In this document: piece by piece, positions 1 to 64,000 of the stretch
How the letters are laid out: each line of letters begins with the position of its first letter
Position numbering within the stretch: position 1 is the stretch's first letter
Origin: Polyangium mundeleinium
GTDB taxonomy: Bacteria > Myxococcota_A > Polyangia > Polyangiales > Polyangiaceae
Assembly (NCBI RefSeq): GCF_028369105.1
Contig: NZ_JAQNDO010000001.1
Span: 1,426,001 to 1,490,000 of the forward strand
Length of the DNA stretch: 64,000 nucleotides
Direction: 5' to 3'
Notes under the pieces: generated by a model
Told to the model about the DNA's origin: nothing
Database searches by the model: none
The model's input: the letters and a program-made list of their open reading frames with translations, nothing else
Program-made: the position numbers and the translations under genes

Positions 1-152
1 TGCTCGACGTGGGTGTCTGGGAGGTCGTGCGGCAGGTGGGCTGGGACGTGGAGGGGTTCCTCGAGCGGGGCGGGATTTACGGCTGGAAACACGACGCCAT
101 CCGTCCCGCAGCCGAGGCGCTCGTCCCGCTGCGACGCCGCGGACCGGGCTAA
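1..152 (+). CDS. C-terminal end of an unknown protein (partial)
   Basis: Reading frame 3 is open from the window edge to a TAA at 150-152 and gives about 49 residues, with motifs such as LDVGVWEVVRQVGWD and a basic tail PLRRRGPG. The start lies outside the window. It converges on the PPDK-like gene and the two stop codons overlap by a few bases. I do not recognise the family. Codon use (GC-rich third positions) is that of a real gene. Confidence 0.6.
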   Translation, partial: LDVGVWEVVRQVGWDVEGFLERGGIYGWKHDAIRPAAEALVPLRRRGPG

Positions 153-1972
153 AGCTTGCGCAGCGTCGGAGCAAATCCCGGGCTGACGTCGAGGACCACA
201 CGATCGCCGTCGGACACTTCCTGTCGCACGTTTGGCAGGATGAACCCCGGCACGCCGTGCTCGCGCATCACCACGGCGAGGTGGCAGAGCAACGAGCCCT
301 CCTCGAAGACCATCCCGAGCGTGCCGGGCGGCGCTGCGTAGACGATCTCGTCGAGCACGTGGAAGGGCCTTCGCGCCACGAGGATCAGCGGCTCGCCAGC
401 GCCTCCGCTCGCGGCGCTGCGCGTGTTGTGGATGTGGCGCTCGATGCTCGCGCGCACAGCGCTCGGGTCGTGATCGACGAACTGCACGCGACCGACGACG
501 CGCCCCTCGCAGATCACGTCGTCGCGCAGAGAGCGGGGAGCAACCGCGTTGCCCTCGTAGAGATCCACCAGGAAAAATTCGCCCGCAGGCGTATAGCCGA
601 ACTCGATCCCGGCCTTGGGATGATGCGTCGCGAGCCGCTGGGCGATATCGAAGATCTGCTTCCTCTCGGCGGGCGAGAGCTCGGGAGGGTCGTCGACGGG
701 TTCTTCCCGAACGTTCCCATGCTCGACGACCGCCTGCGTTGCCTGTTTTCCGAGACGCACGGATCGCACTACGCCGCCGGGGCCGATCCGGTAGGTCGTC
801 GCGTCGGCGATGCCCTTGCTGATGAAGTGGCCATGCACGATCTCGACGACCACGTCGCCCTCTTCGCGTCGGACCGCGATACCCGTCCGCGCCGTGGGTT
901 GCAGCTCCTTGAGCAGGAACGCGAACCACGCGTCGTGTCCTGAAAGCTCCTCGATCAGTGCCCGAATGCAAGCCTCGGCAGCGTTTCCTGCGCCAAACTT
1001 TCGGACGATCTTGTCTTGCCAGCGAAAAGGGACGAGCAGCACCGCAATGAGCTCTCCCCACGAGCGCAAAGCCTCCGCTACCGCCGCAACATGCTGGGCC
1101 TCAGGCTTCTGGCACACCGCGACAAAGCCTCGCGAGATCGGGATGTCGAGCTCCTCTGCGAGGAGCCGAAGCGTCACCTTGTCATGCCGCCGAACAGCAT
1201 CCGGCAAGCGCGCCGCATGCGCTCGATCCACGGGAACGAGCTCGATCCCCGGCTCGCCACGAAGTCCACGAAGGCCGGTGATCGGTCGGGCTTGCAGCGC
1301 GATCACGTCGTGGTTCACGAGCGCCCATTCGACGTCCGTGGGCCCTCCCACGGCCTGCTCTGCACGACGCGCGAGCTTGTCGAGGGCGTCGAGCCCATCG
1401 ACGCCGAGGCGCGCCGCGACGGCCTGTCGGCCTTGCTCATCGAGCGAAACACGCAGCTCCGGCGCGGCGCCGTCGACCAGATTGCGCAGATGTCCCTGCA
1501 CGACCTCGATCACGGCTGCACCAACACCGTCGCGCGGATCCCTCGTGAAGAGCAGCCCGGACCATTGCGGGTGAATCATCTGCTGAACGATGACGGCAGG
1601 GAGTCGTTCAGCGGCTTTTGCAGCCTGGGCCCGCATGGATCGCCCTGAGCTTCGGCACCTTGCAATGGCCTCGAGCACGCGCGCGGCCGTCGCTTCGACA
1701 TCGAGCTCGGATTCGAAGAGCCCCGCGAGGGATCGAGCACCGCCGTCCTCGAGCGCCCCCGACGAACGGACCGCGACCGTCACGCAGCCGGACCGCTCGA
1801 CGAGCGCGCGCAAGGCTTCGGCGATCTCCGCCTCGGAAGGCTCCTCGCCCGCGAGAACCACAAACCCATCGGGCACGGCCACGCCGAGGCTCCGCAGCCG
1901 GAACAACCCCGCCGCCTTCCCGCCAACCCGCTCGGGCACGCTCCCGGCTCCGAGCTCGACATATGCCGTCAC
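149..1972 (-). CDS. PEP-synthase/PPDK-like enzyme (ATP-grasp plus PEP-utilising domain)
   Basis: The 607-residue product has the pyruvate phosphate dikinase N-terminal ATP-grasp domain at about residues 1-240: GGKAAGLFRL near the start, VAVRSSGALEDG, then QQMIHPQWSGLLFTRDP, and DVEWAL followed by ALQARPITGL. The C-terminal PEP-utilising mobile domain (about 520-605) carries the candidate phosphohistidine in EEGSLLCHLAVVMREHGVP. The middle part (about 245-510) is less typical. I chose the GTG at 1972 because its codon overlaps the upstream stop as GTGA, the usual sign of translational coupling. A longer frame to 2197 would add a basic, unconserved leader inside the neighbouring gene. The family moves phosphate between ATP, a histidine and an acid or enol substrate; the substrate here is unknown. 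The tight pairing with a PP-loop-like gene suggests a joint ATP-dependent modification rather than central metabolism. Confidence 0.8.
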   Translation of the reverse strand: MTAYVELGAGSVPERVGGKAAGLFRLRSLGVAVPDGFVVLAGEEPSEAEIAEALRALVERSGCVTVAVRSSGALEDGGARSLAGLFESELDVEATAARVLEAIARCRSSGRSMRAQAAKAAERLPAVIVQQMIHPQWSGLLFTRDPRDGVGAAVIEVVQGHLRNLVDGAAPELRVSLDEQGRQAVAARLGVDGLDALDKLARRAEQAVGGPTDVEWALVNHDVIALQARPITGLRGLRGEPGIELVPVDRAHAARLPDAVRRHDKVTLRLLAEELDIPISRGFVAVCQKPEAQHVAAVAEALRSWGELIAVLLVPFRWQDKIVRKFGAGNAAEACIRALIEELSGHDAWFAFLLKELQPTARTGIAVRREEGDVVVEIVHGHFISKGIADATTYRIGPGGVVRSVRLGKQATQAVVEHGNVREEPVDDPPELSPAERKQIFDIAQRLATHHPKAGIEFGYTPAGEFFLVDLYEGNAVAPRSLRDDVICEGRVVGRVQFVDHDPSAVRASIERHIHNTRSAASGGAGEPLILVARRPFHVLDEIVYAAPPGTLGMVFEEGSLLCHLAVVMREHGVPGFILPNVRQEVSDGDRVVLDVSPGFAPTLRKL

Positions 1973-2850
1973 GAGGCCCCCGCGCTCAGCAACTCGCGCA
2001 CGTACGCCTCCACGGCGGAGGAAAACCGCGCGCCGTCGACGCCCGCCCTGCGAAGCTCGACGATGCGAGCCGCGAGCGGGGAGGCGAATCGTTCCATGTA
2101 ACTCTTGATCTGCGCCGGCTCGAAGAGCGGCCGCCCATCCGTCCCGGCGTCGTTCCCGCTCATGACGCAACGGAGCTGGCGATCTCCCTCTTTCCAATCA
2201 TCGCCGAGCAGATCGGCCATCTCCGCCTCGGTCCGCACGTGGTGAATGGGAAACTGGTGATTGATTCCGTGGTCCTTCGAGAACCGCAGATAAGCGTCGA
2301 CCGCCTCCACGGTCTGGTTGGCCTTGCGGCGCGCGCCGTGGTGGAGCTCCTTTTCGCCGGAGATGAGAACCTTCGCGCCGAGAGCCTCCCCCAGGACAGC
2401 GCGCATTGCATAGAAGTGAAGGTGGCACCCGAGGCAGGGCGTGAAGAAGCCGAACGTACGGGAGAGATCATTCAGGAAACGCGCGTTGAGCATCCGCCAG
2501 AAATCGACGTCCTCCAGGCAAAACCACGGTGTCACGCGCACGCCCGGGAACGCGCGACCCACGTGGTCGCGCATCCGCACCCAGTTGTCGTCGTAGACGC
2601 TCCAGTTGCCGTACCTCGTCGGCACGACGTCGGCGACCGGGATCAAGGTCGCGACCTCGCGCCCGCGGAGCCACGCCATGGCCGCGGCCACGCTGTCGCG
2701 TCCGGCGAAGTCTGCGAGGACGAGCGGCATCGGGGCGCCCGCGAGGCTGTCAACGACGTCCGGCGGCAGAAACTCCTCGATGGTCCGCTTCCCAGCGAGG
2801 GCGTCGCACAGGTCGACGAAGCGAACACGGCGGGGAACGTGGTCGTACAT
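1969..2850 (-). CDS. PP-loop/HUP-like protein with C-x2-C motif
   Basis: The 293-residue protein starts with ATG. Near residue 45 it has LVLADFAGRDSVAAAM, which resembles the SGGxDS phosphate-binding loop of PP-loop ATP pyrophosphatases (Gly-Gly replaced by Ala-Gly-Arg). A later stretch has PCLGCHLHFYAMRAVLG and LISGEKELHHG, giving a C-x2-C-H pair and a downstream ISGE segment, as in adenylating or thiolating members of that superfamily. Family membership is inferred from these motifs only. Its stop overlaps the start of the PPDK-like gene by four bases, so the two are co-translated. No close functional name is justified. It may activate a substrate with AMP while the partner handles phosphate. 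Confidence 0.65.
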   Translation of the reverse strand: MYDHVPRRVRFVDLCDALAGKRTIEEFLPPDVVDSLAGAPMPLVLADFAGRDSVAAAMAWLRGREVATLIPVADVVPTRYGNWSVYDDNWVRMRDHVGRAFPGVRVTPWFCLEDVDFWRMLNARFLNDLSRTFGFFTPCLGCHLHFYAMRAVLGEALGAKVLISGEKELHHGARRKANQTVEAVDAYLRFSKDHGINHQFPIHHVRTEAEMADLLGDDWKEGDRQLRCVMSGNDAGTDGRPLFEPAQIKSYMERFASPLAARIVELRRAGVDGARFSSAVEAYVRELLSAGAS

Positions 2851-3135
2851 GGGGGAAGCTCCGATCTCCAGGACGCCTCACCAGGATGGCGCACACCCGC
2901 CAGCCCTGCGGGAACTTGGCATGATGGCAAACCACGCAGGGGAGGTCAAACCCTCGTCTGTCGGCGGGCGGCTGGCCGCACACTTGGATCGGTCGGGGTC
3001 GGAAGGGGACCACTACTCCCTCGTGCTACAAGGCAACCTCATGCCGCGCTCATCCCTCTCACGGGCATCGACACCCTCATCGCCAGGCTGAGCTCGCCAG
3101 GGGAGCGCGCGCTGGCGACGGAGGAGCTCGCGCGA

Positions 3136-3498
3136 ATGGGTCCGTCAGCGATTCCGTACCTCGTGGATGCTGCCAGGGGGACATGGAGGAACGCTTGGGG
3201 CGCTTCCTGCGAGAACGACCAACAGATCCGCTCCGGAGCTGTGATCGCCTTCCGCAAGATGGGGGCGGCGGCATCGGAAGCGTTGCCCGCGCTCATCGCT
3301 CTCCTATCGCACCCGTCTGCCCCACTTCGCCGGGAGCTGGTTCATGCCTTCGCCCTCATCGCAAAGGGGAGCAACGAAGCGGAGGCTGTGGAGCAGTGTG
3401 CGGCGGCGCTTGTGCAAATGCAGAATGATCCGGATGTCGAAGTGCGCTACGAGGCCATGTGCGCCATCCGTGGGCGGGTGCCTGTACGTGAATTGTGA
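3136..3498 (+). CDS. HEAT-repeat protein, start unclear
   Basis: The sequence shows helical-repeat character: ALPALIALLSHPSAPLRREL followed by HAFALIAKGSNEAEAVEQCA and NDPDVEVRYEAMCAIRGRV, the A-L-x-D-x-xxVR pattern of HEAT/PBS-lyase repeats. The ATG at 3136 gives 120 residues. HEAT-like sequence (GIDTLIARLSSPGERALATE) continues upstream to about 3052 in the same frame, but no ATG, GTG or TTG is available there. An ATG at 3041 lies in another frame. The gene is therefore 5' truncated, frameshifted, or uses an unusual start. HEAT scaffolds usually mediate protein contacts; no partner is evident. Confidence 0.55.
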   Translation: MGPSAIPYLVDAARGTWRNAWGASCENDQQIRSGAVIAFRKMGAAASEALPALIALLSHPSAPLRRELVHAFALIAKGSNEAEAVEQCAAALVQMQNDPDVEVRYEAMCAIRGRVPVREL

Positions 3499-3853
3499 GG
3501 ACGGCACGGACGCACGCCCCACCCCCTGCGATTGATGCCGCCCGCAGCTCGTACTCCACCATCTGCCGCCCGAGCACCCGCCCCGGGCGAGTCGATGACC
3601 TGCTCGTGCCAGCGCACGTGCACCGTCTCGTACATCGACAACAGCACGCCCCAGACCACGTGTCGCCGCACGATACGTGGCTCAGTGCGGACGCGGAAAG
3701 ACAAGTCGGATTCAGGCGCGTCCACTCGGATCAGGGTATGTCGTCCGCGTCGACGAGGCCGAAGCGGACCTCCGCGGCCTCGACCTCAACGGCCTCCAGC
3801 CGAACAATGTAACCTGTCGGCAAATGGGTGAATGCTCGTGGGATAAGAGCCAT
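3447..3853 (-). pseudogene. Small frameshifted gene abutting intron 1
   Basis: From an ATG at 3853 the minus strand reads MALIPRAFTHLPTGYIVRLE and continues with a beta-rich Val/Glu pattern to a TGA at 3731-3733. A one-base shift continues the same style of sequence, RVDAPESDLSFRVRTEPRIV, then HVVWGVLLSMYETVHVRWHE, and the frame ends at 3447. The two halves look like one small domain broken by a frameshift, although two overlapping small genes remain possible. The intron inserted one base upstream of the start codon, which would separate the gene from its promoter. The last 50 bases are antisense to the HEAT gene. Family unknown. Confidence 0.35.
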
Positions 3854-4488
3854 GGTGCGACCAGGCAAGTCTGGTCCGAAAGGAATGAGATGCGATAAAC
3901 TCATGAAATTCGGTTTGCCGTCCGGCGGGTGCGATCCCCGCCCGGCCAAGGGTGGCCCGCCCAGGCCGGTAGCGAGCCTTGCGACGGTCACGGTAACGCG
4001 GCCGGCGATGCGTAGGTGCGCGAGCGTGCGGGCCGTGGGGAATGCAGCCACGAAAATTATAATCATTCCGGGGGCCGAGGGCGTCATTGCACCCGAAGGC
4101 GACGGTGAACTTCCCAGAAGTGGGCAAGGGAAGGGCACTCCCGGCGGGGTGTACGACCACGGCACGTAGGAAGGGGACGGTCCAGAGACCTGGGAGACCC
4201 GCGTTCCTCTTCGGGAACAACCGGTGCCACGGAGACCCGGTGATCAATCTCCGACGCGCCGCGCGCTTGCGGATACGCGCGCGGCCGGCCGAAGCCATGC
4301 TCGTGGCTCTGCACAGAAGAAGTATTCGCACCGAGGTAGGCAGCAGGCAAGGGACAACCGGAGCCGATGCCGACGGGAACGCGGGAGTCGGAGGGCTGAA
4401 TACGAGCGATGACGTCGGGGAACGGGGTAGCGCCCGGACCCGGCCGAGCAAAGGCAGCCCGTGTTGGTGTGAACTTCAGGAGGGAACC

Positions 4489-5808
4489 ATGCCCGACGCA
4501 TTGATGTCGGAGAACATGTCACCGGGACTGTTGAAGGTAGCGGAAAGAGCGAGAAGGGAGCCCGAAGGACGGTTCCACGCGCTGGCCCATCTCATCGACG
4601 GGCCAGCCCTGGCACGCGCGTATCGCCGCATGCGGAAGGATGCAGCGGTGGGGGTGGATGGAGTCACGAAGGAGCAGTATGGGCTGGACCTGGAGCGCAA
4701 CCTCCAGGGCCTGCACGAACGGCTGAGGTCGAAGCGATATCGGCACCAGCCGATCCGGCGTGTCCACATCCCCAAGGACAAGGGCAAGACGAGGCCGATT
4801 GGGATATCGGCGTTCGAGGACAAACTGGTCCAGGACGCCGTGCGCGAGGTGCTCGAAGCGATCTACGAGCAGGACTTTCTGGACTGCTCGTACGGCTTCA
4901 GGCCCGGACGCAGTGCCCATGACGCCATCCGTGCCCTCGACCGGCTCGTGTACAAGGGCAAGGTGGGGTGGATTCTGGAGGCTGACATCGTGTCCTTCTT
5001 CGACAGCGTGGATCGCACCAAGCTGCTGGAGATGCTCCAGACTCGGGTGGCCGATGGGTCGCTCCTGCGGCTCATCGGCAAATGCTTGCACGTGGGTGTG
5101 CTCGACGGCGCGGAGTACTCCGAGCCGGAGATCGGCACGGCCCAGGGGTCGGTGCTCTCCCCGCTCCTGGGGAACATCTATCTGCATTACGTGCTCGACC
5201 TGTGGTTCGATCGCGAGGTCAAGCCGCGTACGCGGGGTGAGGCGCACCTCATCCGCTATGCGGATGATTTTGTGATGGTGTTCGAGCGCCAGGACGACGC
5301 GGAGCGCGTGATGGAGGTGCTCCACAAGCGGATGGGGCGATTCGGACTGACCCTTCACCCGGACAAGACTCGCCTGTTACCCTTCCAGCGGCCACCGGCC
5401 GCGCAGACGGGCGGCAAAGGTCTGGCGACGTTCGACTTCCTCGGGTTCACGCTGTACTGGCGGCGGACCTTGAGAGGTCAATGGCAAATGGCGTGCAAGA
5501 CTCGGTCTGCTCGCCTTCGACGGGCAGTCCAGTCCGTCGCCGACTGGTGCCGCCGCTATCGGCACCTGCCGGTCAAGGTGCAGCATGCCGCGCTCAAGAG
5601 GCGCATCCAAGGGCACTTCAACTACTTCGGCGTCAACGGCAATGTTCGCAGTCTGCTGTTGCTCGTCGAAGAAGCCAAGAGGGCCTGGTACAAGTGGCTC
5701 TGCCGTCGGAGCAATCGGGTGCGCCTGAATTGGGAGGGGTTCGGCGAGATGCTGAAGAGCCTGCCTCTGCCCCGTCCCCGCGTGATAGTCCGAATCTGGG
5801 GGACGTAG
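4489..5808 (+). CDS. ltrA: Group II intron reverse transcriptase/maturase
   Basis: The 439-residue protein starts at an ATG preceded by CAGGAGGG at 4477-4484. Upstream in-frame sequence belongs to the structured intron RNA, so a longer start is unlikely. RT landmarks are GVDGVTKEQY, the finger/palm region ending in CSYGFRPGRSAHDA, the catalytic YADD box in LIRYADDFVMVFE, and FDFLGFTLYWRR. A maturase (X) domain follows, with HFNYFGVNGN and RAWYKWLCRRSNR. The protein stops at VIVRIWGT, with no C-terminal HNH endonuclease, so mobility would be of the endonuclease-independent type. It binds its own intron RNA, helps splicing and reverse-transcribes it at target DNA. The intact frame suggests an active or recently active element. 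Confidence 0.95.
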   Translation: MPDALMSENMSPGLLKVAERARREPEGRFHALAHLIDGPALARAYRRMRKDAAVGVDGVTKEQYGLDLERNLQGLHERLRSKRYRHQPIRRVHIPKDKGKTRPIGISAFEDKLVQDAVREVLEAIYEQDFLDCSYGFRPGRSAHDAIRALDRLVYKGKVGWILEADIVSFFDSVDRTKLLEMLQTRVADGSLLRLIGKCLHVGVLDGAEYSEPEIGTAQGSVLSPLLGNIYLHYVLDLWFDREVKPRTRGEAHLIRYADDFVMVFERQDDAERVMEVLHKRMGRFGLTLHPDKTRLLPFQRPPAAQTGGKGLATFDFLGFTLYWRRTLRGQWQMACKTRSARLRRAVQSVADWCRRYRHLPVKVQHAALKRRIQGHFNYFGVNGNVRSLLLLVEEAKRAWYKWLCRRSNRVRLNWEGFGEMLKSLPLPRPRVIVRIWGT

Positions 5809-5829
5809 CCGCAAGCCACATCAACGGAA

Positions 5830-5904
5830 GAGCCGGATGGTGGAAATCTCCTTGTCCGGTTCCGGCGAGGGCCCCGGGGGAGTGATCCCCCGGGGCTACT
5901 CTAC
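5830..5904 (+). ncRNA. Intron domains V and VI
   Basis: Domain V spans 5830-5862: GAGCCGGATGG, a GAAA-type loop, and a closing CCGGTTC arm, the typical 34-nt hairpin with the catalytic triad region. Domain VI follows as a GC-rich hairpin (CCCCGGGGG / CCCCCGGGG) and then CTACTCTAC. The A seven bases from the 3' end is the likely branch point, by position. Confidence 0.8.
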
Positions 5905-5929
5905 ACAAGCCGTAAAGGAGATCCCACTC

Positions 5930-6586
5930 GTGGCAGACCCGCCCGACGACAATCCTTCATTCCCTGTTACCGAGATCCAACAGCAGGCCACCGAAACCCT
6001 CCTCGACCACGTGCTCGGACGCCCCGGCGTCGCAGCCCATCTCCTCGAAGCCCTCGGCAACCTTGCCGCTCTCGCCCGCCTCTCCCCCGAAGCGCTGACC
6101 GAGCGCTTCGCCCTCACCCCCGACGAAGCCACCCGCATCCTCGCCGCCTTCGAGCTCGGCCACCGCCGACTCATCGAAGGCACAGACGCACCCCGCATTC
6201 TCTCCTGTCAGGAGGTCGTCGCTTGGGCCCACCCGCGACTCGGGCACCTCGTTCACGAGGAGATGCACCTCCTCGCGCTCAGCGGTCAGGGCGGGCTTCG
6301 CGGAGCTCGCCTCATCGCACGAGGCGGCCTCCACGCGCTCGCGGTTCGTCCCTCCGACATCCTGCGAGCCGGCCTTGAGCTTGCCGCGTCCGGCTTCGTC
6401 CTGGTCCACAACCATCCGAGCGGAAATCCGGACCCCTCGCTCGAGGACATCGCTCTCACCCGGCGCGTGCAGGAGTCCGCAGACCTGCTTGGGATGCCGC
6501 TCGTCGATCACGTCATCGTGGTCGCGTCAGGCAGCTTTAGCTCGTTCGTTGCGAACCAGTGGGCGAGCCAGCCGGCCTCGCAATAA
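5930..6586 (+). CDS. radC: RadC-like JAB-domain protein
   Basis: The start is a GTG at 5930 with AAGGAG nine bases upstream, immediately after intron 1. The product has 218 residues. The N-terminal half is a helix-hairpin-helix-like segment (LARLSPEALTERFALTPDEA). The C-terminal JAB/MPN domain carries LVHNHPSGNPDPSLED, the HxHPSG-x-x-x-S-x-x-D zinc motif of RadC, with the glutamate in EEMHLLAL. RadC-type proteins are common on phages and genomic islands; their enzymatic role in recombination is unsettled. It is shorter at the N-terminus than chromosomal RadC (about 225-230 aa). It opens the recombination module that ends with RecA. Its promoter would lie upstream of the intron, so expression may depend on intron splicing or an intron-borne promoter. 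Confidence 0.9.
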   Translation: MADPPDDNPSFPVTEIQQQATETLLDHVLGRPGVAAHLLEALGNLAALARLSPEALTERFALTPDEATRILAAFELGHRRLIEGTDAPRILSCQEVVAWAHPRLGHLVHEEMHLLALSGQGGLRGARLIARGGLHALAVRPSDILRAGLELAASGFVLVHNHPSGNPDPSLEDIALTRRVQESADLLGMPLVDHVIVVASGSFSSFVANQWASQPASQ

Positions 6587-6644
6587 TCGCGAGAGTGCGG
6601 GGATAAGAATCACGAGGAACCCCTCAACCCTGGAGGTCACCGTG

Positions 6645-6758
6645 ATGTCTCGTATCTCCCGCTTCCTTCGCGACCCCAAGGCGGTCAGCAAGGCGCTTCG
6701 CATCGCAGCGGCCGTTATCACCCTGGTCGCGCAGATCATCACCATCTGCCTGGGCTGA
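6645..6758 (+). CDS. 37-aa single-pass membrane peptide
   Basis: An ATG with TGGAGGT at 6631-6637 opens a 37-residue frame: MSRISRFLRDPKAVSKALRI, then a hydrophobic helix AAAVITLVAQIITICLG at the extreme C-terminus. A positively charged N-terminal amphipathic part followed by one transmembrane helix is seen in small toxins, holin-like peptides and membrane anchors. No family can be assigned. It follows radC by 58 bases and is followed by a second such peptide. Confidence 0.55.
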   Translation: MSRISRFLRDPKAVSKALRIAAAVITLVAQIITICLG

Positions 6759-6805
6759 GGAGCCACCTCGTCCCGATTCAATCCGAAAGATATACAGGAG
6801 AACCC

Positions 6806-6970
6806 ATGCCCATCACGCCCAACGCCGCCCCGACGAACCCCGAGAACCCCGGCGCCTCGTTCATCAAGCGCGTCATGGCCAATGATTCGGCGAAGAAAGG
6901 CGCCGCCGCCCTCGTGGCCGGTGTCGTGCTCGCGGTCGTGACCGAGGCCATCTGGCCCTCCAACTCGTAG
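6806..6970 (+). CDS. 54-aa membrane peptide
   Basis: The ATG has CAGGAG at 6795-6800. The product starts with a Pro/Asn-rich segment (MPITPNAAPTNPENPGASF), then a lysine-rich patch and one predicted transmembrane helix, GAAALVAGVVLAVVTEAIW. It stops at TAG 6968-6970, where the next frame is already open. Together with the 37-aa peptide it forms a pair of short membrane proteins inside the recombination module. Function unknown. Confidence 0.55.
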   Translation: MPITPNAAPTNPENPGASFIKRVMANDSAKKGAAALVAGVVLAVVTEAIWPSNS

Positions 6971-7113
6971 CCGACATCCTCGGCGAGGCGCTGTTCGACG
7001 AACTGCGGCGCCGCCTCAAGGACATCGCGCCCGTCGCCGATGAGACGCTCGAATGGCTCCGTGAAGCGGCACGTCCGCTACCGGGCGTCGAGCTCGTCAG
7101 CGAGGACGGGGCC

Positions 7114-7317
7114 ATGTTCACCGGGGTCGTGTTCGTCGAGCGAAACCGGCCCGTGGCCATGCTGGCATTCCGGCATGCGCCGACGCGGCATGCGCCTCGA
7201 TACGGTCCACCCCAATACCCCAACCAGTACCCGCCTCCCAATCAGCGCCACCTCTTCGACGAAGACGAGGAGGAGCCGCCGCCGGCCTGGAGGCCCAGCA
7301 GGTTGTGGGATCGCTGA
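7114..7317 (+). CDS. Small proline-rich protein, start uncertain
   Basis: The ATG at 7114 gives 67 residues (MFTGVVFVERNRPVAMLAFR), a proline/tyrosine-rich linker and an acidic stretch FDEDEEEPPP. The frame is open and protein-like well upstream, back to about 6950 (VADILGEALFDELRRRLKDI, then LEWLREAARPLPGVELVSED). There is no ATG or GTG there, only CTG or ATC codons right beside the preceding TAG. Termination-reinitiation at a non-AUG codon, or a sequencing indel joining it to the upstream gene, would explain this. The acidic, proline-rich end is likely disordered. Unknown family. Confidence 0.45.
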   Translation: MFTGVVFVERNRPVAMLAFRHAPTRHAPRYGPPQYPNQYPPPNQRHLFDEDEEEPPPAWRPSRLWDR

Positions 7318-7338
7318 AACGTTCATCGTCCGTCGACC

Positions 7339-7381
7339 AGGGCGTCCCGCTGGCACGTAGTGACGTGCTCCGGGGCGCCCT
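7339..7381 (+). terminator. Long hairpin terminator
   Basis: An outer stem AGGGCGTCCCG pairs with CGGGGCGCCCT (one mismatch). An inner stem GCACGT / ACGTGC lies inside it, and TTCTGTTT follows. It separates the small-protein group from the next ribosome-binding site. Confidence 0.6.
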
Positions 7382-7405
7382 TCTGTTTCCGGAAAGGAGA
7401 TTTCC

Positions 7406-7693
7406 ATGCGCGTCAATGGCCGCACGCTTCGCTACTCCACCCTCGCCGAGCGGCGGATGTTTCTCTCGCTCGGCATCACGGAGCTGCGCGTGCCGCGTTC
7501 CATGAACCCGTATACGGTCGCCCGGCGAATCGCTCGGGCGGCGAAGAACAACACGCCCGATATGGAGTTTTTCAAGAGCCTCGCCACGCAGGCGAGGCGG
7601 GCGCCGGACCAGGCGCCGGGGCCGTCGCCGGACTTCGATCGGCCCGAGCCCGTGCTGCCGGAGCCGCACGAGCCGCTCCATGCCGCGGCGTAG
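7406..7693 (+). CDS. Unknown 95-aa protein
   Basis: The ATG is preceded by GGAAAGGAG. The N-terminal half (LRYSTLAERRMFLSLGITEL, then NPYTVARRIARAAKNNT) is helical and basic. The C-terminal half is proline-rich and acidic, as in a flexible tail. It overlaps the next gene by 14 bases, so the two are probably co-translated. No family recognised. Confidence 0.6.
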   Translation: MRVNGRTLRYSTLAERRMFLSLGITELRVPRSMNPYTVARRIARAAKNNTPDMEFFKSLATQARRAPDQAPGPSPDFDRPEPVLPEPHEPLHAAA

Positions 7694-8357
7694 CAGCCTC
7701 GAAGAGCTGCGGTGCGCGCTTCGGATCGCGGAGCCGAATACGGAGAGCCTCAGTCGGTATCTCGAGGAGACGTCCGAGCACGTGGCAGCTCTCCTCGGGG
7801 TCGAGCGCGAGGCTCTCGAGCAGCTCCTCGGCAAACCCGACCGTGAAGTGGGGCCGAAGCTCGAGGCCCTGCTTCACAGGCGAGCAGAAGCGCAGGAAGT
7901 CAGGCGCGCGGAGCGGGCGGCTCAGATCGCCGGCTCCGCCGCCGAGCTTCTTGCTCGCACCGCCGTGTGGCACGAGGGGCGGGCGCACCTCGACCCGAGC
8001 ATTCTCTTCGGTGCCATCCTCGCGGATGTGGGGCACAAGTTCATCGCGTTCCACGGCGGACGTGCGTTCGAGGTCCGCATGCTGCGCCATACGTTGTGGA
8101 GCGCGGGCGAGGCGCTCTCCCAGCACGACGACCTCGTCGTCTGGGCCGATGCCGAGGGGCTTCACTTCCGCTGGAAGAACGGGCGGGGCGGTCTGAACCT
8201 CCTTTCGCAGCACGTGCCCGCGCGCGACATCGCGTACGGGCTGCACGTGTATCTCACACCGCCCGTGCAGCGGACGAGCGTGCACCGGACGCAGCGGCCA
8301 GCGCGGCGTCCGGTCTCGCTGGGCGATGAAGTCGTCAACATGACGCTCTTCGCGTAG
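7680..8357 (+). CDS. Unknown 225-aa protein
   Basis: It begins with ATG inside the end of the preceding gene. Residues 1-90 are helical and charged (EELRCALRIAEPNTESLSRY, then LEQLLGKPDREVGPKLEALL). Residues 100-190 look like a compact alpha/beta domain (FIAFHGGRAFEVRMLRHTLW, then LVVWADAEGLHFRWKNGRGG). There is no signal peptide or membrane helix. Its position between phage-like small genes and the ATPase module suggests a phage or ICE accessory function. Unknown family. Confidence 0.65.
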   Translation: MPRRSSLEELRCALRIAEPNTESLSRYLEETSEHVAALLGVEREALEQLLGKPDREVGPKLEALLHRRAEAQEVRRAERAAQIAGSAAELLARTAVWHEGRAHLDPSILFGAILADVGHKFIAFHGGRAFEVRMLRHTLWSAGEALSQHDDLVVWADAEGLHFRWKNGRGGLNLLSQHVPARDIAYGLHVYLTPPVQRTSVHRTQRPARRPVSLGDEVVNMTLFA

Positions 8358-8456
8358 TGCCTGGTAGATCGTAATACCGCGACGAACCACGTCTGCGGTG
8401 CCCTCTCTTCGGACGGCATGCCTGCAAGGCATTGCGTCCTCTCTCCGGATAACCCC

Positions 8457-9404
8457 ATGACCAGCAGCGCTGCTTCGACCCTTTCCCGGTCCCAGCGCCG
8501 TGTCGCCGCCGCCGGAGGTCGCCATATCGGCGACATCGTCGGATGGAACACGGAGCGCATCAATGTCTCCCGCGAGGATGCTCGGAAGCTCCTCGAGCCC
8601 GAGAAGTTCGAGCATCTCATCGTGGATATGGATCCCGCCACGGCGCTCTCCCGCGCCGCCGGTGAGGTCAAGCGGCCGGCGAACATCCTCGTCCGGCCGT
8701 TCTCCCGCCCGAACGTCGACACGCCCGCGTCGTTCGGGGTCTATCTCCAGAACAAGAACGACGGCGAGAAGGGCGACAGTGTCGTTTGCGGCGCGCGGTG
8801 CCGCGTCGATTCGGGCGGCAACCGTATCGTCTCCCTGCCGCCCGAGGGAGGCGCCGGGCTCGAGGCCGCTCTCGCGCATGCCGAGAACATCGCCGCCCAC
8901 GCGAACCACCTCGTCACGCATTGCGAGACGCGGGACATCTCGAATGTCCTCGTCGCCATGGTGAAGGCCCTTTCGGGTGTGCCCATCCGCAACCGCGGCG
9001 GCCTCTACCTGCTTCCGCCGCCGTCCTGCGGCACGTGGAAGCGCCTCAAACCCGCGCTCGAAGAACTGCGCGTCGAGCCCCTCACCATCGAGATGCACGA
9101 CGCGCCGGACAACGTCGCCGTCGCGAAGTCCGCGGCGCAGAGCGCGCTCGAGTCCGACATCGCCGAGCTCCTCACGGATCTCGAAAAGGCGAAGACCGAC
9201 GGCATGCGGCAGGACGCGCTCACGCGGCGGGTGCAGTTCTGCAACGAGCTCGTCGCCAAGGCCGAGCTCTACCGCGGCGTGCTCGCGGGGGTCTCCGACA
9301 AGATCACCACGAAGGTGAAGGAGCTCCAGGACAGCTTCCAGCGCCAGCTCTCGGGGGGTGGGAGCAGCAGCGGGCCGTCGTTCTCCATCGCTGTGAACGA
9401 CTGA
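8457..9404 (+). CDS. Phage-type protein, possibly DUF6744-like
   Basis: The ATG at 8457 gives 315 residues; an in-frame ATG at 8418 is less likely because a potential hairpin occupies the space between. The protein has VRPFSRPNVDTPASFGVYLQ, a GVPIRNRGGLYLLPPPSCGT segment, then a long coiled-coil-like C-terminus (ELLTDLEKAKTDGMRQDALT) and a Gly/Ser-rich tail. The middle block resembles the DUF6744 phage/plasmid family, which often sits beside MoxR ATPases. That assignment is from memory of the pattern and is tentative. It lies 82 bases upstream of the MoxR-like ATPase and may supply a substrate or adaptor to it. Confidence 0.6.
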   Translation: MTSSAASTLSRSQRRVAAAGGRHIGDIVGWNTERINVSREDARKLLEPEKFEHLIVDMDPATALSRAAGEVKRPANILVRPFSRPNVDTPASFGVYLQNKNDGEKGDSVVCGARCRVDSGGNRIVSLPPEGGAGLEAALAHAENIAAHANHLVTHCETRDISNVLVAMVKALSGVPIRNRGGLYLLPPPSCGTWKRLKPALEELRVEPLTIEMHDAPDNVAVAKSAAQSALESDIAELLTDLEKAKTDGMRQDALTRRVQFCNELVAKAELYRGVLAGVSDKITTKVKELQDSFQRQLSGGGSSSGPSFSIAVND

Positions 9405-9486
9405 TTGCACGACAAACCGGCCCCGTCTCGGGTGACACCGGGGCGGGGCGCCGCCGCGGCTTCAACCAGTCGCGGATTTCCACAAC

Positions 9487-10632
9487 ATGAAAAAGAACGG
9501 TTCCATCGACATGGGCTCCGTCCGCGCGCGGTTCCGTGCCGTGCGTGATGGGCTCAATGCGGCTTTTCGGGAGCGCGAGGACGCGATCGAGTGCATCTTG
9601 CTCGCCGCGCTTGCGCAGAGCCACGCGCTGCTCGTCGGGCCTCCGGGCACGGCGAAGAGCGCGCTCTTCTTCGGCTTCCTCGCGTCGTTCCCGGACGCGC
9701 GGAAATTCCAGACGCTCGTCACGAAGTTCGGGACCGAGGACGAGTATTTCGGCCCCGTGAAGCTCTCGGCGCTCAAGAACGACCTCTGGGAGAGGAACCT
9801 GGATGGCCGTCTCGCGGCCGTCGAGTGCGCCTTCCTCGACGAGGTGTTCAAGGGCTCGGACAGCGTGCTCAATGCCTTCCTGAGCGCGATGAACGAGCGG
9901 CTCTACAAGGGGAATCCCATTCCCCTGCGGCTGCTCGTCGGGGCCTCGAACGAGCTGCCCGAGGAGGAGATCCTCGCGGCGATCTACGACCGTTTCCTCT
10001 TGCGCGACGTCGTCGAGTACGTGCAGGCGGATGCGACGTGGATGCAGCTCGTCGCTGCGCCGCCCGAGTACAAGCCCACGGCGCAGATCGCTCTCGCCGA
10101 GTGGGATGCCGCGTGCAAGGACGTGCAGCGCCTCGAGCTGCCCCAGCGTGTCGTCGAGGAGCTGCTCCGGCTCCGTACGGCGCTGAAGGCGGATGGTCTC
10201 GTCCTCTCGGATCGGCGCTGGATCGCGCTCACGCGCGTCCTCAAGGCCGCGGCGTGGCTCGACGATGCGCCCGCGGTCGAGCTCGATCACCTGTCCGTTC
10301 TGAAGTACGGGCTCTGGAACAAGCCGGAGGATCGGGCGCGTGTTGTCGCCGTGCTGCAGACGGTGGACCGCTCCGTCGTCGCGCAGGCCATCGATGTCGT
10401 CGACGAGGCCCTCAAGGCGTACGCCAATCGGCCGACCGACGCGGCGGCCTACCAGACGACGCTCCCGCAGCTCGCCGACAAGGTCACGGAGGCGGGCAAA
10501 CGCGTGCAGGACATGCTGAAGAACGGCGTGTCGCGCCGCGCCCATGCCCGCATCCAGCCCAAGCTCGACGAGCTGAAGAAGGCCCACGACGCGCTCACGG
10601 GCGACCTCTCGAAGCGCTACCAGCTCTCGTAG
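9487..10632 (+). CDS. MoxR/RavA-like AAA+ ATPase
   Basis: The 381-residue protein has Walker A LLVGPPGTAKSALFFGF (about 50-66), Walker B VECAFLDEVFKGSDSVLNAF (about 112-131), a sensor-1 GASNELPEE and a RFLLRDVVEYV lid region. This order is typical of the MoxR clade, closest in style to RavA. MoxR ATPases act as chaperone-like remodellers with a VWA partner, and here the next gene encodes one only three bases downstream. The C-terminal 120 residues are helical, with a DMLKNGVSRRAHARIQPKLD segment. Found in a mobile module, the pair is more likely to remodel a phage or ICE assembly, or a DNA-bound complex, than a respiratory enzyme. That role is inference. Confidence 0.9.
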   Translation: MKKNGSIDMGSVRARFRAVRDGLNAAFREREDAIECILLAALAQSHALLVGPPGTAKSALFFGFLASFPDARKFQTLVTKFGTEDEYFGPVKLSALKNDLWERNLDGRLAAVECAFLDEVFKGSDSVLNAFLSAMNERLYKGNPIPLRLLVGASNELPEEEILAAIYDRFLLRDVVEYVQADATWMQLVAAPPEYKPTAQIALAEWDAACKDVQRLELPQRVVEELLRLRTALKADGLVLSDRRWIALTRVLKAAAWLDDAPAVELDHLSVLKYGLWNKPEDRARVVAVLQTVDRSVVAQAIDVVDEALKAYANRPTDAAAYQTTLPQLADKVTEAGKRVQDMLKNGVSRRAHARIQPKLDELKKAHDALTGDLSKRYQLS

Positions 10633-10635
10633 GCC

Positions 10636-11805
10636 ATGGGCTCATTCCTGCAAGCGAGGCGCCGGCATCTCACCTTGAAAGAGGCTTCGCGTGAAGACGC
10701 GCAGAAGGCCGGCGACCTCTGGAATGCGATCGTGGGTCTGGGCAGGGATCCCCCTGCAAAGACCTTCGCGGAGGCGGTGCGCGACACGGTGCCGCCCGAG
10801 CACATGGCCTTCCTCGCCCTCGATGAGGTCGGCGCAGCCTACGCGTTCGATCTCCTCTGGAAGGCGGGGAAAGACGTCCCGGAGGGGGCCTCGGCCTTCG
10901 AGATGCGGAGCGCCGCTCGTGAGCAGTGGGCGGCGTTCGACAAGAAGGCCAAGCAGGCCAGGCACGTCTCTGATGGCTTCGGATGGGACCTCGCCGCGGC
11001 TTGGGCGCAGGTGCGGGAGGTCGAGACCGCGCAGGGAGACATGGATCGGGTCGAGCGTATTGCTCGGCTGGCAGGTCGTATGTTCGCCTCGCTCCGCGGT
11101 GCCCATGCGAGCAAGGTCCACGGGGTCTCGGGCGAGGTGTACTCGGTTGAACAGGGCAATGACGTCGCCCGGCTTCTGCCGGCGGAGACGGTGCTCCTGA
11201 CCGAACCCCAGCTCGAGGTTGTGACCCTCGAGCGAATCGCCTCTCGCCGGGCTGCGCAGTATGCGGTCCGGGGGACCACGAAGAAGTCGAAAGGGCCGCT
11301 CGTGCTCGCGCTCGATGAATCGGGCAGCATGCACGGGATCCGGAACGAGTGGGCGAAGGCCGCTGCGGTGGCGCTCGCCCGTGTCGCCTCGGAGGAGAAG
11401 CGGCCCGTGGCCGTGGTGCATTACGCGACCTCGACCGTGGTCCAGATCGTGAAACCGAACGACGCCGCCGGGGTGGTGAAGATGATCTTGCACTTCCTCA
11501 GCGGAGGGACGGCCATCGGTCTGGCGCTCGGTGTGGCTGTCGACCAGGTGAAGGCGCTCGCGCAGAAGGGCCAACACGGCGCCGACATCGTCCTCGTCAC
11601 GGACGGCATCGACCGGCACGAGGAGGAGCAGAAGAAGTCGGTCGACGCGGCGTCGAGCATCGGCGCGCGGCTCTGGACGGTGGCGATCGAGTGCTCCATC
11701 CCGGAGGACTCGCCGCTCCGGAAGAAGGCCGCGCAATACACCGAGCTCAACGACAAGGCGATGACCGAGGGCTCGAGCATCACGCTCCTCGCGGGGGCAA
11801 CGTGA
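10636..11805 (+). CDS. VWA-domain partner of the MoxR ATPase (ViaA/CoxE-like)
   Basis: The 389-residue product has an all-helical N-terminal half and a C-terminal VWA domain. The metal-ion-dependent adhesion site is complete: LALDESGSMHG (D-x-S-x-S), GGTAIGLAL (Thr) and VLVTDGIDRH (Asp). N-terminal helices before a C-terminal VWA domain match ViaA-type partners of RavA. The start follows the ATPase stop by three bases, and its own stop overlaps the next GTG, so the three genes form one translational unit. Confidence 0.88.
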   Translation: MGSFLQARRRHLTLKEASREDAQKAGDLWNAIVGLGRDPPAKTFAEAVRDTVPPEHMAFLALDEVGAAYAFDLLWKAGKDVPEGASAFEMRSAAREQWAAFDKKAKQARHVSDGFGWDLAAAWAQVREVETAQGDMDRVERIARLAGRMFASLRGAHASKVHGVSGEVYSVEQGNDVARLLPAETVLLTEPQLEVVTLERIASRRAAQYAVRGTTKKSKGPLVLALDESGSMHGIRNEWAKAAAVALARVASEEKRPVAVVHYATSTVVQIVKPNDAAGVVKMILHFLSGGTAIGLALGVAVDQVKALAQKGQHGADIVLVTDGIDRHEEEQKKSVDAASSIGARLWTVAIECSIPEDSPLRKKAAQYTELNDKAMTEGSSITLLAGAT

Positions 11806-12203
11806 GCGACGAAGACCATGATGTCGGTGGAGAGTTTGTCCTGATTGCGGCTTACAGCCGCGCGCAGGCGCTCGAAGACGGCACGCTCGTCGACGTCACC
11901 GAGCTCGCGAAGCAGGCTGGAATCAAGGCGCCGGTGGCGCTGACGCGCTCCGTCTGGGAGAAGTACGTCGAGCTGTCGCCGGCCGCGGAGCAGGCGGGGA
12001 ACGACAAGACGGGCAGGCTCTGGGACATCCTCTGGATGTTCCGCTGCGCCGCCCTGCAACGGCCGGATGAAGTCGAAATCCGGTACCAGTTGTATGTCAT
12101 CACCGACGCGATCGAACCGTCTCTCGTCGAGCTGAAGGCCATCATCGGCCCCGGCGACGACGGCGAGGCGGTCATCACGATCCTCTTACCCGAAGAGGAC
12201 TGA
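11802..12203 (+). CDS. DUF6573-family protein
   Basis: The GTG start overlaps the stop of the VWA gene (GTGA). The 133-residue product opens with an acidic leader and then FVLIAAYSRAQALEDGTLVD, followed by AGIKAPVALTRSVWEKYVEL. This is the conserved S/YTRAQAIxDGxLVDV plus VAxTxxVW signature of DUF6573 proteins found on phages and plasmids. Function is unknown for the family. Coupling to the MoxR/VWA pair suggests it is a client or regulator of that machine. Confidence 0.8.
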   Translation: MSDEDHDVGGEFVLIAAYSRAQALEDGTLVDVTELAKQAGIKAPVALTRSVWEKYVELSPAAEQAGNDKTGRLWDILWMFRCAALQRPDEVEIRYQLYVITDAIEPSLVELKAIIGPGDDGEAVITILLPEED

Positions 12204-12221
12204 GCGACAAACCAACAACAA

Positions 12222-12264
12222 GAATGCGGCGTGCGGTCCTTCCGTGCGCCGCATTCGCTTTTTC
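12222..12264 (+). terminator. Rho-independent terminator
   Basis: GAATGCGGCG pairs with CGCCGCATTC. The stem is extended by a weakly paired inner part around TCCTT, and GCTTTTT follows. It ends the MoxR-VWA-DUF6573 unit. Confidence 0.75.
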
Positions 12265-12275
12265 AGGGGAGACAC

Positions 12276-12614
12276 ATGTCGTCCAAGCAGTCGCCCACGA
12301 AGAACGCGGAGACCGAGGAGCAGGATCGCGTGGAGGAGTGCATGGCCTCGTTCGCGCTCGCCAGCGACGGGCACGTCTACATCCACGAGGACGAGCTGCC
12401 CGCCGACAAGCGGCGCGGGCGGAAGGAGTGGCGGGGCGTGCGCCTCACGCGGGCCGAGACGGAGTTCTTCGCCGAGGAGGTCGAGCTCATCATGCCGAAC
12501 GTGGCCGTCGCGCTGCGGAGCGCCATCGAGAAGGGCAAGCTCGGCGGGCAGGAGCTGACCGAGGGCGAGCCGATGAGCACCGGCGGGTCGAAGCAGGAGT
12601 CCGGGGACCTCTGA
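12276..12614 (+). CDS. Unknown acidic 112-aa protein
   Basis: The ATG at 12276 follows AGGGGAGA. The protein is acidic with a SFALASDGHVYIHEDELPAD strand-like block and helices (AETEFFAEEVELIMPNVAVA). It has its own upstream and downstream terminators, so it is a monocistronic cassette. No family recognised. Confidence 0.6.
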   Translation: MSSKQSPTKNAETEEQDRVEECMASFALASDGHVYIHEDELPADKRRGRKEWRGVRLTRAETEFFAEEVELIMPNVAVALRSAIEKGKLGGQELTEGEPMSTGGSKQESGDL

Positions 12615-12620
12615 TCACGA

Positions 12621-12651
12621 AGGGCCCGGGGGCATCTCGCCTCCGGGCCCT
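12621..12651 (+). terminator. Rho-independent terminator
   Basis: AGGGCCCGGGGG pairs with CCTCCGGGCCCT (one mismatch) around a short loop. A pyrimidine-rich tract TCTTCCTTCC follows. Confidence 0.65.
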
Positions 12652-12688
12652 CTTCCTTCCACTTCAATCACTCCAAAAGGAGACCACT

Positions 12689-14203
12689 ATGGGGACCAAT
12701 CCCCTGCCGGAGAAACCTCTCCGCAGCGAGGTTTTGTCCATCGCGCTCACCGGTCTCGTCGCGACGCTGGTCAGCATCGTGGTCACGATCGAGGCAGGAT
12801 CGAGCGCCGTCGAGCTGATCGGCCTCGCGGAGGCCAGCGTCCGCGATACCAAGACCCGCGTGCTGTCTGCGCTTGCGAGGCTTGGGAAGTGGCTCGACGG
12901 CTACAAGGTCAAGGTCGAGTTCTCCCCGGCCGGCACCCGCAACGACGGAATGCTCGACCTCGCCCTGGCGACGGCGCTGCTCATGGCCCTCGAGCAGAAG
13001 TCGCTCCCGCGCATGGTCATCATCGGCGAGCTCGCGCAGACCGGCGCCGTTCGCCCCGTGCGGGGCGTTCTGCCCGCATTGCTCGGGGTGAAGGACGTGT
13101 CGCGTGCCATCGTGCCCTGGTCCAATGGCCCCGAGGCGTCGAGCGTGCAGCACATGGAGGTGCAGGTCGCGGCGCACCTGCAGGACGTGGTCGACTCGCT
13201 GCGAGGCGCGGGGCAGCTCCAGTTCGCGCGTGACTTCTTGAAAGCGCCTCCGCTCGCGGAAGTCGACCTCGCGGATATCCAAGGTCTCGTGGACGGCCGT
13301 CGTGCCCTGGAGATCTCGGCTGCCGGCCTCCATCCGCTGCTCTTCATCGGCTCGCCTGGGTCAGGGAAAACGATGCTCTGCCGGCGTCTGCCCACGGTGA
13401 TGCCCCCGCTCACCCGCGAGGAGGGGCTCGAGGTGACGTCGATTCATTCGGTGGCGGGCCTGCTCCACACCTCCCAGGGGCTCCTCACGCAGAGGCCCTT
13501 GCAGGCGCCGCATTACACGGTGAGCGAGGTGGGCCTCGTCGGCGGCGGCCTTCCGGTGCGACCTGGGCAGGTGTCGCTCGCGCACCTCGGCGTCTTGTTC
13601 TTGGACGAGCTGCTGGAGTTCAAGAAGCGGACGCTCGCGGTGCTCGATGGCGCGCTCAAGGACGGGCAATCGGTCATCTGCCAGCGCCAGACCCGCGTGG
13701 TCTTCCCGGCCCGACCGCTCACCGTCGCGTCGGTTCTTCCGTGCCCGTGCGGCTTCCACCGCACGAAGGACAGGACATGCAAGTGCCCGCCGGAGCGCAT
13801 TCGGGCATACCGCGAGCGGCTGCGCGGTGCCGTGTTCGACCGCATGGACATGAAGGCGATCCTGTCCGGGGACGAGCTCAAGGGCAGCCGCAGCGAGTGC
13901 TCCGCGGACATGCGCGCCCGCGTCGTCAAGGCGAGGGACGTGCAGAAGAACCGCTTCGAGAAGCTCGTGGTCACCGAGCCGGTGAACGGCCGGCTCAGCC
14001 TCGCGGACCTCGATCGCGTCGCGAAGCCGGACGACAAGGGGCAGCGCATGCTGGGGCAAGCCGTGGAGCGGCTCGGGCTCTCGGCCGAGCTCCACGCGAA
14101 GGTGCTGCGCGTCTCCCGCACGATCGCGGACCTCGACGGCAGTAACGCCGTCCGGGCCCATCATATCGCCGAGGCCCTCAACGCCGCCCCGCTCGTCACA
14201 TGA
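12689..14203 (+). CDS. comM: ComM/YifB-family AAA+ helicase
   Basis: The start is an ATG with AAAAGGAG at 12675-12682; the product has 504 residues, the usual family length. The N-terminal LonC-like fold has GLAEASVRDTKTRVLSAL and GELAQTGAVRPVRGVLPALL. The Mg-chelatase-type ATPase core has Walker A FIGSPGSGKTMLCRRLP, Walker B GVLFLDELLEFKKRTLAVLD and a cysteine cluster VLPCPCGFHRTKDRTCKCPP. A C-terminal helical lid follows. ComM is a hexameric branch-migration helicase that enlarges RecA joint molecules during natural transformation. Lying in the same module as RecA and RadC-like genes, it probably serves homologous recombination of the element. It overlaps the next gene as ATGA. Confidence 0.92.
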   Translation: MGTNPLPEKPLRSEVLSIALTGLVATLVSIVVTIEAGSSAVELIGLAEASVRDTKTRVLSALARLGKWLDGYKVKVEFSPAGTRNDGMLDLALATALLMALEQKSLPRMVIIGELAQTGAVRPVRGVLPALLGVKDVSRAIVPWSNGPEASSVQHMEVQVAAHLQDVVDSLRGAGQLQFARDFLKAPPLAEVDLADIQGLVDGRRALEISAAGLHPLLFIGSPGSGKTMLCRRLPTVMPPLTREEGLEVTSIHSVAGLLHTSQGLLTQRPLQAPHYTVSEVGLVGGGLPVRPGQVSLAHLGVLFLDELLEFKKRTLAVLDGALKDGQSVICQRQTRVVFPARPLTVASVLPCPCGFHRTKDRTCKCPPERIRAYRERLRGAVFDRMDMKAILSGDELKGSRSECSADMRARVVKARDVQKNRFEKLVVTEPVNGRLSLADLDRVAKPDDKGQRMLGQAVERLGLSAELHAKVLRVSRTIADLDGSNAVRAHHIAEALNAAPLVT

Positions 14204-15135
14204 TGACCATTGTCGATTGCCTGCGGGGCGGACGCCATCTCGCCACCGCGGACGCGCACGGCAACTGCGTCTTGTGCGGTCGGGAGAAACCCACCAGCGG
14301 CGAGCGCTTCATCGCAGAGTTCGAGACCGACGCCGTGGGGAAGTACGGCTTCAAGCTCCTGGGCCGTCTCCCGGGCGTCGAGCTCGGGCACCGCCTCATC
14401 GAGCATGAGGACACGCGGGAGGTCTACCTGGCCTCCACCATCTGCATGACTCTGGGCGATGAGCAGGAGCGCCGTGACGTTCTTGTCGACGACGCGCCTG
14501 TCTTCTTCGACCCAACCTGGGACGAGAACACGCTGGTTTTCTGGGTCGCGGAAGATCTGGACCTCACGAGAAGCGAAGCGCGGGCGCGCCTCGTGAGGTG
14601 CGGTCTCGTGCAGAGCACACCCGCTCCCGCGCACGAGCCGGGGACCTGCCAGTGCCCAGGCTGCCGCCCGGACATGTACGTCAAGGGCAGCGCGCGGCAG
14701 AACAGGCTCGTGGCCATCGAGACCGAAGCGTGGCCGGACGAGGCGTGCCCGGATTGTAATGCCACGCCGAACACGCCCTGCACCGAGTCGTGTCCTCTCC
14801 GCGCCTACGCCGAGGAGCTCAAGAAGAAGACGGTGCGTCCGGGCGACGCGGGCGAGGCCGATACGCTAGCGCCGCCCACCAGCAAGCAGAACGACGTGAG
14901 GCCCACGGAGCCCCCGCAGGTCCGCTGGCACGTCGCCTACCGCTGCGCCGACAAGCAGGTCATCCTCGACCAGAACAAGCTCTTCGTCGCGGAGGCCGTC
15001 GAGGGGGCTGCGGAGCTCGTCGCCGCGGCGCCGGAGCTGCTCGACCTCGTGGACGATCTCCTGGGCGATCGCCAGCGGGATCGGCGCATCCCCGAGGCGC
15101 TTGCGCTCGTCGAGCGGCTACGCGGGGCAGCGTGA
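14200..15135 (+). CDS. Multi-zinc-finger protein of unknown function
   Basis: The 311-residue protein starts within the comM stop codon. Three cysteine clusters are visible: GNCVLCGREKP near residue 25, GTCQCPGCRPD near 150, and EACPDCNATPNTPCTESCPL near 190. The last is the C-x2-C-x6-C-x3-C finger common in phage proteins. The C-terminal 70 residues (CADKQVILDQNKLFVAEAVE) form a separate helical segment. Zinc ribbons suggest nucleic-acid or protein contacts. Coupling with ComM makes a recombination accessory role plausible (inference). Confidence 0.75.
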   Translation: MMTIVDCLRGGRHLATADAHGNCVLCGREKPTSGERFIAEFETDAVGKYGFKLLGRLPGVELGHRLIEHEDTREVYLASTICMTLGDEQERRDVLVDDAPVFFDPTWDENTLVFWVAEDLDLTRSEARARLVRCGLVQSTPAPAHEPGTCQCPGCRPDMYVKGSARQNRLVAIETEAWPDEACPDCNATPNTPCTESCPLRAYAEELKKKTVRPGDAGEADTLAPPTSKQNDVRPTEPPQVRWHVAYRCADKQVILDQNKLFVAEAVEGAAELVAAAPELLDLVDDLLGDRQRDRRIPEALALVERLRGAA

Positions 15136-15221
15136 GCGACGTCGGGGCCGAATAACAACACCTGCTTCAATGCAGCCCGAGTCCGGTCGTGCCGCTTGTT
15201 CGGCTCCCGGATGCATGAACG

Positions 15222-15256
15222 TGCGCACCCCGCTCGGGAGGGGCGCGCTTTCTTTT
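15222..15256 (+). terminator. Terminator in the recA leader
   Basis: TGCGCACCCCGCTC faces GAGGGGCGCGC, giving a GC-rich hairpin followed by TTTCTTTT. It lies between the zinc-finger gene and recA. It may separate them or act as an attenuator, because it is only 15 bases from the recA start. Confidence 0.6.
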
Positions 15257-15270
15257 GCGGACCAACGACC

Positions 15271-16266
15271 ATGCAGCACATCAGCAACGCGCTCAAAGGC
15301 GCGCTCGCCACCATCGAGAAGCAGTACGGCAAGGGCGCCATCATGACGCTCGGAGGCGCCGACTCGGACCGCAGCGTGCGCGTCCTGCGCACGGGCTCGC
15401 TCGCGCTCGACCAGGCCCTCGGCATCGGCGGCTACCCGCAGGGGAGGATCGTCGAGATCTTCGGGCCCGAGTCCTCGGGCAAGACGACGCTCACCCTGCA
15501 TGCCCTCCACGAGGCCCAGAAGCAGGGCGGCGTCGCGGCCTTCATCGACGCCGAGCACGCCTTCGATCCGGGCTACGCCCGCAACATCGGCGTGGACACC
15601 GATCGGCTCCTCATCTCCCAGCCGGACAACGGGGAGCAGGCCCTCGAGATCGCCGAGACCCTCACGCGCTCTGGCGCGGTGGACCTCGTCGTCATCGACT
15701 CGGTCGCGGCGCTCGTGCCCAAGGCCGAGCTCGAGGGCGACATGGGCGACACGCACATGGGCCTGCACGCGCGGCTCATGAGCCAGGCCATGCGCAAGCT
15801 CACGGCCACCGCCTACCGCACGGAGACCCTGCTCATCTTCATCAACCAGCTCCGGCACAAGATCGGGGTGACGTTCGGCAACCCCGAGACGACGACCGGA
15901 GGCAACGCCCTCAAGTTCTACTCGAGCGTGCGCCTCGATGTCCGTCGCATCGGAGCGTTGAAGGTCGGCGACGACGTGGTCGGGTCGAAGACGCGCGTGA
16001 AGGTCGTGAAGAACAAGTGCGCGCCGCCGTTCCGCGAGGCCGAGTTCGACATCCGCTGGGGGACGGGGATCGACATCTCGGGTGACCTCCTTGACTTCGC
16101 CGTCGCCCAAGGTGTCGTCGAGAAGAGCGGGGCCTACCTGTCCTTTCGCGGGGAGACGCTCGGCCAGGGCCGGGAGAAGGCGCGCGAGGCGATCAAGGGG
16201 CCGATGGGCGTGGCGCTTCGGAGCGCGGTCGAGAGCGCGCTCGCGCAGCGGACGGCGGCGCAGTAG
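15271..16266 (+). CDS. recA: RecA recombinase
   Basis: The 331-residue protein contains Walker [40 protein letters not shown], Walker [20 protein letters not shown], the L1 region and the L2 loop [20 protein letters not shown]. It lacks the acidic C-terminal tail of many chromosomal RecA proteins, ending LAQRTAAQ. Unusual substitutions such as AFDPGYARN in place of the usual ALDPxYAxx suggest a divergent, element-borne paralogue. RecA forms ATP-dependent filaments on single-stranded DNA and drives strand exchange. It closes the radC-comM-recA recombination module. No LexA-type operator was recognised in its leader. Confidence 0.97.
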
Positions 16267-16397
16267 GTCGGGAGGCCGGCGTGGACGCGGGGGGCGTCGA
16301 TCGCGTTGGCGCGAAGAAGTAGACCAGCGCGTCGTTGGAGTCGCCGAGGCAACTCGCAGGACTTCTGACGCGCGCTCAGTCCCCTCTCGGAGGGCTC

Positions 16398-16574
16398 GTG
16401 TTCACGGAGAAGCAGCCGGGGGCCAAGCGGGTCGCCCTCGTGGGCTGCGCCGCGCTGAAGAGCAAGAGGCCGGCGCCAGCCAAGGACTTCCTGCACGGCG
16501 GCGCTCTTTCGCGCAGCAGAACGGCCCCTCGACGCCTCTACCCTATAGGACGCGCAGTAGCTCGGCTTGCGTGA
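16398..16574 (+). pseudogene. DUF6884-type remnant
   Basis: From the GTG at 16398 the frame reads RVALVGCAALKSKRPAPAKD followed by FLHGGALSRS, which matches the N-terminal signature of DUF6884 proteins (VALVxCxxxKxxxPAPAxDLY). After about 40 residues the similarity is lost in an arginine-rich out-of-frame tail. Intact members are about 130-180 aa, so this is a 5' fragment. DUF6884 genes are frequent in phage and defence regions. Confidence 0.55.
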
Positions 16575-16998
16575 TCCCGAAACTCGCCGCGACATCCCCC
16601 ACAGCGTCAGGCCAGCCCTCCGCGTGCCCTTGTCGACCATCCGCCTGGTTCCAATTCTTCAAGACCTGGTGCTGATATTGATGCACCATTTCGTGCCACA
16701 GCTCCGAGCGCCACATCGGCCACTCATCGGTGTGGCGGTCGAAGGTGCTCGGCGGGAATGTGGGCTGAACTGCGCTCCATGCGTCAAGATCGCCAGGCTG
16801 CTCGGGAAGTACAATGCGCGTCGGCGTGTAGCCGGGCGTTGCGTTTCGCTTGTCGGTGCCGTGTGCCGTAACGCCTCCGTTCCCGCTGTCATCGACTTCG
16901 TACACATCGAGCGGGAGAGGCGAGAGGCCGAGACGAACGACGAGGCTGTCGTACTCAACCTGGATCAAGACCTGGAGCTGAACGATCGTGACGGGCAC
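16543..16998 (-). CDS. Putative HExxH zinc metallopeptidase
   Basis: The 151-residue product (GTG at 16998) contains the zinc-peptidase motif ELWHEMVHQYQHQVLKNW. Downstream is HAEGWPDAVGDVAASFGITQ, whose histidine or following acidic residue could be the third ligand. The N-terminal part has RLGLSPLPLDVYEVDDSG. The size and motif fit small SprT-like or phage-type minimal peptidases; a precise family cannot be named. There is no signal peptide, so it is probably cytoplasmic. No strong ribosome-binding site was seen. It overlaps the DUF6884 remnant on the other strand. Confidence 0.6.
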   Translation of the reverse strand: MPVTIVQLQVLIQVEYDSLVVRLGLSPLPLDVYEVDDSGNGGVTAHGTDKRNATPGYTPTRIVLPEQPGDLDAWSAVQPTFPPSTFDRHTDEWPMWRSELWHEMVHQYQHQVLKNWNQADGRQGHAEGWPDAVGDVAASFGITQAELLRVL

Positions 16999-17036
16999 CA
17001 GAGCAAGCGTACACGAGGCCCCATCGGCTCGCAAAG

Positions 17037-17369
17037 GTGCGCGAGGATTGCAGCTTCTGGATCGTCTCCACCGGCGGGAAGTGGCGCCGAGCAAAAGCTC
17101 TGCTTTTCCACTTACTCGCGAGCAGCATCCAGAAGCACTGGGAGGGGTACTGCTAGTCCAACGGGTTCGTCACCGTCCCGCGCAGCAGGCCGATCCTCAT
17201 CTGCCCGCATTGCGAGCACGAGATGCACGCCCAGGAGTACCCGCAGTTCATGTTCGTGGTGCGCATACGCTTGATAGATCGTGTTAGCGATACGCGCGTC
17301 GCGAACTGCGACATTGCGGAGTGGGATAAGCTGTACCCCGATCACGCGCTACCGCTGCTGAAGGAATGA
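17037..17369 (+). pseudogene. Zinc-ribbon small gene with in-frame amber stop
   Basis: A GTG at 17037 starts VREDCSFWIVSTGGKWRRAK and runs to TAG at 17154-17156. The very same frame then continues for 70 codons: SNGFVTVPRSRPILICPHCE, HEMHAQEYPQFMFVV and NCDIAEWDKLYPDHALPLL, ending at TGA 17367-17369. The CPHCEHEM block is half of a zinc ribbon, with a single NCD cysteine later. One base change (TAG from a TGG or CAG type codon) would explain the break; two tiny genes are less likely. Confidence 0.45.
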
Positions 17370-17510
17370 ATGACGCCGAGCGAGAAGGTCAAGAAGCTCT
17401 CGGCGCCAGCAGGGCAAGACGTTCAATGGGCACGAGGCGTTCCAGTGCGAGGAGCAGTCGAAGGACGCGGAGGTTAGGGGCCGGTTGCGCCGGCAACACT
17501 CACAGCGCGC

Positions 17511-17954
17511 TTATTGGTACTCATCAGGATCCACTCCGATGATAATGGCCTTGTCTCTAGGAAAAAGGAAGGCATACGCCTCATCCTCAATGGGGAGGAT
17601 ACCTCGCAATGGGTCCTGGAAGTCCGGGTGCGACAAGGTGCCTCTATACCGCGCAGGTGGCATGGGCGCCACTTTGAAACGAATCGTTGCGGAGATCAGA
17701 TCCATCTCCAAAAGGTCACCCGCTGGCCTTAGCTCAAAGGGCTCATCAAGCAGACGGGGCGCGCCCTCATCGAGAGTTACAACCCACGCCCAGTAGCCAG
17801 CGAAGCGCTCGCCGCGCTTCGTGACGGGAACGGCGAGCGATGCGTATGCCACACCTGCCCCCGCAGGAAGTTCCTTGGGTGCATACCACCCGTAACCTCT
17901 GTCATAAGTTCCCAAGACCAGAAAGTGAACGTAGTGAGAGGGTACAAGCGTCAT
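17511..17954 (-). CDS. Partner of the DUF3990-type gene
   Basis: The 147-residue protein starts at an ATG overlapping the stop of the upstream gene by four bases. It shows alternating hydrophobic strands (HYVHFLVLGTYDRGYGWYAP, then WAWVVTLDEGAPRLLDEPFE) and an acidic end GVDPDEYQ. No family recognised. Tight coupling to an ADP-ribosyltransferase-fold gene fits an antitoxin, immunity or co-effector role (inference). Confidence 0.6.
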   Translation of the reverse strand: MTLVPSHYVHFLVLGTYDRGYGWYAPKELPAGAGVAYASLAVPVTKRGERFAGYWAWVVTLDEGAPRLLDEPFELRPAGDLLEMDLISATIRFKVAPMPPARYRGTLSHPDFQDPLRGILPIEDEAYAFLFPRDKAIIIGVDPDEYQ

Positions 17955-18382
17955 CGCACCAGCTCAATCGTCGTGCATGCCGGGTCATTTAGGACAGCCT
18001 GACTGCGCTCCGTCTCGAATTTGCTTTGTAAGTTCTGCGCCCTTCCTTCGATTGGGCCACACACCACGTCTACTCCAACCAAATGGCTTCGGGTAGCTCT
18101 CGCGCGTCGAACCCGTTGGCGAAGTTTCTTGGCGTCTTTTTCCGCAAGATACTTAGTTTCGAGCGCCGAATAGCTTTCCTGAGTAATAATGAAGCGCAGC
18201 GCTCTGGCGTTGGTGACTCCAAACCGCCCGATCGCGAACTGGAGGGCAAGGACGGGCGAATCGCCCACATAGAATCCGCGTCCAAACTCTCCGCCGCCAC
18301 GAGCGACATCAATCGCGGAAGTGCGGCTCGACACTCTCTGCGCAGTGACGTGATCTGTGCCGTGGTAGAAGGCGTCGGGCAT
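17951..18382 (-). CDS. DUF3990-like protein (ADP-ribosyltransferase fold)
   Basis: The 143-residue product begins MPDAFYHGTDHVTAQRV, then GGGEFGRGFYVGDSPVLALQ, and later VVCGPIEGRAQNLQSKFETE with RSQAVLNDP. This order (YHGT/S, DFGxGFY, GPIA...Q...FxTxxA...L) is that of DUF3990, predicted to have the ADP-ribosyltransferase fold. Several members act as toxins or are linked to RNA or nucleotide ADP-ribosylation; the activity here is unproven. It is the first gene of a two-gene unit. The upstream sequence is shared with the divergent DndB remnant. Confidence 0.7.
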   Translation of the reverse strand: MPDAFYHGTDHVTAQRVSSRTSAIDVARGGGEFGRGFYVGDSPVLALQFAIGRFGVTNARALRFIITQESYSALETKYLAEKDAKKLRQRVRRARATRSHLVGVDVVCGPIEGRAQNLQSKFETERSQAVLNDPACTTIELVR

Positions 18383-18465
18383 GGTGGTGTTGCTATCGCG
18401 CTTGCGCTGCCGATCGGGTGGCGGTGCTACGGGTCAGGTCGTGCGCCGTTCAAGGCGAACGTATC

Positions 18466-19077
18466 ATGCGCACGGAGAGAGAGTCGAGTCCCTTATCCCT
18501 GCGATCTAGCCCCTCAAACGCCCTGGAGGGTCGAAGCCCTTCCGGGTCCTGCGGATCGAACAAGCTCTTCGCGCTGGCCAACATCCACGCGGCGACGAAG
18601 ACGCTGCTCGCCGGGTTCAGCGGGAGCTTCGAGACCGCGAGGCAGATCGCCGTCGACTTCTGGACCGAGGTGACGCGCATCATGCCGCTCTGGAACGAGG
18701 TCGGCCTCGGCAAGGTCCGGGCGGCCGAGCTGCGGGAGCAGTACCTGCATGGGCACGCGGTCGCGCTCGAGGCCCTCGGCCGGGCCGGCAACGCACTGCT
18801 GCGGGAGCGGCGGGAGGACTGGAAGAGCGTCCTGGCGGGCCTCGGAACGCTGGACTGGTCCCGCATGTGCCCGCGATGGGAGGGACGCGCTGTGGTGAAC
18901 GGTAGGATCGCGAAGAACGCCGCGAGCGTCATCCTCACGGCCAACCTGATCAAGGTGCACCTCGGACTGGAGCTCTCCATCGAGGACCGGCGGCATGAGT
19001 CCGTGCTGGTCGCCGAGGACGCGCAGATCGACGAGGACAACATGCAGGGCGACGAGAGGGCGGCGGCGGCGGCCTGA
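18466..19077 (+). pseudogene. C-terminal remnant of a DndB/DGQHR-type protein
   Basis: The first 40 residues look non-coding in origin. From about residue 32 the sequence becomes protein-like: NKLFALANIHAATKTLLAGF, then VDFWTEVTRIMPLWNEVGLG, then HGHAVALEALGRAGNALLRE. This resembles the C-terminal third of DndB-like DGQHR-domain proteins, which regulate or accompany phosphorothioate DNA modification and usually exceed 350 aa. The N-terminal DGQHR part and any dndCDE genes are absent. It is therefore probably a 5'-truncated relic, possibly still translated from the ATG at 18466. A good terminator follows. Confidence 0.5.
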
Positions 19078-19090
19078 AGAAGAACAAGAG

Positions 19091-19118
19091 GGCGGTGCAG
19101 TTCGGGGGCTGCACCGCC
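19091..19118 (+). terminator. Rho-independent terminator
   Basis: A perfect 10-bp stem GGCGGTGCAG / CTGCACCGCC encloses TTCGGGGG and is followed by TTCTCGCTCGTC. It lies 14 bases after the DndB remnant. Confidence 0.75.
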
Positions 19119-19360
19119 TTCTCGCTCGTCTAGCTGATGCAACGACAGATCCACCATGCGCGTGCTCGTAGCTGCCTTCCTTTTTTCTAGCTACCTGCGG
19201 ACAGCCCGGTCCTGCGCGGCTCGCGACCTGGCGACGGGAGATGGGTCGGTTCGTCTCTGCTCTCATCCCGCAGACGTCCCTGACGCACTTGAGGCGATCG
19301 GCCCTCGCGTCCCGTATCCGCGCTACCTTTCAATCCACCGCCTCGAACCCGGAGGGCCCC

Positions 19361-20365
19361 GTGCCACAGCAGAAGTGCCCCGTCTGCGGCCAAGCGCTGC
19401 TCGACCCGAAGGCTCACGCGCGTGTCCAAGCGAACCTCAGCAAGTTTCTCGAGCACGAAAAGGCAAAGCTCGGACGCGAGGCGAAGCGCGAAGCCCAGGC
19501 TCTAGCGCTCCGCCAAGTAGAAGCGCTTCGTGGCCAGCACGCCGAAGAGCTGGCGCGCGCCACGTCCCAAGCGGCGGCCGCGAGCCGCACGCAGTTGCGC
19601 GAGAACGAGCAGCTCAAAAAGAAGGTGGCGGAACTTCAGCGAAGGCTGGAAAAACAGACGCCTGACCAGCGTGGCGAGTTCGGTGAGGCGGAGATCCTCA
19701 CCCAGCTTCAGACCGCGTTCCCCACGGATGAGATCCGCCGGCTCAACAAGCGTCAAGGAGGCGCGGATATCTTGCACGAAGTTCGCGAGAAGGGCGCCAT
19801 GTGCGGCGTGATCGCGTACGAGTGCAAGAACGTCGCGGCCTGGAGCAACGGCTTCATCGGGCAGGTGCGCAAGGCCCGCACCGTGCACAAGGCGCGCTAC
19901 GTCGTACTCGTAAGTAACATGTTCCCGCGCGGTCAGAAGCACCTCTGCGTCGTGCGCGACGTGCCTGTCGTGCATCCGTCGATCGCAGTTCATCTCGCGC
20001 GCTACCTGCGCGAAGCGATCGTCACCTTGGCGCAGAGCAGGGCGACAGAGCCTGAGCGCCAACGAAGGGCGGATCGACTGCTTCAGCTCATCCAGAGCGA
20101 GGAGTTCGGCGAGCAGATGCACGCGATCGCCGAGGCCGTGCAGGACCTCGAGGGGCTCCAGGACAAGGAGCGGCAGGACCACGAGCGTACGTGGGCGCGG
20201 CAGTCGGAATACCTCGCCGTGATCAGCAAGAACACCACTCGACTCGACGGCCAGATCGCTGCGATCCTCCATGCACCCGTCGCCCGCGACACAGGCGCTC
20301 GCCCTCCGCTGGCGCGCTCGCGGGCGTTGGCGCTTCCGGCTAAGGTCGCTGCGCGTCGTGCGTAG
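19361..20365 (+). CDS. DUF2130 nuclease-like protein
   Basis: The GTG at 19361 has GGAGG at 19351-19355; the product has 334 residues. It begins with a zinc knuckle QQKCPVCGQALLDP, then a long coiled coil (about 25-130, LRENEQLKKKVAELQRRLEK), then the DUF2130 nuclease core: QRGEFGEAEILTQLQTAFPT, GGADILHEVREKGAMCGVIA and YECKNVAAW. Acidic and lysine residues (GEAE, GAD, ECK) match the E-D-ExK triad of the PD-(D/E)xK fold. DUF2130 proteins are restriction-endonuclease-like and common in defence islands; the substrate is unknown. Confidence 0.8.
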   Translation: MPQQKCPVCGQALLDPKAHARVQANLSKFLEHEKAKLGREAKREAQALALRQVEALRGQHAEELARATSQAAAASRTQLRENEQLKKKVAELQRRLEKQTPDQRGEFGEAEILTQLQTAFPTDEIRRLNKRQGGADILHEVREKGAMCGVIAYECKNVAAWSNGFIGQVRKARTVHKARYVVLVSNMFPRGQKHLCVVRDVPVVHPSIAVHLARYLREAIVTLAQSRATEPERQRRADRLLQLIQSEEFGEQMHAIAEAVQDLEGLQDKERQDHERTWARQSEYLAVISKNTTRLDGQIAAILHAPVARDTGARPPLARSRALALPAKVAARRA

Positions 20366-20526
20366 CCGCTGATCGTATACGAGCTCGGGCGCGAAGCCGC
20401 CGGGCACTTGAGAGCCTGCACGGTTATGTCGAACCAGCCTTCTCGGGCACGCAGAGCGCGAGAAGAGGTACGCTGCGGGTTGACCCGGGACGCGAACGGT
20501 CCTTTCCTTCGCGGCGAGGTGTACCC

Positions 20527-20883
20527 ATGGCCGCAAGAGACAACGAACTGCTCGATGAGATCCGCGCCGTGCTTGCGAACGCCGCGAAAGGCAAGGGACC
20601 TGTCCCGCAGTTCCTCACGAGCTTTCAGATCCTAAACCGACTCCCGGCAACCACAAGGGAGTGGCTCATCACCGAGTACGGGCGCCCCGGGGAGGGGGCG
20701 AAGGCGCACTTTGCGGCCGCGAGCGCCATCGCAGCGTCGCTGAAGAAGCTGGGCGGCGAGGTCGACGTCATGTACTTCGACGCAAGGGGCGTCTCGTTCG
20801 ATGTGGGCGGCGAGCAGGTTCGGTCCGGCTACCCGCTCTGTGGGCTGTACCGCCTGCGACAAACGGAGCCGGAGATCACCTAA
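20527..20883 (+). CDS. Unknown 118-aa protein
   Basis: ATG preceded by GCGAGGTG. The protein starts AARDNELLDEIRAVLANAAK, continues with TSFQILNRLPATTREWLITE and ends in a strand-rich part MYFDARGVSFDVGGEQV. It lies 161 bases after the DUF2130 gene in the same direction. It resembles small helical accessory proteins, but I recognise no family. Confidence 0.55.
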   Translation: MAARDNELLDEIRAVLANAAKGKGPVPQFLTSFQILNRLPATTREWLITEYGRPGEGAKAHFAAASAIAASLKKLGGEVDVMYFDARGVSFDVGGEQVRSGYPLCGLYRLRQTEPEIT

Positions 20884-20936
20884 CGGAGCGACGCCATCCC
20901 CCCGTCGGTCTGCACGGGCGAACAGACGGCTCACCG

Positions 20937-22844
20937 TCACGGGCTTCCCATGTCGGTGACCGGCACGCTCGCCGCCGTGAGGAGTTCGTAGACCTCCGCG
21001 ATCTGGTCTCGTGACTGTTTCTTAATTCCTCTCTCTAAGGTCCGGCGTCCCGCAAAGGAGAAGGCGACGCGTTTTTTCGCCCGAGAGATCGCGACGAAGA
21101 AGGCGTTAAGCTCTTCCACCGCCTGGGAACGGGACAGGCGGAAGCTCCAGAAGGCAGCGTCCTCCAGCCCGATAAAGAAGACCGCCGAGTACTCGAGGCC
21201 CTTGCTCTTGTGGATGGTCATGATGGGAACGGCACCAGCCCCTTCAACCAACGCGATCGCATCCTCCCAGCCTCCCGTTCCTATCTTGGAGAGCTCGGCC
21301 GAGAGCTTGGAGACGGTCTGCTCGTAGAACGAGCCACGCTGATATTGCGCGTAGCGATTGCGTAGCGCTCGAATGAAAAGCGGCTCGATGTGCTCGGCGA
21401 CCAGCGCCCGGATTGCGTCGGCTGTGGGCGGGAGAGTCGGCGCAAAGCTGCGCAGCGTTCCACGAAGTCCTGCGAGCGAACGGTCGAGGGCTGAAACATC
21501 TTCCTCTCCCTCCAAACCGTGGAGGGACGCTAACTCATCGCGGAGCTTCGCCCATGCGATACCTGGGTGTTGACCCAGCAGCGCACGGAATGCGAGAAGC
21601 AGTAGCGTCACGACTGGCTCGGAGAGGAGATCTTGGAGCGCGTCCTCGAGACGCGCGTTAATGCCGCGGCGCCGAAGGGAGTCAACCGTCGCGGCTGTGT
21701 AGCGGGCCGCGTGGTAGCGAGCAAGGATGCAGATGTCGCGCGGAGGCACTCCCGATTCGATAAGTGCGGCGATCTCTCCTGCAATCCAGTCAGCTTCGTC
21801 GGTGTCGTTAGGAAAGAGGTATGCTCCGCAGGCCTCGGGCGGTGGGCCTCCGCCTTCGAGCGCCGCGATCTCGGACGCAGCGGCTTCGTCTGCCTCCTCG
21901 CGTAGCCGCGCGGCCAGAAAGCGCACGACGGGCGCGATCTCTGCCGAGGCGCGCCGGTTGCGCTCAAGGCGTTTAGTGGTAGCTCCGAAATCCGCTGAGA
22001 ATACCTTGAACGCATTCGGCAAAGCGCCAGCCCAGCCGTTTATGCGCTGTTGCGGATCCCCAACGGCAGTAAGGATCGCCGCGGTCCCCTGAAAGAGGGC
22101 ACGCGTGAGCGTGTACTGCGGCTCGGTTGTATCCTGGAATTCGTCAAGAAAGACGTGCGAGTATGTGGTGCGATAGGCGCGTCGCACGCGCTCGTCGGTC
22201 CGAATGAGGCCGATCACGAGCCTTGTAATCATTCCGAAGTAGAGCCTGCTGCGTGCCTCTGCGAAGAGGAGTTGTCGCCAAAACTCCTGCGCGGCCCAAT
22301 GCTCGAGATTCTTGGGTTGCACTCGCAACGGAACTTGGAGTACCCGTTGCTTGAAGAACCACTCGTTCTCGAATGCCTCCAGGTCGCTCGAAGAGCCCAG
22401 GTCTCTTGGTGGCGTCATACGTCGGAGAATGTCGCCCACGTCTTCGGCTCGAGGTGAGCTGAGCACCACCTCGTAGTCGCCCGTCGGTCGGACTTCCCGA
22501 GGGAGGGCGACCAAAAACTGGTCCAGCACGCTTTTGGCAAACGCATCGAAGGTGTATGAGTCGAAGCGTCGTCCCAAATCGAGACCTGCTCGACGGTGCA
22601 CGCGATCGCGCAGGTTCCGAGCCGCATCGCGCTTGAAGCTGATCGCAAGAATGCGCCGCGGCGGCGGGCACGTTCCTGTCTCGAGCAGGAAGCAAGCCCT
22701 CTGCGCGAGGAGTTCGGTCTTGCCTGCACCGGGTCCTGCGACGACGGCAGTGTTCTCGTTGGCCCGCACCGCCGACTCGGCGGCCGGCTCGAGCTCCGCT
22801 ATGCCGCGTGGCGTCCACGCCGAGGGGTCGACTAGACGAGCCAT
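20937..22844 (-). CDS. UvrD/Rep-like SF1 helicase (Gabija GajB-type partner)
   Basis: The 635-residue protein carries the SF1A helicase motifs in order: I VVAGPGAGKTELLAQRACFL (about 33-52), Ia ILAISFKRDAARNLRDRV, II YSHVFLDEFQDTTEPQY, III AVGDPQQRINGWAGALP, V MTIHKSKGLEYSAVFFIGLE and VI FFVAISRAKKRVAFSFAGRR. It unwinds DNA with ATP. The start lies one base after the stop of the OLD-nuclease gene. This OLD-then-UvrD arrangement defines class 2 OLD systems, including Gabija. It is longer than a typical GajB (about 490 aa), with extra sequence between motifs III and V. Confidence 0.88.
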   Translation of the reverse strand: MARLVDPSAWTPRGIAELEPAAESAVRANENTAVVAGPGAGKTELLAQRACFLLETGTCPPPRRILAISFKRDAARNLRDRVHRRAGLDLGRRFDSYTFDAFAKSVLDQFLVALPREVRPTGDYEVVLSSPRAEDVGDILRRMTPPRDLGSSSDLEAFENEWFFKQRVLQVPLRVQPKNLEHWAAQEFWRQLLFAEARSRLYFGMITRLVIGLIRTDERVRRAYRTTYSHVFLDEFQDTTEPQYTLTRALFQGTAAILTAVGDPQQRINGWAGALPNAFKVFSADFGATTKRLERNRRASAEIAPVVRFLAARLREEADEAAASEIAALEGGGPPPEACGAYLFPNDTDEADWIAGEIAALIESGVPPRDICILARYHAARYTAATVDSLRRRGINARLEDALQDLLSEPVVTLLLLAFRALLGQHPGIAWAKLRDELASLHGLEGEEDVSALDRSLAGLRGTLRSFAPTLPPTADAIRALVAEHIEPLFIRALRNRYAQYQRGSFYEQTVSKLSAELSKIGTGGWEDAIALVEGAGAVPIMTIHKSKGLEYSAVFFIGLEDAAFWSFRLSRSQAVEELNAFFVAISRAKKRVAFSFAGRRTLERGIKKQSRDQIAEVYELLTAASVPVTDMGSP

Positions 22845-22845
22845 G

Positions 22846-24810
22846 TCACGTTGGAGCGAGCGCCTTTACTCGCTCGGCAAGGCGACGGAGGACATCGGGG
22901 GCGCCCTTCGCGAGTGTAGTATCGTCGCACTGCGCGAGAGCTCGCGCGTGGGTTGCAGGCTTGCTGCCCGACGCGAAAAAGTACGCGTACCAAGAAAAGA
23001 GCTTGTGCTCCTCGTCTGTGTACGTGAGGCCGCTGCCTCCGTTAGTGCCCAGGGTTGCGCGTGTGACCCGTTCGACGAACGGCTTCACGTCTTCGTGAGG
23101 TTGCGGGAATTGCGGGCCTCCGCGCGAGGGAGCGAGCTTCTTGTATGCCTCTGGGAATGCCGAGAGCATTGAAAAATCGAGATCGAGCGGCGCGCTCATG
23201 AAGACGTTGAAGCCGACCTCGAGATGCCTAATCCAAGATGCGAAGGTAGGATCCGTGATCGCTACGGGAACAACAGTGTCGACCTGCTCAAGGTGAACGC
23301 CGTCGAGCACCTTGGCGGATCCTTCGCCGAATTCCACCAGCTCACCTACCAGGTCACGAATGCGTGCCCAACCACCGCCATGGCGCTCGAGATCGAGGTC
23401 GGTCAAGGTCACGTAGGGTGTTCCGATCTCGCGAAGGAGCCGCCAGAAGTGATGCACGTGCCGGCCCCCGAGGGGGACGACCGCGATGAAACGAGGATCG
23501 ATGTCGAGCCCAAGAACCCTAGCGACACGCGGGATGACGATCTCTTCGCTTGCACCCTCGCCGAGAACCACAACGGAGGCGAAATAGAGCTCGGGATATG
23601 CCATCACGGCCTCGCGCACGTACTTGAATGCCTCTTCAGTGTCCTTTGGCAGCGACAGGCGGGTGATACGGCGCCCGCCATTCGCCTCAGCGCGGAAGTG
23701 GCGCACCTCGGACGGCTCAACACGACGCATGATCGATGCGGAGTGACTCGTCAGAAGTACCTGCACACCGCCAGCGGCGATTAAGTTGCGGAGCTTCTTC
23801 AGGATACGCCCGAGGTACTGAGGAGCGAGATGGTTCTCAGGCTCCTCCACCGCGAGCAAGGTGAGCACTGGGCGCGGCCCGCTATCGAACGTGGCTGAGC
23901 CCTTGCCCGCGAGCTTGGCCTCGAACGTGAGCGTGCTTTCCACGAGGGCGAAGTAGAGAAGCGAGCGCTCGCCTTCGCTCAGAAGATGGATGGATCTCGA
24001 GCCGACCGGGCCCGAGATCTCGGCATCAAGGCGCCGCAGGACGCCGGCAAGATCCGTATCCGCGAACGTGAATGACGGGACAGACGTGCCACTGACAAGG
24101 TCTGACCAATGCTCGCGGAGCGTCGACTCGAGCTCGCTCAGGGTCGCCTCGGCGCGCACCATGCCCGTGAGCTCTCGGTCAAGCTTGGAAATCTTTTCCT
24201 TAAGCTCATCCGGCCACCGAATGACCTTCAGGACGCGAGAGAGGATCGTCCCCGACACAGCTCGGAGCTCGCGGACAGCGTCACGGGTAGCGGGAATGTA
24301 CAATGCTTGAATGAGGCGGCGCTCGACGCCGGACAGCGGAAAGACCTTTTCTTCTGGAGCATCCACTGCGTCGGAGTTCACCCAGGAGAGTCTCTGCTCG
24401 ACCTCGCCCTCCGCTGTGGGTCCGGCGGACCAACTTCCGTCCAGGCGAATGCGACACATCGGCACAGATGCGGTTTCGCTCACGACGATGTGCTTCAGAC
24501 ACTCGGGCACGGCAGCTGAGGCGGCTGCCGCTGCATCGTTCAGGAGTTCGGGAAATTGGAACCATGCCTCGATCCGAAGATCGAGTTGATTTGGCATGCT
24601 CGCGCCTGCCGCTGACGAGACGTGGAAGTCCTCTCGGGTAAGGGTCCGGTGCGCATTCGTAGTTCCGAACATCCGGACGAGGGCAATAAGAGCAGCACTC
24701 TTGCCCGCACCGTTCGCACCGACAAACGCCGTGAGCGGGTCGAACTCAATCGTTGTCTCCTCGGGACCGAAGCACCGGAAACCCTTGATCGTCAACTTGA
24801 ATAGCTGCAT
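22846..24810 (-). CDS. OLD-family ATPase/TOPRIM nuclease (Gabija GajA-type)
   Basis: I chose the ATG at 24810, with AGGGAG 11-12 bases upstream; an in-frame TTG lies three codons earlier. The 654-residue product begins QLFKLTIKGFRCFGPEETTI, with Walker A AFVGANGAGKSAALIALVRM. The ABC-type signature and Walker B region follow (HLLSEGERSLLYFALVESTL, then LLAVEEPENHLAPQYLGRIL). The C-terminal TOPRIM domain has VVVLGEGASEEIVIPRVARV and VTLTDLDLERHGGGW, giving the acidic glutamate and DxD-type metal site. OLD nucleases cleave or nick DNA under nucleotide control. With the adjacent helicase this forms a Gabija-like antiphage pair. Confidence 0.88.
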   Translation of the reverse strand: MQLFKLTIKGFRCFGPEETTIEFDPLTAFVGANGAGKSAALIALVRMFGTTNAHRTLTREDFHVSSAAGASMPNQLDLRIEAWFQFPELLNDAAAAASAAVPECLKHIVVSETASVPMCRIRLDGSWSAGPTAEGEVEQRLSWVNSDAVDAPEEKVFPLSGVERRLIQALYIPATRDAVRELRAVSGTILSRVLKVIRWPDELKEKISKLDRELTGMVRAEATLSELESTLREHWSDLVSGTSVPSFTFADTDLAGVLRRLDAEISGPVGSRSIHLLSEGERSLLYFALVESTLTFEAKLAGKGSATFDSGPRPVLTLLAVEEPENHLAPQYLGRILKKLRNLIAAGGVQVLLTSHSASIMRRVEPSEVRHFRAEANGGRRITRLSLPKDTEEAFKYVREAVMAYPELYFASVVVLGEGASEEIVIPRVARVLGLDIDPRFIAVVPLGGRHVHHFWRLLREIGTPYVTLTDLDLERHGGGWARIRDLVGELVEFGEGSAKVLDGVHLEQVDTVVPVAITDPTFASWIRHLEVGFNVFMSAPLDLDFSMLSAFPEAYKKLAPSRGGPQFPQPHEDVKPFVERVTRATLGTNGGSGLTYTDEEHKLFSWYAYFFASGSKPATHARALAQCDDTTLAKGAPDVLRRLAERVKALAPT

Positions 24811-24823
24811 GGCGACCAACTCC

Positions 24824-24991
24824 CTAAAGCAACACGAACTTCAAAGGCCCGGCGGATGCGGACTTGGCAACTGGTAGAGAAAGCCAGGAACGATGCGGCG
24901 AGACCTTGAGATCAGTCCCTTCGAGAACTTCACGAAGCGATGACACTGCAATCCTGGCCCCAACAACCGTGCCAGCGTGCCCGTTCTTCAT
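24824..24991 (-). CDS. Possible 55-aa protein between two defence genes
   Basis: An ATG at 24991 opens MKNGHAGTVVGARIAVSSLR and ends KSASAGPLKFVLL, 13 bases before the OLD start. The frame stays protein-like for about 10 codons upstream (VLSSWARRAG), so the start may be earlier. The OLD ribosome-binding site lies at its end, which suits a leader or small third component. Evidence is limited to position and composition. Confidence 0.35.
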   Translation of the reverse strand: MKNGHAGTVVGARIAVSSLREVLEGTDLKVSPHRSWLSLPVAKSASAGPLKFVLL

Positions 24992-25114
24992 GCCTGCTCG
25001 GCGCGCCCATGAGGACAGTACGTGCGCAATGGGGACGCTGAGAGATGCCCGGCGCCCGCGGTCTCTAGGCGAGCGTCCCACGGAGTTCGCGCGAGTGGGA
25101 CGCAATCGAGCGGG

Positions 25115-27067
25115 TCATGGTGCATGGCTTGCGTAGTACGAGGCGAATGCGTTGGCGAGGAGATGGTGCTTCGAGATCACTCGGATGGTCGACTGCGTCG
25201 TTCGCTCGATCAGACGATAGCTGTCCTCGCCGCGGACCAGCTCTAGGTCAAGGTTGTTCTCGAATACCTTTCGCAGCAGCGTCGCGCACGAGTCGACCGA
25301 TCTGGCCACGAGTATGCCATTCAACACGCCGGTGCTGAGAATGACCTGAAGCGCAAGCGGGTGCTTCTCGCGAAACAGCGATGCGCGCCGCTCGAAGCGC
25401 ACTGCGGTCGCGACGAGAGTGCCATCGATGTCTGCGCGGAGGCCCTCGGGTATTGGCGGTGGTGCGTTGGGGTTGCTCATCACCCCGCGGAGCCATTCGA
25501 GATACTTGCCGCGGGTCTCCTTGAAACGGTCTGTCTCCGTATCCAAACCGAAGTCTGCCCAGTGGCGCGCCACTACGTCCGCGATCTGCTCATCCGTGCC
25601 GGCGGCAAGTCGCCGGTTCAGAATCGCGCCGAGCATCGCCTCGCGGTCCATCGTCTGTGAAACTTCATCAGGGTCGATCCTGTGGAGGATGTTGCGAAGG
25701 TCGTCCTCTGACGATTGCGCGAGCTCTGACGAATCGAGCTGGAGTTCGGGAGCATCGAGCTTGGGGACGTAGACGATAACAGGCTTGCCTTGGCCGAGCG
25801 CGACGGACGCCTCCGAATCTTTTCCGAACGTGTCGGACTTCTGCGCCATGTAGATGGTTGCGGCGGATCGCCTTAGCATCAGCGCCTCAACAAGCCCCTT
25901 CGCGATGCGATCCTCAACCCAAGACTGAGTTGGGTTGAAATACCGCAACTTCAATGGCTTGACCTCCGGGTGCTCGAAGAGACGCAGCACGAACTGATTT
26001 ACCGACACGAAGTCCGAGTCCTCTCGCATCGAGGTTGCGACGTACACGTCCATGTGGTCGGCTGCGAGATACTGCGAAAGATTGCGCAGGCCTGTTGCCT
26101 GGGTACCCGCGATCCGCGCTCGATCGATCTCATCCTTCGGCGCCAGGCGCTCGGCCTCGGCCTCCAACTCCTCAGGCGCGGGGCTGAATAGCGCGGACAT
26201 CGGGCCGTGGCTGAGCCGGGAACCAAACTTGCGTAGAAGTGATTCCATTTCACGTCGGCGCTTGGGCTTGAACTCCTCTACGGAAGTGCGCCCGTTTTGC
26301 CGAATGAAGGCAGCCATATCTCGAAGCCACTTCACCAGTTCTTCGCGCTCTTTACGCTCCTGGTCGAGCTTCGCGGCGGCGATGTACCCGAGGTCGCGCA
26401 AGCGCGCCTCGTCGATGTTCTCAATACGGTTCCACGGAGCTCGGTCCCGGTATTCGTCGAGTGAGCGTGTTCCGAGAGCTGCGACAAGCGTTGCGAGGTC
26501 GCTTGCGCGATTCATCTCCTCGTACGCCTGCATGAATGTCGGGAACAGACGGATGGCCTCGGCCTGGTAGCGCTTCACTGCGGCCGAGAACTGCCCGATG
26601 TCCTGGAATGAATCGGCCTTGAAGTAGCGGTTGAAGAACTGCTGCGACACCGGCCGGATGCCGTAGAAGACCTGGATCTCCCGCAGAGTGTCGAAGGCAG
26701 CGTGGTTCGTGATCGCGGCGCCGATCAACGAGGTGACAGCGCCCTCGACGGCCTGGGACGCCTGATCGTCCAGATGTGCGATCGACACCTCCTGCCCGAT
26801 GAGCTCGCCAAGTTCGGCCTCGAACTCGACTCGTCGTGCAGCACTCAGACGTAGAAACGGCTCGACGAGCGCGTCTGGCAGGCTGAGATGCTTCGCCAGA
26901 GCGCGCAGGTGCTCGGCGGCAGGGAGGCGATAGCCCTGCTCCAGGTGAGCGATGGCAGTGCGAGGGAGCCTGCCGGCGTCCTTCGATAGCTGCTCCTGCG
27001 TCAGACCGCGGTGCTCGCGGAACGCGCGAACCAGTGATCCGAGGTCTCCCAACGAGTGGACGGCCAT
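25115..27067 (-). CDS. XRE HTH fused to a TIR/deoxyribosyltransferase-like domain
   Basis: The 650-residue protein starts with an XRE helix-turn-helix (VRAFREHRGLTQEQLSKDAG, then TAIAHLEQGYRLPAAEHLRA; residues 8-60). A long helical middle (about 70-330) follows. At about 335-440 is a Rossmann-like block: MDVYVATSMREDSDFVSVNQ, WVEDRIAKGLVEALMLRRSA, then IYMAQKSDTFGKDSEASVAL and GQGKPVIVYVP. This resembles TIR, nucleoside-deoxyribosyltransferase and SLOG-like NAD-handling folds; DSExxxALGxGKPVI would supply the acidic catalytic residue. A C-terminal 200-residue domain ends LLANAFASYYASHAP. In context (next to an OLD/UvrD pair) it looks like a self-regulated effector. The exact family is not certain. 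Confidence 0.7.
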   Translation of the reverse strand: MAVHSLGDLGSLVRAFREHRGLTQEQLSKDAGRLPRTAIAHLEQGYRLPAAEHLRALAKHLSLPDALVEPFLRLSAARRVEFEAELGELIGQEVSIAHLDDQASQAVEGAVTSLIGAAITNHAAFDTLREIQVFYGIRPVSQQFFNRYFKADSFQDIGQFSAAVKRYQAEAIRLFPTFMQAYEEMNRASDLATLVAALGTRSLDEYRDRAPWNRIENIDEARLRDLGYIAAAKLDQERKEREELVKWLRDMAAFIRQNGRTSVEEFKPKRRREMESLLRKFGSRLSHGPMSALFSPAPEELEAEAERLAPKDEIDRARIAGTQATGLRNLSQYLAADHMDVYVATSMREDSDFVSVNQFVLRLFEHPEVKPLKLRYFNPTQSWVEDRIAKGLVEALMLRRSAATIYMAQKSDTFGKDSEASVALGQGKPVIVYVPKLDAPELQLDSSELAQSSEDDLRNILHRIDPDEVSQTMDREAMLGAILNRRLAAGTDEQIADVVARHWADFGLDTETDRFKETRGKYLEWLRGVMSNPNAPPPIPEGLRADIDGTLVATAVRFERRASLFREKHPLALQVILSTGVLNGILVARSVDSCATLLRKVFENNLDLELVRGEDSYRLIERTTQSTIRVISKHHLLANAFASYYASHAP

Positions 27068-27174
27068 GGCTCCTCTGGGGGTAGGAAACAGTGGATCTAT
27101 CGGCTTGCGTCACTCGCGCGTCAAGCCTTGTGCACAGGCGTCTCCTCAGGGCTTCTTGCCGTCTGCGGCCACGT

Positions 27175-27657
27175 TCAACGTGCTCGACGACGCCATCCCC
27201 CACGCCGTCTCTTCTTCGGTGCCTCGGCCCGACGAGCCACCTCGGGGACGTGACTCCACGTCTTGCCCTCGTCGATGTTGCGGATCGACTTCGCGTCAAC
27301 GCCGAAGCTGAACCCGATGATCCGCGGAGACACGCCTTGATCGAGCAGGGCGCAGATCTCCTTCACCTGCTCCTCGGTGAGCCGAGCGCGCGGGTTGTTG
27401 ATCCCCGGCCGCCCTCGTGATGACGAAGCCGCGGGAAGCGCCTTGCGCTCGATCTCCTCGAGCAGCACCGCGTCCGCGTTGAAGGGGTTGGGCTTCGAGC
27501 CCTCGTAGAGGTGGCTGGGGTTGACGCACGTCTTCTTGCCGCAGGTGTGCAGGACCATCCCAGACGGAGGACGTCCGTGCTCCAGCTCGAACATGTGGCG
27601 GTGGGCCATGACGACGTGGCGGCCGACGCGGAAGACGCCGTACCCGCGGTTGTTCAC
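27175..27657 (-). CDS. HNH endonuclease with C-terminal DNA-binding segment
   Basis: From a GTG at 27657 the product reads NNRGYGVFRVGRHVVMAHRH, then VLHTCGKKTCVNPSHLYEGS, the HNH_3 core with histidines and zinc-binding cysteines. It continues with ARLTEEQVKEICALLDQGVS and FGVDAKSIRNIDEGKTWSHV, the usual helix-turn-helix that follows in phage HNH proteins, and a basic tail. In the same frame, sequence upstream of the GTG encodes ECWYWLGAV, the conserved C-W-x-W element that normally precedes it. The true protein should thus begin upstream. I find no ATG, GTG or TTG in that open stretch as far as about 27,890, so the start may be damaged. Confidence 0.65.
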   Translation of the reverse strand: MNNRGYGVFRVGRHVVMAHRHMFELEHGRPPSGMVLHTCGKKTCVNPSHLYEGSKPNPFNADAVLLEEIERKALPAASSSRGRPGINNPRARLTEEQVKEICALLDQGVSPRIIGFSFGVDAKSIRNIDEGKTWSHVPEVARRAEAPKKRRRGGWRRRAR

Positions 27658-27759
27658 CGCGCCGAGCCAGTACCAGCACTCGTCGCCGTTGCCCTGACGA
27701 ACAAGGGCGCTGAACTTCGCGAAGGACGAGAGGTTCTGCTCCTCCGGGTCACTCGCTGA

Positions 27760-28204
27760 GAAGTACGGCCCGGCTTCTTCGTCTCGTCCACGTTCTACTC
27801 GGTGCAGTTGAACAAGGCCGCTGGCGTCGATCTGCCCTCGGTCACGTTGTTGTTCAAGTTCAACGACTACATGCCGGCTCGAACCTGATGTTCTTCTTCG
27901 CGTGGAAGCTCAACCGCCAGCCTCCCGGTTGAAGCGGGACTTGTCGTTGTTCTTCCTGTCGACGTTCTCGCTGAGCTTTGGACCAGCGGCGCTAGCAGCG
28001 CAGGGTTAGCAGGAGACGGTCGTCGTTCATGACGGCCTCATCGAAGTTCAACGGCTGCCAGGAACAACATCTGGTCCTTGAACTACAACCGCTTCAACCT
28101 ATGCCTGGAGGTCCAGGGTGGCGACCCGGTCCCAGTCCTAAGGGTTGTGATCGGCTGAGTCGGAGGTGCGGGGGATGGGCGCTTAACTTTGTGGTTAGGA
28201 GTCT
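27760..28204. other. Degenerate stretch without an intact gene
   Basis: No supported gene. Short coding-like pieces occur in several frames, for example FFVSSTFYSVQLNKAAGVDL on the plus strand near 27,775. All are quickly interrupted. The stretch looks like decayed coding DNA between the HNH gene and the inverted repeat. Confidence 0.4.
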
Positions 28205-28280
28205 GTGTTGAGTAGGTAAAATATGTGTCTGATCATGGATTTAGCTAGGAACGGTCCGATCAGATCTAGGTACTCAACAC
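28205..28280. repeat. 76-bp nested inverted repeat
   Basis: The outer arms are perfect 10-mers, GTGTTGAGTA (28205-28214) and TACTCAACAC (28271-28280). Inside them lies a second pair, TCTGATC (28228-28234) and GATCAGA (28258-28264). The interior is unusually AT-rich for this window. It could be the end-to-end remnant of an insertion element or MITE, or a binding site. No coding sequence is inside. Confidence 0.65.
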
Positions 28281-28615
28281 CGAGTCCCAACTGCAAAAAA
28301 GATCGTCACCACCCCCTCCCTGACGCTGCGCAAGCACCCGCAGACACACCCCCAGGGGCCACCGCCGGGAGTACATCTCCTCAGCTCGGAGGTTTTGTTC
28401 ATGCGCTTCACCATGAACTCGATGTCCGCCTCGTGAGTCGCCGCCGGCACCTGTCGGTGAAGACGGGCAAACAGCGGCCGTGATCGGCGAGTTCATCTAG
28501 AACGACGTCGGCAAATACAACGACTACTTGCTCGCCGAGCTGATCGACATCGAACTCCTCTCGCGATCGGCAGAACAACGTGGGCCGGTTCCACGGCCTC
28601 GCCTATGCTCCGCTC

Positions 28616-29173
28616 ATGCTGCGCGTCGCAGTTCGTCTCGCACTCTCCCTCTGCGGCCCCCTCTCGTTCATGGCGTGCGGCGGCACTCAGACCGCCATCG
28701 CCACGGCTGATCCAGGCGTCGCCTCGCAGGGGGACACTGGAATTCGTCGTGGGCCTACCAGCATCCCGGTCGACGGGGACCCGAACGGCCTCTGATGGGA
28801 TGAGACCGCGGCGGCCCTCTACATCGCTGACGCGAAGAACAACCGCATCTTGAAGTGGACCGACGCGGCTGGGTTCTCGACCGTCGCGGAGTTGCCCCCG
28901 GCGCCGCCCGAGGGCGGGGGCCTCGGCCGGGTGGTGAAGCTCCCGGATGGCAAGCTCGTGGTGACGCGCTTCGGCCACGGCAAGGCGGGAGACGTCGTCT
29001 ACGCGAACCCCGACGGCACGAGCGGCATGGTGCCGAACCTCGATCCTCTCCGCCGTCGCATCGGTCTCGCGGTCACGAGCGACGGGACGCTGTACGAAGT
29101 GTTCTTCTTGTTCTCGAAAGACTGCTCGCCGCCGAGCACGAGCCCCCAACAGGCTTCTTCAAGCCACCGATGA
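28616..29173 (+). pseudogene. Broken lipoprotein with SMP-30/NHL-like repeats
   Basis: An ATG at 28616 begins a lipoprotein signal (MLRVAVRLALSLCGPLSFMA then CGG). The frame reads VDGDPNGL, hits TGA at 28793-28795, and resumes in the same frame with WDETAAALYIADAKNNRILK, then GRVVKLPDGKLVVTRFGHGK and VVYANPDGTSGMV. This is the L-Y-I-A-D-x-x-N-N-R-I pattern of NHL/SMP-30 beta-propellers. After LAVTSDGTLYE the sequence turns to low-quality residues, so the 3' part is also lost. An intact gene would encode a surface-exposed lipoprotein. Confidence 0.6.
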
Positions 29174-29519
29174 CCGCGGCCTCGCTCCCGGCCAGGTCGA
29201 GCCGCGCGATGCCTCCGCTCTTCACGCCGTCCGTCCTCGCTTGGCGCCTCGAACTCGACCTCAGGCCCGGGCTCGGGCGGGGTGCCCGCGGGGTTTCCTG
29301 CCGGGATGACGAAGGTCTTGAGGATGCGCCGCATGGAGGGCTCCGCGCGGTCTGGTCTGCTTCATCCGCTGAGGCGCCGAAGGAGCGGAGGCGAGGCGCT
29401 TGGCCAGCCTGCGAGGCGGCAGCCCACCTGCGCACCGAGCATCTGGACCGCGCGCCGCGCCTCTGGAAGGGGCAAAGCGCCAGGGCCTCGGCGGCGGGAA
29501 CCCGCCAGAGTGAACCTCG
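29174..29519. other. No intact gene; short minus-strand fragment
   Basis: The only coding-like piece is on the minus strand from an ATG at 29334 (ILKTFVIPAGNPAGTPPEPG, then PEVEFEAPSEDG). It loses protein character after about 40 residues. It may be the start of a lost phage gene. The rest shows no recognisable signal. Confidence 0.35.
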
Positions 29520-30320
29520 TCAAGCGTCGACGCGTTTGAAGGGAACGAAGGGACGTTCATCGAACGTCGCAGGTTCTCTCCAACTTACGTTCTCCATCTT
29601 GCTAGACAGGTGGATCGGGAGGCCGAAGAGGTGGCGGGTGCCCTTGCCACCGTCGCTGGACCACCAGAACCCAACGGGGACGTCGCTCTCCTTCGTCAGC
29701 ATGACCATCTGCGGCGCCCCACCGACACTGGTCTCTTTGCCGTCGAGAATTACATCGTGAAGCGCCTTCACGATGCCCTGCGTGTTAACCACCCCTTTTT
29801 TCTCCAGCTCGCTGAGTCGCGACTTCGCCGAGGCTGCCCCACTTCCGAAGCAGTGAACGCGCTTTGATGTGAGGTCGATCGCTACAGGTGCTGCGACGTC
29901 CTTGTCGCTCAACTCCAACCGCCAAACAGAGAAGCACTCCTTCCGTGAGTCCCAACCAGCGAGCAGAAGTGTCGCCGGGCGCCGCCACGCAGTCGGTATC
30001 AGTGGGAACGTGTGCCGGAGGTGTTCGTGGATCGCCATCGCCCTCGCGTCGACTGTCGGCGCCTCCTTTTCGTCCACCTTGTGGAGATGGTCTGAGTTGC
30101 TGATGGTCGCGACGGCGGAGGCGATGGCACTGAGGGCTACGAACGAGTCGCCGCAGTAGCCAAAATACTCTCGGGTCGGGTGGAGCCGATGAATCTTGGT
30201 AGCGTACTGCCACGAGATCTGGCCGCCCTTCCCATCGTCAGCGGACAGCAGACTGTCGCTCGCGATGTTGATCGCAGTCGGGTCATTGGGCTTGTTGGTC
30301 CACACCATCAACAACGTCAT
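29520..30320 (-). CDS. Orphan proteasome-like Ntn-hydrolase candidate
   Basis: The ATG at 30320 gives 266 residues starting MTLLMVW. The N-terminal 90 residues follow the order of a proteasome beta/HslV subunit: Thr2 first after Met, a strand, INIASDSLLSADDG in place of the V-x-A-D-x-R/Q strand, YATKIHRLHPTREYFGYCGD in place of the K-I-x-x-L...G-x-A-G motif, then a helix DSFVALSAIASAVATI. The C-terminal half is longer than in HslV (about 175 aa). If Met1 is removed, Thr2 would be the nucleophile. No ATPase partner (HslU, ARC) is adjacent. The assignment is pattern-based. The frame runs in without a break from the terminase fossil upstream. Confidence 0.6.
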   Translation of the reverse strand: MTLLMVWTNKPNDPTAINIASDSLLSADDGKGGQISWQYATKIHRLHPTREYFGYCGDSFVALSAIASAVATISNSDHLHKVDEKEAPTVDARAMAIHEHLRHTFPLIPTAWRRPATLLLAGWDSRKECFSVWRLELSDKDVAAPVAIDLTSKRVHCFGSGAASAKSRLSELEKKGVVNTQGIVKALHDVILDGKETSVGGAPQMVMLTKESDVPVGFWWSSDGGKGTRHLFGLPIHLSSKMENVSWREPATFDERPFVPFKRVDA

Positions 30321-30440
30321 CTGGGATCCTCGAGAATACAGGATACCGGCGGGTCGTTCATCCGAGAACTCGCACCCCGATCTCGCCGCCCCTCGGCGTG
30401 TCCGGTTGGCGCTCGCGCTGGCGCTCGCGAGCGCCACCGC

Positions 30441-30647
30441 CTAGAACTTGTCGGCGTGGCCCCGGGCGTTGCGATCGGCGTCGAATCTGACCTTGCCCGA
30501 GGGGAGCACACGGCGCTTGATGGCGTGGACCTGGCCGACGAGCTCGCGGTCGCGCGGGAGCGTCACGTCGCGACGCTGAAGCAGGATCTTGAAGTCCGTC
30601 GCCCAGCGCTCCTTCGCCTCGTTGGTGAAATTCTCGCCGACAACCGT
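30441..30647 (-). pseudogene. C-terminal fossil of a phage terminase large subunit
   Basis: Between two stop codons the minus strand reads [59 protein letters not shown] and GHADKF, then TAG. The pattern R-E-L-x-x-x-L/V-H-x-I-K-R...G-x-x-R-F/Y-D...G-H-A-D-x-F-W-A is that of Mu gp28-type terminase C-termini. The TAG replaces the expected Trp, and the frame continues AVALASAS after it. Upstream, the matching sequence ([11 protein letters not shown]) is in another frame. The gene is thus both frameshifted and nonsense-mutated. Confidence 0.6.
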
Positions 30648-30796
30648 TCACGCGCTTCTTCGACGCGCTCGATCGCCGGCATGCGGCGAGTTCTCGGTTC
30701 ATCATGGCGCGCGAGCTGAGGGATCGGCGCAGCTCACGGCCAGAGCGCGCCCCCCCGTACCTGGACGTCGGAGTTCGAGTCCTCCCTGGCGCGAGG

Positions 30797-30846
30797 CGAA
30801 GAAAAGTCGGCGCGCGAGCGGCGGGAGCCGAAGAAAAGTCGGCGCG
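30797..30846. repeat. Two 18-bp direct repeats
   Basis: CGAAGAAAAGTCGGCGCG occurs at 30797-30814 and again at 30829-30846, starts 32 bp apart. It is in a gene-free stretch between the terminase fossil and an XRE regulator. It may be a dispersed small repeat or a protein-binding site. Confidence 0.6.
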
Positions 30847-30984
30847 TGACCGGTCGCGAGCCGCATCCATGCTCCGACCAGTAGGCGAGGATGGCCGTCC
30901 CTCGGCCTTCCCGTCCGCGGCAACCACCTTCGTCATGCAGGTGGTTGCCGGACGGCTCCCGCTAGGCCCCGCCCCGGGCCCGGC

Positions 30985-31302
30985 TCACCCGCTCCGCCGC
31001 CGTCCCCGCGTCACCGCGCGCAAGAGGCGGAGAACGGCATCCTGGACGTCCTCGGACGCGCCCTGGAACAGCCGTGCTGCCTCGATGGCGGCCGGGTCAA
31101 GGTCGTGGACGCCTCCCACGAGCTCCCCCGGCGGCACCCCCAGGCCCTTCGCGAGTGCGAGGATGCTCGACAGCGAGGGGTCACGCCGGCCGGCCTCGAT
31201 GCCCCCGATGTAATTCGGGGTGAGCCCCGCGCGCTCCGCGAGCTGCTCCAGGGTCAGGCCCAGCGCCTCTCGCCGCCGCCGCACTTCCTTGCCGAAGTCC
31301 AC
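30985..31302 (-). CDS. XRE-family repressor
   Basis: The 105-residue protein has a classic XRE helix-turn-helix: VRRRREALGLTLEQLAERAG, then TPNYIGGIEAGRRDPSLSSI and LALAKGLGVPPGELV (residues 7-62). A short helical tail follows (EDVQDAVLRLLRAVTRG). It is divergent from the lipoprotein gene at 31387. Paired operators lie between them, so it probably represses itself, the lipoprotein, or both. Confidence 0.85.
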   Translation of the reverse strand: MDFGKEVRRRREALGLTLEQLAERAGLTPNYIGGIEAGRRDPSLSSILALAKGLGVPPGELVGGVHDLDPAAIEAARLFQGASEDVQDAVLRLLRAVTRGRRRSG

Positions 31303-31339
31303 GGCGCCGAAGGTCGCGGGGATGGCGCTTCAGGTGAAC

Positions 31340-31372
31340 ACACGATGGTGTTGACAATCAACACGATCGTGT
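31340..31372. promoter_or_regulatory. Paired operators with promoter elements
   Basis: A perfect 12-bp palindrome ACACGATCGTGT (31361-31372) and a near-identical copy ACACGATGGTGT (31340-31351) are centred 21 bp apart, two helical turns. TTGACA (31351-31356) sits between them and TATCGT begins at 31372, which would form a plus-strand promoter with a short spacer. Occlusion by the divergent XRE protein is the simplest reading. Confidence 0.65.
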
Positions 31373-31386
31373 ATCGTGACATCGCG

Positions 31387-32148
31387 ATGCATCGGTTTTC
31401 CCCTCCTCCGATCGTGCCCTCCGCGGCGTCAACGATCCTGCCCCTCGCGTTCATGCTGGCGAACAGCGTGCTTCTGGCTGGATGTTCCCGCGACGCATCG
31501 AGCATCGTGCGCGACTACCTGAACCAGGACAGTTGCCTCGACCGCGCCAAGTTCATCCTCGACCCCGAGGCGAACCGCGCCGCGCTCGCCGAGCACTACA
31601 AGGACCAGAAGGACTGCAAGAAGCCGTTCGAGTCGATCGAGGCCGACGACTGCGCGAAGATGAACGAGGGCGACTACTGCAGCGTCGAGGTCGTCTTCGG
31701 GAAGAACAAGCGGGACTACTACTACCACTTCAAGAAAACGGCAGAGGGCCTCAAGCTCGACTGGCGATCCTCGGTCGGATACAACCCCGTCTCGCTGCCG
31801 TTCTTCCGGACGCAACGGCTCAAGGGGACGTACCTCTTCCGCGTCTGGGCGAAGCTCACGGACTACTACAACTTCGACTACAACGACACGGAGCAGACCC
31901 ACCAGTCCATCGAGCTACGCGACCCAGGCGGCGCGGCGATCACGGGCTACATCCGCCGCGACGCACCCACGGCAGCGGCGCTGTTGGATGTGCTCAAGGA
32001 CGGCAAGGAGCACGGGGTGATGGTCGAGCTCCGGTATCCGCCGAACTCGAAAGACAGCAGCGTCGTGGGTATCGAGCGGTTCGTCGCCGAGCGCTGGCGC
32101 CAAAGGCCGGAGGAGTTCGAGGCGCGTCCCGCACCAGCGCTGCCCTGA
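31387..32148 (+). CDS. Lipoprotein of unknown function
   Basis: The ATG at 31387 lies 14 bases after the operator pair. The N-terminus is a type II signal (STILPLAFMLANSVLLAGC, lipobox LAGC), so the mature 220-residue protein should be lipid-anchored. The mature part has cysteines and charged residues (DCAKMNEGDYCSVEVVFGKN), then YYYHFKKTAEGLKLDWRSSV and TYLFRVWAKLTDYYNFDYND. No family recognised. The likely control by an XRE regulator is unusual for a lipoprotein gene and suggests an inducible surface function. Confidence 0.7.
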   Translation: MHRFSPPPIVPSAASTILPLAFMLANSVLLAGCSRDASSIVRDYLNQDSCLDRAKFILDPEANRAALAEHYKDQKDCKKPFESIEADDCAKMNEGDYCSVEVVFGKNKRDYYYHFKKTAEGLKLDWRSSVGYNPVSLPFFRTQRLKGTYLFRVWAKLTDYYNFDYNDTEQTHQSIELRDPGGAAITGYIRRDAPTAAALLDVLKDGKEHGVMVELRYPPNSKDSSVVGIERFVAERWRQRPEEFEARPAPALP

Positions 32149-32203
32149 TCGCTGCGCTGGAGTCTCCTCCGGCCGAATGACAGACACGCGTTAGATCGGG
32201 TTT

Positions 32204-33181
32204 TCAAGCCCCCGTCGCCGCCGCCCTTGCAGGGGGCAATGGCAGCGCTGGGCGCCCCCATGGGATCGGCAACGGCGCCGCCGTACGGCACACGAGGTGC
32301 AGCTTCATCCCCTCGTGATCGACCGCGGAAACCTGCATGGCTGGGGTCTTCACACCATCCTTCGCCTGCCAGGCGCGCAGCGTGAGCAGGCCCCTGCGAT
32401 GCGCACCGCGAAGCAGAGCCTTGAATGCCGAGAGACCGAGCCCCGTCGCCTCACCGCGGTCATCGAGCTCCTGGAACAGCTCCACGATGAGCGCATCGTC
32501 CGAGCCTTCATTGGCCACGGCCTGCACGCGCGCGGCGAAAGCATCGAGACGCATCGTGAACAGGCGGGGGCGCCCTTCGCGTCGCTTCTCATCCTCGTGG
32601 ACCTTGCGCGCGAAGTCCTTTGCTGCGGCATAAGCCTTGGGAGAGAGCACCTCGAGGACGTCGTCGAGCGCGGCGTACATGTTCCGACGCGACCATCGCT
32701 GCACGAGATGGAATGTGGTTCGTCGGGAACGAACTGCTGATGCAGCGACCACCAAGGGGTTCTCGTCCTCGGGCAGCTTGCACGTGGCGAGTTCGAGAAG
32801 CCCCCGGTTGTACGCTTGGAGCAGTCGCGCCTTGAATGCGGAAAGCGTTGGGCAGGAGGGGACCTCGTCACGCTCGCGAAGCAGACGGAAGAGCGGTGCG
32901 ATGAACACGCCATCATCATGTACCCCTTCGGTCACGCTGCGAGCCGCTGACTCCACGCCCGCGGCGAAGGCGCGAAGGGATCCGTTCACGAGCCCCGGTG
33001 CGCGTCGACGCTCAGCTTCGAGCTTGGCACGGGCGAAGAGCAGGACTGCGGCCGTGCCGTCCCGCGAGAGGACGTCGAACGCGTCAGGCCCCGTTCTGAG
33101 CTGCCTTCGGGAGGGCGGAGGCGGGGGCTCGAAAGACGCGGGAGGCGGACGAGCGGAGGACATCGAGACCCTCGATCGCAT
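32204..33181 (-). CDS. Protein with an internally duplicated winged-helix-like domain
   Basis: The ATG at 33181 gives 325 residues. Two halves repeat the same pattern: AFAAGVESAARSVTEGVHDD...LSAFKARLLQAYNRGLLEL (about 75-145) and AFAARVQAVANEGSDDALIV...LSAFKALLRGAHRRGLLTL (about 220-285). The SAFKxxLLxAxRRGLLxL block looks like the recognition-helix end of a winged helix. The N-terminus is proline-rich and the C-terminus low-complexity. It is related in style to the small proteins encoded at 33.9-35.2 kb. DNA or protein binding is inferred only from this pattern. Confidence 0.6.
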   Translation of the reverse strand: MRSRVSMSSARPPPASFEPPPPPSRRQLRTGPDAFDVLSRDGTAAVLLFARAKLEAERRRAPGLVNGSLRAFAAGVESAARSVTEGVHDDGVFIAPLFRLLRERDEVPSCPTLSAFKARLLQAYNRGLLELATCKLPEDENPLVVAASAVRSRRTTFHLVQRWSRRNMYAALDDVLEVLSPKAYAAAKDFARKVHEDEKRREGRPRLFTMRLDAFAARVQAVANEGSDDALIVELFQELDDRGEATGLGLSAFKALLRGAHRRGLLTLRAWQAKDGVKTPAMQVSAVDHEGMKLHLVCRTAAPLPIPWGRPALPLPPARAAATGA

Positions 33182-33240
33182 GTTCCGCGGCAAACCGCAA
33201 GAGAGGACAAACCCTGCTGTTCATCCTGCTGGAGGAAAGA

Positions 33241-33474
33241 TCACGGGATGAGCAGCTCGCGCTCCGTGCCGTCGGTGCTGCGCAGGATGATCCTCTCCCG
33301 GCCGTTTCGGATCGCCGCGAGCAGCACGTCGTACAGGGCCACGGCTCTCTTCACCACTTCGGTGATCGTGCCGGCCTCGCTCATCGCACGCATCTGATCG
33401 AGCCTGCCACGAAGGCGCTCGGGAAGTTCCAAGTTGAGCCGGACCTTAGGTTCTTCGCTTGCATGCCGTGACAA
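33241..33474 (-). CDS. Ribbon-helix-helix-like regulator
   Basis: The 77-residue product has the RHH order strand-helix-helix: KVRLNLELPERLRGRLDQMR, then AGTITEVVKRAVALYDVLLA, and a C-terminal strand pair (ERIILRSTDGTERELLIP). Size and fold fit an antitoxin or small transcription factor; no toxin gene is adjacent. It lies 62 bases downstream of the XRE gene in the same direction. Confidence 0.65.
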   Translation of the reverse strand: MSRHASEEPKVRLNLELPERLRGRLDQMRAMSEAGTITEVVKRAVALYDVLLAAIRNGRERIILRSTDGTERELLIP

Positions 33475-33536
33475 CCGATCATCCCCATCTGCCGTCGAGG
33501 CTCGTCCTGGTTTCCTGCCAAGTCCGACTCGCTATT

Positions 33537-33908
33537 CTACGTACGACGAGTCCCACGCGAAGGGCGAGGCTCCTCTGCCCGTGGGCTCTGCGAGGCGGAC
33601 ACCCGTTCGCAGAGCTGCGCGAGCTCTTCCGCGCTCATGCTGCCGATCTGCTCGACAACTGCCTCGAGCTCACTTTCCTCGGGGAACAGCACAAGGAACA
33701 TCGGCGTCAAGTCGAGCGCGCGTGCGATGCGATCGAGGGTGGCGACGTTGATCGCGACATACCCGCGCTCGATGAGCGACAGGTGGCTCGCGACGACGCC
33801 GGTCTTCCTTCTGAGGTGCTCGAGCGACATCCCTTGTGCGAGGCGCAGATCCCTGATCCGATGACCTAGTTTGAGAGCAAACGGATCCGGCTCGTGTCGG
33901 CGGCCCAT
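33537..33908 (-). CDS. XRE-family regulator
   Basis: The ATG at 33908 follows the upstream stop after one base (TGA-C-ATG). The 123-residue protein has KLGHRIRDLRLAQGMSLEHL, then VVASHLSLIERGYVAINVAT and LDRIARALDLTPMFLVLFPE, a complete XRE domain. A helical tail follows (EEELAQLCERVSASQ-type). It is the last gene of a three-gene unit with two winged-helix-like proteins. Confidence 0.85.
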   Translation of the reverse strand: MGRRHEPDPFALKLGHRIRDLRLAQGMSLEHLRRKTGVVASHLSLIERGYVAINVATLDRIARALDLTPMFLVLFPEESELEAVVEQIGSMSAEELAQLCERVSASQSPRAEEPRPSRGTRRT

Positions 33909-33909
33909 G

Positions 33910-34443
33910 TCAGGGCTCCCGCCGTCCGCGTGCCTCCGGAGCGGTACAGAAGTAGAGCAAGCCCCGCTTCGGATCATGGATGCCCGCGGCACGCTCGACG
34001 AAGAGCGCGAGTAGCGGAGCGGCGACGAGCCGGACGCGCCCTTCGCGCTCGGCGTGAAGTAGAGCCGCCTCGAACGCCGCGCGTGGAACTTGAACAAGGG
34101 CCCCGCGGAGGATCGGCTGCGGCACGCCCTGCGTGTTCTTGTAGGCCGGATGCAGCCGGCCCATCGCCGCGAGGATCGCGCTCACGACGGCCGGATCTGG
34201 GCCTGCGTCACGCGCGGCGAGGGTGCGCTGCGCGTACAGCAGGACGTCGGCGAGCTCGGGGATGCGGAGCTGCCGGAGGACATCGTTCACCTCCTCGATC
34301 GGCGTGCGATGACGTCGTCGAGGCTCGACGGGTGAGAGCGCAGGCGGGGAAGGTCGGATCGTCGAGCGCGGGTTTGTCGAGATGGGCGCGGCCTGCGCAT
34401 CGGGGCCGCCCGGCGTACGTGTGGAGACGCGCTCGCCGCTCAA
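33910..34443 (-). CDS. Winged-helix-like small protein
   Basis: The 177-residue protein has a disordered Pro-rich start, then EEVNDVLRQLRIPELADVLL, PAVVSAILAAMGRLHPAYKN and ILRGALVQVPRAAFEAALLH, ending in a short strand-turn part. The last block (R-x-A-F-E-A-A-L-L-H-A-E-R-E-G-R-V) has the form of a wHTH recognition helix followed by a wing. It overlaps the upstream gene by four bases. No family name. Confidence 0.55.
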   Translation of the reverse strand: MSGERVSTRTPGGPDAQAAPISTNPRSTIRPSPPALSPVEPRRRHRTPIEEVNDVLRQLRIPELADVLLYAQRTLAARDAGPDPAVVSAILAAMGRLHPAYKNTQGVPQPILRGALVQVPRAAFEAALLHAEREGRVRLVAAPLLALFVERAAGIHDPKRGLLYFCTAPEARGRREP

Positions 34444-35180
34444 GACGCTCTCCTCGCTTGTGCAACGGGAGCGACGCGCTCGAGCAGCCCACGCGTTGCA
34501 TGCTCGATCCCGGCAGCAACTTGTCGTGTCCCGGAGATTGGACCCGCAGGACGAAGTACAACCTGGCCTTGCTCTTCGAGATGAAGGAGCGCTTGGTCCA
34601 CTGCGGATCGTGCGATCCCGAGGAGCTTGCCGCGCAGAACAGCAAGGCCGACCGTCCCGTCTTCGTCAGGGCGCATGTACATGAGCGCGTAGATGATCTG
34701 CGCCTCGACGTGCCCCTCCGGCCCCGCGAGCCTAGCTGCGGCGATGTGCTCGATGAGCTTCGCCGTCGCCTCGAGCTCGTGCGACTCGAAGCTCCAGAGC
34801 AACGTGTGCACCTCGTCGACAACGGCGCGTCGCCCTGGGGACAGAGACGAGACCAGCGTGGGGACGGGCCTGCGCGCCGCCTTGTGCGCGGACATGTGCA
34901 CGTGCGATGTCGACGCAGAGGCCGCCGGACGCGCAGGTGCAGGGGCCGGCCCCGGAGCAGCGACAACCGCTGCTACAGGGCGGTGCCGCCAGAAGGACAA
35001 GACGCCGATCAGCACGCGCCACCATGAGGGCCTCACCGGGATCGACGTGGCGGGGACAGGAGGCGCGGGCGCCGCCGGCCGCACGAAGAACGCCGTGGGG
35101 GCGTTGTCGTCCTCTTCGTGGCTCGCAGCCGGGCGCGTCAGCACGCGCGTGGCAGCTTCGTCTTCTTCCTCGTCGGCCAT
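34440..35180 (-). CDS. Winged-helix-like protein with membrane-anchor-like segment
   Basis: ATG at 35180 (MADEEEDEAATRVL), 246 residues. An acidic, proline/alanine-rich half includes WWRVLIGVLSFWRHRPVAAV, which could be a short membrane or interfacial segment. The C-terminal domain (VVDEVHTLLWSFESHELEAT, LRGKLLGIARSAVDQALLHL, then EEQGQVVLRPAG) mirrors the wHTH-like block of the next gene. It is the first gene of the unit. Possibly a pair of paralogues that heterodimerise under XRE control (inference). Confidence 0.55.
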   Translation of the reverse strand: MADEEEDEAATRVLTRPAASHEEDDNAPTAFFVRPAAPAPPVPATSIPVRPSWWRVLIGVLSFWRHRPVAAVVAAPGPAPAPARPAASASTSHVHMSAHKAARRPVPTLVSSLSPGRRAVVDEVHTLLWSFESHELEATAKLIEHIAAARLAGPEGHVEAQIIYALMYMRPDEDGTVGLAVLRGKLLGIARSAVDQALLHLEEQGQVVLRPAGPISGTRQVAAGIEHATRGLLERVAPVAQARRAS

Positions 35181-35596
35181 GTACCCCTCCGAGCGCACGA
35201 ATGCCGTCTGCGGTCTGAAAAGCCGCGAAGCCCCTGTCGTCGGCTCTACGACGTCGACTCAGGACGCCGCAGCCGACAGCGGATGAAGATCAGAGCGATG
35301 ATCGCCCGGAGGCGGGCGCGGAACCTGGGCTAGCGAATGCGAGCCGTGTCCCGCGACCTCCTTCGAGCGAATATCACCATCCCCAGGCGACCGCGGTGGT
35401 ATGCCTCGACGAACGCACCCCAATGCGCGCCCTGCACCGCGGCCGTCTGCGGATGATGATGATTCGCGAGGACAAACGCGTCCGCATGCCGGCGCTCATG
35501 GCCGGGCTCAGAAGCCGCATGTCCCTTACTCTCTAAACACGAGCCAACTCAGGCGACCCGTCCAAGGAAAGTGCACGCCCCCGTGCAAGAGGCTGG
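35181..35596. other. Intergenic stretch, no gene seen
   Basis: No frame with convincing codon use. It holds the promoter region of the wHTH-XRE unit, which reads away to the left, and the 3' flank of the sigma-factor gene. No clear hairpin with a T-run was found. Confidence 0.4.
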
Positions 35597-36838
35597 TCAG
35601 GGCGTGTCGTCGCTCTTCTGCTCGATCTGCCGCAGGCCCTCGAGCGCCGCGGCGATGTACTTGTTTCGGACCCCCGCGTGATGACTGCTCCGGTAGTCCC
35701 GTTCATGCTGTCGCAGCGTGGAGAGCGCCTCGGCGAACTGCCTGCGCGAGAGCATCTCCCGAGCTTGTTCGAGGTTTGTCGTCTCCGGGTCGTTGAGGGG
35801 CACGGCGGCGGGCGCGGCCCGCGGGGGCGTGATGACAACCACGGCGGGGCTCGGTCCGGGGGCGGGCGGAAGCGAACCGTGAGAGGAGCTCCCACCACGC
35901 CCGCTCTCGTCGACCACGACGGAGAGCACCATCGGCACCGCATGCCGCGCAGCAGGCGACTCGTCGTGGGGCCAGAGCGCGACCGCGCCACCCCCGCCCA
36001 GGGCGCCGACGCCGACCAGGAAGAGCGGGTGCTTGATGATGCGCTCGAGCACCGCCTTCGCAGTGGCGCGAGCGGCAGGCCCAGAGCCCCGAGGCGCGAT
36101 CATCTGGATGAGCCGCTTGCCCGAAGCCGGCGGTTCGGAAGGCGGCGGGCTCGGCGGCAGGGCGGGAGGAAGCGCATCGTCGAAGCCGAGCTCGCGGGCG
36201 ACGCCGCGCCAGACTTCGTGCCGCGCCTTCTCGATGAAGTCGGGCGTGAGGTCCTCGGGGTGGAAGACGGTATCGAGACCGAAGGGCAGCAGCATGAACG
36301 GCGTGAAGTCCCGGCCGAACAGCTTCTTCACCCTGCGCCGGAAGACGTCCTTGGCCTCGACGAGCCTGGCCTGCGCGGTATTGCGCGAGACCCCGAGCGC
36401 CGCGGCGATCTTCGGCAGCGACTCTCCGTTGAACTCTGCCCTGACCAGCACATCGACGAGCTGCGCGTCCATGGTCTGGAGCACGCGTTTGACGACCTGA
36501 TCGAGCTCATGATGCTCGAAGCGCTCGTGTGGGTTCTCGTCGCTGGGCACGTCCACGCCGACGTCTGCCTCGGGGGTCTCGAAGCGGTGACGGTAGAGGC
36601 GATAGTGCTCCGCCGCCTGCTGATCGCAGATCATCTTGAGCCAGTCCTCGACCCCCGCGGACGGGACCTTGTCGAAGTTCTTGTAGACCTTCACGAAGAC
36701 GAGCTGCGCGAGGTCGTTAACATCCGCCTGGCGCACGCCCATCCGAGCGAGGATCCCCAGAACGGTCAGGAGGTACGTCGCGTAGAAGCGGAGAAAGGCG
36801 TCGCTCGCATGATGCAGGAACGGGAGGAGGAGCCCCAT
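35597..36838 (-). CDS. ECF-type sigma factor with transmembrane and repeat tail
   Basis: The ATG at 36838 gives 413 residues. Sigma region 2 is at about 10-70 (GVRQADVNDLAQLVFVKVYK). Region 4 is at about 115-175 (VLVRAEFNGESLPKIAAALG, then VSRNTAQARLVEAKDVFRRR). A proline-rich linker leads to one hydrophobic helix at about 271-290 (LFLVGVGALGGGGAVALWP). A 120-residue C-terminal part ends with a TPR-like unit (EMLSRRQFAEALSTLRQHER, then YIAAALEGLRQ). A sigma factor joined to a membrane segment and a presumably extracytoplasmic tail could sense the envelope directly. It follows the outer-membrane protein gene by 69 bases in the same direction. Confidence 0.8.
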   Translation of the reverse strand: MGLLLPFLHHASDAFLRFYATYLLTVLGILARMGVRQADVNDLAQLVFVKVYKNFDKVPSAGVEDWLKMICDQQAAEHYRLYRHRFETPEADVGVDVPSDENPHERFEHHELDQVVKRVLQTMDAQLVDVLVRAEFNGESLPKIAAALGVSRNTAQARLVEAKDVFRRRVKKLFGRDFTPFMLLPFGLDTVFHPEDLTPDFIEKARHEVWRGVARELGFDDALPPALPPSPPPSEPPASGKRLIQMIAPRGSGPAARATAKAVLERIIKHPLFLVGVGALGGGGAVALWPHDESPAARHAVPMVLSVVVDESGRGGSSSHGSLPPAPGPSPAVVVITPPRAAPAAVPLNDPETTNLEQAREMLSRRQFAEALSTLRQHERDYRSSHHAGVRNKYIAAALEGLRQIEQKSDDTP

Positions 36839-36907
36839 ACAGACAAACACGCGCCGAGACGGGGGACCCGTCCAATAAATCGTACGGCTTCCTGCTCGAA
36901 GGCGACT

Positions 36908-37984
36908 TCACCGGATGTCGAAGGGAACAACCAGGCCGACCCGGACCGCGCCGGTGAGACGAGGAGAGCGCCAGAGCTCCTCGCCATCGACGACGAACCT
37001 ACGCTGACGAGCCGCGTAGGCCATGTCCCCGTGGAGCTGGAGGCCCACGAAGCGAGCGAGCCGGAACTCGCCGCCGAGCCGCGCGCCGAGGTCAATGACA
37101 AGGTCATCCTCCTCGTGTATGAGCTTGAATTTCTGCACATCGAGTGAAAGCTGCGCCACGTCTCCGAAGACGCAGGCGCGGACGAAGACGCGGGCAGTAA
37201 GGAGCTCATGGCGTCCGCATGCCAGCGCGGTCAGACCCACCCGTCGCGCCTCTACGTCGAGCTTCGTCGGTAAAGCCCAAGCCCGATCGTACTGCCCTTC
37301 GACACCGATGGAGACCCACCGCCACCGCGCCTCGATGCCCGTCGCGAGGCTCAGGGCGGTTTCGGAGGCACTCCACCAGGCAGCCCCCATGTTCGCGTAG
37401 ATGGCAAGCTGCGGCAGCCCTGCCAGGGGCGGCGGGGTCTTCGGTGCCGAGAGGCCTGCGGCGGGTTGAAGCGGCTCGACGCGAGCAGGCGTCGAGGGAG
37501 CTGGGGGCGGAACGGCTGATGAAGACGCGGAGGGCGCGGGCGTCGCCGACGAGTTCGACGCCGCCGGTGCCGCGGGTGGGATCGTCAGTGGGTCGATGAT
37601 GTCGCGCAGGTAGAAGACGGTGCGATCGGCGAGCTGGTCACAGCGCCAAGATTCCGCGTACGTAACATGGTTGGCGACAACCTCACCGTTCTCGTCGCGG
37701 GCCTCGATGTGCGCCTCGATCCGCTGCGGATTGAGCACCAACTTCACGGAGATGGAGCGCGGCGCGTCATCGGTGAAGGGGTCGTGGCCCTTGAGCTTCG
37801 TGGCGAGGGCGGCCTTGATATAGCTCCTGTCCGGGCAGTTCTTCGGGGCGTCAGGGCCGGGGGTGTAGTCGAGGCGCCACGGCAGCACCTCGGGCGACTG
37901 CGCCGTCGCCTCCGAGGCGCCACAGAGCAGGGCCGCGACGAGCAAAAAGCGCGCCCTGAAAGGGCGTAAAGAGGCGTCCCGCAT
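36908..37984 (-). CDS. Secreted outer-membrane-like protein
   Basis: ATG at 37984, 358 residues. A signal peptide (FRARFLLVAALLCGASEATA) ends at an AxA site. A periplasmic domain (about 35-165, YIKAALATKLKGHDPFTDDA) has strands and two or more cysteines. A Pro/Ala/Ser linker follows, then about 150 residues of alternating strands (LAIYANMGAAWWSASETALS, then VGLQLHGDMAYAARQRRFVV), ending VGLVVPFDIR with a penultimate pattern like a small beta-barrel. Similar proteins are widespread in myxobacteria beside sigma factors. It is probably the first gene of a unit with the membrane-linked sigma factor. Confidence 0.65.
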   Translation of the reverse strand: MRDASLRPFRARFLLVAALLCGASEATAQSPEVLPWRLDYTPGPDAPKNCPDRSYIKAALATKLKGHDPFTDDAPRSISVKLVLNPQRIEAHIEARDENGEVVANHVTYAESWRCDQLADRTVFYLRDIIDPLTIPPAAPAASNSSATPAPSASSSAVPPPAPSTPARVEPLQPAAGLSAPKTPPPLAGLPQLAIYANMGAAWWSASETALSLATGIEARWRWVSIGVEGQYDRAWALPTKLDVEARRVGLTALACGRHELLTARVFVRACVFGDVAQLSLDVQKFKLIHEEDDLVIDLGARLGGEFRLARFVGLQLHGDMAYAARQRRFVVDGEELWRSPRLTGAVRVGLVVPFDIR

Positions 37985-38135
37985 GACCCGAAAGAGCAGG
38001 TTTGTCCCCACCGCAGAGCATGCCCGTGGGGCGCGCGAGGCGCAAGCGTTCGTGGAACGCGACGGCGTCCGCGTTGGTTTGTCCGTCAGGTCCGAACGTT
38101 GACCGTGCCTGGTTTCGGAGGCTAGCCTTTGTGGC

Positions 38136-39317
38136 ATGCGCGCGTTCAGGATCCTCGCCTGGTACCTCGGCGTGTTGGTCGCCTTCGGGGTCGCTGCATG
38201 TGGCTTCGCGACGAGCGAGTACGTGTCCGTTTGTTACAACGACGCGCAGGAGGAGGTCCCCTGCTGCGGCCCGGCAGGGGAGAAGTACGCGTGCCCGCCT
38301 GATTCAGGCGATGATGCTGACGTAGATGCCGGCGACGATGTCGATGCCAGCGACGATGATGGAGGCCCAGAAGCGGGCCCAGACGCGTCTTCGCTGGTCT
38401 GCCCTGGGCAGTGCGTGCCTTCGGGCGGCGGCGGCTGGGGCGACACCCCGTCGTTCGTCTGGATGGGCAAGGAGACGGACCCGCCGGCTCCGCCGCTGCC
38501 CGGTATGGCCTGGGTGACGTGGGTCGATGTTGTGTTCGCTGAGCCTGTTTGTCCGGTCTGCTCATGCGCGCCGCCGGATGTCGGCTGCACGATGCCGAGT
38601 TCGTGGGCCGCCAACTCGACCGCTTGTCAAGACCTACCTTCGCCCTATATCACGCCCTTTGACGCGCCGATCGGCTGGGACGGATCATGCACGGCGGCAA
38701 ACCCGATCCCGGGAGGTGCGATGTGCGAGGGCGGGCCTTGTGTCCGCTCGTTGAGCGTGGAGCCGCCCGTCGTGGCGCCATGCGTGGCCGAGCCGGCCAT
38801 CCCGCCCGAGGGCCAGCCCTTGCCCCCGCCCGTGCGAACGAAGGTCATCGAGTACTCGCCCGCGCAGATCGGGGCCTGCGAGGGCGGGATCGACCGCTGC
38901 GTCATGAAGACCCCGCCAGGCTACCGGCTCTGCCTCGTGGCCTATGGGCCTCTGGCCGCGCAGACCTGTCCCGAGGCGTGGCCAGAGCGGCACGACGGCT
39001 GGAAAAACGTGGCGGAGCAGCGATTCTGCTCGGCGTGTTCCTGCGGACCTCCCGAGGGAGGCTTCTGCGAGGTGCGGGTTGAGGCGTTCGCCGATGATGC
39101 GTGCGGCAACGAGCGGGGCAGCCTCGTGCTCACGTCGAGCGAGGGGGGCAAGTGTGTCGATCTGACTAGCGGCACCGCGCTCGCAGGGAAGACAGCCGAG
39201 GTCCTCTCCAGCGGCCCTGGTACTTGCCAGCCAAACGGCGGCGAGATCATCGGCGAGCCGTTGACTGAGGTGCCCGTGACCTACTGCTGCGTCCCGGAGC
39301 TGGTCCCGCCGCCGTGA
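38136..39317 (+). CDS. Cysteine-rich lipoprotein
   Basis: ATG at 38136, 393 residues. The lipobox is in VLVAFGVAACGFATSEY. The mature N-terminus has an aspartate-rich low-complexity stretch (DSGDDADVDAGDDVDASDDD). The rest contains about 24 cysteines in pairs (CPVCSCAPPDVGCTMPSS, FCSACSCGPPEGGFCEVRVE), suggesting a disulfide-rich surface protein. It is divergent from the sigma/OMP unit and shares its promoter region. Function unknown; this style of lipoprotein is typical of Polyangiales. Confidence 0.75.
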   Translation: MRAFRILAWYLGVLVAFGVAACGFATSEYVSVCYNDAQEEVPCCGPAGEKYACPPDSGDDADVDAGDDVDASDDDGGPEAGPDASSLVCPGQCVPSGGGGWGDTPSFVWMGKETDPPAPPLPGMAWVTWVDVVFAEPVCPVCSCAPPDVGCTMPSSWAANSTACQDLPSPYITPFDAPIGWDGSCTAANPIPGGAMCEGGPCVRSLSVEPPVVAPCVAEPAIPPEGQPLPPPVRTKVIEYSPAQIGACEGGIDRCVMKTPPGYRLCLVAYGPLAAQTCPEAWPERHDGWKNVAEQRFCSACSCGPPEGGFCEVRVEAFADDACGNERGSLVLTSSEGGKCVDLTSGTALAGKTAEVLSSGPGTCQPNGGEIIGEPLTEVPVTYCCVPELVPPP

Positions 39318-39341
39318 TGGCCACCGCGCCGGTGCAGGTCA

Positions 39342-40184
39342 TCACGTGCAGAGGCCGTTGAGGCAAACCTCGGAAGCGCAGGCAGCGTTTTCCGTGCAGG
39401 GCTGGCCGAAGTCCAACGCGCAGCGCCCGTTTCCGTCGCAGACGTGGTCCCCGGCACAGGTCACGTCGGGATTGACAGCGTTGTCTCCGTCGTACGTCCC
39501 ATAAGGGCGAGGTATGCATTCACCAGTATCGAATCCGCAATTGTAACAGAGAGGGCACGGTTTCGCGCAGCAGAGACCGAGTTCACATGCACCGCTCGCG
39601 CAATCGGCGTTCGTCTTGCAGAACGGGCCGAAGCAAACGGGGCAGTGTCCGTAAGCCTTGCCGCAGTCGATGCCGGTCTCGTCTCCGTTCTGGATCCCGT
39701 CATTGCACCTGGCGCACAGGCCCTCCCAGCAGTAGCCCCCGGGGCAGCCTGCATCCACGTTGCACGTCCCCGGGCACAGCGGACACGACCCGCCGCAGTC
39801 GACGTCGGTCTCGTCCCCGTTCTTCACGCCGTCATCGCACCGCGAGCACACGTTCCCGGCCTCGCAGGTATGCCCCGGCGTGCAGTCCGCGTCCTGCAGG
39901 CACCCAATGCAAGTGCCCGCGCCGTCGCACACGCCGGGGCACTTCTCGCCGTCGACGCAGGGTTCGATCCGGCAGCGGAAGCCCACGCGCTCGTTGAAGC
40001 TGCGACAGGTGCCGTCGCAGATCCAGCCCGTGCACATGGGCGGCCTGCCGCACTCGACGCCCGTCGTACATGGGCAGCCCTCGCCCCCGTCCTTGCACGC
40101 AGGGTCGTTGCACGCCGACAGGGTGACGAAGGCCGGGACAAGAAGCGCGAACGTGAGCGCGACGACGACGCGGCGCAGGATCAT
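39342..40184 (-). CDS. Lipoprotein with Cys-rich NGDETDVDCGG repeats
   Basis: ATG at 40184, 280 residues, with signal and lipobox in FALLVPAFVTLSAC. The mature protein is built of short disulfide modules, including CDDGVKNGDETDVDCGGSCP and CNDGIQNGDETGIDCGK, the repeat widespread in myxobacterial surface proteins, plus CNVDAGCPGGYC-type knots. It converges on the preceding lipoprotein gene. It probably sits on the cell surface; no enzymatic motif was seen. Confidence 0.8.
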   Translation of the reverse strand: MILRRVVVALTFALLVPAFVTLSACNDPACKDGGEGCPCTTGVECGRPPMCTGWICDGTCRSFNERVGFRCRIEPCVDGEKCPGVCDGAGTCIGCLQDADCTPGHTCEAGNVCSRCDDGVKNGDETDVDCGGSCPLCPGTCNVDAGCPGGYCWEGLCARCNDGIQNGDETGIDCGKAYGHCPVCFGPFCKTNADCASGACELGLCCAKPCPLCYNCGFDTGECIPRPYGTYDGDNAVNPDVTCAGDHVCDGNGRCALDFGQPCTENAACASEVCLNGLCT

Positions 40185-40372
40185 GGCGACAGCCTCCTGG
40201 GTTCCGTCATGCCCCCAAGGCTCCGTCATGTCGAGAGGGGCGCAGCACGCGCAGTTCGCGACGGCGTAGACCACCTCGCGCATCCCGCGCGCCGACCAGG
40301 GGTGCCGCGCCAAGAACTTGGCCCGTTGGGTGCGCCTGTGGCAGGCCCGCTAGACCACGCGGAAGGGGGCGC

Positions 40373-43300
40373 ATGCCGGCGGCGGCCAAATGGGGGGATC
40401 TGGTTCTCGGGATCGACATCCACATGGTGGTCGTGCCGGGCTCGCCGAACCCCTGGCCGCTCCCGCACCCCTTCATCGGCATCGTCTTCGACCCCCTGGG
40501 CGCGGCGCTTTCGGCCGTGCTCGGCGGGGGCCCCGTGCTCGTCAACGGCATGCCCGCCGCGACCGTGGCTACCGACGTCCTCGGCCTCTCCCACGCCCCG
40601 ATGCCCCCGGGCACGACGTTCGCGCCGAACGATGTCCCCGACAACGCGGGCACGTTCGTCACCGGGAGCAAGACCGTGTACTTCGGCGGCCTGTCCGCGG
40701 GGCGCGCGGGCTCGCTCGTCTCGAGCTGCAACTTCCCGATCAACGTGCCCACCTCGTCGTGCATCGCGCCCCCCTCGGGACCGCCCGTAGACGTCGGCGG
40801 CCCGGACGCCTTCGACGCCACGGCATTGATCATGCGGGGAATGCGCACGAAGTGGTTCTCCAACAAGATCCATAGCGCGTTCCGGATCAAGCCGCGCTCG
40901 CGGATGAGCAAGCTGGTCTGTTTTCTGACCGGACATCCGGTGGATGTCATGACCGGCGAGGTCCTCACGGACGCAGTGGACTTCGAGCTCCCGGGGCCAC
41001 TCCCTTTTGTCTTCGAGCGCAACTACTACAGCGGCGACGAGACCGCGGGCGCGCTTGGCCCGGCCTGGCATCACCCGCTCGAGGCGAGCGTCGACGAGAG
41101 CCCGCTACGCGGCCACCGGTTGAGCCTCGATGTGCGGCTGCCCGATGGGCGCGTGGCGCGGCATCTGGACCTCGCCGTGGGCGCTTCCGAGTGGCGGGAC
41201 CAAGACCGATACACGTTGGCGCGTGACGAGGCAGGGTACACGCTCACTTTCTGGGACGGCACGAGCTACCGGTTCGAGCCGGCCGAGGGGGCGACCGTGA
41301 CGCACCCGCTCGCGAAGATCAGCGATCGGTGCGGCAATGCGATCACGCTGCGCTATCGGGATGGGCGGCTGCACGACGGGACGGATAGTGCAGGTCGCCA
41401 CCTTCGCTTCGTCATGAGGGGCAGCCGCCTTGTCGCAGTTCGAGTGCGGCGTCCCGAGAGCGGTGGCGATACATGGCACACGCTCGTTCGGTATTCGTAC
41501 AACGAAGAAGGTTATCTCGTGGCGGCCGAGGACGCCGCTGGGCACTCGTTCCGATATGCATACAAGGGCGGCGTGCTCATTCAGGAGACGAACCGCAACG
41601 GCCTCTCTTTCTACTTCGAGTACGACTGGTACGCGCCGGGCGGCTACTGCGTGCACACGTGGGGGGACGGCAAGATCTACGAGCGGAAGATCACGTACCA
41701 CAAGGAGCAGTTCGCCACGGTCGTGGAAGACGGGCGCGGTGGACGCACAGCGTATTTCGGTAACGGCGACGGTCTCGTGGAGCGTGAGATCGACCCGATG
41801 GGAGTCGAGCGACGCTACGAATGGGGCGACGGTTTTCGCAAGGTCGCCGAGATTGATGGGCTCGGCCGCCGGACGGAATGGGCGTATGACGCACGCGGAA
41901 ACCGGACCGTCGAGCGCGATGCGCTGGGGCACGAGACGCGGTGGGCTTACAACGCGTTGAATCTGCCCGTGGAGATGGTCGACGCGACTGGGGCGGCGTG
42001 GCGCTGGGCGTACGACCATCGGGGCAAGCTCGTGCGGGAGGTGGATCCGATCGGGGGCGAGAGCCGATTCAAGTACGACCGGCGGGGGCTCCTCTTGTCC
42101 GTCGAGGACCCCCTGGGACGCAATGTGCAGCTCGAGCACGACGGCCAGGGCAATTGCATCGCGGTGATGACGCCTGGAGGTGCCGTCAGCCGGTACGAGT
42201 TCGACGACCTGGGGCGGGTGATCAAGGCGGTCGACGCCCGCGGTGTGCAGGTGCGGCTGGAACATGATGTGTGCGGCCGCGTGGTACGCGTGGAGCGCTC
42301 GGACGGAGCCTTCATTCGCGTGAAGCGGGACGCCGAGGGAAACGTGATCGAGCGCGAGGATGAAGCGCGGCGAGTGTGGCGCTATGCGTACCGTGGCATC
42401 AACAAGCTCGAAAAGCAGGTCGACCCCGAAGGCGGGATCGTGCAGATCTCCTATGACAGCGACGAGGCCCTTGTCGCCCTGACGAACGAGCGCGGAGAGG
42501 TTTACCGCTACGAGCGAGACCGCGCGGGGCGCGTGGTCAAGGAAGTCGGCTTCGACGGTCGCACCCTGGCCTGCCTGTACGATCGGGTGGGGCACACGAA
42601 GCGCGTGACCACCGGCGGTGGCAAGCACATCTCGCTCGAGCGCGACGCGCTGGGCCGCCTGATCAAGCTGCGGATGCCGGGGCCGATCTTGCCGGGCGCG
42701 GTGCTGCCCTCGGTCCAGGAGTTCGAGTTCGCCTACGACGCGAGGGGCGAGCTCGTGCGTGCGAGGAATGCCGCATCCGACGTGACCTTCGTGCGCGATG
42801 CCCTCGGGCGTGTGGTGGAGGAGCGCGCGGGAGATGTCATCGTCGAGAGCCGCTACAACGCCGCGGGAGAGCGGGTGCTCTTGCGGACGAGCCTCGGGCA
42901 CGAAGCGCACTTCGGCTTCGATCAGTGGGGTACGCTTGAACAAGTATCGTTCGGTCACAGCCAGCGGTTCGGCGACTTCACGCCGGAGTCGCTGCGTGAG
43001 GGCGGTCCGCGGGTGCGTGCGCCGTGGAAGTCGGCCATCACGCGGGACCGTGTGGGCGATGAGGTCGCGCGGCAGCTACCCGGCGAGGTGACGAGTCACT
43101 GGGACTGGGATCATGTTGGCAGGCCGGCGGTTCGCACGATGGAGGCGCCGGAAGTCGCCCTGGAGCTCGGCTATCGCTGGAAGTCCGACGAGGAGCTCGA
43201 GGCGCTCGTGATGGGCAAGGGGCGTGAGGTCGTCTTCGGGCACGATCGACGGGGGCATCTCATCTGGTCGGTGATGCCCGGGGGGCGGACTGAACATCAG

Positions 43301-44422
43301 CCGGTCGACACCGTCGGCAATGTGTACCGAAGCGAGGGCCGATCGGATCGACAGTATGGAGCGGGCGGGCGTGTCGAGGAGGCCAACGGTGTTCGGTACG
43401 TGCACGACGCCGACGGGCAGCTCGTGGAGAAGGTGCTGCCGGACGGGGCGAGGTGGCGGTACGCGTGGGACGTGCTGGGGCAGCTCGTCGATGTCGTGCG
43501 GCCGGACGGGGCGAAGATCTCGTTCGCATATGACGCCCTTGGACGGCGTGTTCGGAAAGACAGCCCGGGGAAAACAACACGGTACCTCTGGGATGGCGAC
43601 GACCTAATCCACGAAATCACCGAAGGTGCGCCGCTCGAGACGTGGCTGTGGGAGCCAGGCAGCCTTTCACCGGTCGCGAAGGCCGCGGGAGATGAGCGGT
43701 TCGCCGTGATTGCAGACCACCGGGGTGTCCCGCTGATCGTGGTGGATGAGGAAGGGAAGACCGCCTGGCTCGGCGGTATCAGCCCCCTCGGCGAGGCGTG
43801 GATCCAAGTGGCGGAAACCGCGTGCCCGTGGCGATTCGCGGGGCAGTATGGCGACGAGGAGACGGGGCTCTACTACAACCGCTTCCGCTACTTCGATCCC
43901 GGCCTCGGGCGGTACATCAGCCAGGACCCGATCGGGCCCGAGGGCGGGCTCGGGCTGTACAACTATGTGCCGGAGCCGTGGGCGTGGATCGACCCGCTGG
44001 GGCTCGCGTGCAAGAACCACCAGACCGGGAAGAGGGGCGAGCGGATCGCAAGGAACTACCTTCAGAAGCTGGGCTTCAACATCCTCGGGAGCGTCCGGAA
44101 CAAGTCGGGCCACGGCATAGACATCGTGGCCCGTGATGCGGCCGGAATGCTGCGGTTCTTCGAGGTCAAGACGACCGAAGGACTGTACGCAGCCGGGCTC
44201 GCCGGTGCACAAAAGAATGGCGCCACGCAGTTCGTATGGAGCCGCCTTGCTCGAGCCGCGCAAGGTCGCCGCTTCTGGCAGGCGACCAGCGATCCACAGA
44301 CCCAGAGCAAGGCGTTGAGTCTGATGCAGGAGATTCAGAACAGTGGCGGATCGGGCTCTATCAAGGGCGAGGTGTTGAGGGTGGTGCTAGGCAACGGGAC
44401 CATAACGCGAAGCCCTTGGTGA
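40373..44422 (+). CDS. PAAR-RHS toxin with PD-(D/E)xK nuclease tip
   Basis: The 1,349-residue protein starts with a PAAR-like spike-tip region (about 1-145, PVLVNGMPAATVATDVLGLS). A DUF6531-type entry follows (CFLTGHPVDVMTGEVLTDAV, FVFERNYYSG), then about 30 YD repeats and the RHS core (YYNRFRYFDPGLGRYISQDP, then EPWAWIDPLGLAC, about 1165-1212). After the DPLGL boundary comes a 136-residue toxin: GERIARNYLQKLGFNI, NKSGHGIDIVARDA, LRFFEVKTTE. E, D and ExK match the PD-(D/E)xK DNase triad. RHS shells encapsulate and self-cleave such toxins for type VI delivery on the VgrG tip. The next gene overlaps the stop and should be immunity. Confidence 0.92.
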   Translation: MPAAAKWGDLVLGIDIHMVVVPGSPNPWPLPHPFIGIVFDPLGAALSAVLGGGPVLVNGMPAATVATDVLGLSHAPMPPGTTFAPNDVPDNAGTFVTGSKTVYFGGLSAGRAGSLVSSCNFPINVPTSSCIAPPSGPPVDVGGPDAFDATALIMRGMRTKWFSNKIHSAFRIKPRSRMSKLVCFLTGHPVDVMTGEVLTDAVDFELPGPLPFVFERNYYSGDETAGALGPAWHHPLEASVDESPLRGHRLSLDVRLPDGRVARHLDLAVGASEWRDQDRYTLARDEAGYTLTFWDGTSYRFEPAEGATVTHPLAKISDRCGNAITLRYRDGRLHDGTDSAGRHLRFVMRGSRLVAVRVRRPESGGDTWHTLVRYSYNEEGYLVAAEDAAGHSFRYAYKGGVLIQETNRNGLSFYFEYDWYAPGGYCVHTWGDGKIYERKITYHKEQFATVVEDGRGGRTAYFGNGDGLVEREIDPMGVERRYEWGDGFRKVAEIDGLGRRTEWAYDARGNRTVERDALGHETRWAYNALNLPVEMVDATGAAWRWAYDHRGKLVREVDPIGGESRFKYDRRGLLLSVEDPLGRNVQLEHDGQGNCIAVMTPGGAVSRYEFDDLGRVIKAVDARGVQVRLEHDVCGRVVRVERSDGAFIRVKRDAEGNVIEREDEARRVWRYAYRGINKLEKQVDPEGGIVQISYDSDEALVALTNERGEVYRYERDRAGRVVKEVGFDGRTLACLYDRVGHTKRVTTGGGKHISLERDALGRLIKLRMPGPILPGAVLPSVQEFEFAYDARGELVRARNAASDVTFVRDALGRVVEERAGDVIVESRYNAAGERVLLRTSLGHEAHFGFDQWGTLEQVSFGHSQRFGDFTPESLREGGPRVRAPWKSAITRDRVGDEVARQLPGEVTSHWDWDHVGRPAVRTMEAPEVALELGYRWKSDEELEALVMGKGREVVFGHDRRGHLIWSVMPGGRTEHQPVDTVGNVYRSEGRSDRQYGAGGRVEEANGVRYVHDADGQLVEKVLPDGARWRYAWDVLGQLVDVVRPDGAKISFAYDALGRRVRKDSPGKTTRYLWDGDDLIHEITEGAPLETWLWEPGSLSPVAKAAGDERFAVIADHRGVPLIVVDEEGKTAWLGGISPLGEAWIQVAETACPWRFAGQYGDEETGLYYNRFRYFDPGLGRYISQDPIGPEGGLGLYNYVPEPWAWIDPLGLACKNHQTGKRGERIARNYLQKLGFNILGSVRNKSGHGIDIVARDAAGMLRFFEVKTTEGLYAAGLAGAQKNGATQFVWSRLARAAQGRRFWQATSDPQTQSKALSLMQEIQNSGGSGSIKGEVLRVVLGNGTITRSPW

Positions 44423-45300
44423 ATAGCGTGAAGACGGCTGCACAGAGAGAAAAACACGTCCGAAGCTTTGTCCGTGATCTGAATGCATGGTGCAAGAACC
44501 CTCGCCTCGACCAGCGAAAGAAGCTCCTCGCGGACATCGCCAAATGGATCCGAAGTGGAGAGCCACGTGCAGCTGCTGTTGCAGCCGGCATCCTGCGCCA
44601 GCTTGGGAATTGGTACGCTCAGCATGGCATGTTCGATGTACTGAACGGTAGAGTCGAGAGTTGGGCACATCTTGACCGGGTTCTCCAATATAACTGGTGG
44701 GATACTCGTATTGATCCTGGTGGAACCCATGTCCTGGATGCTGCGCATACCCTCGCGCATGCTCTTGTTTTCGGCGAGGAGCGGATGGCCGCGTGGCTTG
44801 CCGCACGGATGATCCGAAGCCTCGATGACAATGCCTTCGGTTCTTGGGATCTCAGTCCGTTCGCGGTCTTCATGCTGGAGCTATGGTACCGCTACGCTGG
44901 CACGCCTCGACCGGAGCTAGATCGCCAGGGGATTGCACGCATCGGGGTCTACCGTTCCGTGCTTGACACCTGGAATGATGGGCAGGGCTTTGTCACCGCC
45001 TTGCTGAACGCCTGTGACTACCACCTCGACGAGGCCGTGTACTCCGATGCGAACAAAGAGTTCCTGACGTCGCCCTACGATCTCTTCCCCGTCGACATCC
45101 TCGCCATCGCCGCCGTCCGCGCGAAGCAGGGCCTCCCGATGCCCGAGCTCGACCATCCCCTCATGCAGACCCCACTGGCCAAGCTCCCACCGAACGACAC
45201 CCGGCCCCGGATGCCACCCGATCCCCTGCTCGAGGCCGTGATCGAGAAGGCCCGGAAGCAGGGCTTCTTGCCGGCTGACGGAGACGTGTTCACGCCCTGA
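44419..45300 (+). CDS. Candidate immunity protein for the RHS nuclease
   Basis: A GTG overlaps the RHS stop codon (GTGA), giving 293 residues; a GTG three codons later is an alternative. The protein is soluble and mostly helical (RSFVRDLNAWCKNPRLDQRK, then WAHLDRVLQYNWWDTRIDPG and LLNACDYHLDEAVYSDANKE), with no signal or membrane segment, as expected for cytoplasmic DNase immunity. Third-position GC is lower at its start than in the RHS core. This is common where toxin-immunity ends are exchanged by recombination. The role is inferred from position; I cannot name an Imm family. Confidence 0.7.
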   Translation: MNSVKTAAQREKHVRSFVRDLNAWCKNPRLDQRKKLLADIAKWIRSGEPRAAAVAAGILRQLGNWYAQHGMFDVLNGRVESWAHLDRVLQYNWWDTRIDPGGTHVLDAAHTLAHALVFGEERMAAWLAARMIRSLDDNAFGSWDLSPFAVFMLELWYRYAGTPRPELDRQGIARIGVYRSVLDTWNDGQGFVTALLNACDYHLDEAVYSDANKEFLTSPYDLFPVDILAIAAVRAKQGLPMPELDHPLMQTPLAKLPPNDTRPRMPPDPLLEAVIEKARKQGFLPADGDVFTP

Positions 45301-45312
45301 AAGGAGATGCCC

Positions 45313-47778
45313 ATGGCAAAGGTCTCGCTCGGAACGCTGGGGACCACCGCGATGAGCATCGTGGACCGCCTGCGCGATCTCGCTGCCGGAGCCCGTCTCG
45401 ACTTCACCTTCGCCTGGGAAGGCGCTCCTGGCCCGAACCCGTGGGACCATCTCCCGGTCGTACGCTTCGCGGCCCGCGAGGCCATCTCAACCCTTTACCG
45501 CTACGACATCACCGTCCTGCTCCGCGGCCCGGGGCTCGGCGACCCAGAGGAGCTGCTCGGGGCCCGCGCCTGCCTCCGGATTGCCTCCCTCACCGATCCT
45601 GGCTTCCGCATCGTTCACGGCATCATCACCGAGGCTCAGGAGCTGGCCCTTGCCCCCGAGGGCATGCTCTATCGCGTCACCCTCGAGCCTCCGCTCGCAC
45701 TCGCGCAGCGCCGCACGCGCTCGCGCATCTTCCTCGACAAGACCCTCCGTCAGATCATCGATGCCGTCCTGGCGCCGATCTTCACCCGCGCCGACGGGGC
45801 AGCCGCCCACGGCGACGAGCATCATCCCCTCTCGTTCACCCCTGCGGCACCGCGCTTTTGCTACCGCATTACGGATGTCAGCCGCCTCGATAACCCGGCC
45901 GCCCGACCATACTGCGTCCAGTACAACGAAAGCGACCACGCGTTCCTCTCACGTATCCTCGAAGACGAGGGCATCGCCTACCACTTCGAGCACGGCTCGG
46001 ATATGTGTCTCCTCGTTCTCTCGGACGCGGACGAGGGCAAGACCTGGCTCGCCCCCTTCCGCTCCCTCGGCCCCGGAGTCCACGGTCGCGACATCACCGC
46101 AATCACGCTCGGTGCACGCCTGCGCGAGAAAGCTGTGCGACTCCTCGATTACGACTGGCGGAAGCCCAACATTGCCCTCCATGCCGAGGCCGGCACACGT
46201 GCTGACCTCTTCGAGGATCAGTTCCCAGGCGCCTTCCAGGACAAGCCCGCGCTCGGCGCGCCTCTTGCCCGTGCACGCCTCGATCGCCACGCCGTCGAGG
46301 CTTCGTACGCAACGGGCTCGGGGGGAGTCCGCGTCCTGTCCGCCGGCACGGTTTTTCACCTCGACCACGACGGCACCCATCATGATGGCGAGTACCTGGT
46401 CACGCGCCTTGAACTCGAAGCCGAGCAGGCCGGCGTGGTGTCGCTCCCTTCCGGTGACAAGCCAGAACCCTTCAAGGCGCGGTTCGAGTGCGTGCGCCGT
46501 GGGCGGGGTTCTCGGTCTTCTCCCTCGCGCTTCCGGCCCGCCCGTACCGTGCAGAAGCCCCGCATCGTGGGTTCACAGACGGCCTTCGTGACGGCCGAGC
46601 CATCGACCAAAGGCGCGGAGATACACGTCGGGGGACCACCGGGCGCCGAGATCGGCTGCGTACGCCTGCGCTTTCATTGGGACCACGATCCGGAGCGTCA
46701 CGGTGCAGAGCCGACGTCCTGCTGGGTCCGCGTCAGCCACGCCTTTGCAGGCGCAGGTCGGGGCGCATTGTTCCATCCGCGCGTCGATGACGAAGTGGTC
46801 GTCGAGTTTCTCGATGGCGACCCCGACCGACCCATCGTCACCGGCTGCGTCTACAACGGCCAGAACCTCCCCCCAGCGCCAGCCAGCGGGTCACCGACCG
46901 TGAGTACAATGAAGTCCTTCTCCACGCCGGGTGCTGGTGTGGTCAACGAGTTTGCCTTCGACGATGCGAAGGGACGCGAGCGAGTTGTGTTGAATGCCGG
47001 CCGCGACTTCTGCGCGACCGTCGGCCATGACAGGGCCGAGAAGGTCACGAACGACAGCAATTCGAGGGTTGGTGTGAACCGGAGCGAGCGTACGGGCTCG
47101 AACCGGAGCACAGATGTCGGTGGGAACAACGCGGAGCATGTCGCGGGAAACGAGACCATCGCAGTCGACGGCAACCAAAACACAACCATCGGGTCGAATC
47201 GTTCCGCGACGGTCGGTGCGGACGACAGCCTCAGCGTCGCCGCCAACAGAACCGCCATCGTGGGTGCAAGCGATGCTCTCAACGTCGCGGCGGCCCAGCG
47301 CATTCAGGTAGGCGCTGATCAGACGGTAGATATCGGCGGGAGCCGCGCGGAGACCGTCGCAGGCAGTGCGAGTCTCGTCGTCGCAGGCAGCCGTTCCATT
47401 GCCGTCGCAGGTAGCGACGAGCAGAGCATTGCAGGTAGCCGGACGGTTGCCATCGGAGGCAGCGTGCTCGAGGCCATTGGGGCCGCGTTCCTGCGCAGCA
47501 TCGCAGCCAGCGCAGAGGGTGCGGTGGGCGCGGATGCCTCGCTGGCAACCGGCGGCACGGTCAACGTCCAAGCCGGAGGGAGCGTGGTTGTCGTCGCGCA
47601 GGGAGAGGCGGCCATACAGGCGCCCCTCATCAACCTGACGGCCGACGGGGAGATCGTGCTCAGCGCGGGCGGCAGCGCGATCAAGATCGGCGCCGGAGGT
47701 GTCGAGATCATGGGCCCCTCCGTGTCGGTTGCCGGTGGCACGGTCAATGTTGCCGGGGGACTGGTCAAGCTCAACTGA
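45313..47778 (+). CDS. vgrG: VgrG, type VI secretion spike
   Basis: The second of two nearby ATGs is chosen because AAGGAG at 45301-45306 gives it proper spacing. The 821-residue protein has the gp27-like base (RYDITVLLRGPGLGDPEELL; FVSRILEDEGIAYHF-type block with the typical AFLSRILEDEGIAYHFEHGS), the gp5 OB fold (EIGCVRLRFHWDHDPERHGA, then SCWVRVSHAFAGAGRGALFH and VDDEVVVEFLDGDPDRPIVT). A long beta-helix follows, of short repeats rich in G-x-N/S and V-x-V (residues about 575-780). It ends with no extra effector domain, so cargo is probably the PAAR-RHS protein encoded just upstream. Confidence 0.95.
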   Translation: MAKVSLGTLGTTAMSIVDRLRDLAAGARLDFTFAWEGAPGPNPWDHLPVVRFAAREAISTLYRYDITVLLRGPGLGDPEELLGARACLRIASLTDPGFRIVHGIITEAQELALAPEGMLYRVTLEPPLALAQRRTRSRIFLDKTLRQIIDAVLAPIFTRADGAAAHGDEHHPLSFTPAAPRFCYRITDVSRLDNPAARPYCVQYNESDHAFLSRILEDEGIAYHFEHGSDMCLLVLSDADEGKTWLAPFRSLGPGVHGRDITAITLGARLREKAVRLLDYDWRKPNIALHAEAGTRADLFEDQFPGAFQDKPALGAPLARARLDRHAVEASYATGSGGVRVLSAGTVFHLDHDGTHHDGEYLVTRLELEAEQAGVVSLPSGDKPEPFKARFECVRRGRGSRSSPSRFRPARTVQKPRIVGSQTAFVTAEPSTKGAEIHVGGPPGAEIGCVRLRFHWDHDPERHGAEPTSCWVRVSHAFAGAGRGALFHPRVDDEVVVEFLDGDPDRPIVTGCVYNGQNLPPAPASGSPTVSTMKSFSTPGAGVVNEFAFDDAKGRERVVLNAGRDFCATVGHDRAEKVTNDSNSRVGVNRSERTGSNRSTDVGGNNAEHVAGNETIAVDGNQNTTIGSNRSATVGADDSLSVAANRTAIVGASDALNVAAAQRIQVGADQTVDIGGSRAETVAGSASLVVAGSRSIAVAGSDEQSIAGSRTVAIGGSVLEAIGAAFLRSIAASAEGAVGADASLATGGTVNVQAGGSVVVVAQGEAAIQAPLINLTADGEIVLSAGGSAIKIGAGGVEIMGPSVSVAGGTVNVAGGLVKLN

Positions 47779-47790
47779 AGGGAGGGACCC

Positions 47791-48780
47791 ATGGATCCGG
47801 TATCCGCTGCAGCGCATCGTTTCGTCTCGGAGATAGCTGAATTCTTATGCGCCGAACGGGTGCGAAGCCTTCGGATCGTGGCGGAGCCAGACCGATACCG
47901 GGAGGTCATCAAGGCGCTGCGGCTGCTCGAGCACGCGCCCGACAACCGGCGCCCGTTCTTTCTCTTCGACGAGCCCTTCGAGGACGCACATCGCTACTTC
48001 ACCGCGCTCACGCAGGCGATCACCACGCAATACGAGCAGCTCCGCGGGGGCATAGGTGCCGAGGGCATCGAGCTGCCCCGCCTCGGGCCCTTGCCGCCCG
48101 GAGATGCGTCCCACCGTGCTGCCGTTGCACTGGCCCACGTGGCGGAGTTCTTGGCGCCCCATCTCGACGGCGTGCTCGTGGGTCTCCTGCCCCGACACGT
48201 GTCTGATGGGCCAGGGTTTCTCGCAGCCGTACAGGCATGGCTGCGGCTGCCTTTCCCGCCCGGCGTGCGGTGTGCCGTGCTCGATGAGTCTCGGTCCGTG
48301 AAGAACCTCGACGCCGAGGCGCGGTTTATCGTCCCCGAGGGGCCGTTGTTCGGGTTCGTGAACGCGCTGCCTGCAGAAGCAGCGATGCAGCCTCTCCGCG
48401 CCGCGCTCCTCTCCGCGGCGCAGGCATCGGCAACCAGGGAGCCCCAGGCGGCGACGGGAGCGTACGAGGACGCGGTCGAGCTTTGCCGCGGGCGTGGGCT
48501 CGCGCGGGAGCTTGGAGGGGTGTTGATGGCGCTCGGGGCCGCTGCGCTCGCCAGAGGGGCCCAAGAGGATGCTCGGCGGCGGTTCACGGAGGCCGCGCTC
48601 CATGCAGAGTGTACTGGGCTCCCAGCCCAGGCGGCGGCGGCGTGGATGGCTGTTGGGTCACTCGCGGCGGCCGTCGGCCTGCAGGAGGTGGCGGACAAGG
48701 CGCTCGAGGCCGCCCGCGCCGCGGCCGAGCGCGGGGGGATCGCATCGCTACGGGAGCACGTCGAGCGATTGCACAGTTGA
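47791..48780 (+). CDS. VgrG-linked helical accessory protein
   Basis: ATG with GAGGGAC upstream, 12 bases after vgrG. The 329-residue protein has an alpha/beta N-terminal half (FLFDEPFEDAHRYFTALTQA, then LAPHLDGVLVGLLPRHVSDG) and a C-terminal half of TPR-like helix pairs (ATGAYEDAVELCRGRGLARE, then RRRFTEAALHAECTGLPAQA). Position directly after vgrG suggests an adaptor or chaperone that loads the effector. No known adaptor family (DUF4123, DUF1795, DUF2169) is evident. Confidence 0.65.
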   Translation: MDPVSAAAHRFVSEIAEFLCAERVRSLRIVAEPDRYREVIKALRLLEHAPDNRRPFFLFDEPFEDAHRYFTALTQAITTQYEQLRGGIGAEGIELPRLGPLPPGDASHRAAVALAHVAEFLAPHLDGVLVGLLPRHVSDGPGFLAAVQAWLRLPFPPGVRCAVLDESRSVKNLDAEARFIVPEGPLFGFVNALPAEAAMQPLRAALLSAAQASATREPQAATGAYEDAVELCRGRGLARELGGVLMALGAAALARGAQEDARRRFTEAALHAECTGLPAQAAAAWMAVGSLAAAVGLQEVADKALEAARAAAERGGIASLREHVERLHS

Positions 48781-48917
48781 TCGCGCGTCCCGGCGCCGAC
48801 GTCTACTACATGTTCGGGGAGGACGACGATGAGTGGGTGCTGCGGGCCAATAACCGCGAGGAGATGGCGCTGAGCCGCGAGCGATGGGGGCTCGCGTTCA
48901 CGTACGGCGAGGCGTGA
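48777..48917 (+). CDS. Possible 46-aa acidic protein after the accessory gene
   Basis: A TTG overlaps the previous stop (TTGA) and opens IARPGADVYYMFGEDDDEWV, continuing to AFTYGEA. Composition is protein-like and the overlap implies coupling. An internal ATG at 48810 is an alternative start. Function unknown. Confidence 0.4.
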   Translation: MIARPGADVYYMFGEDDDEWVLRANNREEMALSRERWGLAFTYGEA

Positions 48918-49137
48918 TGCCGGAAGCCAACAACGGGGTCTACTTGCCCGGCGGCTTGGGGCCCGAAGGCAGGTTGGAGGGGACCGGCTGCCCGCGCGAC
49001 TGATAGCACTACTCTGCCACCTCCACCCACACCGTCATATCGGCACGAGCGCCCGCACCGTCTCTCCGCACCGCGCGCATCTTTGGGGCGTAGCGAACCT
49101 TTGAATCAATGGCCGCCGGATTTCCGGTAGCGACGGT

Positions 49138-49254
49138 TCAGGCGGCCGGCTGCTGCGCCCGGTCGTGTTTTTCGGCGTTACGCAAGTGCTGAAGGAAAGC
49201 GAAGGCCATCATCGTCAGGAGCGCGTGATGGTGCACCGCGTGCCAGAGGACCCT
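49138..49254 (-). pseudogene. C-terminal remnant of an IS701-like transposase
   Basis: The frame reads RVLWHAVHHHALLTMMAFAF then LQHLRNAEKHDRAQQPAA and stops. The F/V-HHH-x-x-L-x-x-x-A-x-A-F-L block is the conserved end of IS701/IS4-type DDE transposases (normally preceded by EGRSW). Upstream sequence in this frame is stopped at 49255 and the rest of the transposase is absent. It lies just 5' of intron copy 2. Confidence 0.55.
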
Positions 49255-49944
49255 TCACCGACAAGTTCGTCCTCCGCAAACATTCGTCACGTCGCGGGAT
49301 AAGAACAATGGTGCGACCAGGCAAGTCTGGTCCGAAAGGAATGAGATGCGATAAACTCATGAAATTCGGTTTGCCGTCCGGCGGGTGCGATCCCCGCCCG
49401 GCCAAGGGTGGCCCGCCCAGGCCGGTAGCGAGCCTTGCGACGGTCACGGTAACGCGGCCGGCGATGCGTAGGTGCGCGAGCGTGCGGGCCGTGGGGAATG
49501 CAGCCACGAAAATTATAATCATTCCGGGGGCCGAGGGCGTCATTGCACCCGAAGGCGACGGTGAACTTCCCAGAAGTGGGCAAGGGAAGGGCACTCCCGG
49601 CGGGGTGTACGACCACGGCACGTAGGAAGGGGACGGTCCAGAGACCTGGGAGACCCGCGTTCCTCTTCGGGAACAACCGGTGCCACGGAGACCCGGTGAT
49701 CAATCTCCGACGCGCCGCGCGCTTGCGGATACGCGCGCGGCCGGCCGAAGCCATGCTCGTGGCTCTGCACAGAAGAAGTATTCGCACCGAGGTAGGCAGC
49801 AGGCAAGGGACAACCGGAGCCGATGCCGACGGGAACGCGGGAGTCGGAGGGCTGAATACGAGCGATGACGTCGGGGAACGGGGTAGCGCCCGGACCCGGC
49901 CGAGCAAAGGCAGCCCGTGTTGGTGTGAACTTCAGGAGGGAACC

Positions 49945-51264
49945 ATGCCCGACGCATTGATGTCGGAGAACATGTCACCGGGACTGTTGAAGGTAGCGGA
50001 AAGAGCGAGAAGGGAGCCCGAAGGACGGTTCCACGCGCTGGCCCATCTCATCGACGGGCCAGCCCTGGCACGCGCGTATCGCCGCATGCGGAAGGATGCA
50101 GCGGTGGGGGTGGATGGAGTCACGAAGGAGCAGTATGGGCTGGACCTGGAGCGCAACCTCCAGGGCCTGCACGAACGGCTGAGGTCGAAGCGATATCGGC
50201 ACCAGCCGATCCGGCGTGTCCACATCCCCAAGGACAAGGGCAAGACGAGGCCGATTGGGATATCGGCGTTCGAGGACAAACTGGTCCAGGACGCCGTGCG
50301 CGAGGTGCTCGAAGCGATCTACGAGCAGGACTTTCTGGACTGCTCGTACGGCTTCAGGCCCGGACGCAGTGCCCATGACGCCATCCGTGCCCTCGACCGG
50401 CTCGTGTACAAGGGCAAGGTGGGGTGGATTCTGGAGGCTGACATCGTGTCCTTCTTCGACAGCGTGGATCGCACCAAGCTGCTGGAGATGCTCCAGACTC
50501 GGGTGGCCGATGGGTCGCTCCTGCGGCTCATCGGCAAATGCTTGCACGTGGGTGTGCTCGACGGCGCGGAGTACTCCGAGCCGGAGATCGGCACGGCCCA
50601 GGGGTCGGTGCTCTCCCCGCTCCTGGGGAACATCTATCTGCATTACGTGCTCGACCTGTGGTTCGATCGCGAGGTCAAGCCGCGTACGCGGGGTGAGGCG
50701 CACCTCATCCGCTATGCGGATGATTTTGTGATGGTGTTCGAGCGCCAGGACGACGCGGAGCGCGTGATGGAGGTGCTCCACAAGCGGATGGGGCGATTCG
50801 GACTGACCCTTCACCCGGACAAGACTCGCCTGTTACCCTTCCAGCGGCCACCGGCCGCGCAGACGGGCGGCAAAGGTCTGGCGACGTTCGACTTCCTCGG
50901 GTTCACGCTGTACTGGCGGCGGACCTTGAGAGGTCAATGGCAAATGGCGTGCAAGACTCGGTCTGCTCGCCTTCGACGGGCAGTCCAGTCCGTCGCCGAC
51001 TGGTGCCGCCGCTATCGGCACCTGCCGGTCAAGGTGCAGCATGCCGCGCTCAAGAGGCGCATCCAAGGGCACTTCAACTACTTCGGCGTCAACGGCAATG
51101 TTCGCAGTCTGCTGTTGCTCGTCGAAGAAGCCAAGAGGGCCTGGTACAAGTGGCTCTGCCGTCGGAGCAATCGGGTGCGCCTGAATTGGGAGGGGTTCGG
51201 CGAGATGCTGAAGAGCCTGCCTCTGCCCCGTCCCCGCGTGATAGTCCGAATCTGGGGGACGTAG
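49945..51264 (+). CDS. ltrA: Group II intron reverse transcriptase/maturase, copy 2
   Basis: Identical in sequence to the reverse transcriptase of copy 1 (439 aa, YADD catalytic box, X domain, no HNH domain), with the same CAGGAGGG ribosome-binding site. Lack of divergence indicates recent transposition or gene conversion between the copies. Both copies should be functional if either is. Confidence 0.95.
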   Translation: MPDALMSENMSPGLLKVAERARREPEGRFHALAHLIDGPALARAYRRMRKDAAVGVDGVTKEQYGLDLERNLQGLHERLRSKRYRHQPIRRVHIPKDKGKTRPIGISAFEDKLVQDAVREVLEAIYEQDFLDCSYGFRPGRSAHDAIRALDRLVYKGKVGWILEADIVSFFDSVDRTKLLEMLQTRVADGSLLRLIGKCLHVGVLDGAEYSEPEIGTAQGSVLSPLLGNIYLHYVLDLWFDREVKPRTRGEAHLIRYADDFVMVFERQDDAERVMEVLHKRMGRFGLTLHPDKTRLLPFQRPPAAQTGGKGLATFDFLGFTLYWRRTLRGQWQMACKTRSARLRRAVQSVADWCRRYRHLPVKVQHAALKRRIQGHFNYFGVNGNVRSLLLLVEEAKRAWYKWLCRRSNRVRLNWEGFGEMLKSLPLPRPRVIVRIWGT

Positions 51265-51285
51265 CCGCAAGCCACATCAACGGAA

Positions 51286-51360
51286 GAGCCGGATGGTGGA
51301 AATCTCCTTGTCCGGTTCCGGCGAGGGCCCCGGGGGAGTGATCCCCCGGGGCTACTCTAC
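51286..51360 (+). ncRNA. Intron domains V and VI, copy 2
   Basis: Same domain V hairpin (GAGCCGG...CCGGTTC, 51286-51318) and domain VI hairpin ending CTACTCTAC as in copy 1. Confidence 0.8.
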
Positions 51361-51464
51361 AGGAGAACTCCTCATCATCGTTGAAACGTCTCCGCGCCCG
51401 CGTGGCGCGCGTTCTGCGCGTCACGGGGCAAGGGCCTCCGTGTGCGCGCTCCATGGAGGACCCC

Positions 51465-52238
51465 GTGACGACCACGATTCCGAGGAACATTCGCCAGGAG
51501 TTCGAGAAGAAGATCAGGCGCGGCATCTTCAACCCCGTCGCGCGCTTCCTGCACGAGAACATCCGTGAGGATCGGATGCAGGAAGCGCTCGGCTTTACCT
51601 GGGCGCTCTACAAGAAGCATGCCGAGGTGGGTGACATCCTCGACGATGCCCTGCTCGTGCATGCCTGCCGTCTACGCGCCATTGATCTAAGCCGCCATCT
51701 CGCCTCCGGCGATCGGACCCAGCGGCTGAAGGACGTCTTCGACCAGCGCAACTACAACCGCCGCCGCGTCGAGGTCCTGGGCCTCGACGAGTACGTGGCG
51801 GAGTTCGAGGACAACCCGCAGATCGACAACCAGGAGTCGAACACGGATATCGGCAGGGCACGGCCCCGCAGCCTGAACCCGACGGGTCGTATTATCAGCG
51901 CCATCAGCTTGAACGAATGGCTCGAGACGCTGGCCCCGCGGGACCGCCAGCTCATCGAGCTGCGCGCCGCCGGGCACGACCTCGACGAGATCGGCACTGC
52001 GCTCGGCATGGACAGGGTCGCCGTCTGCCGCAGGGTCAAGGTGCTCGGCGAGCTCCTGGCCGAGCACGCCGGCATGCCGGATGCTGTCCATCGCAGGCAG
52101 CTCAAGCGCGCAAAGGCGAGCGAGGAGCCGGCACCGGAGAGCGGCATCCGGGCGAAGGTGACGAGGGGCAGGCCCAAGAAGTCGGTGGCGTCTCAGCAGT
52201 CGCACAAGCCGTCTCGGCGAGCGCGGCAAGCGGCTTGA
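51465..52238 (+). CDS. Sigma-70 region-4-like phage regulator
   Basis: The GTG at 51465 has GGAGGA five bases upstream; an ATG at 51453 is an alternative. The 257-residue protein has an N-terminal helical part resembling sigma region 2 (GDILDDALLVHACRLRAIDL) and a clear region-4-type HTH (LAPRDRQLIELRAAGHDLDE, then IGTALGMDRVAVCRRVKVLG). The C-terminus is basic and rich in Lys/Arg/Ser (TRGRPKKSVASQQSHKPSRR). It probably activates or regulates genes of the mobile element. Intron copy 2 lies in its leader. Confidence 0.7.
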   Translation: MTTTIPRNIRQEFEKKIRRGIFNPVARFLHENIREDRMQEALGFTWALYKKHAEVGDILDDALLVHACRLRAIDLSRHLASGDRTQRLKDVFDQRNYNRRRVEVLGLDEYVAEFEDNPQIDNQESNTDIGRARPRSLNPTGRIISAISLNEWLETLAPRDRQLIELRAAGHDLDEIGTALGMDRVAVCRRVKVLGELLAEHAGMPDAVHRRQLKRAKASEEPAPESGIRAKVTRGRPKKSVASQQSHKPSRRARQAA

Positions 52239-52245
52239 TGCCGCA

Positions 52246-52269
52246 GAGAACGGGCTTGTCCCCGTTCTC
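52246..52269 (+). terminator. Hairpin, possible terminator
   Basis: A perfect 9-bp stem GAGAACGGG / CCCGTTCTC encloses CTTGTC, eight bases after the sigma-like gene. No T-run follows, so it may be a weak or rho-assisted end. Confidence 0.5.
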
Positions 52270-52394
52270 ATAGCTCCGGGTCCAGTGACGAGTCGGCCCG
52301 CAAGGGAGACTGTTCCGCGCACCTCATCCGGGGCGCGGGACCGGGTGATCGATGCGAGGCGCGCCTCGGAAGATGTGTCGGAGCCAGTGTGGGT

Positions 52395-52523
52395 AATCGA
52401 AGGTCCCAGCCTGGGCGTGACGAAAAGGGCCTGCTCCTCGGTGACCCAATGGCCGCCCATGGTCCACGGATCGCGCGGCGCTGCGCCGCGCACGTCGTCG
52501 ACCACGAGGCGCCTGCCAGCCAT
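52395..52523 (-). pseudogene. Fragment of a Rha-like phage regulator
   Basis: From an ATG at 52523 the frame reads LVVDDVRGAAPRDPWTMGGH then WVTEEQALFVTPRLGP and loses similarity. The WVTEEQALFVT block repeats YWLTEEQALFVT of the gene at 53.97-54.45 kb, with the same spacing to LVxDDxRxAA. It is therefore a truncated paralogue or duplicate. Confidence 0.5.
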
Positions 52524-52540
52524 TCAATGGGGTGCTGATA

Positions 52541-52593
52541 GTTTCGTGGCACAGAATTGGTTCTGTGATACAGAATGTTTCGTGGCACAGAAT
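52541..52593. promoter_or_regulatory. Repeated operator-like sequence before an RHH gene
   Basis: GTTTCGTGGCACAGAAT occurs at 52541-52557 and 52577-52593. An inverted repeat ACAGAA-TTGG-TTCTGT lies at 52551-52566, and a third GATACAGAAT half-site lies between. This clustering immediately before a ribbon-helix-helix gene fits autoregulation. The second copy contains the proposed GTG start, so the start could be slightly different. Confidence 0.55.
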
Positions 52594-52926
52594 GAGGAAA
52601 CGCTCGCTACCGGCGCCGCCACCCACGGCCCCAAACCCGGGAAGAGCGGTCGTCCGCCACGCGCCGACACGGCCGCAACCGATGTGCTCCGCGTGCGGCT
52701 TACCGCCGAAGAGAGGCGCCGCGTCAATGGCGCCGCCGCGGCTCAAGGGCGGTCTGTCGCCGATCATGTCCGTGCGTGGATCAACGGGGAGGCCCCCGAG
52801 GCGACGCAAGTGAGCGAGGCCGCCCCGGCCGTTCCCTCGGCGAGCCCGCCCGATTTCGTGACCGCGAGACCTCGCCGTGGCGTTGAGCCGAAGCTCTGGT
52901 CACGGTGGACGCCGCGGTACGTGTGA
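52582..52926 (+). CDS. RHH-type DNA-binding protein
   Basis: The GTG at 52582 gives 114 residues; a GTG 36 bases upstream is in frame. A flexible N-terminus (GPKPGKSGRPPRADTAATD) is followed by VLRVRLTAEERRRVNGAAAA and QGRSVADHVRAWINGEAPEA, the strand plus two helices of MetJ/Arc-type regulators, and a C-terminal tail with WSRWTPRYV. It resembles plasmid-mobilisation or phage RHH proteins. Confidence 0.6.
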   Translation: MAQNEETLATGAATHGPKPGKSGRPPRADTAATDVLRVRLTAEERRRVNGAAAAQGRSVADHVRAWINGEAPEATQVSEAAPAVPSASPPDFVTARPRRGVEPKLWSRWTPRYV

Positions 52927-52935
52927 ACGCTTCAC

Positions 52936-53829
52936 GTGGTCCCCGGCCGCCTCGACGGCCCTCCGCTGTGCGTGCGCCGCCGCGTGCTGGCGGACATTAG
53001 AGGGGGAGGTTGCAACATCGAGACGCCGGGCGGCGACATGGGCGTCAACTTCGACCCCCTTCAACAGCACGGCCACGCCCGCGCCTACGGCTCGCACCGC
53101 GCAGATGGCGACCCGCCGACCATCGCCGGCTGGTTCTGGGGATGCGACCTCGCCCTCGACGTCTACGACCACAACCCCACGGCCGAGGAGCGGGAGGCTT
53201 GGCTACGCCGCCATCGCCTCGAGCAGGCCCTCATCCGCTCGCCGCCCTCGTCGGTATGGGTCACGTTCCCCGCGGCGCGGGTCGGGGCGCCCGACCGCGC
53301 GGTGAAGTGCAGCGCGGAGCGAACGTTGGGGGAGAAAAACGGCGCGGTGTCCCGCTCCGATCTCGAGGTGCACCTCCCAGGGTATCGCCCGCCCTGCCCC
53401 GGCGGCTTCTACGAGCACATGACCACGGTCGACCTGTACGAGCTCGCCGTCGTGGGCTCCGCATCCGCGGGCGGCGTGGACGGCGCGCGGCGCGTCTACT
53501 TGCACAGGCCCACCGACGAGCAGCTCCGCGCCGATGGTCGAGCGCGCGTCGAGGAGCAAGCGGAAGCCGCCCGGCGGGAAGCCGAAGCGAAGAACTTCGC
53601 CGACACCTGGTTCCGGCCCCCCACCGGGGCGCCCCGAGAAGATACCGGCGCCGCCGCTGTCCGCGCTCTCGGGCTCGATCCGGCGACCGCCACCGAGGAC
53701 AACGTGCAAGCCGCCTTCCGCGCCCGCGCCCGGACAGGCCACGCCGACAAGGGTGGGCAGCTCGACATGGGGGAGCTGGTGCGCCAGCGCGATGCAGCCC
53801 GGGCCTACGTCAATGCTCGCTCGAGGTGA
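52936..53829 (+). CDS. Phage-type protein with a degenerate J domain
   Basis: Starts at a GTG (52936); the true start could be a GTG or ATG up to 100 bases downstream. The N-terminal 200 residues contain GWFWGCDLALDVYDHNPTAE and VHLPGYRPPCPGGFYEHMTT, unknown. Then comes a charged helix (RVEEQAEAARREAEAKNFAD). The C-terminal 60 residues have the J-domain order: AVRALGLDPATATEDNVQAA, FRARARTGHADKGGQLDMGE and LVRQRDAARAYVNAR. The signature HPD is HAD here. J domains stimulate Hsp70; the change suggests altered or lost stimulation. Confidence 0.65.
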   Translation: MVPGRLDGPPLCVRRRVLADIRGGGCNIETPGGDMGVNFDPLQQHGHARAYGSHRADGDPPTIAGWFWGCDLALDVYDHNPTAEEREAWLRRHRLEQALIRSPPSSVWVTFPAARVGAPDRAVKCSAERTLGEKNGAVSRSDLEVHLPGYRPPCPGGFYEHMTTVDLYELAVVGSASAGGVDGARRVYLHRPTDEQLRADGRARVEEQAEAARREAEAKNFADTWFRPPTGAPREDTGAAAVRALGLDPATATEDNVQAAFRARARTGHADKGGQLDMGELVRQRDAARAYVNARSR

Positions 53830-53970
53830 TTGGGGACGGCCAGCCCGCCGAATTCGAGCTGGTCCTTTACGTGCGCCGAGCTGAGGCAGCACCAGCGCAG
53901 GAAGGTACCTGGTCTGCGCGGGGCGCTGTCGTCTTGGCGATGCTGTAGCCCTTCTCGGTTAGACCTTCAA

Positions 53971-54448
53971 TCACCCCCGCCATCGAGTAGCCAGCATCCT
54001 CGAGGTCGACCCGGGCACGAGAAGCATCGGGCGCATGCTGAAGCCGCCGCCCGACTCGAGACGTCCGAGGCGCTTGTCGAGCAGCTTGTAGGCATCGAGC
54101 AGCGGCCCCACGGCGAGTTCGATCCTCTCCACGAGCTTCTGGTCGAGGACCGGCTTGTTCAGCGCGTGGCGGGCCGCGATGAAGGCGCGAATGACCTGGA
54201 GGGTGATCGCTCGTGCGGTCGGGGTGCGGGCCTGGGTCGTGACGAAGAGAGCCTGCTCCTCCGTGAGCCAGTACTCCGCGGTCCGTGGACTGCGCTTCGC
54301 TGCGAAGCGCTGGTCGTCGAACACGAGGTAGCCTCCAGCGGCCAGCTCCTTGATCAGGTCCCGGATCTTCCTGGGGCGGCCGTAGCCGAGCCGGGCGCCC
54401 CAGCTCCATGTCCTGAATGCGATTGTCGATATTGGGGCCGGCCCCCAT
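53971..54448 (-). pseudogene. Frameshifted Rha/ORF6N-like phage regulator
   Basis: From the ATG at 54448 the frame reads MGAGPNIDNRIQDMELG. A one-base shift near 54,396-54,403 is needed to continue with ARLGYGRPRKIRDLIKELAA, GGYLVFDDQRFAAKRSPRTA, EYWLTEEQALFVTTQARTPT and ARAITLQVIRAFIAARHALN. This is the order of phage Rha/AntA-like DNA-binding regulators. Near the 3' end the other frame again looks coding (EDAGYSMAGVIEGLTEKGYS), suggesting a second shift. A sequencing error cannot be excluded. Confidence 0.6.
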
Positions 54449-54489
54449 CCACCTCGAGCTCGGCTTGCCCCGGATGCAATCTGGCGAGG

Positions 54490-54681
54490 TCAGCGGGAAA
54501 GCAGCACGGCCAGAGCGATCCCCAGGCGCAGGGCCTTCATCGCGATCAGCACCCCGACCACCAGCTTCCAATAGTAGGACAGCGATGCCCCCAGATCCGC
54601 AGCAGCAGTTGATACTTCAGCAGTGGCTGCTCGCCACGCATCCGCAGCTTCTGCCCAGGTCTGGGTCTTGTCATTGCTCAC
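54490..54681 (-). CDS. 63-aa membrane protein
   Basis: The GTG at 54681 opens SNDKTQTWAEAADAWRAATA, a helical soluble part, then one or two hydrophobic stretches (WKLVVGVLIAMKALRLGIAL then AVLLSR). Small size and location among phage regulators fit a holin-like or superinfection-exclusion peptide, but no family is assigned. GGAG precedes the start. Confidence 0.55.
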   Translation of the reverse strand: MSNDKTQTWAEAADAWRAATAEVSTAAADLGASLSYYWKLVVGVLIAMKALRLGIALAVLLSR

Positions 54682-54710
54682 GGTTGATCTCCGCGTCGAG
54701 TCTACCGCAT

Positions 54711-55877
54711 CTATGCGACGGAGCGGAACAGCCCCCTCCTATGTCGCTCATCGAGCTCCCTGATTGTCTTCGGATTCTCCTGCACGTACTCGAAAAAGTG
54801 CCTGTTGAACACGGCGGCCCCTTCCTCGGTCAGTCGGTAGACTTCAGCATCTACGTGCTCTCCGGGAACCACCTCACGCACCGCATAGCGAGGGTCGTGC
54901 CGCAGATCAATCCCGTGCTTCTCGAGGCTCCAGGTCACCACGCGGCCGATTCGTTGACGGCTGACACCATAGTAGCGGGCCAGCGAAGAGATCGAGATCT
55001 GACCGTCGCCATCAAGATCTTGGGGCGGATAGAAGCCCGCCGGCTGCGGCGGGTGCTGAGGAGCGCGTACAATGCCCGGAAGCCCCCCGGGAGATAGGCG
55101 ACCAGAGAGCCGACCCAGAGGCCGCGGGGCTGGCGCCGGAGGTGATGGCAGGGCTGGCTCGGTCACTTTGGGAGCCATAGACTCGATCACCTCCTGCACG
55201 GGCTTGGGAGGTGCCTCCGCCGGCTCGGGTAGCACAGCGACAGGGACCGCCCTCGCGGAGGGCAGGGCAGACTTCTTCGGCGACATCAGGAGCGCTCCAG
55301 CCGCTTCCAGGTAGCCCTCGATGCGACTGGATGACATCCCCACCTGCTGCGCCACCTGAGCGAGCTGCAGAAGCAACCACGCGCGTCCCGAGGGGTTGTC
55401 GGCCAGCAGGAGAGCCGCCACCTTCGGATCGAGGAGCTGCGGCCGGTCGGGAGCCGCCGGCACCGAAGTGCCCGGGATGCTCTCTCCGCGCCGCAGCTTC
55501 GGCAGAACTTCATCGGCTAGGAGGCGACGAAGCTTCTTGCCGAGCTCCTTGTCAGTCTTCAGGGCGACGAGGTCCACGCCGCTCTCGTAGAGGACCATCA
55601 AGCTACGCGCCCGACTAGCTACGCCACTGGTTCCGCGATGCGGAACCAGTCGCTTGAACGCCTTCAAATCTTGCCCTTCGAGGACGTCGTAGTCCCGCCC
55701 TTCGATGAACTCGTCCTTCCACTCGTCGAGAATGCGCTTGGTCAGGCCCTTCTCTGCGTACCCCAGCGCCGCCCCCAGCTCGGCAGTGATCACGGCGACC
55801 CTACCTCGGAACACGCGAAACGTGAGGGACTTTCCTTCGAACATCGCGTCGTACTTCATGAGCTTATCGCTATTCAT
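54711..55877 (-). CDS. Bro-N/KilA-like phage regulatory protein
   Basis: The ATG at 55877 overlaps the upstream stop (ATGA). The 388-residue product has a Bro-N-type domain at about 10-130: FEGKSLTFRVFRGRVAVITA, ELGAALGYAEKGLTKRILDE, EGRDYDVLEGQDLKAFKRL, SLMVLYESGVDLVALKTDK. A proline-rich linker leads to a C-terminal wHTH-like domain (ISISSLARYYGVSRQRIGRV, then TEEGAAVFNRHFFEYVQENP). Such proteins act as antirepressors or lytic regulators in phages. It is translated with an RHH protein from one promoter. Confidence 0.75.
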   Translation of the reverse strand: MNSDKLMKYDAMFEGKSLTFRVFRGRVAVITAELGAALGYAEKGLTKRILDEWKDEFIEGRDYDVLEGQDLKAFKRLVPHRGTSGVASRARSLMVLYESGVDLVALKTDKELGKKLRRLLADEVLPKLRRGESIPGTSVPAAPDRPQLLDPKVAALLLADNPSGRAWLLLQLAQVAQQVGMSSSRIEGYLEAAGALLMSPKKSALPSARAVPVAVLPEPAEAPPKPVQEVIESMAPKVTEPALPSPPAPAPRPLGRLSGRLSPGGLPGIVRAPQHPPQPAGFYPPQDLDGDGQISISSLARYYGVSRQRIGRVVTWSLEKHGIDLRHDPRYAVREVVPGEHVDAEVYRLTEEGAAVFNRHFFEYVQENPKTIRELDERHRRGLFRSVA

Positions 55878-56092
55878 GTGGCCTTCTCCTTCCTGCTTCC
55901 GATTCTGCGCTCGTAGAGTTCCCTCAGCGCGACCCGCATCACGCGTGCACGGTTGCCCTCGAATTCCCCGAGCACGGCGAGCTCTCCGAGCTTCTTGTCG
56001 TCCTCTGGGGTGATCTTGGGCTGAATGACGGGTCCTCCGATGACCTTCGGCCGCCCCGGTCGTCGGCCAGTGCGTCTTCGACTGCTGGACAT
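55874..56092 (-). CDS. Small RHH-like regulator
   Basis: 72 residues: a basic arm (SSSRRRTGRRPGRPKVIGGP), then IQPKITPEDDKKLGELAVLG and NRARVMRVALRELYERRIGS, compatible with an RHH or small helical DNA-binding fold. It is the first gene of a two-gene unit and lies 14 bases from a palindromic operator. Confidence 0.65.
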   Translation of the reverse strand: MSSSRRRTGRRPGRPKVIGGPVIQPKITPEDDKKLGELAVLGEFEGNRARVMRVALRELYERRIGSRKEKAT

Positions 56093-56106
56093 CGAACCCT
56101 CCTTTC

Positions 56107-56130
56107 AACGTATATTAACAATATCGTTGT
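56107..56130. promoter_or_regulatory. AT-rich palindromic operator
   Basis: CAACGTATATT and AATATCGTTG flank AAC in a nearly perfect palindrome, strongly AT-rich against the local background. It is just upstream of the RHH/Bro-N unit, and the symmetry suggests binding by a dimeric regulator, probably the RHH protein. TATATT could also serve as part of a -10 element. Confidence 0.65.
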
Positions 56131-56139
56131 TTTCCCACA

Positions 56140-57100
56140 AGATGGCATTCGGCATTGAGCTGAATGCGGACGTCGACACCGACTACTCGAGGAACTACGG
56201 CGTGGTTGACCAGCGCGTTCGCCGGCGCGCGGTATCGGCACGCAGGGCGGGCGCATATGCAGGCTGCGGACGACCACGGGACGTTTGGGGACCATCAACG
56301 ACAAGAACCAGCCCCACCTCGTCGACTGCTCCGGTTGCAAGTCCCCGAGCAAGATCAGGAATCAGGCGCCGAGGCGGGTCAACCGCTCACCTGGATGGCC
56401 TGACCAGGATGCGTCGGTCGAGATGGTTGCCGGCTGCGTGTCATATTGCGAATGTCGATTGTTCTGCGGAGGAAGGGCGGCTGACGATGAACGCAGGCGC
56501 CTGGCTGCCTTGTTTTTTCGAGGCTGCCAACCAGGCCCGGCCGCAGCTCGGCCGCTCGGCGACAAAGTCGCGACGTCGCGAATTTCTAGGCGGCAGACCT
56601 GCCCGAGACCTTCGCAGATCTGTCGCTGGCTCGGAGACGGGCCTTTCGCCCGTCGCACCACAAGGGCCTTGGCCCCGGTCCAGCCTGCACCCCCCACCAC
56701 CTCGAGTGCCAGGAGGACGACGGCAGGCACTGGCAGGGCTCCAGAGCGAGCCGACCCGGGGACCATCTCCATACGCGGCCCGCGTGGATCCCCGCCCGCT
56801 GGAGAGCGAAAACCTGTTTTCCAGCCGCTTCGCGATCCGAAAGGGCCCTGAGCTTTGGGCCCGCTCGGAACGTTCGTGTGCCTGTTCCCGAGGGAGTCAT
56901 AGGGATGCGTAGAACACCAGGGGATTTGCCGCGTCGTCCCTGTTGGCAAAAAAGCGCCTATTCTCGTGCTTTTGCTGTGCTTCACGCCGGGTTGGTGAAG
57001 GCGTGGGGGGTTGACCGGCACGCCCAGGATCGTGACCACGGCGGGCGAGAACCGATGGGCGGGAAGCTCGCATGTCCACCGCCCGTCGCCCGTGGCCCAT
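56140..57100. other. About 960 bp without a convincing gene
   Basis: Several frames are open but none keeps protein-like composition. The best pieces are MAFGIELNADVDTDYSRNYG near 56,142 and INDKNQPHLVDCSGCKSPSK near 56,290 on the plus strand, in different frames, probably decayed. A palindrome GAAAAC-CT-GTTTTC lies at 56808-56821. Confidence 0.4.
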
Positions 57101-60100
57101 CTACTTCTCCCAGCGCGACATCACCTTGGGCTCGACCACAATCGGCACCGAGGGCACGTACTTCTTCATCCCGGCGATCATGCTGTCGCGCATGAGCACC
57201 TTGACCTCCTCAGCATGTTCTTCGGGAGCTTCAACGAGCAGCTCGTCATGCACCGCGAGGATCATCTGCGCCCCGAGCCGCTTGAGGTGCGGGGCGAGAA
57301 GCACCATCGCCTGCTTCATGCCATCGGCCGCAGTGCCCTGAATGGGAAAGGCCAGGCGCGCGTTGTAATCCTCGGCGGGGTCAAAGTAGTACGAGACCCG
57401 GCCGCTCTTCGTGCGTAGCTCGGCCGGCATCTCCTCGGCCATCTTCTTCTGCCACGCCGCGACCCCTGCGTGGTTCTGCAAGAACATCTGCTTGAACTGC
57501 GCCGCCTGCTCTGGCCTGAGGTCCACCTTGTAGTTCTTCTTCGCGTACGCGATGAGCTTGTTCACGCCCATCCCGAACGAGCCCCCGAAGTTCACGGGCT
57601 TTGCCCGGTTGCGCTGCTCGTCGGTGACCTGGTTCTCGGGCACGTTCATCAACAGGGATGCCGTGTGGCGATGCGGGTCTCCATCGCTCTTCCCGAAAAC
57701 CTCCTTGAGCTTCTCGTCCCCTGTCTGATCCGCGAGCACGCGCAGCTCGATCGCGTTGTAATCCCCGACGACGAGCTTCTTGCCTGCGGGAGCCTGGATG
57801 CACGAGCGCACCTGCTTGTCGCGCGGCAGGCCGAGCAGGTTGGGCTCTTGCGCGCTGAGCCTGCCAGTCACGGCGCCGATCTGGTTCAACGTCGCATGCA
57901 CGCGCCCGTCCTCGGAACGGCTGAAGGCCCGCAGCACGCCGTTGCCGGCACCCGTGACGAAGCCGTTATTGCGCCGGTAGAGGACGAGCTGCTGGGCTAC
58001 TGGCAGATGCATGTACGGCGCGAGGGCCTCGCTGTTCGTGCGCTCGACCTGGAGACCGAGCCGATGCAAAGCCGCGAGGACTTCCTCGTTGTTATCGATG
58101 TTCTTCACGCCCAGTGTGGCGACAAGGTTCTTCTCGAGTTCCGCGGCTTCGCTCGTCCACATGTCGACGAGCCGCTCCCATTCGACTCGGTTGATGGGTA
58201 CACCGCTCACCTCCATCTGCGCGACGATGGGGAGAAGCTTGAATTCGAGCGCGGCTACTTCTTCGAGACGCTCTTCTTGGAGATCCTTCTGGAAGATGTC
58301 CGCGAGGCGCAGGACATCCCGCGCCTCTTCCGCGAGCTCATCCCGTAGCTCGGGGCTCGGCGCGGTCGACCAATCGATGTTCTTTTGGACAATCTGCTTG
58401 CCGAGCGCGCGCTCGAGGGAGAAGTACTTGTGGTTCTTGAGGTGCCTGCCGCCGTCGAGCAGCCGCCACGCGATGGCCGTATCCACCACCGTGCCTGGCA
58501 TGAAGCCGAGGTGGTACTGAAACTGCGCGAGCGCGCCCTTGAGGTCGTGGCCGACGATCGTCACCTGGCAGAGGGCATCGGCGACAGGGCCGAGTTCCTC
58601 ACCACCGAGCGTGTGGAACACCCGCGCCTGTCCATCTGGCAGGGCGAGGGCGACGAGGACAGGTCCCTCGGTAATGTCGGGGCCCGTCGAATGGACGACC
58701 AGGCCGACGCGCCCGGCGCGGAGGATGGCTTCCGCCAGGGTGCCCGGCCCGGCTCGATCAGATGTCTGCTCGGCTTGACCAGATCCCTGGAGGCCCTCGG
58801 GGGAGCGAGAACGCCGCGAAAACGAGGCTCCTTGCCCGGCTTGACCAGATGACCAGATCTTTTCGGAGGGGAGAGGCGCCCCCGACAGGGACGGGGATAC
58901 AGACCCAAGCCTCGCAACATCGGCGCTCACAGAGGGACTCTCCCCCCTGAAAGATCTGGTCATCTGGTCAGAGTGAGGTTGATTACCTGTCCGTGCCTGC
59001 ATATCCCCTGGATCTGCTGGGGTTTTGCCATCCCCGGGCCCTTCGCACCCGTGCCCGGATCGATCTGGACACGAACCGGGCATCTGGACAGCCAGCACCG
59101 GCGAAGGGGGCAAGCTCGCTATCGTGAGGGGCGCAGAGCCGTTCATGTTCTCCGCCGGGCTCCGGATGGGACGCCAGAGCGAGGGGAGATCAAGCCCGTC
59201 ATCACCCCCCTCGCACAGCGCCCCGCCGTCATCGTCGGGACCAGGCTCGCCACCACCAGGACCGGGCCCTCCGTCACCCGACCCGTCCGGGTCCGGCTCG
59301 CCCCGCAGCTTGGTCAGGTCGATCTTCAGCACGCGCTCCCGCTTGCGGTCCCCATCGACATCGAGCCGGTGCGTGGGCTCCTTCCCGTTCGGGAGAATGA
59401 GCCCCTCTTCGACCATGCGGCTCCAGAGGCCGTACTGCTGGAGCGGCGTGCCTTCGTTCATCGACTTCAACGCCTTGTTGACCGCCTCGAAGGCGGCGTC
59501 GGGCAGGAGGTAGGCGTGCGTCTTGTCCTTCCAGCCCACAGGCTCCGTGCCGTCGCTGCTGGCCGACGTCAGCGGCATCCCCATCGACTGCAACGTCACC
59601 TTGCGCCGGAGCAGCAGATCGCGCAGCACCTCCAGGAAGCGATGGCCGGGGTTCGACTGCTCCGTCGCTCGCACCTGCTCGCGATAGTTCGCGAGGAGCG
59701 CCGCTCGGGCCTCATCGATGTAGCCCTTGGCATCCTCGTCGCTCATGACGCCGAGGTCCTTGGCGAACTCAGTGAAGTAGTACGCGCCGACGAGCAGGTG
59801 CGCCATCGCGGCCGGGGCGCGGAGATGGCCGTACTTCTGCTGCATCTCGTCACGGAGCTCCTGGAACTTCTTCTTCACCTCGACCTCGAGCTGCGGCATC
59901 TGCGGGATAAGCCACTCGACGTACGCAGCCATCGCGTGCGGCAGACGATGGGCGTTGGCTTGAAGCCTCGTCAGTGCGTCGAGGTTGATGTCCTCTTTCG
60001 ACATGTGAATGGCGACGAGCCGCGCCTGAATCGACTCTCCTTTCGGCAGGTCTTCGCCCGTGCTCAGCACGAGCGCTCGGCAGGGGCGATCAGGACGCGC

Positions 60101-61906
60101 GGTGCAATCCGACTTGAGGCGACCACGCGAGCTCCCATTCCCGACATGGCGAACGAGCTGGGCGCCCTTCTTGTGAGTCTCGTCCGTGGCGTCGGCACTC
60201 TTCGGCGCGAAGTCGTCAATCGTGACGAGCGCGTCCTTCATCCGGTGGAGGTACAGCTCGATCGCGCTGAACGTCCAGCCCCAGCTCAGGGGCAGCGATG
60301 CGTGATCGAATTCTCCCCAGTGGCTCTGCGCGAGCGCGGCCAGCGAACTCTTCATGCTGCCGCTCTTGCCGTGCAGCATGAGCACCGCGTCGAAGTAATG
60401 CGAGCTTTGAAGCGGCGCTCGATAGACCGCGCAGAGCAAAGGCAACGTGACACGTGTGTCGGCGGTCTTGAGGAAGTCGAGCGAGATCTTCACCGCTTCC
60501 CGGGGATCCTCCGCGAACGCGGGCAGCTTATAGCGGCGATACGCGGCTTCGAGCTCAATCGAGACATCGTGCGCTCCCACGGCACCGCCGGCATGCAGAT
60601 AGATCCACCGGCCGCCATGGTCTCGAAAACCCGAGTGCATGTACGTCACGGTCTCCGTCGGACTCGACACTGTCTGGATTGCAGCGCGGAGGTGGCTCGC
60701 CACCCTGGGGATGCCGGGGTAGACGATCGGCTTCGCGCCCCACTTCTGGCTCGGCCACAGCTCGCCCCCGAGCTCTTGCGGGCTCACACGCACGCGCGAC
60801 AGGGGAACTCCGGTCTCGAGCGCGCCCTCGATGACGAAGGCACGCGTCTTCTCGGCGCCGTCGTCCAAGATCTCCTCCTCGACGATGTGGGCCGTGAAGT
60901 TGCCTAGGGGCTGGCAGTTCTCCGTCACGCCTCCGTCCGGCGAGCTCACCAAGCAGAGCTTCTCGCGGCGAACAGCGTAGAACGCGCCGGCCGGCGTCTC
61001 CTCTTCATGAATTCTCCGGTTCTTGGCCTTCTGCTCGGCCTCGTACAGGGCGCGCTGAAGATCCCTCTCCCTGACGCCGTGCGGGCGCAACAGCGTCATG
61101 ACCTTCTTTTGCGTGGCGACGCCGCGCTCCGTGAGCGACCACAAGAACGGCAAGTCGCCCAGGAGGTTCACGGCCTGCTCGGCCGAGATGTTCTTCACCC
61201 GCTCGACCGGATCGGCGGGCACATCCGCGGCCAGCACCCTACGAAGGTCGACGTACCCGTTCGAGGCGCGGAAGTCGTCCGGCCCTTGATCTTCACCGTC
61301 ATCGCGCAGCGGCAGCGCCGCCACCTTCACCTTGGCGCCGTGCTGCTCGAGCGCGATGGCCAGCCGAGCTTCCGCTCGCGCGACGTCAGGGTTCAGCGCC
61401 CGGCCCGCATCGAACGTGATGACGACCTCGCGCCGGACGAGGCCCACCACGTTCCACGAGTCATTGAGCTTGTGGTCCTTCGTGAGCGTCGAGTAGATCC
61501 CGCCGAGCCCGATAGCATTGAAGCCGTTGTCCTGGAGGACCAGCGCCTTGCCCGGCGACTCGACAACGTAGAGCGGCGCGGAGCCCTCGAACTCGCACCC
61601 CGGCGGGATGAAGATGGGGACCTCCCGCCCGGCCGGGGCGAGGTAGCGAGGTTTGCCCTCGTCGAGCCGGATCCGCACATATCCCGGCGCGTTGGGGTAT
61701 GGGATCGCGATCCCGCCACAGGGAAGCGGCTGGTCCCGACCGAGCAGCCTCACGCCCACGTCCGGCGAGACGGACCGCAGACCGGCCTCGGCGGCCCAAT
61801 CTGGGACGACGGCGCGGTGCTCCAGGTACTGGATGTGATGGGGCTCGAAGGGCAGCACCTGTGCGCCCCCTGTATTGGTTTCCGTAGAAGCGCATGCTAG
61901 ATTCAT
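57101..61906 (-). CDS. Fused TOPRIM-primase, DUF927-like ATPase and family A DNA polymerase
   Basis: The ATG at 61906 has AGGAGGTG five bases upstream; 1,601 residues. About 20-230: DUF3854/TOPRIM-like part (LYVVESPGKALVLQDNGFNA, then VVITFDAGRALNPDV). About 400-680: DUF927-like SF3/AAA module with SGFRDHGGRWIYLHAGGAVG, Walker A LMLHGKSGSMKSSLAALAQS and Walker B DALVTIDDFAP. About 860-1,070: Gly/Pro/Ser-rich linker. About 1,075-1,230: 3'-5' exonuclease-like fold, GHDLKGALAQF and VVDTAIAWRLLDGG, with motif I lacking its acidic pair. About 1,240-1,601: polymerase with motif A VVGDYNAIELRVLADQTGD, motif B RAKPVNFGGSFGMG and motif C ILAVHDELLVEAP. One chain could prime, unwind and copy DNA for an element's replication. 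It follows a MerR-like gene by 65 bases. Confidence 0.9.
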   Translation of the reverse strand: MNLACASTETNTGGAQVLPFEPHHIQYLEHRAVVPDWAAEAGLRSVSPDVGVRLLGRDQPLPCGGIAIPYPNAPGYVRIRLDEGKPRYLAPAGREVPIFIPPGCEFEGSAPLYVVESPGKALVLQDNGFNAIGLGGIYSTLTKDHKLNDSWNVVGLVRREVVITFDAGRALNPDVARAEARLAIALEQHGAKVKVAALPLRDDGEDQGPDDFRASNGYVDLRRVLAADVPADPVERVKNISAEQAVNLLGDLPFLWSLTERGVATQKKVMTLLRPHGVRERDLQRALYEAEQKAKNRRIHEEETPAGAFYAVRREKLCLVSSPDGGVTENCQPLGNFTAHIVEEEILDDGAEKTRAFVIEGALETGVPLSRVRVSPQELGGELWPSQKWGAKPIVYPGIPRVASHLRAAIQTVSSPTETVTYMHSGFRDHGGRWIYLHAGGAVGAHDVSIELEAAYRRYKLPAFAEDPREAVKISLDFLKTADTRVTLPLLCAVYRAPLQSSHYFDAVLMLHGKSGSMKSSLAALAQSHWGEFDHASLPLSWGWTFSAIELYLHRMKDALVTIDDFAPKSADATDETHKKGAQLVRHVGNGSSRGRLKSDCTARPDRPCRALVLSTGEDLPKGESIQARLVAIHMSKEDINLDALTRLQANAHRLPHAMAAYVEWLIPQMPQLEVEVKKKFQELRDEMQQKYGHLRAPAAMAHLLVGAYYFTEFAKDLGVMSDEDAKGYIDEARAALLANYREQVRATEQSNPGHRFLEVLRDLLLRRKVTLQSMGMPLTSASSDGTEPVGWKDKTHAYLLPDAAFEAVNKALKSMNEGTPLQQYGLWSRMVEEGLILPNGKEPTHRLDVDGDRKRERVLKIDLTKLRGEPDPDGSGDGGPGPGGGEPGPDDDGGALCEGGDDGLDLPSLWRPIRSPAENMNGSAPLTIASLPPSPVLAVQMPGSCPDRSGHGCEGPGDGKTPADPGDMQARTGNQPHSDQMTRSFRGESPSVSADVARLGSVSPSLSGAPLPSEKIWSSGQAGQGASFSRRSRSPEGLQGSGQAEQTSDRAGPGTLAEAILRAGRVGLVVHSTGPDITEGPVLVALALPDGQARVFHTLGGEELGPVADALCQVTIVGHDLKGALAQFQYHLGFMPGTVVDTAIAWRLLDGGRHLKNHKYFSLERALGKQIVQKNIDWSTAPSPELRDELAEEARDVLRLADIFQKDLQEERLEEVAALEFKLLPIVAQMEVSGVPINRVEWERLVDMWTSEAAELEKNLVATLGVKNIDNNEEVLAALHRLGLQVERTNSEALAPYMHLPVAQQLVLYRRNNGFVTGAGNGVLRAFSRSEDGRVHATLNQIGAVTGRLSAQEPNLLGLPRDKQVRSCIQAPAGKKLVVGDYNAIELRVLADQTGDEKLKEVFGKSDGDPHRHTASLLMNVPENQVTDEQRNRAKPVNFGGSFGMGVNKLIAYAKKNYKVDLRPEQAAQFKQMFLQNHAGVAAWQKKMAEEMPAELRTKSGRVSYYFDPAEDYNARLAFPIQGTAADGMKQAMVLLAPHLKRLGAQMILAVHDELLVEAPEEHAEEVKVLMRDSMIAGMKKYVPSVPIVVEPKVMSRWEK
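58771..58969. repeat. GACCAGAT repeat cluster with 20-bp inverted repeat
   Basis: CGGCTTGACCAGAT occurs at 58771-58784 and 58837-58850. A 20-base arm at 58843-58862 (GACCAGATGACCAGATCTTT) is perfectly inverted at 58950-58969, 87 bp away. All lie in the low-complexity linker codons of the polymerase fusion. Iteron-like 8-mers plus an inverted repeat could mark a replication origin or regulator site; codon-level duplication of a linker is the alternative. Confidence 0.6.
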
Positions 61907-61971
61907 GTTCACCTCCTGGACGGCTCCTTCCGCGGCTTCGCAGACCAAGCGGATGGAGCCGTTCTCCTTTT

Positions 61972-62436
61972 TCAACGATCCTTCTTATTCTTCCGGCTCT
62001 GCGGCTCCGTGTTCGCGATGCGCTCGATACGGCGGAGCACACGCTCTGCGGCAGGGCCGAGGTCCACGAGGTGGCTCACGCAGCGCTCGCTGGAGCCCGG
62101 GGCCGCGTTCTTCTTCGTCTTGTCAAACAAGACGACCTCTTGACCATCGGTCCAGATGGCCACGTTCACGAGCTCGTGGAGCTCGGGGAACCCGTGGCCC
62201 CGCTGCACGTAGCGCAAGGCTCCGACCATCGTCCGCACGCGGATGCCTGCCCTCAAGATCTCCCGCGCGAGCCGCAGCGCGAGCAGATCTCGGGCCGTGA
62301 ACCGACGCGGCGAGCCGCGCCCCTGACCACCTCCGGCGCTGGGCTTCAAGAGCCCGCTCCGAAGAATCTCATCCAGCTTCTTATAACGCAGCCCGGAGAC
62401 CCGGACCGCGTCGCCTGCCGTGAATGTAGTATCCAT
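61972..62436 (-). CDS. MerR-like regulator
   Basis: ATG at 62436, 154 residues. The N-terminal HTH reads VRVSGLRYKKLDEILRSGLL, then SPRRFTARDLLALRLAREIL and AGIRVRTMVGALRYVQRG, the MerR-type helix-turn-helix and wing. The C-terminal part has VAIWTDGQEVVLFDKTKK and no metal-binding cysteine cluster, so it resembles the phage/plasmid MerR-like group. It precedes the replication gene in the same direction and probably controls it. Confidence 0.75.
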   Translation of the reverse strand: MDTTFTAGDAVRVSGLRYKKLDEILRSGLLKPSAGGGQGRGSPRRFTARDLLALRLAREILRAGIRVRTMVGALRYVQRGHGFPELHELVNVAIWTDGQEVVLFDKTKKNAAPGSSERCVSHLVDLGPAAERVLRRIERIANTEPQSRKNKKDR

Positions 62437-62506
62437 GGCTTGGCATTCCATCACGTGGGATCCGAGAAAGGGAAGCGCACCCCCTTCTACAAGTCTTCAC
62501 GGCACA

Positions 62507-62518
62507 ACAAGAACTTGT
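62507..62518. promoter_or_regulatory. Inverted repeat upstream of the MerR-like gene
   Basis: ACAAG-AA-CTTGT, a 12-bp inverted repeat, lies about 70 bases from the start codon. Another ACAAG half-site is nearby (62489). It is a candidate operator; no certain -35/-10 pair was identified. Confidence 0.45.
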
Positions 62519-62539
62519 ACCGAGCGCACTAAACCCTTG

Positions 62540-62986
62540 GTTCCATGCTGAAAGAAGCAGAACGTGCTCAACAGTAGCTCAAGAAGCAAGTGACCACTTG
62601 TTCTATTGAAATAACTACGTTCCGCGAAAAACCGTCGGCAGCACAGCTCGTCGCCTCGTTGCACGGAACCACAGCTTCCTGGGAAGGGGCGATGGTGAAC
62701 TGGTCGAAGAACAAATTGTGGTATCCTTCTCCATTCTCGAGATGACGGCGATGGACGAGCAGGTTTTGCCGCAACAAAATCGGCCCACGCCCACGGCGAA
62801 CGCGAAGAGTTTGTCCACGGGCCCGATGAGGGCGATATCTGGCGACCCGTCGACCCGGTCCAGTCGGCGCTTCTTTGGCGGCGCAGCATCGTGCAGCTCA
62901 GCCAGGAAAGTACGAGTATCCCGTCCGGGCGTAGCAAGACGATGCGGCGGCAAACGGCTGTGCAGCACTCCGCTTGCGAGGATCCG
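62540..62986. other. Regulatory/intergenic stretch, no certain gene
   Basis: Frames on both strands are open, for example IVVSFSILEMTAMDEQVLPQ (plus, from about 62,712) and VDKLFAFAVGVGRFCCGKTC (minus). Neither has a ribosome-binding site or family match. GC content is lower than in the surroundings. Confidence 0.35.
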
Positions 62987-63313
62987 ATGAAGGCGCGGAA
63001 AGAAGCTGCCCGCACCCCACGCCCCGAGACCACGACGAGTTCAAGCCCTTGCACGCCCAAGACGCGCCGTCCGTCGACACGCAAGAACGCGGTGATTGCA
63101 TCTCCGCAGCCATTTGTGCCGGAATCAGGAGCCCCTGTTGTCTCCGCAGCCACCTCGGCCCTCGTGACGGATTCTCCGAACGCCGTCGAGCCCACCCGAT
63201 CGACGCGTTCGGTCTCCGAGAAGCCTCTCGACCCGCGCCTGCGCCCGTTCGCGCATGCGCTCGCCGACCTTTTGCTTTCCGATCTGTTGAAGTACCCTCC
63301 GGAGAAACCATGA
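62987..63313 (+). CDS. Unknown 108-aa protein
   Basis: ATG at 62987. The first 75 residues are Thr/Ser/Pro/Arg-rich and probably disordered. The end, LDPRLRPFAHALADLLLSDL then LKYPPEKP, forms a helical hairpin typical of small conserved proteins of myxobacterial islands. The stop overlaps an ATG (ATGA). Confidence 0.5.
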   Translation: MKARKEAARTPRPETTTSSSPCTPKTRRPSTRKNAVIASPQPFVPESGAPVVSAATSALVTDSPNAVEPTRSTRSVSEKPLDPRLRPFAHALADLLLSDLLKYPPEKP

Positions 63314-63567
63314 GGCTCAGCCTAAAAATTGTCGTCCCACGCCGCTCGGGCCATGCTCCCGTGCGCCTGACCCGGGCGGGGGGCGAAAGACCGCCCGTTT
63401 TCGCTGGGCCAGCGCGCCCTTCCACGAGGGCCGGGCTCACGAGAACCCGTTATGTTGGGCGTGCGCCCGGTGACGCGCTTGGCCAATCCAGGCAAGTCAT
63501 CGGCCGAGGACGGCTACCGGGTGTCGCGTACGTTGAGCGCGCAGCCCCACGCCCCAGTCCTCCATAA
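63310..63567 (+). CDS. Possible small basic protein
   Basis: ATGA overlap with the previous gene opens 85 codons starting MRLSLKIVVPRRSGHAPVRL. The composition (Arg, Pro, Gly) is close to what random GC-rich DNA gives, so only the overlap supports it. Confidence 0.25.
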   Translation: MRLSLKIVVPRRSGHAPVRLTRAGGERPPVFAGPARPSTRAGLTRTRYVGRAPGDALGQSRQVIGRGRLPGVAYVERAAPRPSPP

Positions 63568-63637
63568 TGCAGGATGATGAGACGTGGGGCCGCTCATACG
63601 TGAGCCAGATCAACGCCAGGCGTAAGGCCGAGCGGAA

Positions 63638-64000
63638 CTACTGTTTATTGGACGGGCCTTTGATTCCGGGAAACGGGTTCCGCGGAAACGGACTCGCCGG
63701 GAAGCCTTCAAGATCGACGAGCAGCCCCGTAGACGCCAACCGTGCGCAGACCTCACGCACCAACTCGACCTTCTGGCCGGTCTTGCGGTCGCCCACCCAG
63801 AGGCGGTTCGGTGGTCCAGCGCCGAAAGCCTCGATATTCATATCATTGACGATGGCAGGCAGGAAGTCCGGATCGGACCAGATGCCCTCGGTTACTTCCG
63901 CCGCACCATGGATCGCGTCTAGGGCCATGTGCATTGCTTCAGCATGCAGCGTCTTGAGCCGAGACAGCTCGAGCGTCGTCGCTGGCGCGATGGGCTGCAG
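63638..64000 (-). CDS. C-terminal part of an unknown protein (partial)
   Basis: The frame is open from the window end to TAA at 63638-63640 (120 residues): ATTLELSRLKTLHAEAMHMA, EVTEGIWSDPDFLPAIVNDM, then RLWVGDRKTGQKVELVREVC and SPFPRNPFPGIKGPSNKQ. Amphipathic helices and a basic, proline-rich end are seen. The start lies outside the window. No family recognised. Confidence 0.6.
   Translation of the reverse strand: MQPIAPATTLELSRLKTLHAEAMHMALDAIHGAAEVTEGIWSDPDFLPAIVNDMNIEAFGAGPPNRLWVGDRKTGQKVELVREVCARLASTGLLVDLEGFPASPFPRNPFPGIKGPSNKQ

Follow-up and report, generated by a model that had tools for sequence, protein, structure and literature searches.

Here we report the analysis of a gene for a 1,601-aa fusion protein of Polyangium mundeleinium, found in a 64,000-nucleotide stretch of its genome (hereafter the window, whose positions are used below unless the genome is named). 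The gene occupies a single open frame on the minus strand (57101..61906, stop codon included), which is supported by its translation and by full-length homologues, in nine genomes in all. Its ATG (61904-61906) is preceded, at a spacer of five bases, by the Shine-Dalgarno sequence AGGAGG (61912..61917, minus strand), and AAGGAG or AGGAG is present at the equivalent position upstream of the fusion genes at loci L033 and L034. An earlier note, made from the sequence alone, had given the unbroken frame, its coordinates and its ribosome-binding site exactly. Pfam domains were detected above their curated cut-offs at residues 109-217 (DUF3854, E 2.8e-9), 507-605 (DUF927, E 3.7e-6) and 1247-1600 (DNA_pol_A, E 6.4e-61), and the PHROGs profiles phrog_17 DNA polymerase (5e-85) and phrog_1139 DNA primase (residues 492-694, 1e-8) also match the protein. 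Among the NCBIfam models, PRK14975 (bifunctional 3'-5' exonuclease/DNA polymerase; 3e-103, under the equivalog cut-off) scores best and outranks the DNA polymerase I models. AlphaFold2 models of residues 1-865 and 1055-1601, built from window and database-locus sequences, reached a mean pLDDT of 84 and 90, respectively.

The N-terminal domain (residues 17-289; 61040..61858, minus strand) is a DnaG/T7-gp4-like primase core (Toprim, DUF3854) by Pfam, fold matches and hhalign. Region 7-289 of the model matches this core in Aquifex DnaG (Z 16.1, rmsd 6.5 over 260 residues), B. subtilis DnaG (Z 15.4, rmsd 6.0 over 244) and T7 gp4 (Z 14.9, rmsd 3.1 over 179), and hhalign relates the Toprim core to E. 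coli DnaG (E 4e-6, Prob 87). The fold bears out the TOPRIM-like N-terminus that the earlier note had proposed, but in the hhalign alignment only three of the six DnaG-site acids are kept (E116, D166 and D210), and K120, G168 and G208 stand at the positions of D269, D311 and D345, where we take the E. coli DnaG numbering and the catalytic role of these acids as given. The three remaining acids are invariant in 13 of 13 aligned rows, none of which has Asp at the second position of the Toprim DxD motif; by alignment and hhalign the window protein has D166-A-G168 there (61403..61411, minus strand). Other DUF3854 proteins read DQD (two cyanobacterial CyRepA1 proteins), DYE (a third cyanobacterial protein) or DSD (the viral DUF3854-like protein L040) at this motif. 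A search of the first 110 residues for an N-terminal zinc-binding motif found no CxxC pair, only lone cysteines at positions 5, 63 and 104. With three of six active-site acids remaining, priming is uncertain, and DnaG-type priming by this domain is the weakest step of our interpretation, as the model has the fold and not the full set of acids. DUF3854 occurs together with DUF5906 or VapE-like ATPases at L060, L061 and L071; it was found in none of 14 control genomes, and a Toprim query from L040 matched no plasmid.

Residues 308-865 (59312..60985, minus strand) form a DUF927 AAA+ helicase domain of the initiator type, identified by Pfam and by the folds of SaPIBov1 Rep (8tch; Z 23.5, rmsd 6.9 over 455 residues) and SCCmec Cch (5dgk; Z 21.8, rmsd 7.1 over 459); the segment also matches MCM AAA+ folds, and the N-terminal profile by sequence alone finds Cch weakly (E 0.012). 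The Walker A motif GKSGSMKSS (residues 513-521; 60344..60370) and a Walker B motif ending in IDD (residues 560-565; 60212..60229), both on the minus strand, lie in this DUF927-like middle as had been claimed, and their key residues (G513, G516, K519 and I563, D564, D565) are invariant in seven of seven aligned proteins. Structure prediction, a check that the earlier note had suggested for each segment, recovered the DnaG, T7 gp4, Rep and Cch folds. A Foldseek comparison with viral models picked out phage proteins that bear the names DUF927 or Toprim; the entry at rank 21 (E 2.5e-10), labelled 'DNA polymerase I [uncultured virus]', is a candidate 3173-type polyprotein. Repeat searches beside the window gene and beside L067, L068, L069 and L033 found no origin iterons; they returned short families, mostly two-copy, and one three-copy family upstream of L067.

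The C-terminus is a family A DNA polymerase domain (residues 1201-1601; 57101..58306, minus strand), where the earlier note had read the PolA motifs A, B and C; its residues D1382, R1432, K1436, F1440, H1553, D1554 and E1555 are invariant in all seven aligned proteins. Structural matches of the model of residues 1055-1601 are Plasmodium apPol at Z 37.7 (rmsd 2.7 over 498 residues), Klenow at Z 37.1 (rmsd 3.4 over 530) and Aquifex pyrophilus Pol at Z 35.9 (rmsd 2.9 over 522), and the best PDB sequence matches of the polymerase are the A. pyrophilus enzyme followed by Prex. The family was compared in 12 rows, namely 11 fused proteins and L039, a paralogue in G001 with the same exo-polymerase on a different N-terminus that has no Pfam match. 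The O-helix tyrosine, present in E. coli, the cyanobacterial plasmid enzyme, Aquifex and Prex, is replaced by F, N or L in all 12. Between the linker and the polymerase lies a 3'-5' exonuclease-like domain, missed by the earlier note (residues 1055-1200; 58307..58744, minus strand), whose catalytic residues are lost in alignment with E. coli and cyanobacterial plasmid PolA: V1070 and H1072 stand at the DxE positions, and A1125 at that of the ExoII Asp. The DxE pair has changed to V/A and H/R/L in nine rows (the window protein, L033, L034, L035, L036, L037, L038, L069 and L039); L039 aside, the exonuclease site is dead in eight of the 11 fused proteins. L066, L067 and L068 keep the DxE pair; the ExoII Asp is lost in the nine exo-dead rows, kept in L067 and L068, and replaced by Glu in L066. 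The Pfam exonuclease model matches L068 (7e-26) and L067 (1.5e-22), falls below the cut-off in four other exo-dead proteins (L033, L036, L037 and L039; 0.0075-0.037) and gives no match up to E 0.1 in the window protein.

In the polymerase tree, the nine exo-dead rows form one clade (100/100) and L066, L067 and L068 branch outside it, so that a single loss of proofreading in this branch would be the simplest reading of the sequences. All 12 family polymerases form one group (100/100), and together with six cyanobacterial plasmid exo-polymerases and the phage polymerase L096 they stand apart from a host side of eight host-type PolA and E. coli PolA (nine loci had been chosen, and L019 was dropped at the motif filter). 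Derivation from the host polA was rejected on this separation. In a second tree, which includes Aquifex and Prex and drops four long-branch phage rows, the host group is still apart (100/100), and neither the link between the family and the cyanobacterial enzymes nor the place of Aquifex and Prex is resolved (60/58); this tree lends no support to an exclusive grouping of the family polymerases with Aquifex and Prex.

A second full-length copy, 66% identical, is encoded in the same genome (13.25 Mb, two contigs). Among 59 genomes chosen as relatives, its own included, 58 have matches, mostly to the presumed host polymerase, and five carry the fused protein at seven places, at one of which a single frame was matched in two pieces. 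Of 124 candidate stretches from a contig scan that used the N-terminal alignment, 10 were confirmed, eight fused to the polymerase and two unfused (L070 and L071). With L034/L065, L036/L063, L037/L062 and L038/L064 each counted as one locus, the search for the same domain order that the earlier note had recommended yielded 11 distinct fused proteins of ~1,600 aa from nine Myxococcota genomes, including Polyangium fumosum (two proteins), Polyangium sp. 15x6 and Sorangium cellulosum So0157-2; seven of them measure 1,571-1,631 aa, with starts of our choosing. Of 377 genomes drawn evenly across the phylum, 19 match the N-terminal profile, four of them over full length (frames of 1,592-1,691 aa). 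None of the 2,855 phage records or 156 plasmid records with any match covers 80% of the query. Viral contigs were scanned with three queries, P0001, A2 and part of an Aquifex polymerase, which gave 1, 2 and 15 loci and no fused relative (frames were inspected at nine of the 15 loci); the third scan was aimed at a 3173-type virus contig, and the eight match frames identified there are stand-alone polymerases of 583-740 aa. Judged from their sequences, the fusion copies have a mosaic make-up. Identity between the window protein and L033 is 94% in the polymerase but 48% in the helicase segment; between L033 and L034 it is 95% in the helicase but 61% in the Toprim segment; and between the window protein and L036 it is 97% over the final 71 residues but 50% over the remaining polymerase.

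The helicase and exonuclease segments are joined by a low-complexity linker rich in G, S and P (residues 866-1054; 58745..59311, minus strand), which had been noted as a 200-residue stretch and measures ~189 residues. We calculated dN/dS with our own script for six segments in five protein pairs. The ratio is 0.04-0.58 in the primase-like, helicase, exonuclease and polymerase segments and 0.36-0.68 in the linker where measurable, and it is below 1 in every measurable segment. Of the six segments, the linker ranks highest in three pairs; the pair L033/L034 is an exception (linker 0.36, against 0.57 in the exonuclease and 0.43 in the last polymerase segment), and in the pair P0001/L036 saturated dS makes the linker ratio unmeasurable. 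The fusion protein is real, conserved and under selection.

A tyrosine integrase is encoded outside the window at genome positions 1496421-1497497, and ~390 bp past it the sequence corresponds to the 3' half of tRNA-Arg(CCT). At 1408174 the genome has a copy of this sequence in the same orientation, with 98% identity over 55 bp; the intact tRNA-Arg(CCT) gene is at about 1555795-1555870. Given these repeats and the integrase, the window gene seems to lie within an apparent island of ~90 kb bounded by 55-bp repeats of the tRNA 3' end. The att-like repeats were revealed by a genus-wide DNA comparison, and exact k-mers inside the gene neighbourhoods had returned none. The left boundary deduced in this way depends on one 55-bp repeat; shorter copies of tRNA-Arg(CCT) occur at two further places in the genome (44 bp at 95% and 27 bp at 100%), and 40-50-bp copies of the tRNA sequence at many places in the five other genomes of the genus. 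A second integrase-bearing island lies between the apparent island and the tRNA gene. The apparent island holds many unrelated genes, and its own mobility is presumed. At other loci, a tyrosine integrase followed by tRNA-Phe (L067) or tRNA-Ala (L068), or a serine recombinase (L066), lies downstream of the fusion gene.

Two neighbouring genes recur with the fusion gene. A MerR-like HTH gene on the same strand, ending 65 bp upstream (61972..62454, minus strand; Pfam MerR_1, E 1.7e-4, just above the cut-off), probably forms one operon with it, and a homologue precedes the fusion gene in six of 10 other loci compared. A sigma-factor-like gene (51381..52238, plus strand; TIGR02937, E 1.2e-6, below the cut-off) recurs downstream, with homologues in five of the 10 other loci. 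A weakly supported candidate on the same island is a possible phage-type antirepressor gene (54711..56108, minus strand; Bro-N, E 0.09, below the cut-off), and a P22_AR_N protein is encoded on the same side at the second locus of this genome. Gabija and BREX-type genes lie on the same apparent island, tens of kilobases from the fusion gene; no account of Gabija on Polyangium mobile elements was found in the open-licence literature.

Taken together, these data suggest that the fusion protein probably initiates and carries out the replication of an integrative mobile element. This reading draws on the Rep/Cch, DnaG/T7 gp4 and Prex/Klenow fold matches, the ATPase and polymerase residues invariant in seven of seven proteins, purifying selection on the folded segments, the recombinase genes downstream in L066, L067 and L068, and the position of the window copy between tRNA-Arg(CCT) repeats with a tyrosine integrase at one end. 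It is also consistent with a polymerase that is apart from host PolA and, in the first tree, nearer the cyanobacterial plasmid exo-polymerases, with the match of the L071 DUF3854 to plasmid replication proteins annotated CyRepA1, and with the homology of Cch to the self-loading SaPI Rep initiator helicases (PMC7581432). We counted against it that no iterons were found by the gene, the three substituted DnaG-site acids and the missing CxxC zinc motif, as well as the presumed mobility of the island, its left boundary on one repeat and the other copies of the tRNA sequence. The earlier note's enzyme for priming, unwinding and copying a mobile element therefore gains from the fold kinship and the integrase-bearing apparent island, but its priming is not established, and to call it 'self-contained' goes too far, as a clamp, SSB and origin were not identified.

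From the observed domain order, predicted folds, residue patterns, integrase and att-like repeats, we infer all activities of the protein as follows. The element would excise as a circle, and the Rep/Cch-like AAA+ part, with its intact ATPase motifs, would load itself at the element origin and unwind the DNA. The DnaG-like domain would then bind the unwound strand and lay or position a primer; with half of its catalytic acids missing, it may only hold the template, and priming would then fall to the polymerase or to the DnaG of the host. Extension of the primer, with strand displacement, would be the task of the tethered family A polymerase, whose polymerase site is intact and whose proofreading site is dead, held at the fork by the flexible linker, and the clamp, SSB and ligase would presumably be taken from the host.

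The strongest competitor, which we regard as a serious though lesser possibility, is a polyprotein divided, by proteolysis or through an internal start within the linker, into a primase-helicase and an exo-polymerase acting as two enzymes. Prex is described as proteolytically processed (PMC7689252), and a long low-complexity linker under the most relaxed constraint in three of five pairs would suit such a split. Helicase and polymerase are adjacent separate genes in a Microbacterium phage and in a cyanobacterial plasmid. In one such plasmid, pAL20118a, the polymerase gene begins at the base directly after the end of a gene that encodes AEP-like and DnaB-type helicase domains. However, the seven linkers scanned share no internal start with a Shine-Dalgarno-like sequence, their weak GGAG/GAGG matches vary by clade and are absent from two of the seven, and the fusion is retained in 11 proteins. 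A more specific version of the initiator-replicase, which we consider unlikely, makes the Toprim domain a non-catalytic template clamp in a single-chain, self-loading enzyme whose proofreading-dead family A polymerase primes and copies alone and whose modules are swapped by recombination; if true, integrative islands would have a primase-independent, error-prone replication system. Less likely still, the protein would be cargo of the island, serving lesion bypass, repair or defence and not replication, as the dead proofreading site and the Gabija and BREX-type genes might suggest; yet those genes are remote, the domains are akin to replication initiators, primases and plasmid replication proteins, and the fusion recurs with different recombinases in different elements. 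An assembly or frame error or a decaying pseudogene, to which the half-degenerate Toprim and dead exonuclease sites could point, is refuted by the homologues, with 11 intact fused frames and dN/dS below 0.6 in the folded segments of five pairs, and can be given almost no weight; likewise, two genes joined by error, for which the earlier note had proposed looking for a start and ribosome-binding site at the linker, are rejected by the 11 fused loci and the measurable dN/dS values.

An initiator-replicase of this kind would extend the all-in-one DUF927-PolA replicases from uncultured hot-spring viruses to the chromosomal islands of cultivable soil bacteria. The family offers a natural series, with the proofreading site kept in three and lost in nine of 12 rows, which could test the cost or gain of proofreading to a mobile element, and, as a polymerase linked to a helicase of its own, the fusion is a candidate strand-displacing enzyme.

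All-in-one replicases are already known from hot-spring viruses and from Plasmodium, whose Prex is the polyprotein for apicoplast replication, and the bacterial version combines different parts. Prex carries helicase and primase parts in its chain, the former of the T7/Twinkle type. Like the window protein, it has the order primase, helicase, exonuclease and polymerase in one chain (the primase of the window protein by fold only), and its polymerase is the best structural match of the window polymerase (Z 37.7); its helicase is of the RecA-type Twinkle/T7 gp4 kind, whereas that of the window protein is a DUF927 AAA+ domain, and the exonuclease site is lost in the window protein. A second such system is the 'Pyrovirus' / OS3173 (TOSV) PolA polyprotein, reportedly described by Schoenfeld in 2013, which likewise has primase/helicase-like motifs and DUF927 followed by an exonuclease and a family A polymerase in one chain of near-equal length.

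The earlier note, in treating such modules as usually separate genes, overstated the novelty of the fusion, as both the 1,606-aa viral polyprotein with DUF927, exonuclease and PolA and Plasmodium Prex are in print (PMC7689252, PMC10423840), and PMC7689252 mentions similar extra polA genes in other bacteria along with Prex. The OS3173 description names DUF927 and COG5519, and DUF3854 is absent from the text of PMC7689252. The window protein shares with the 3173 type a DUF927 upstream of exo-PolA in one chain, as seen by Pfam and in the models, but lacks the active proofreading site. OS3173 is viral and thermophilic and the proofreading of 3173 Pol is verified, whereas the window family is chromosomal, with the exonuclease site dead in most members; and in place of a lytic tailed virus, the window gene sits in an apparent island with a tyrosine integrase and tRNA repeats. 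A 2023 review states that within the 3173 group an N-terminal DUF927 helicase is encoded by viral enzymes only (PMC10423840); by our tree, the present polymerases may or may not fall in the Aquificae/3173/Apicomplexa clade. No account of a DUF3854-DUF927-exo-PolA version in Myxococcota islands, or of Polyangium mobile elements with a DNA polymerase and primase, was found in the open-licence literature.

CyRepA, in which DUF3854 is joined to a C-terminal DEXD helicase (PMC10079941), shares DUF3854 with the window protein, and L071 matches proteins listed as CyRepA1 at 38-43% across a portion of the core; CyRepA1 differs in having the DEXD helicase in place of DUF927, no described polymerase and, in the two examined, an intact DQD. 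Cch, CCPol-MP and DUF927 helicases are covered in PMC7581432 and PMC10061031. SCCmec Cch and SaPIBov1 Rep are mobile-element initiators with the same helicase fold as the window protein, but they are separate genes, and their solved chains have no matching Toprim or polymerase part. In SCCmec CCPol-MP, a family A polymerase likewise works with a mobile-element helicase and requires MP for priming (PMC7581432), but as separate subunits.

The apparent island that holds the fusion gene also carries defence-type genes, including a Gabija-type pair recognised by PADLOC, in which gajB and gajA lie adjacent to each other (window 20937-24819, minus strand) and encode a UvrD-like protein (E = 9e-189) and an OLD-type ATPase-Toprim protein (E = 4e-212), respectively. 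Beyond the window, within the same apparent island, PADLOC also assigned two BREX-type genes, brxHI (E = 0) and pglZ (E = 1e-237), at positions 6448-11282 of locus L140 (genome 1418448-1423282). The gene for a 739-aa DUF5131 protein, which we take to be phage Gp37/Gp68-like, lies between the integrase and the fusion gene (L041:4489-6708, minus strand). Between this island and the tRNA-Arg(CCT) gene there appears to be another one, which carries a separate tyrosine integrase gene (positions 1497890-1555870 of the contig that contains the window).

Pfam searches identified an RHS-repeat protein of 1,349 aa and a VgrG-type protein at window 40373-47778 (plus strand), the former with a weak PAAR match under the cut-off. 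The stretch at window 44000-48797 is 97% identical to one contig from the genome of a relative, taken as P. fumosum. Two group II intron copies with identical Rfam scores were found at window 3932-4159 and 49388-49615, accompanied by reverse-transcriptase-like frames at 4087-5808 and 49543-51264, and near-identical pieces occur at other places in the genome.

Frames of about 2,400-3,100 aa repeatedly adjoin the fusion gene, both at four loci of the fusion-protein family (L034, L035, L036, and L037) and at the second copy in the same genome; these very large frames may be insecticidal-toxin-complex genes.

Outside the fused family, the profile of the N-terminal (primase-like plus DUF927) part matched three Myxococcota proteins of about 1,140-1,180 aa (L080, L093, and L094) in the DUF927 part only, with matches beginning at position 270 or 281; by eye, the N-terminus resembles the primase/Rep type in two of them. 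A faecal phage record (MT838026) encodes a DUF927-type protein, its start cut off, with 31-32% identity to the helicase part of the fusion protein; this frame is without a polymerase, and by eye its end appears Toprim-like and an SSB-like frame comes after the gene. The DUF927 part of the L034 protein matches 56 plasmid records, 22 of them from Rhodococcus, whose plasmids with such matches (e.g., NC_005073.1) we assume to be linear. The Rhodococcus matches include proteins annotated as telomere-binding (e.g., near 8.7 kb in NC_005073.1), with 27-29% identity among the matches listed, and in many rows the matches so annotated are located close to the record ends.
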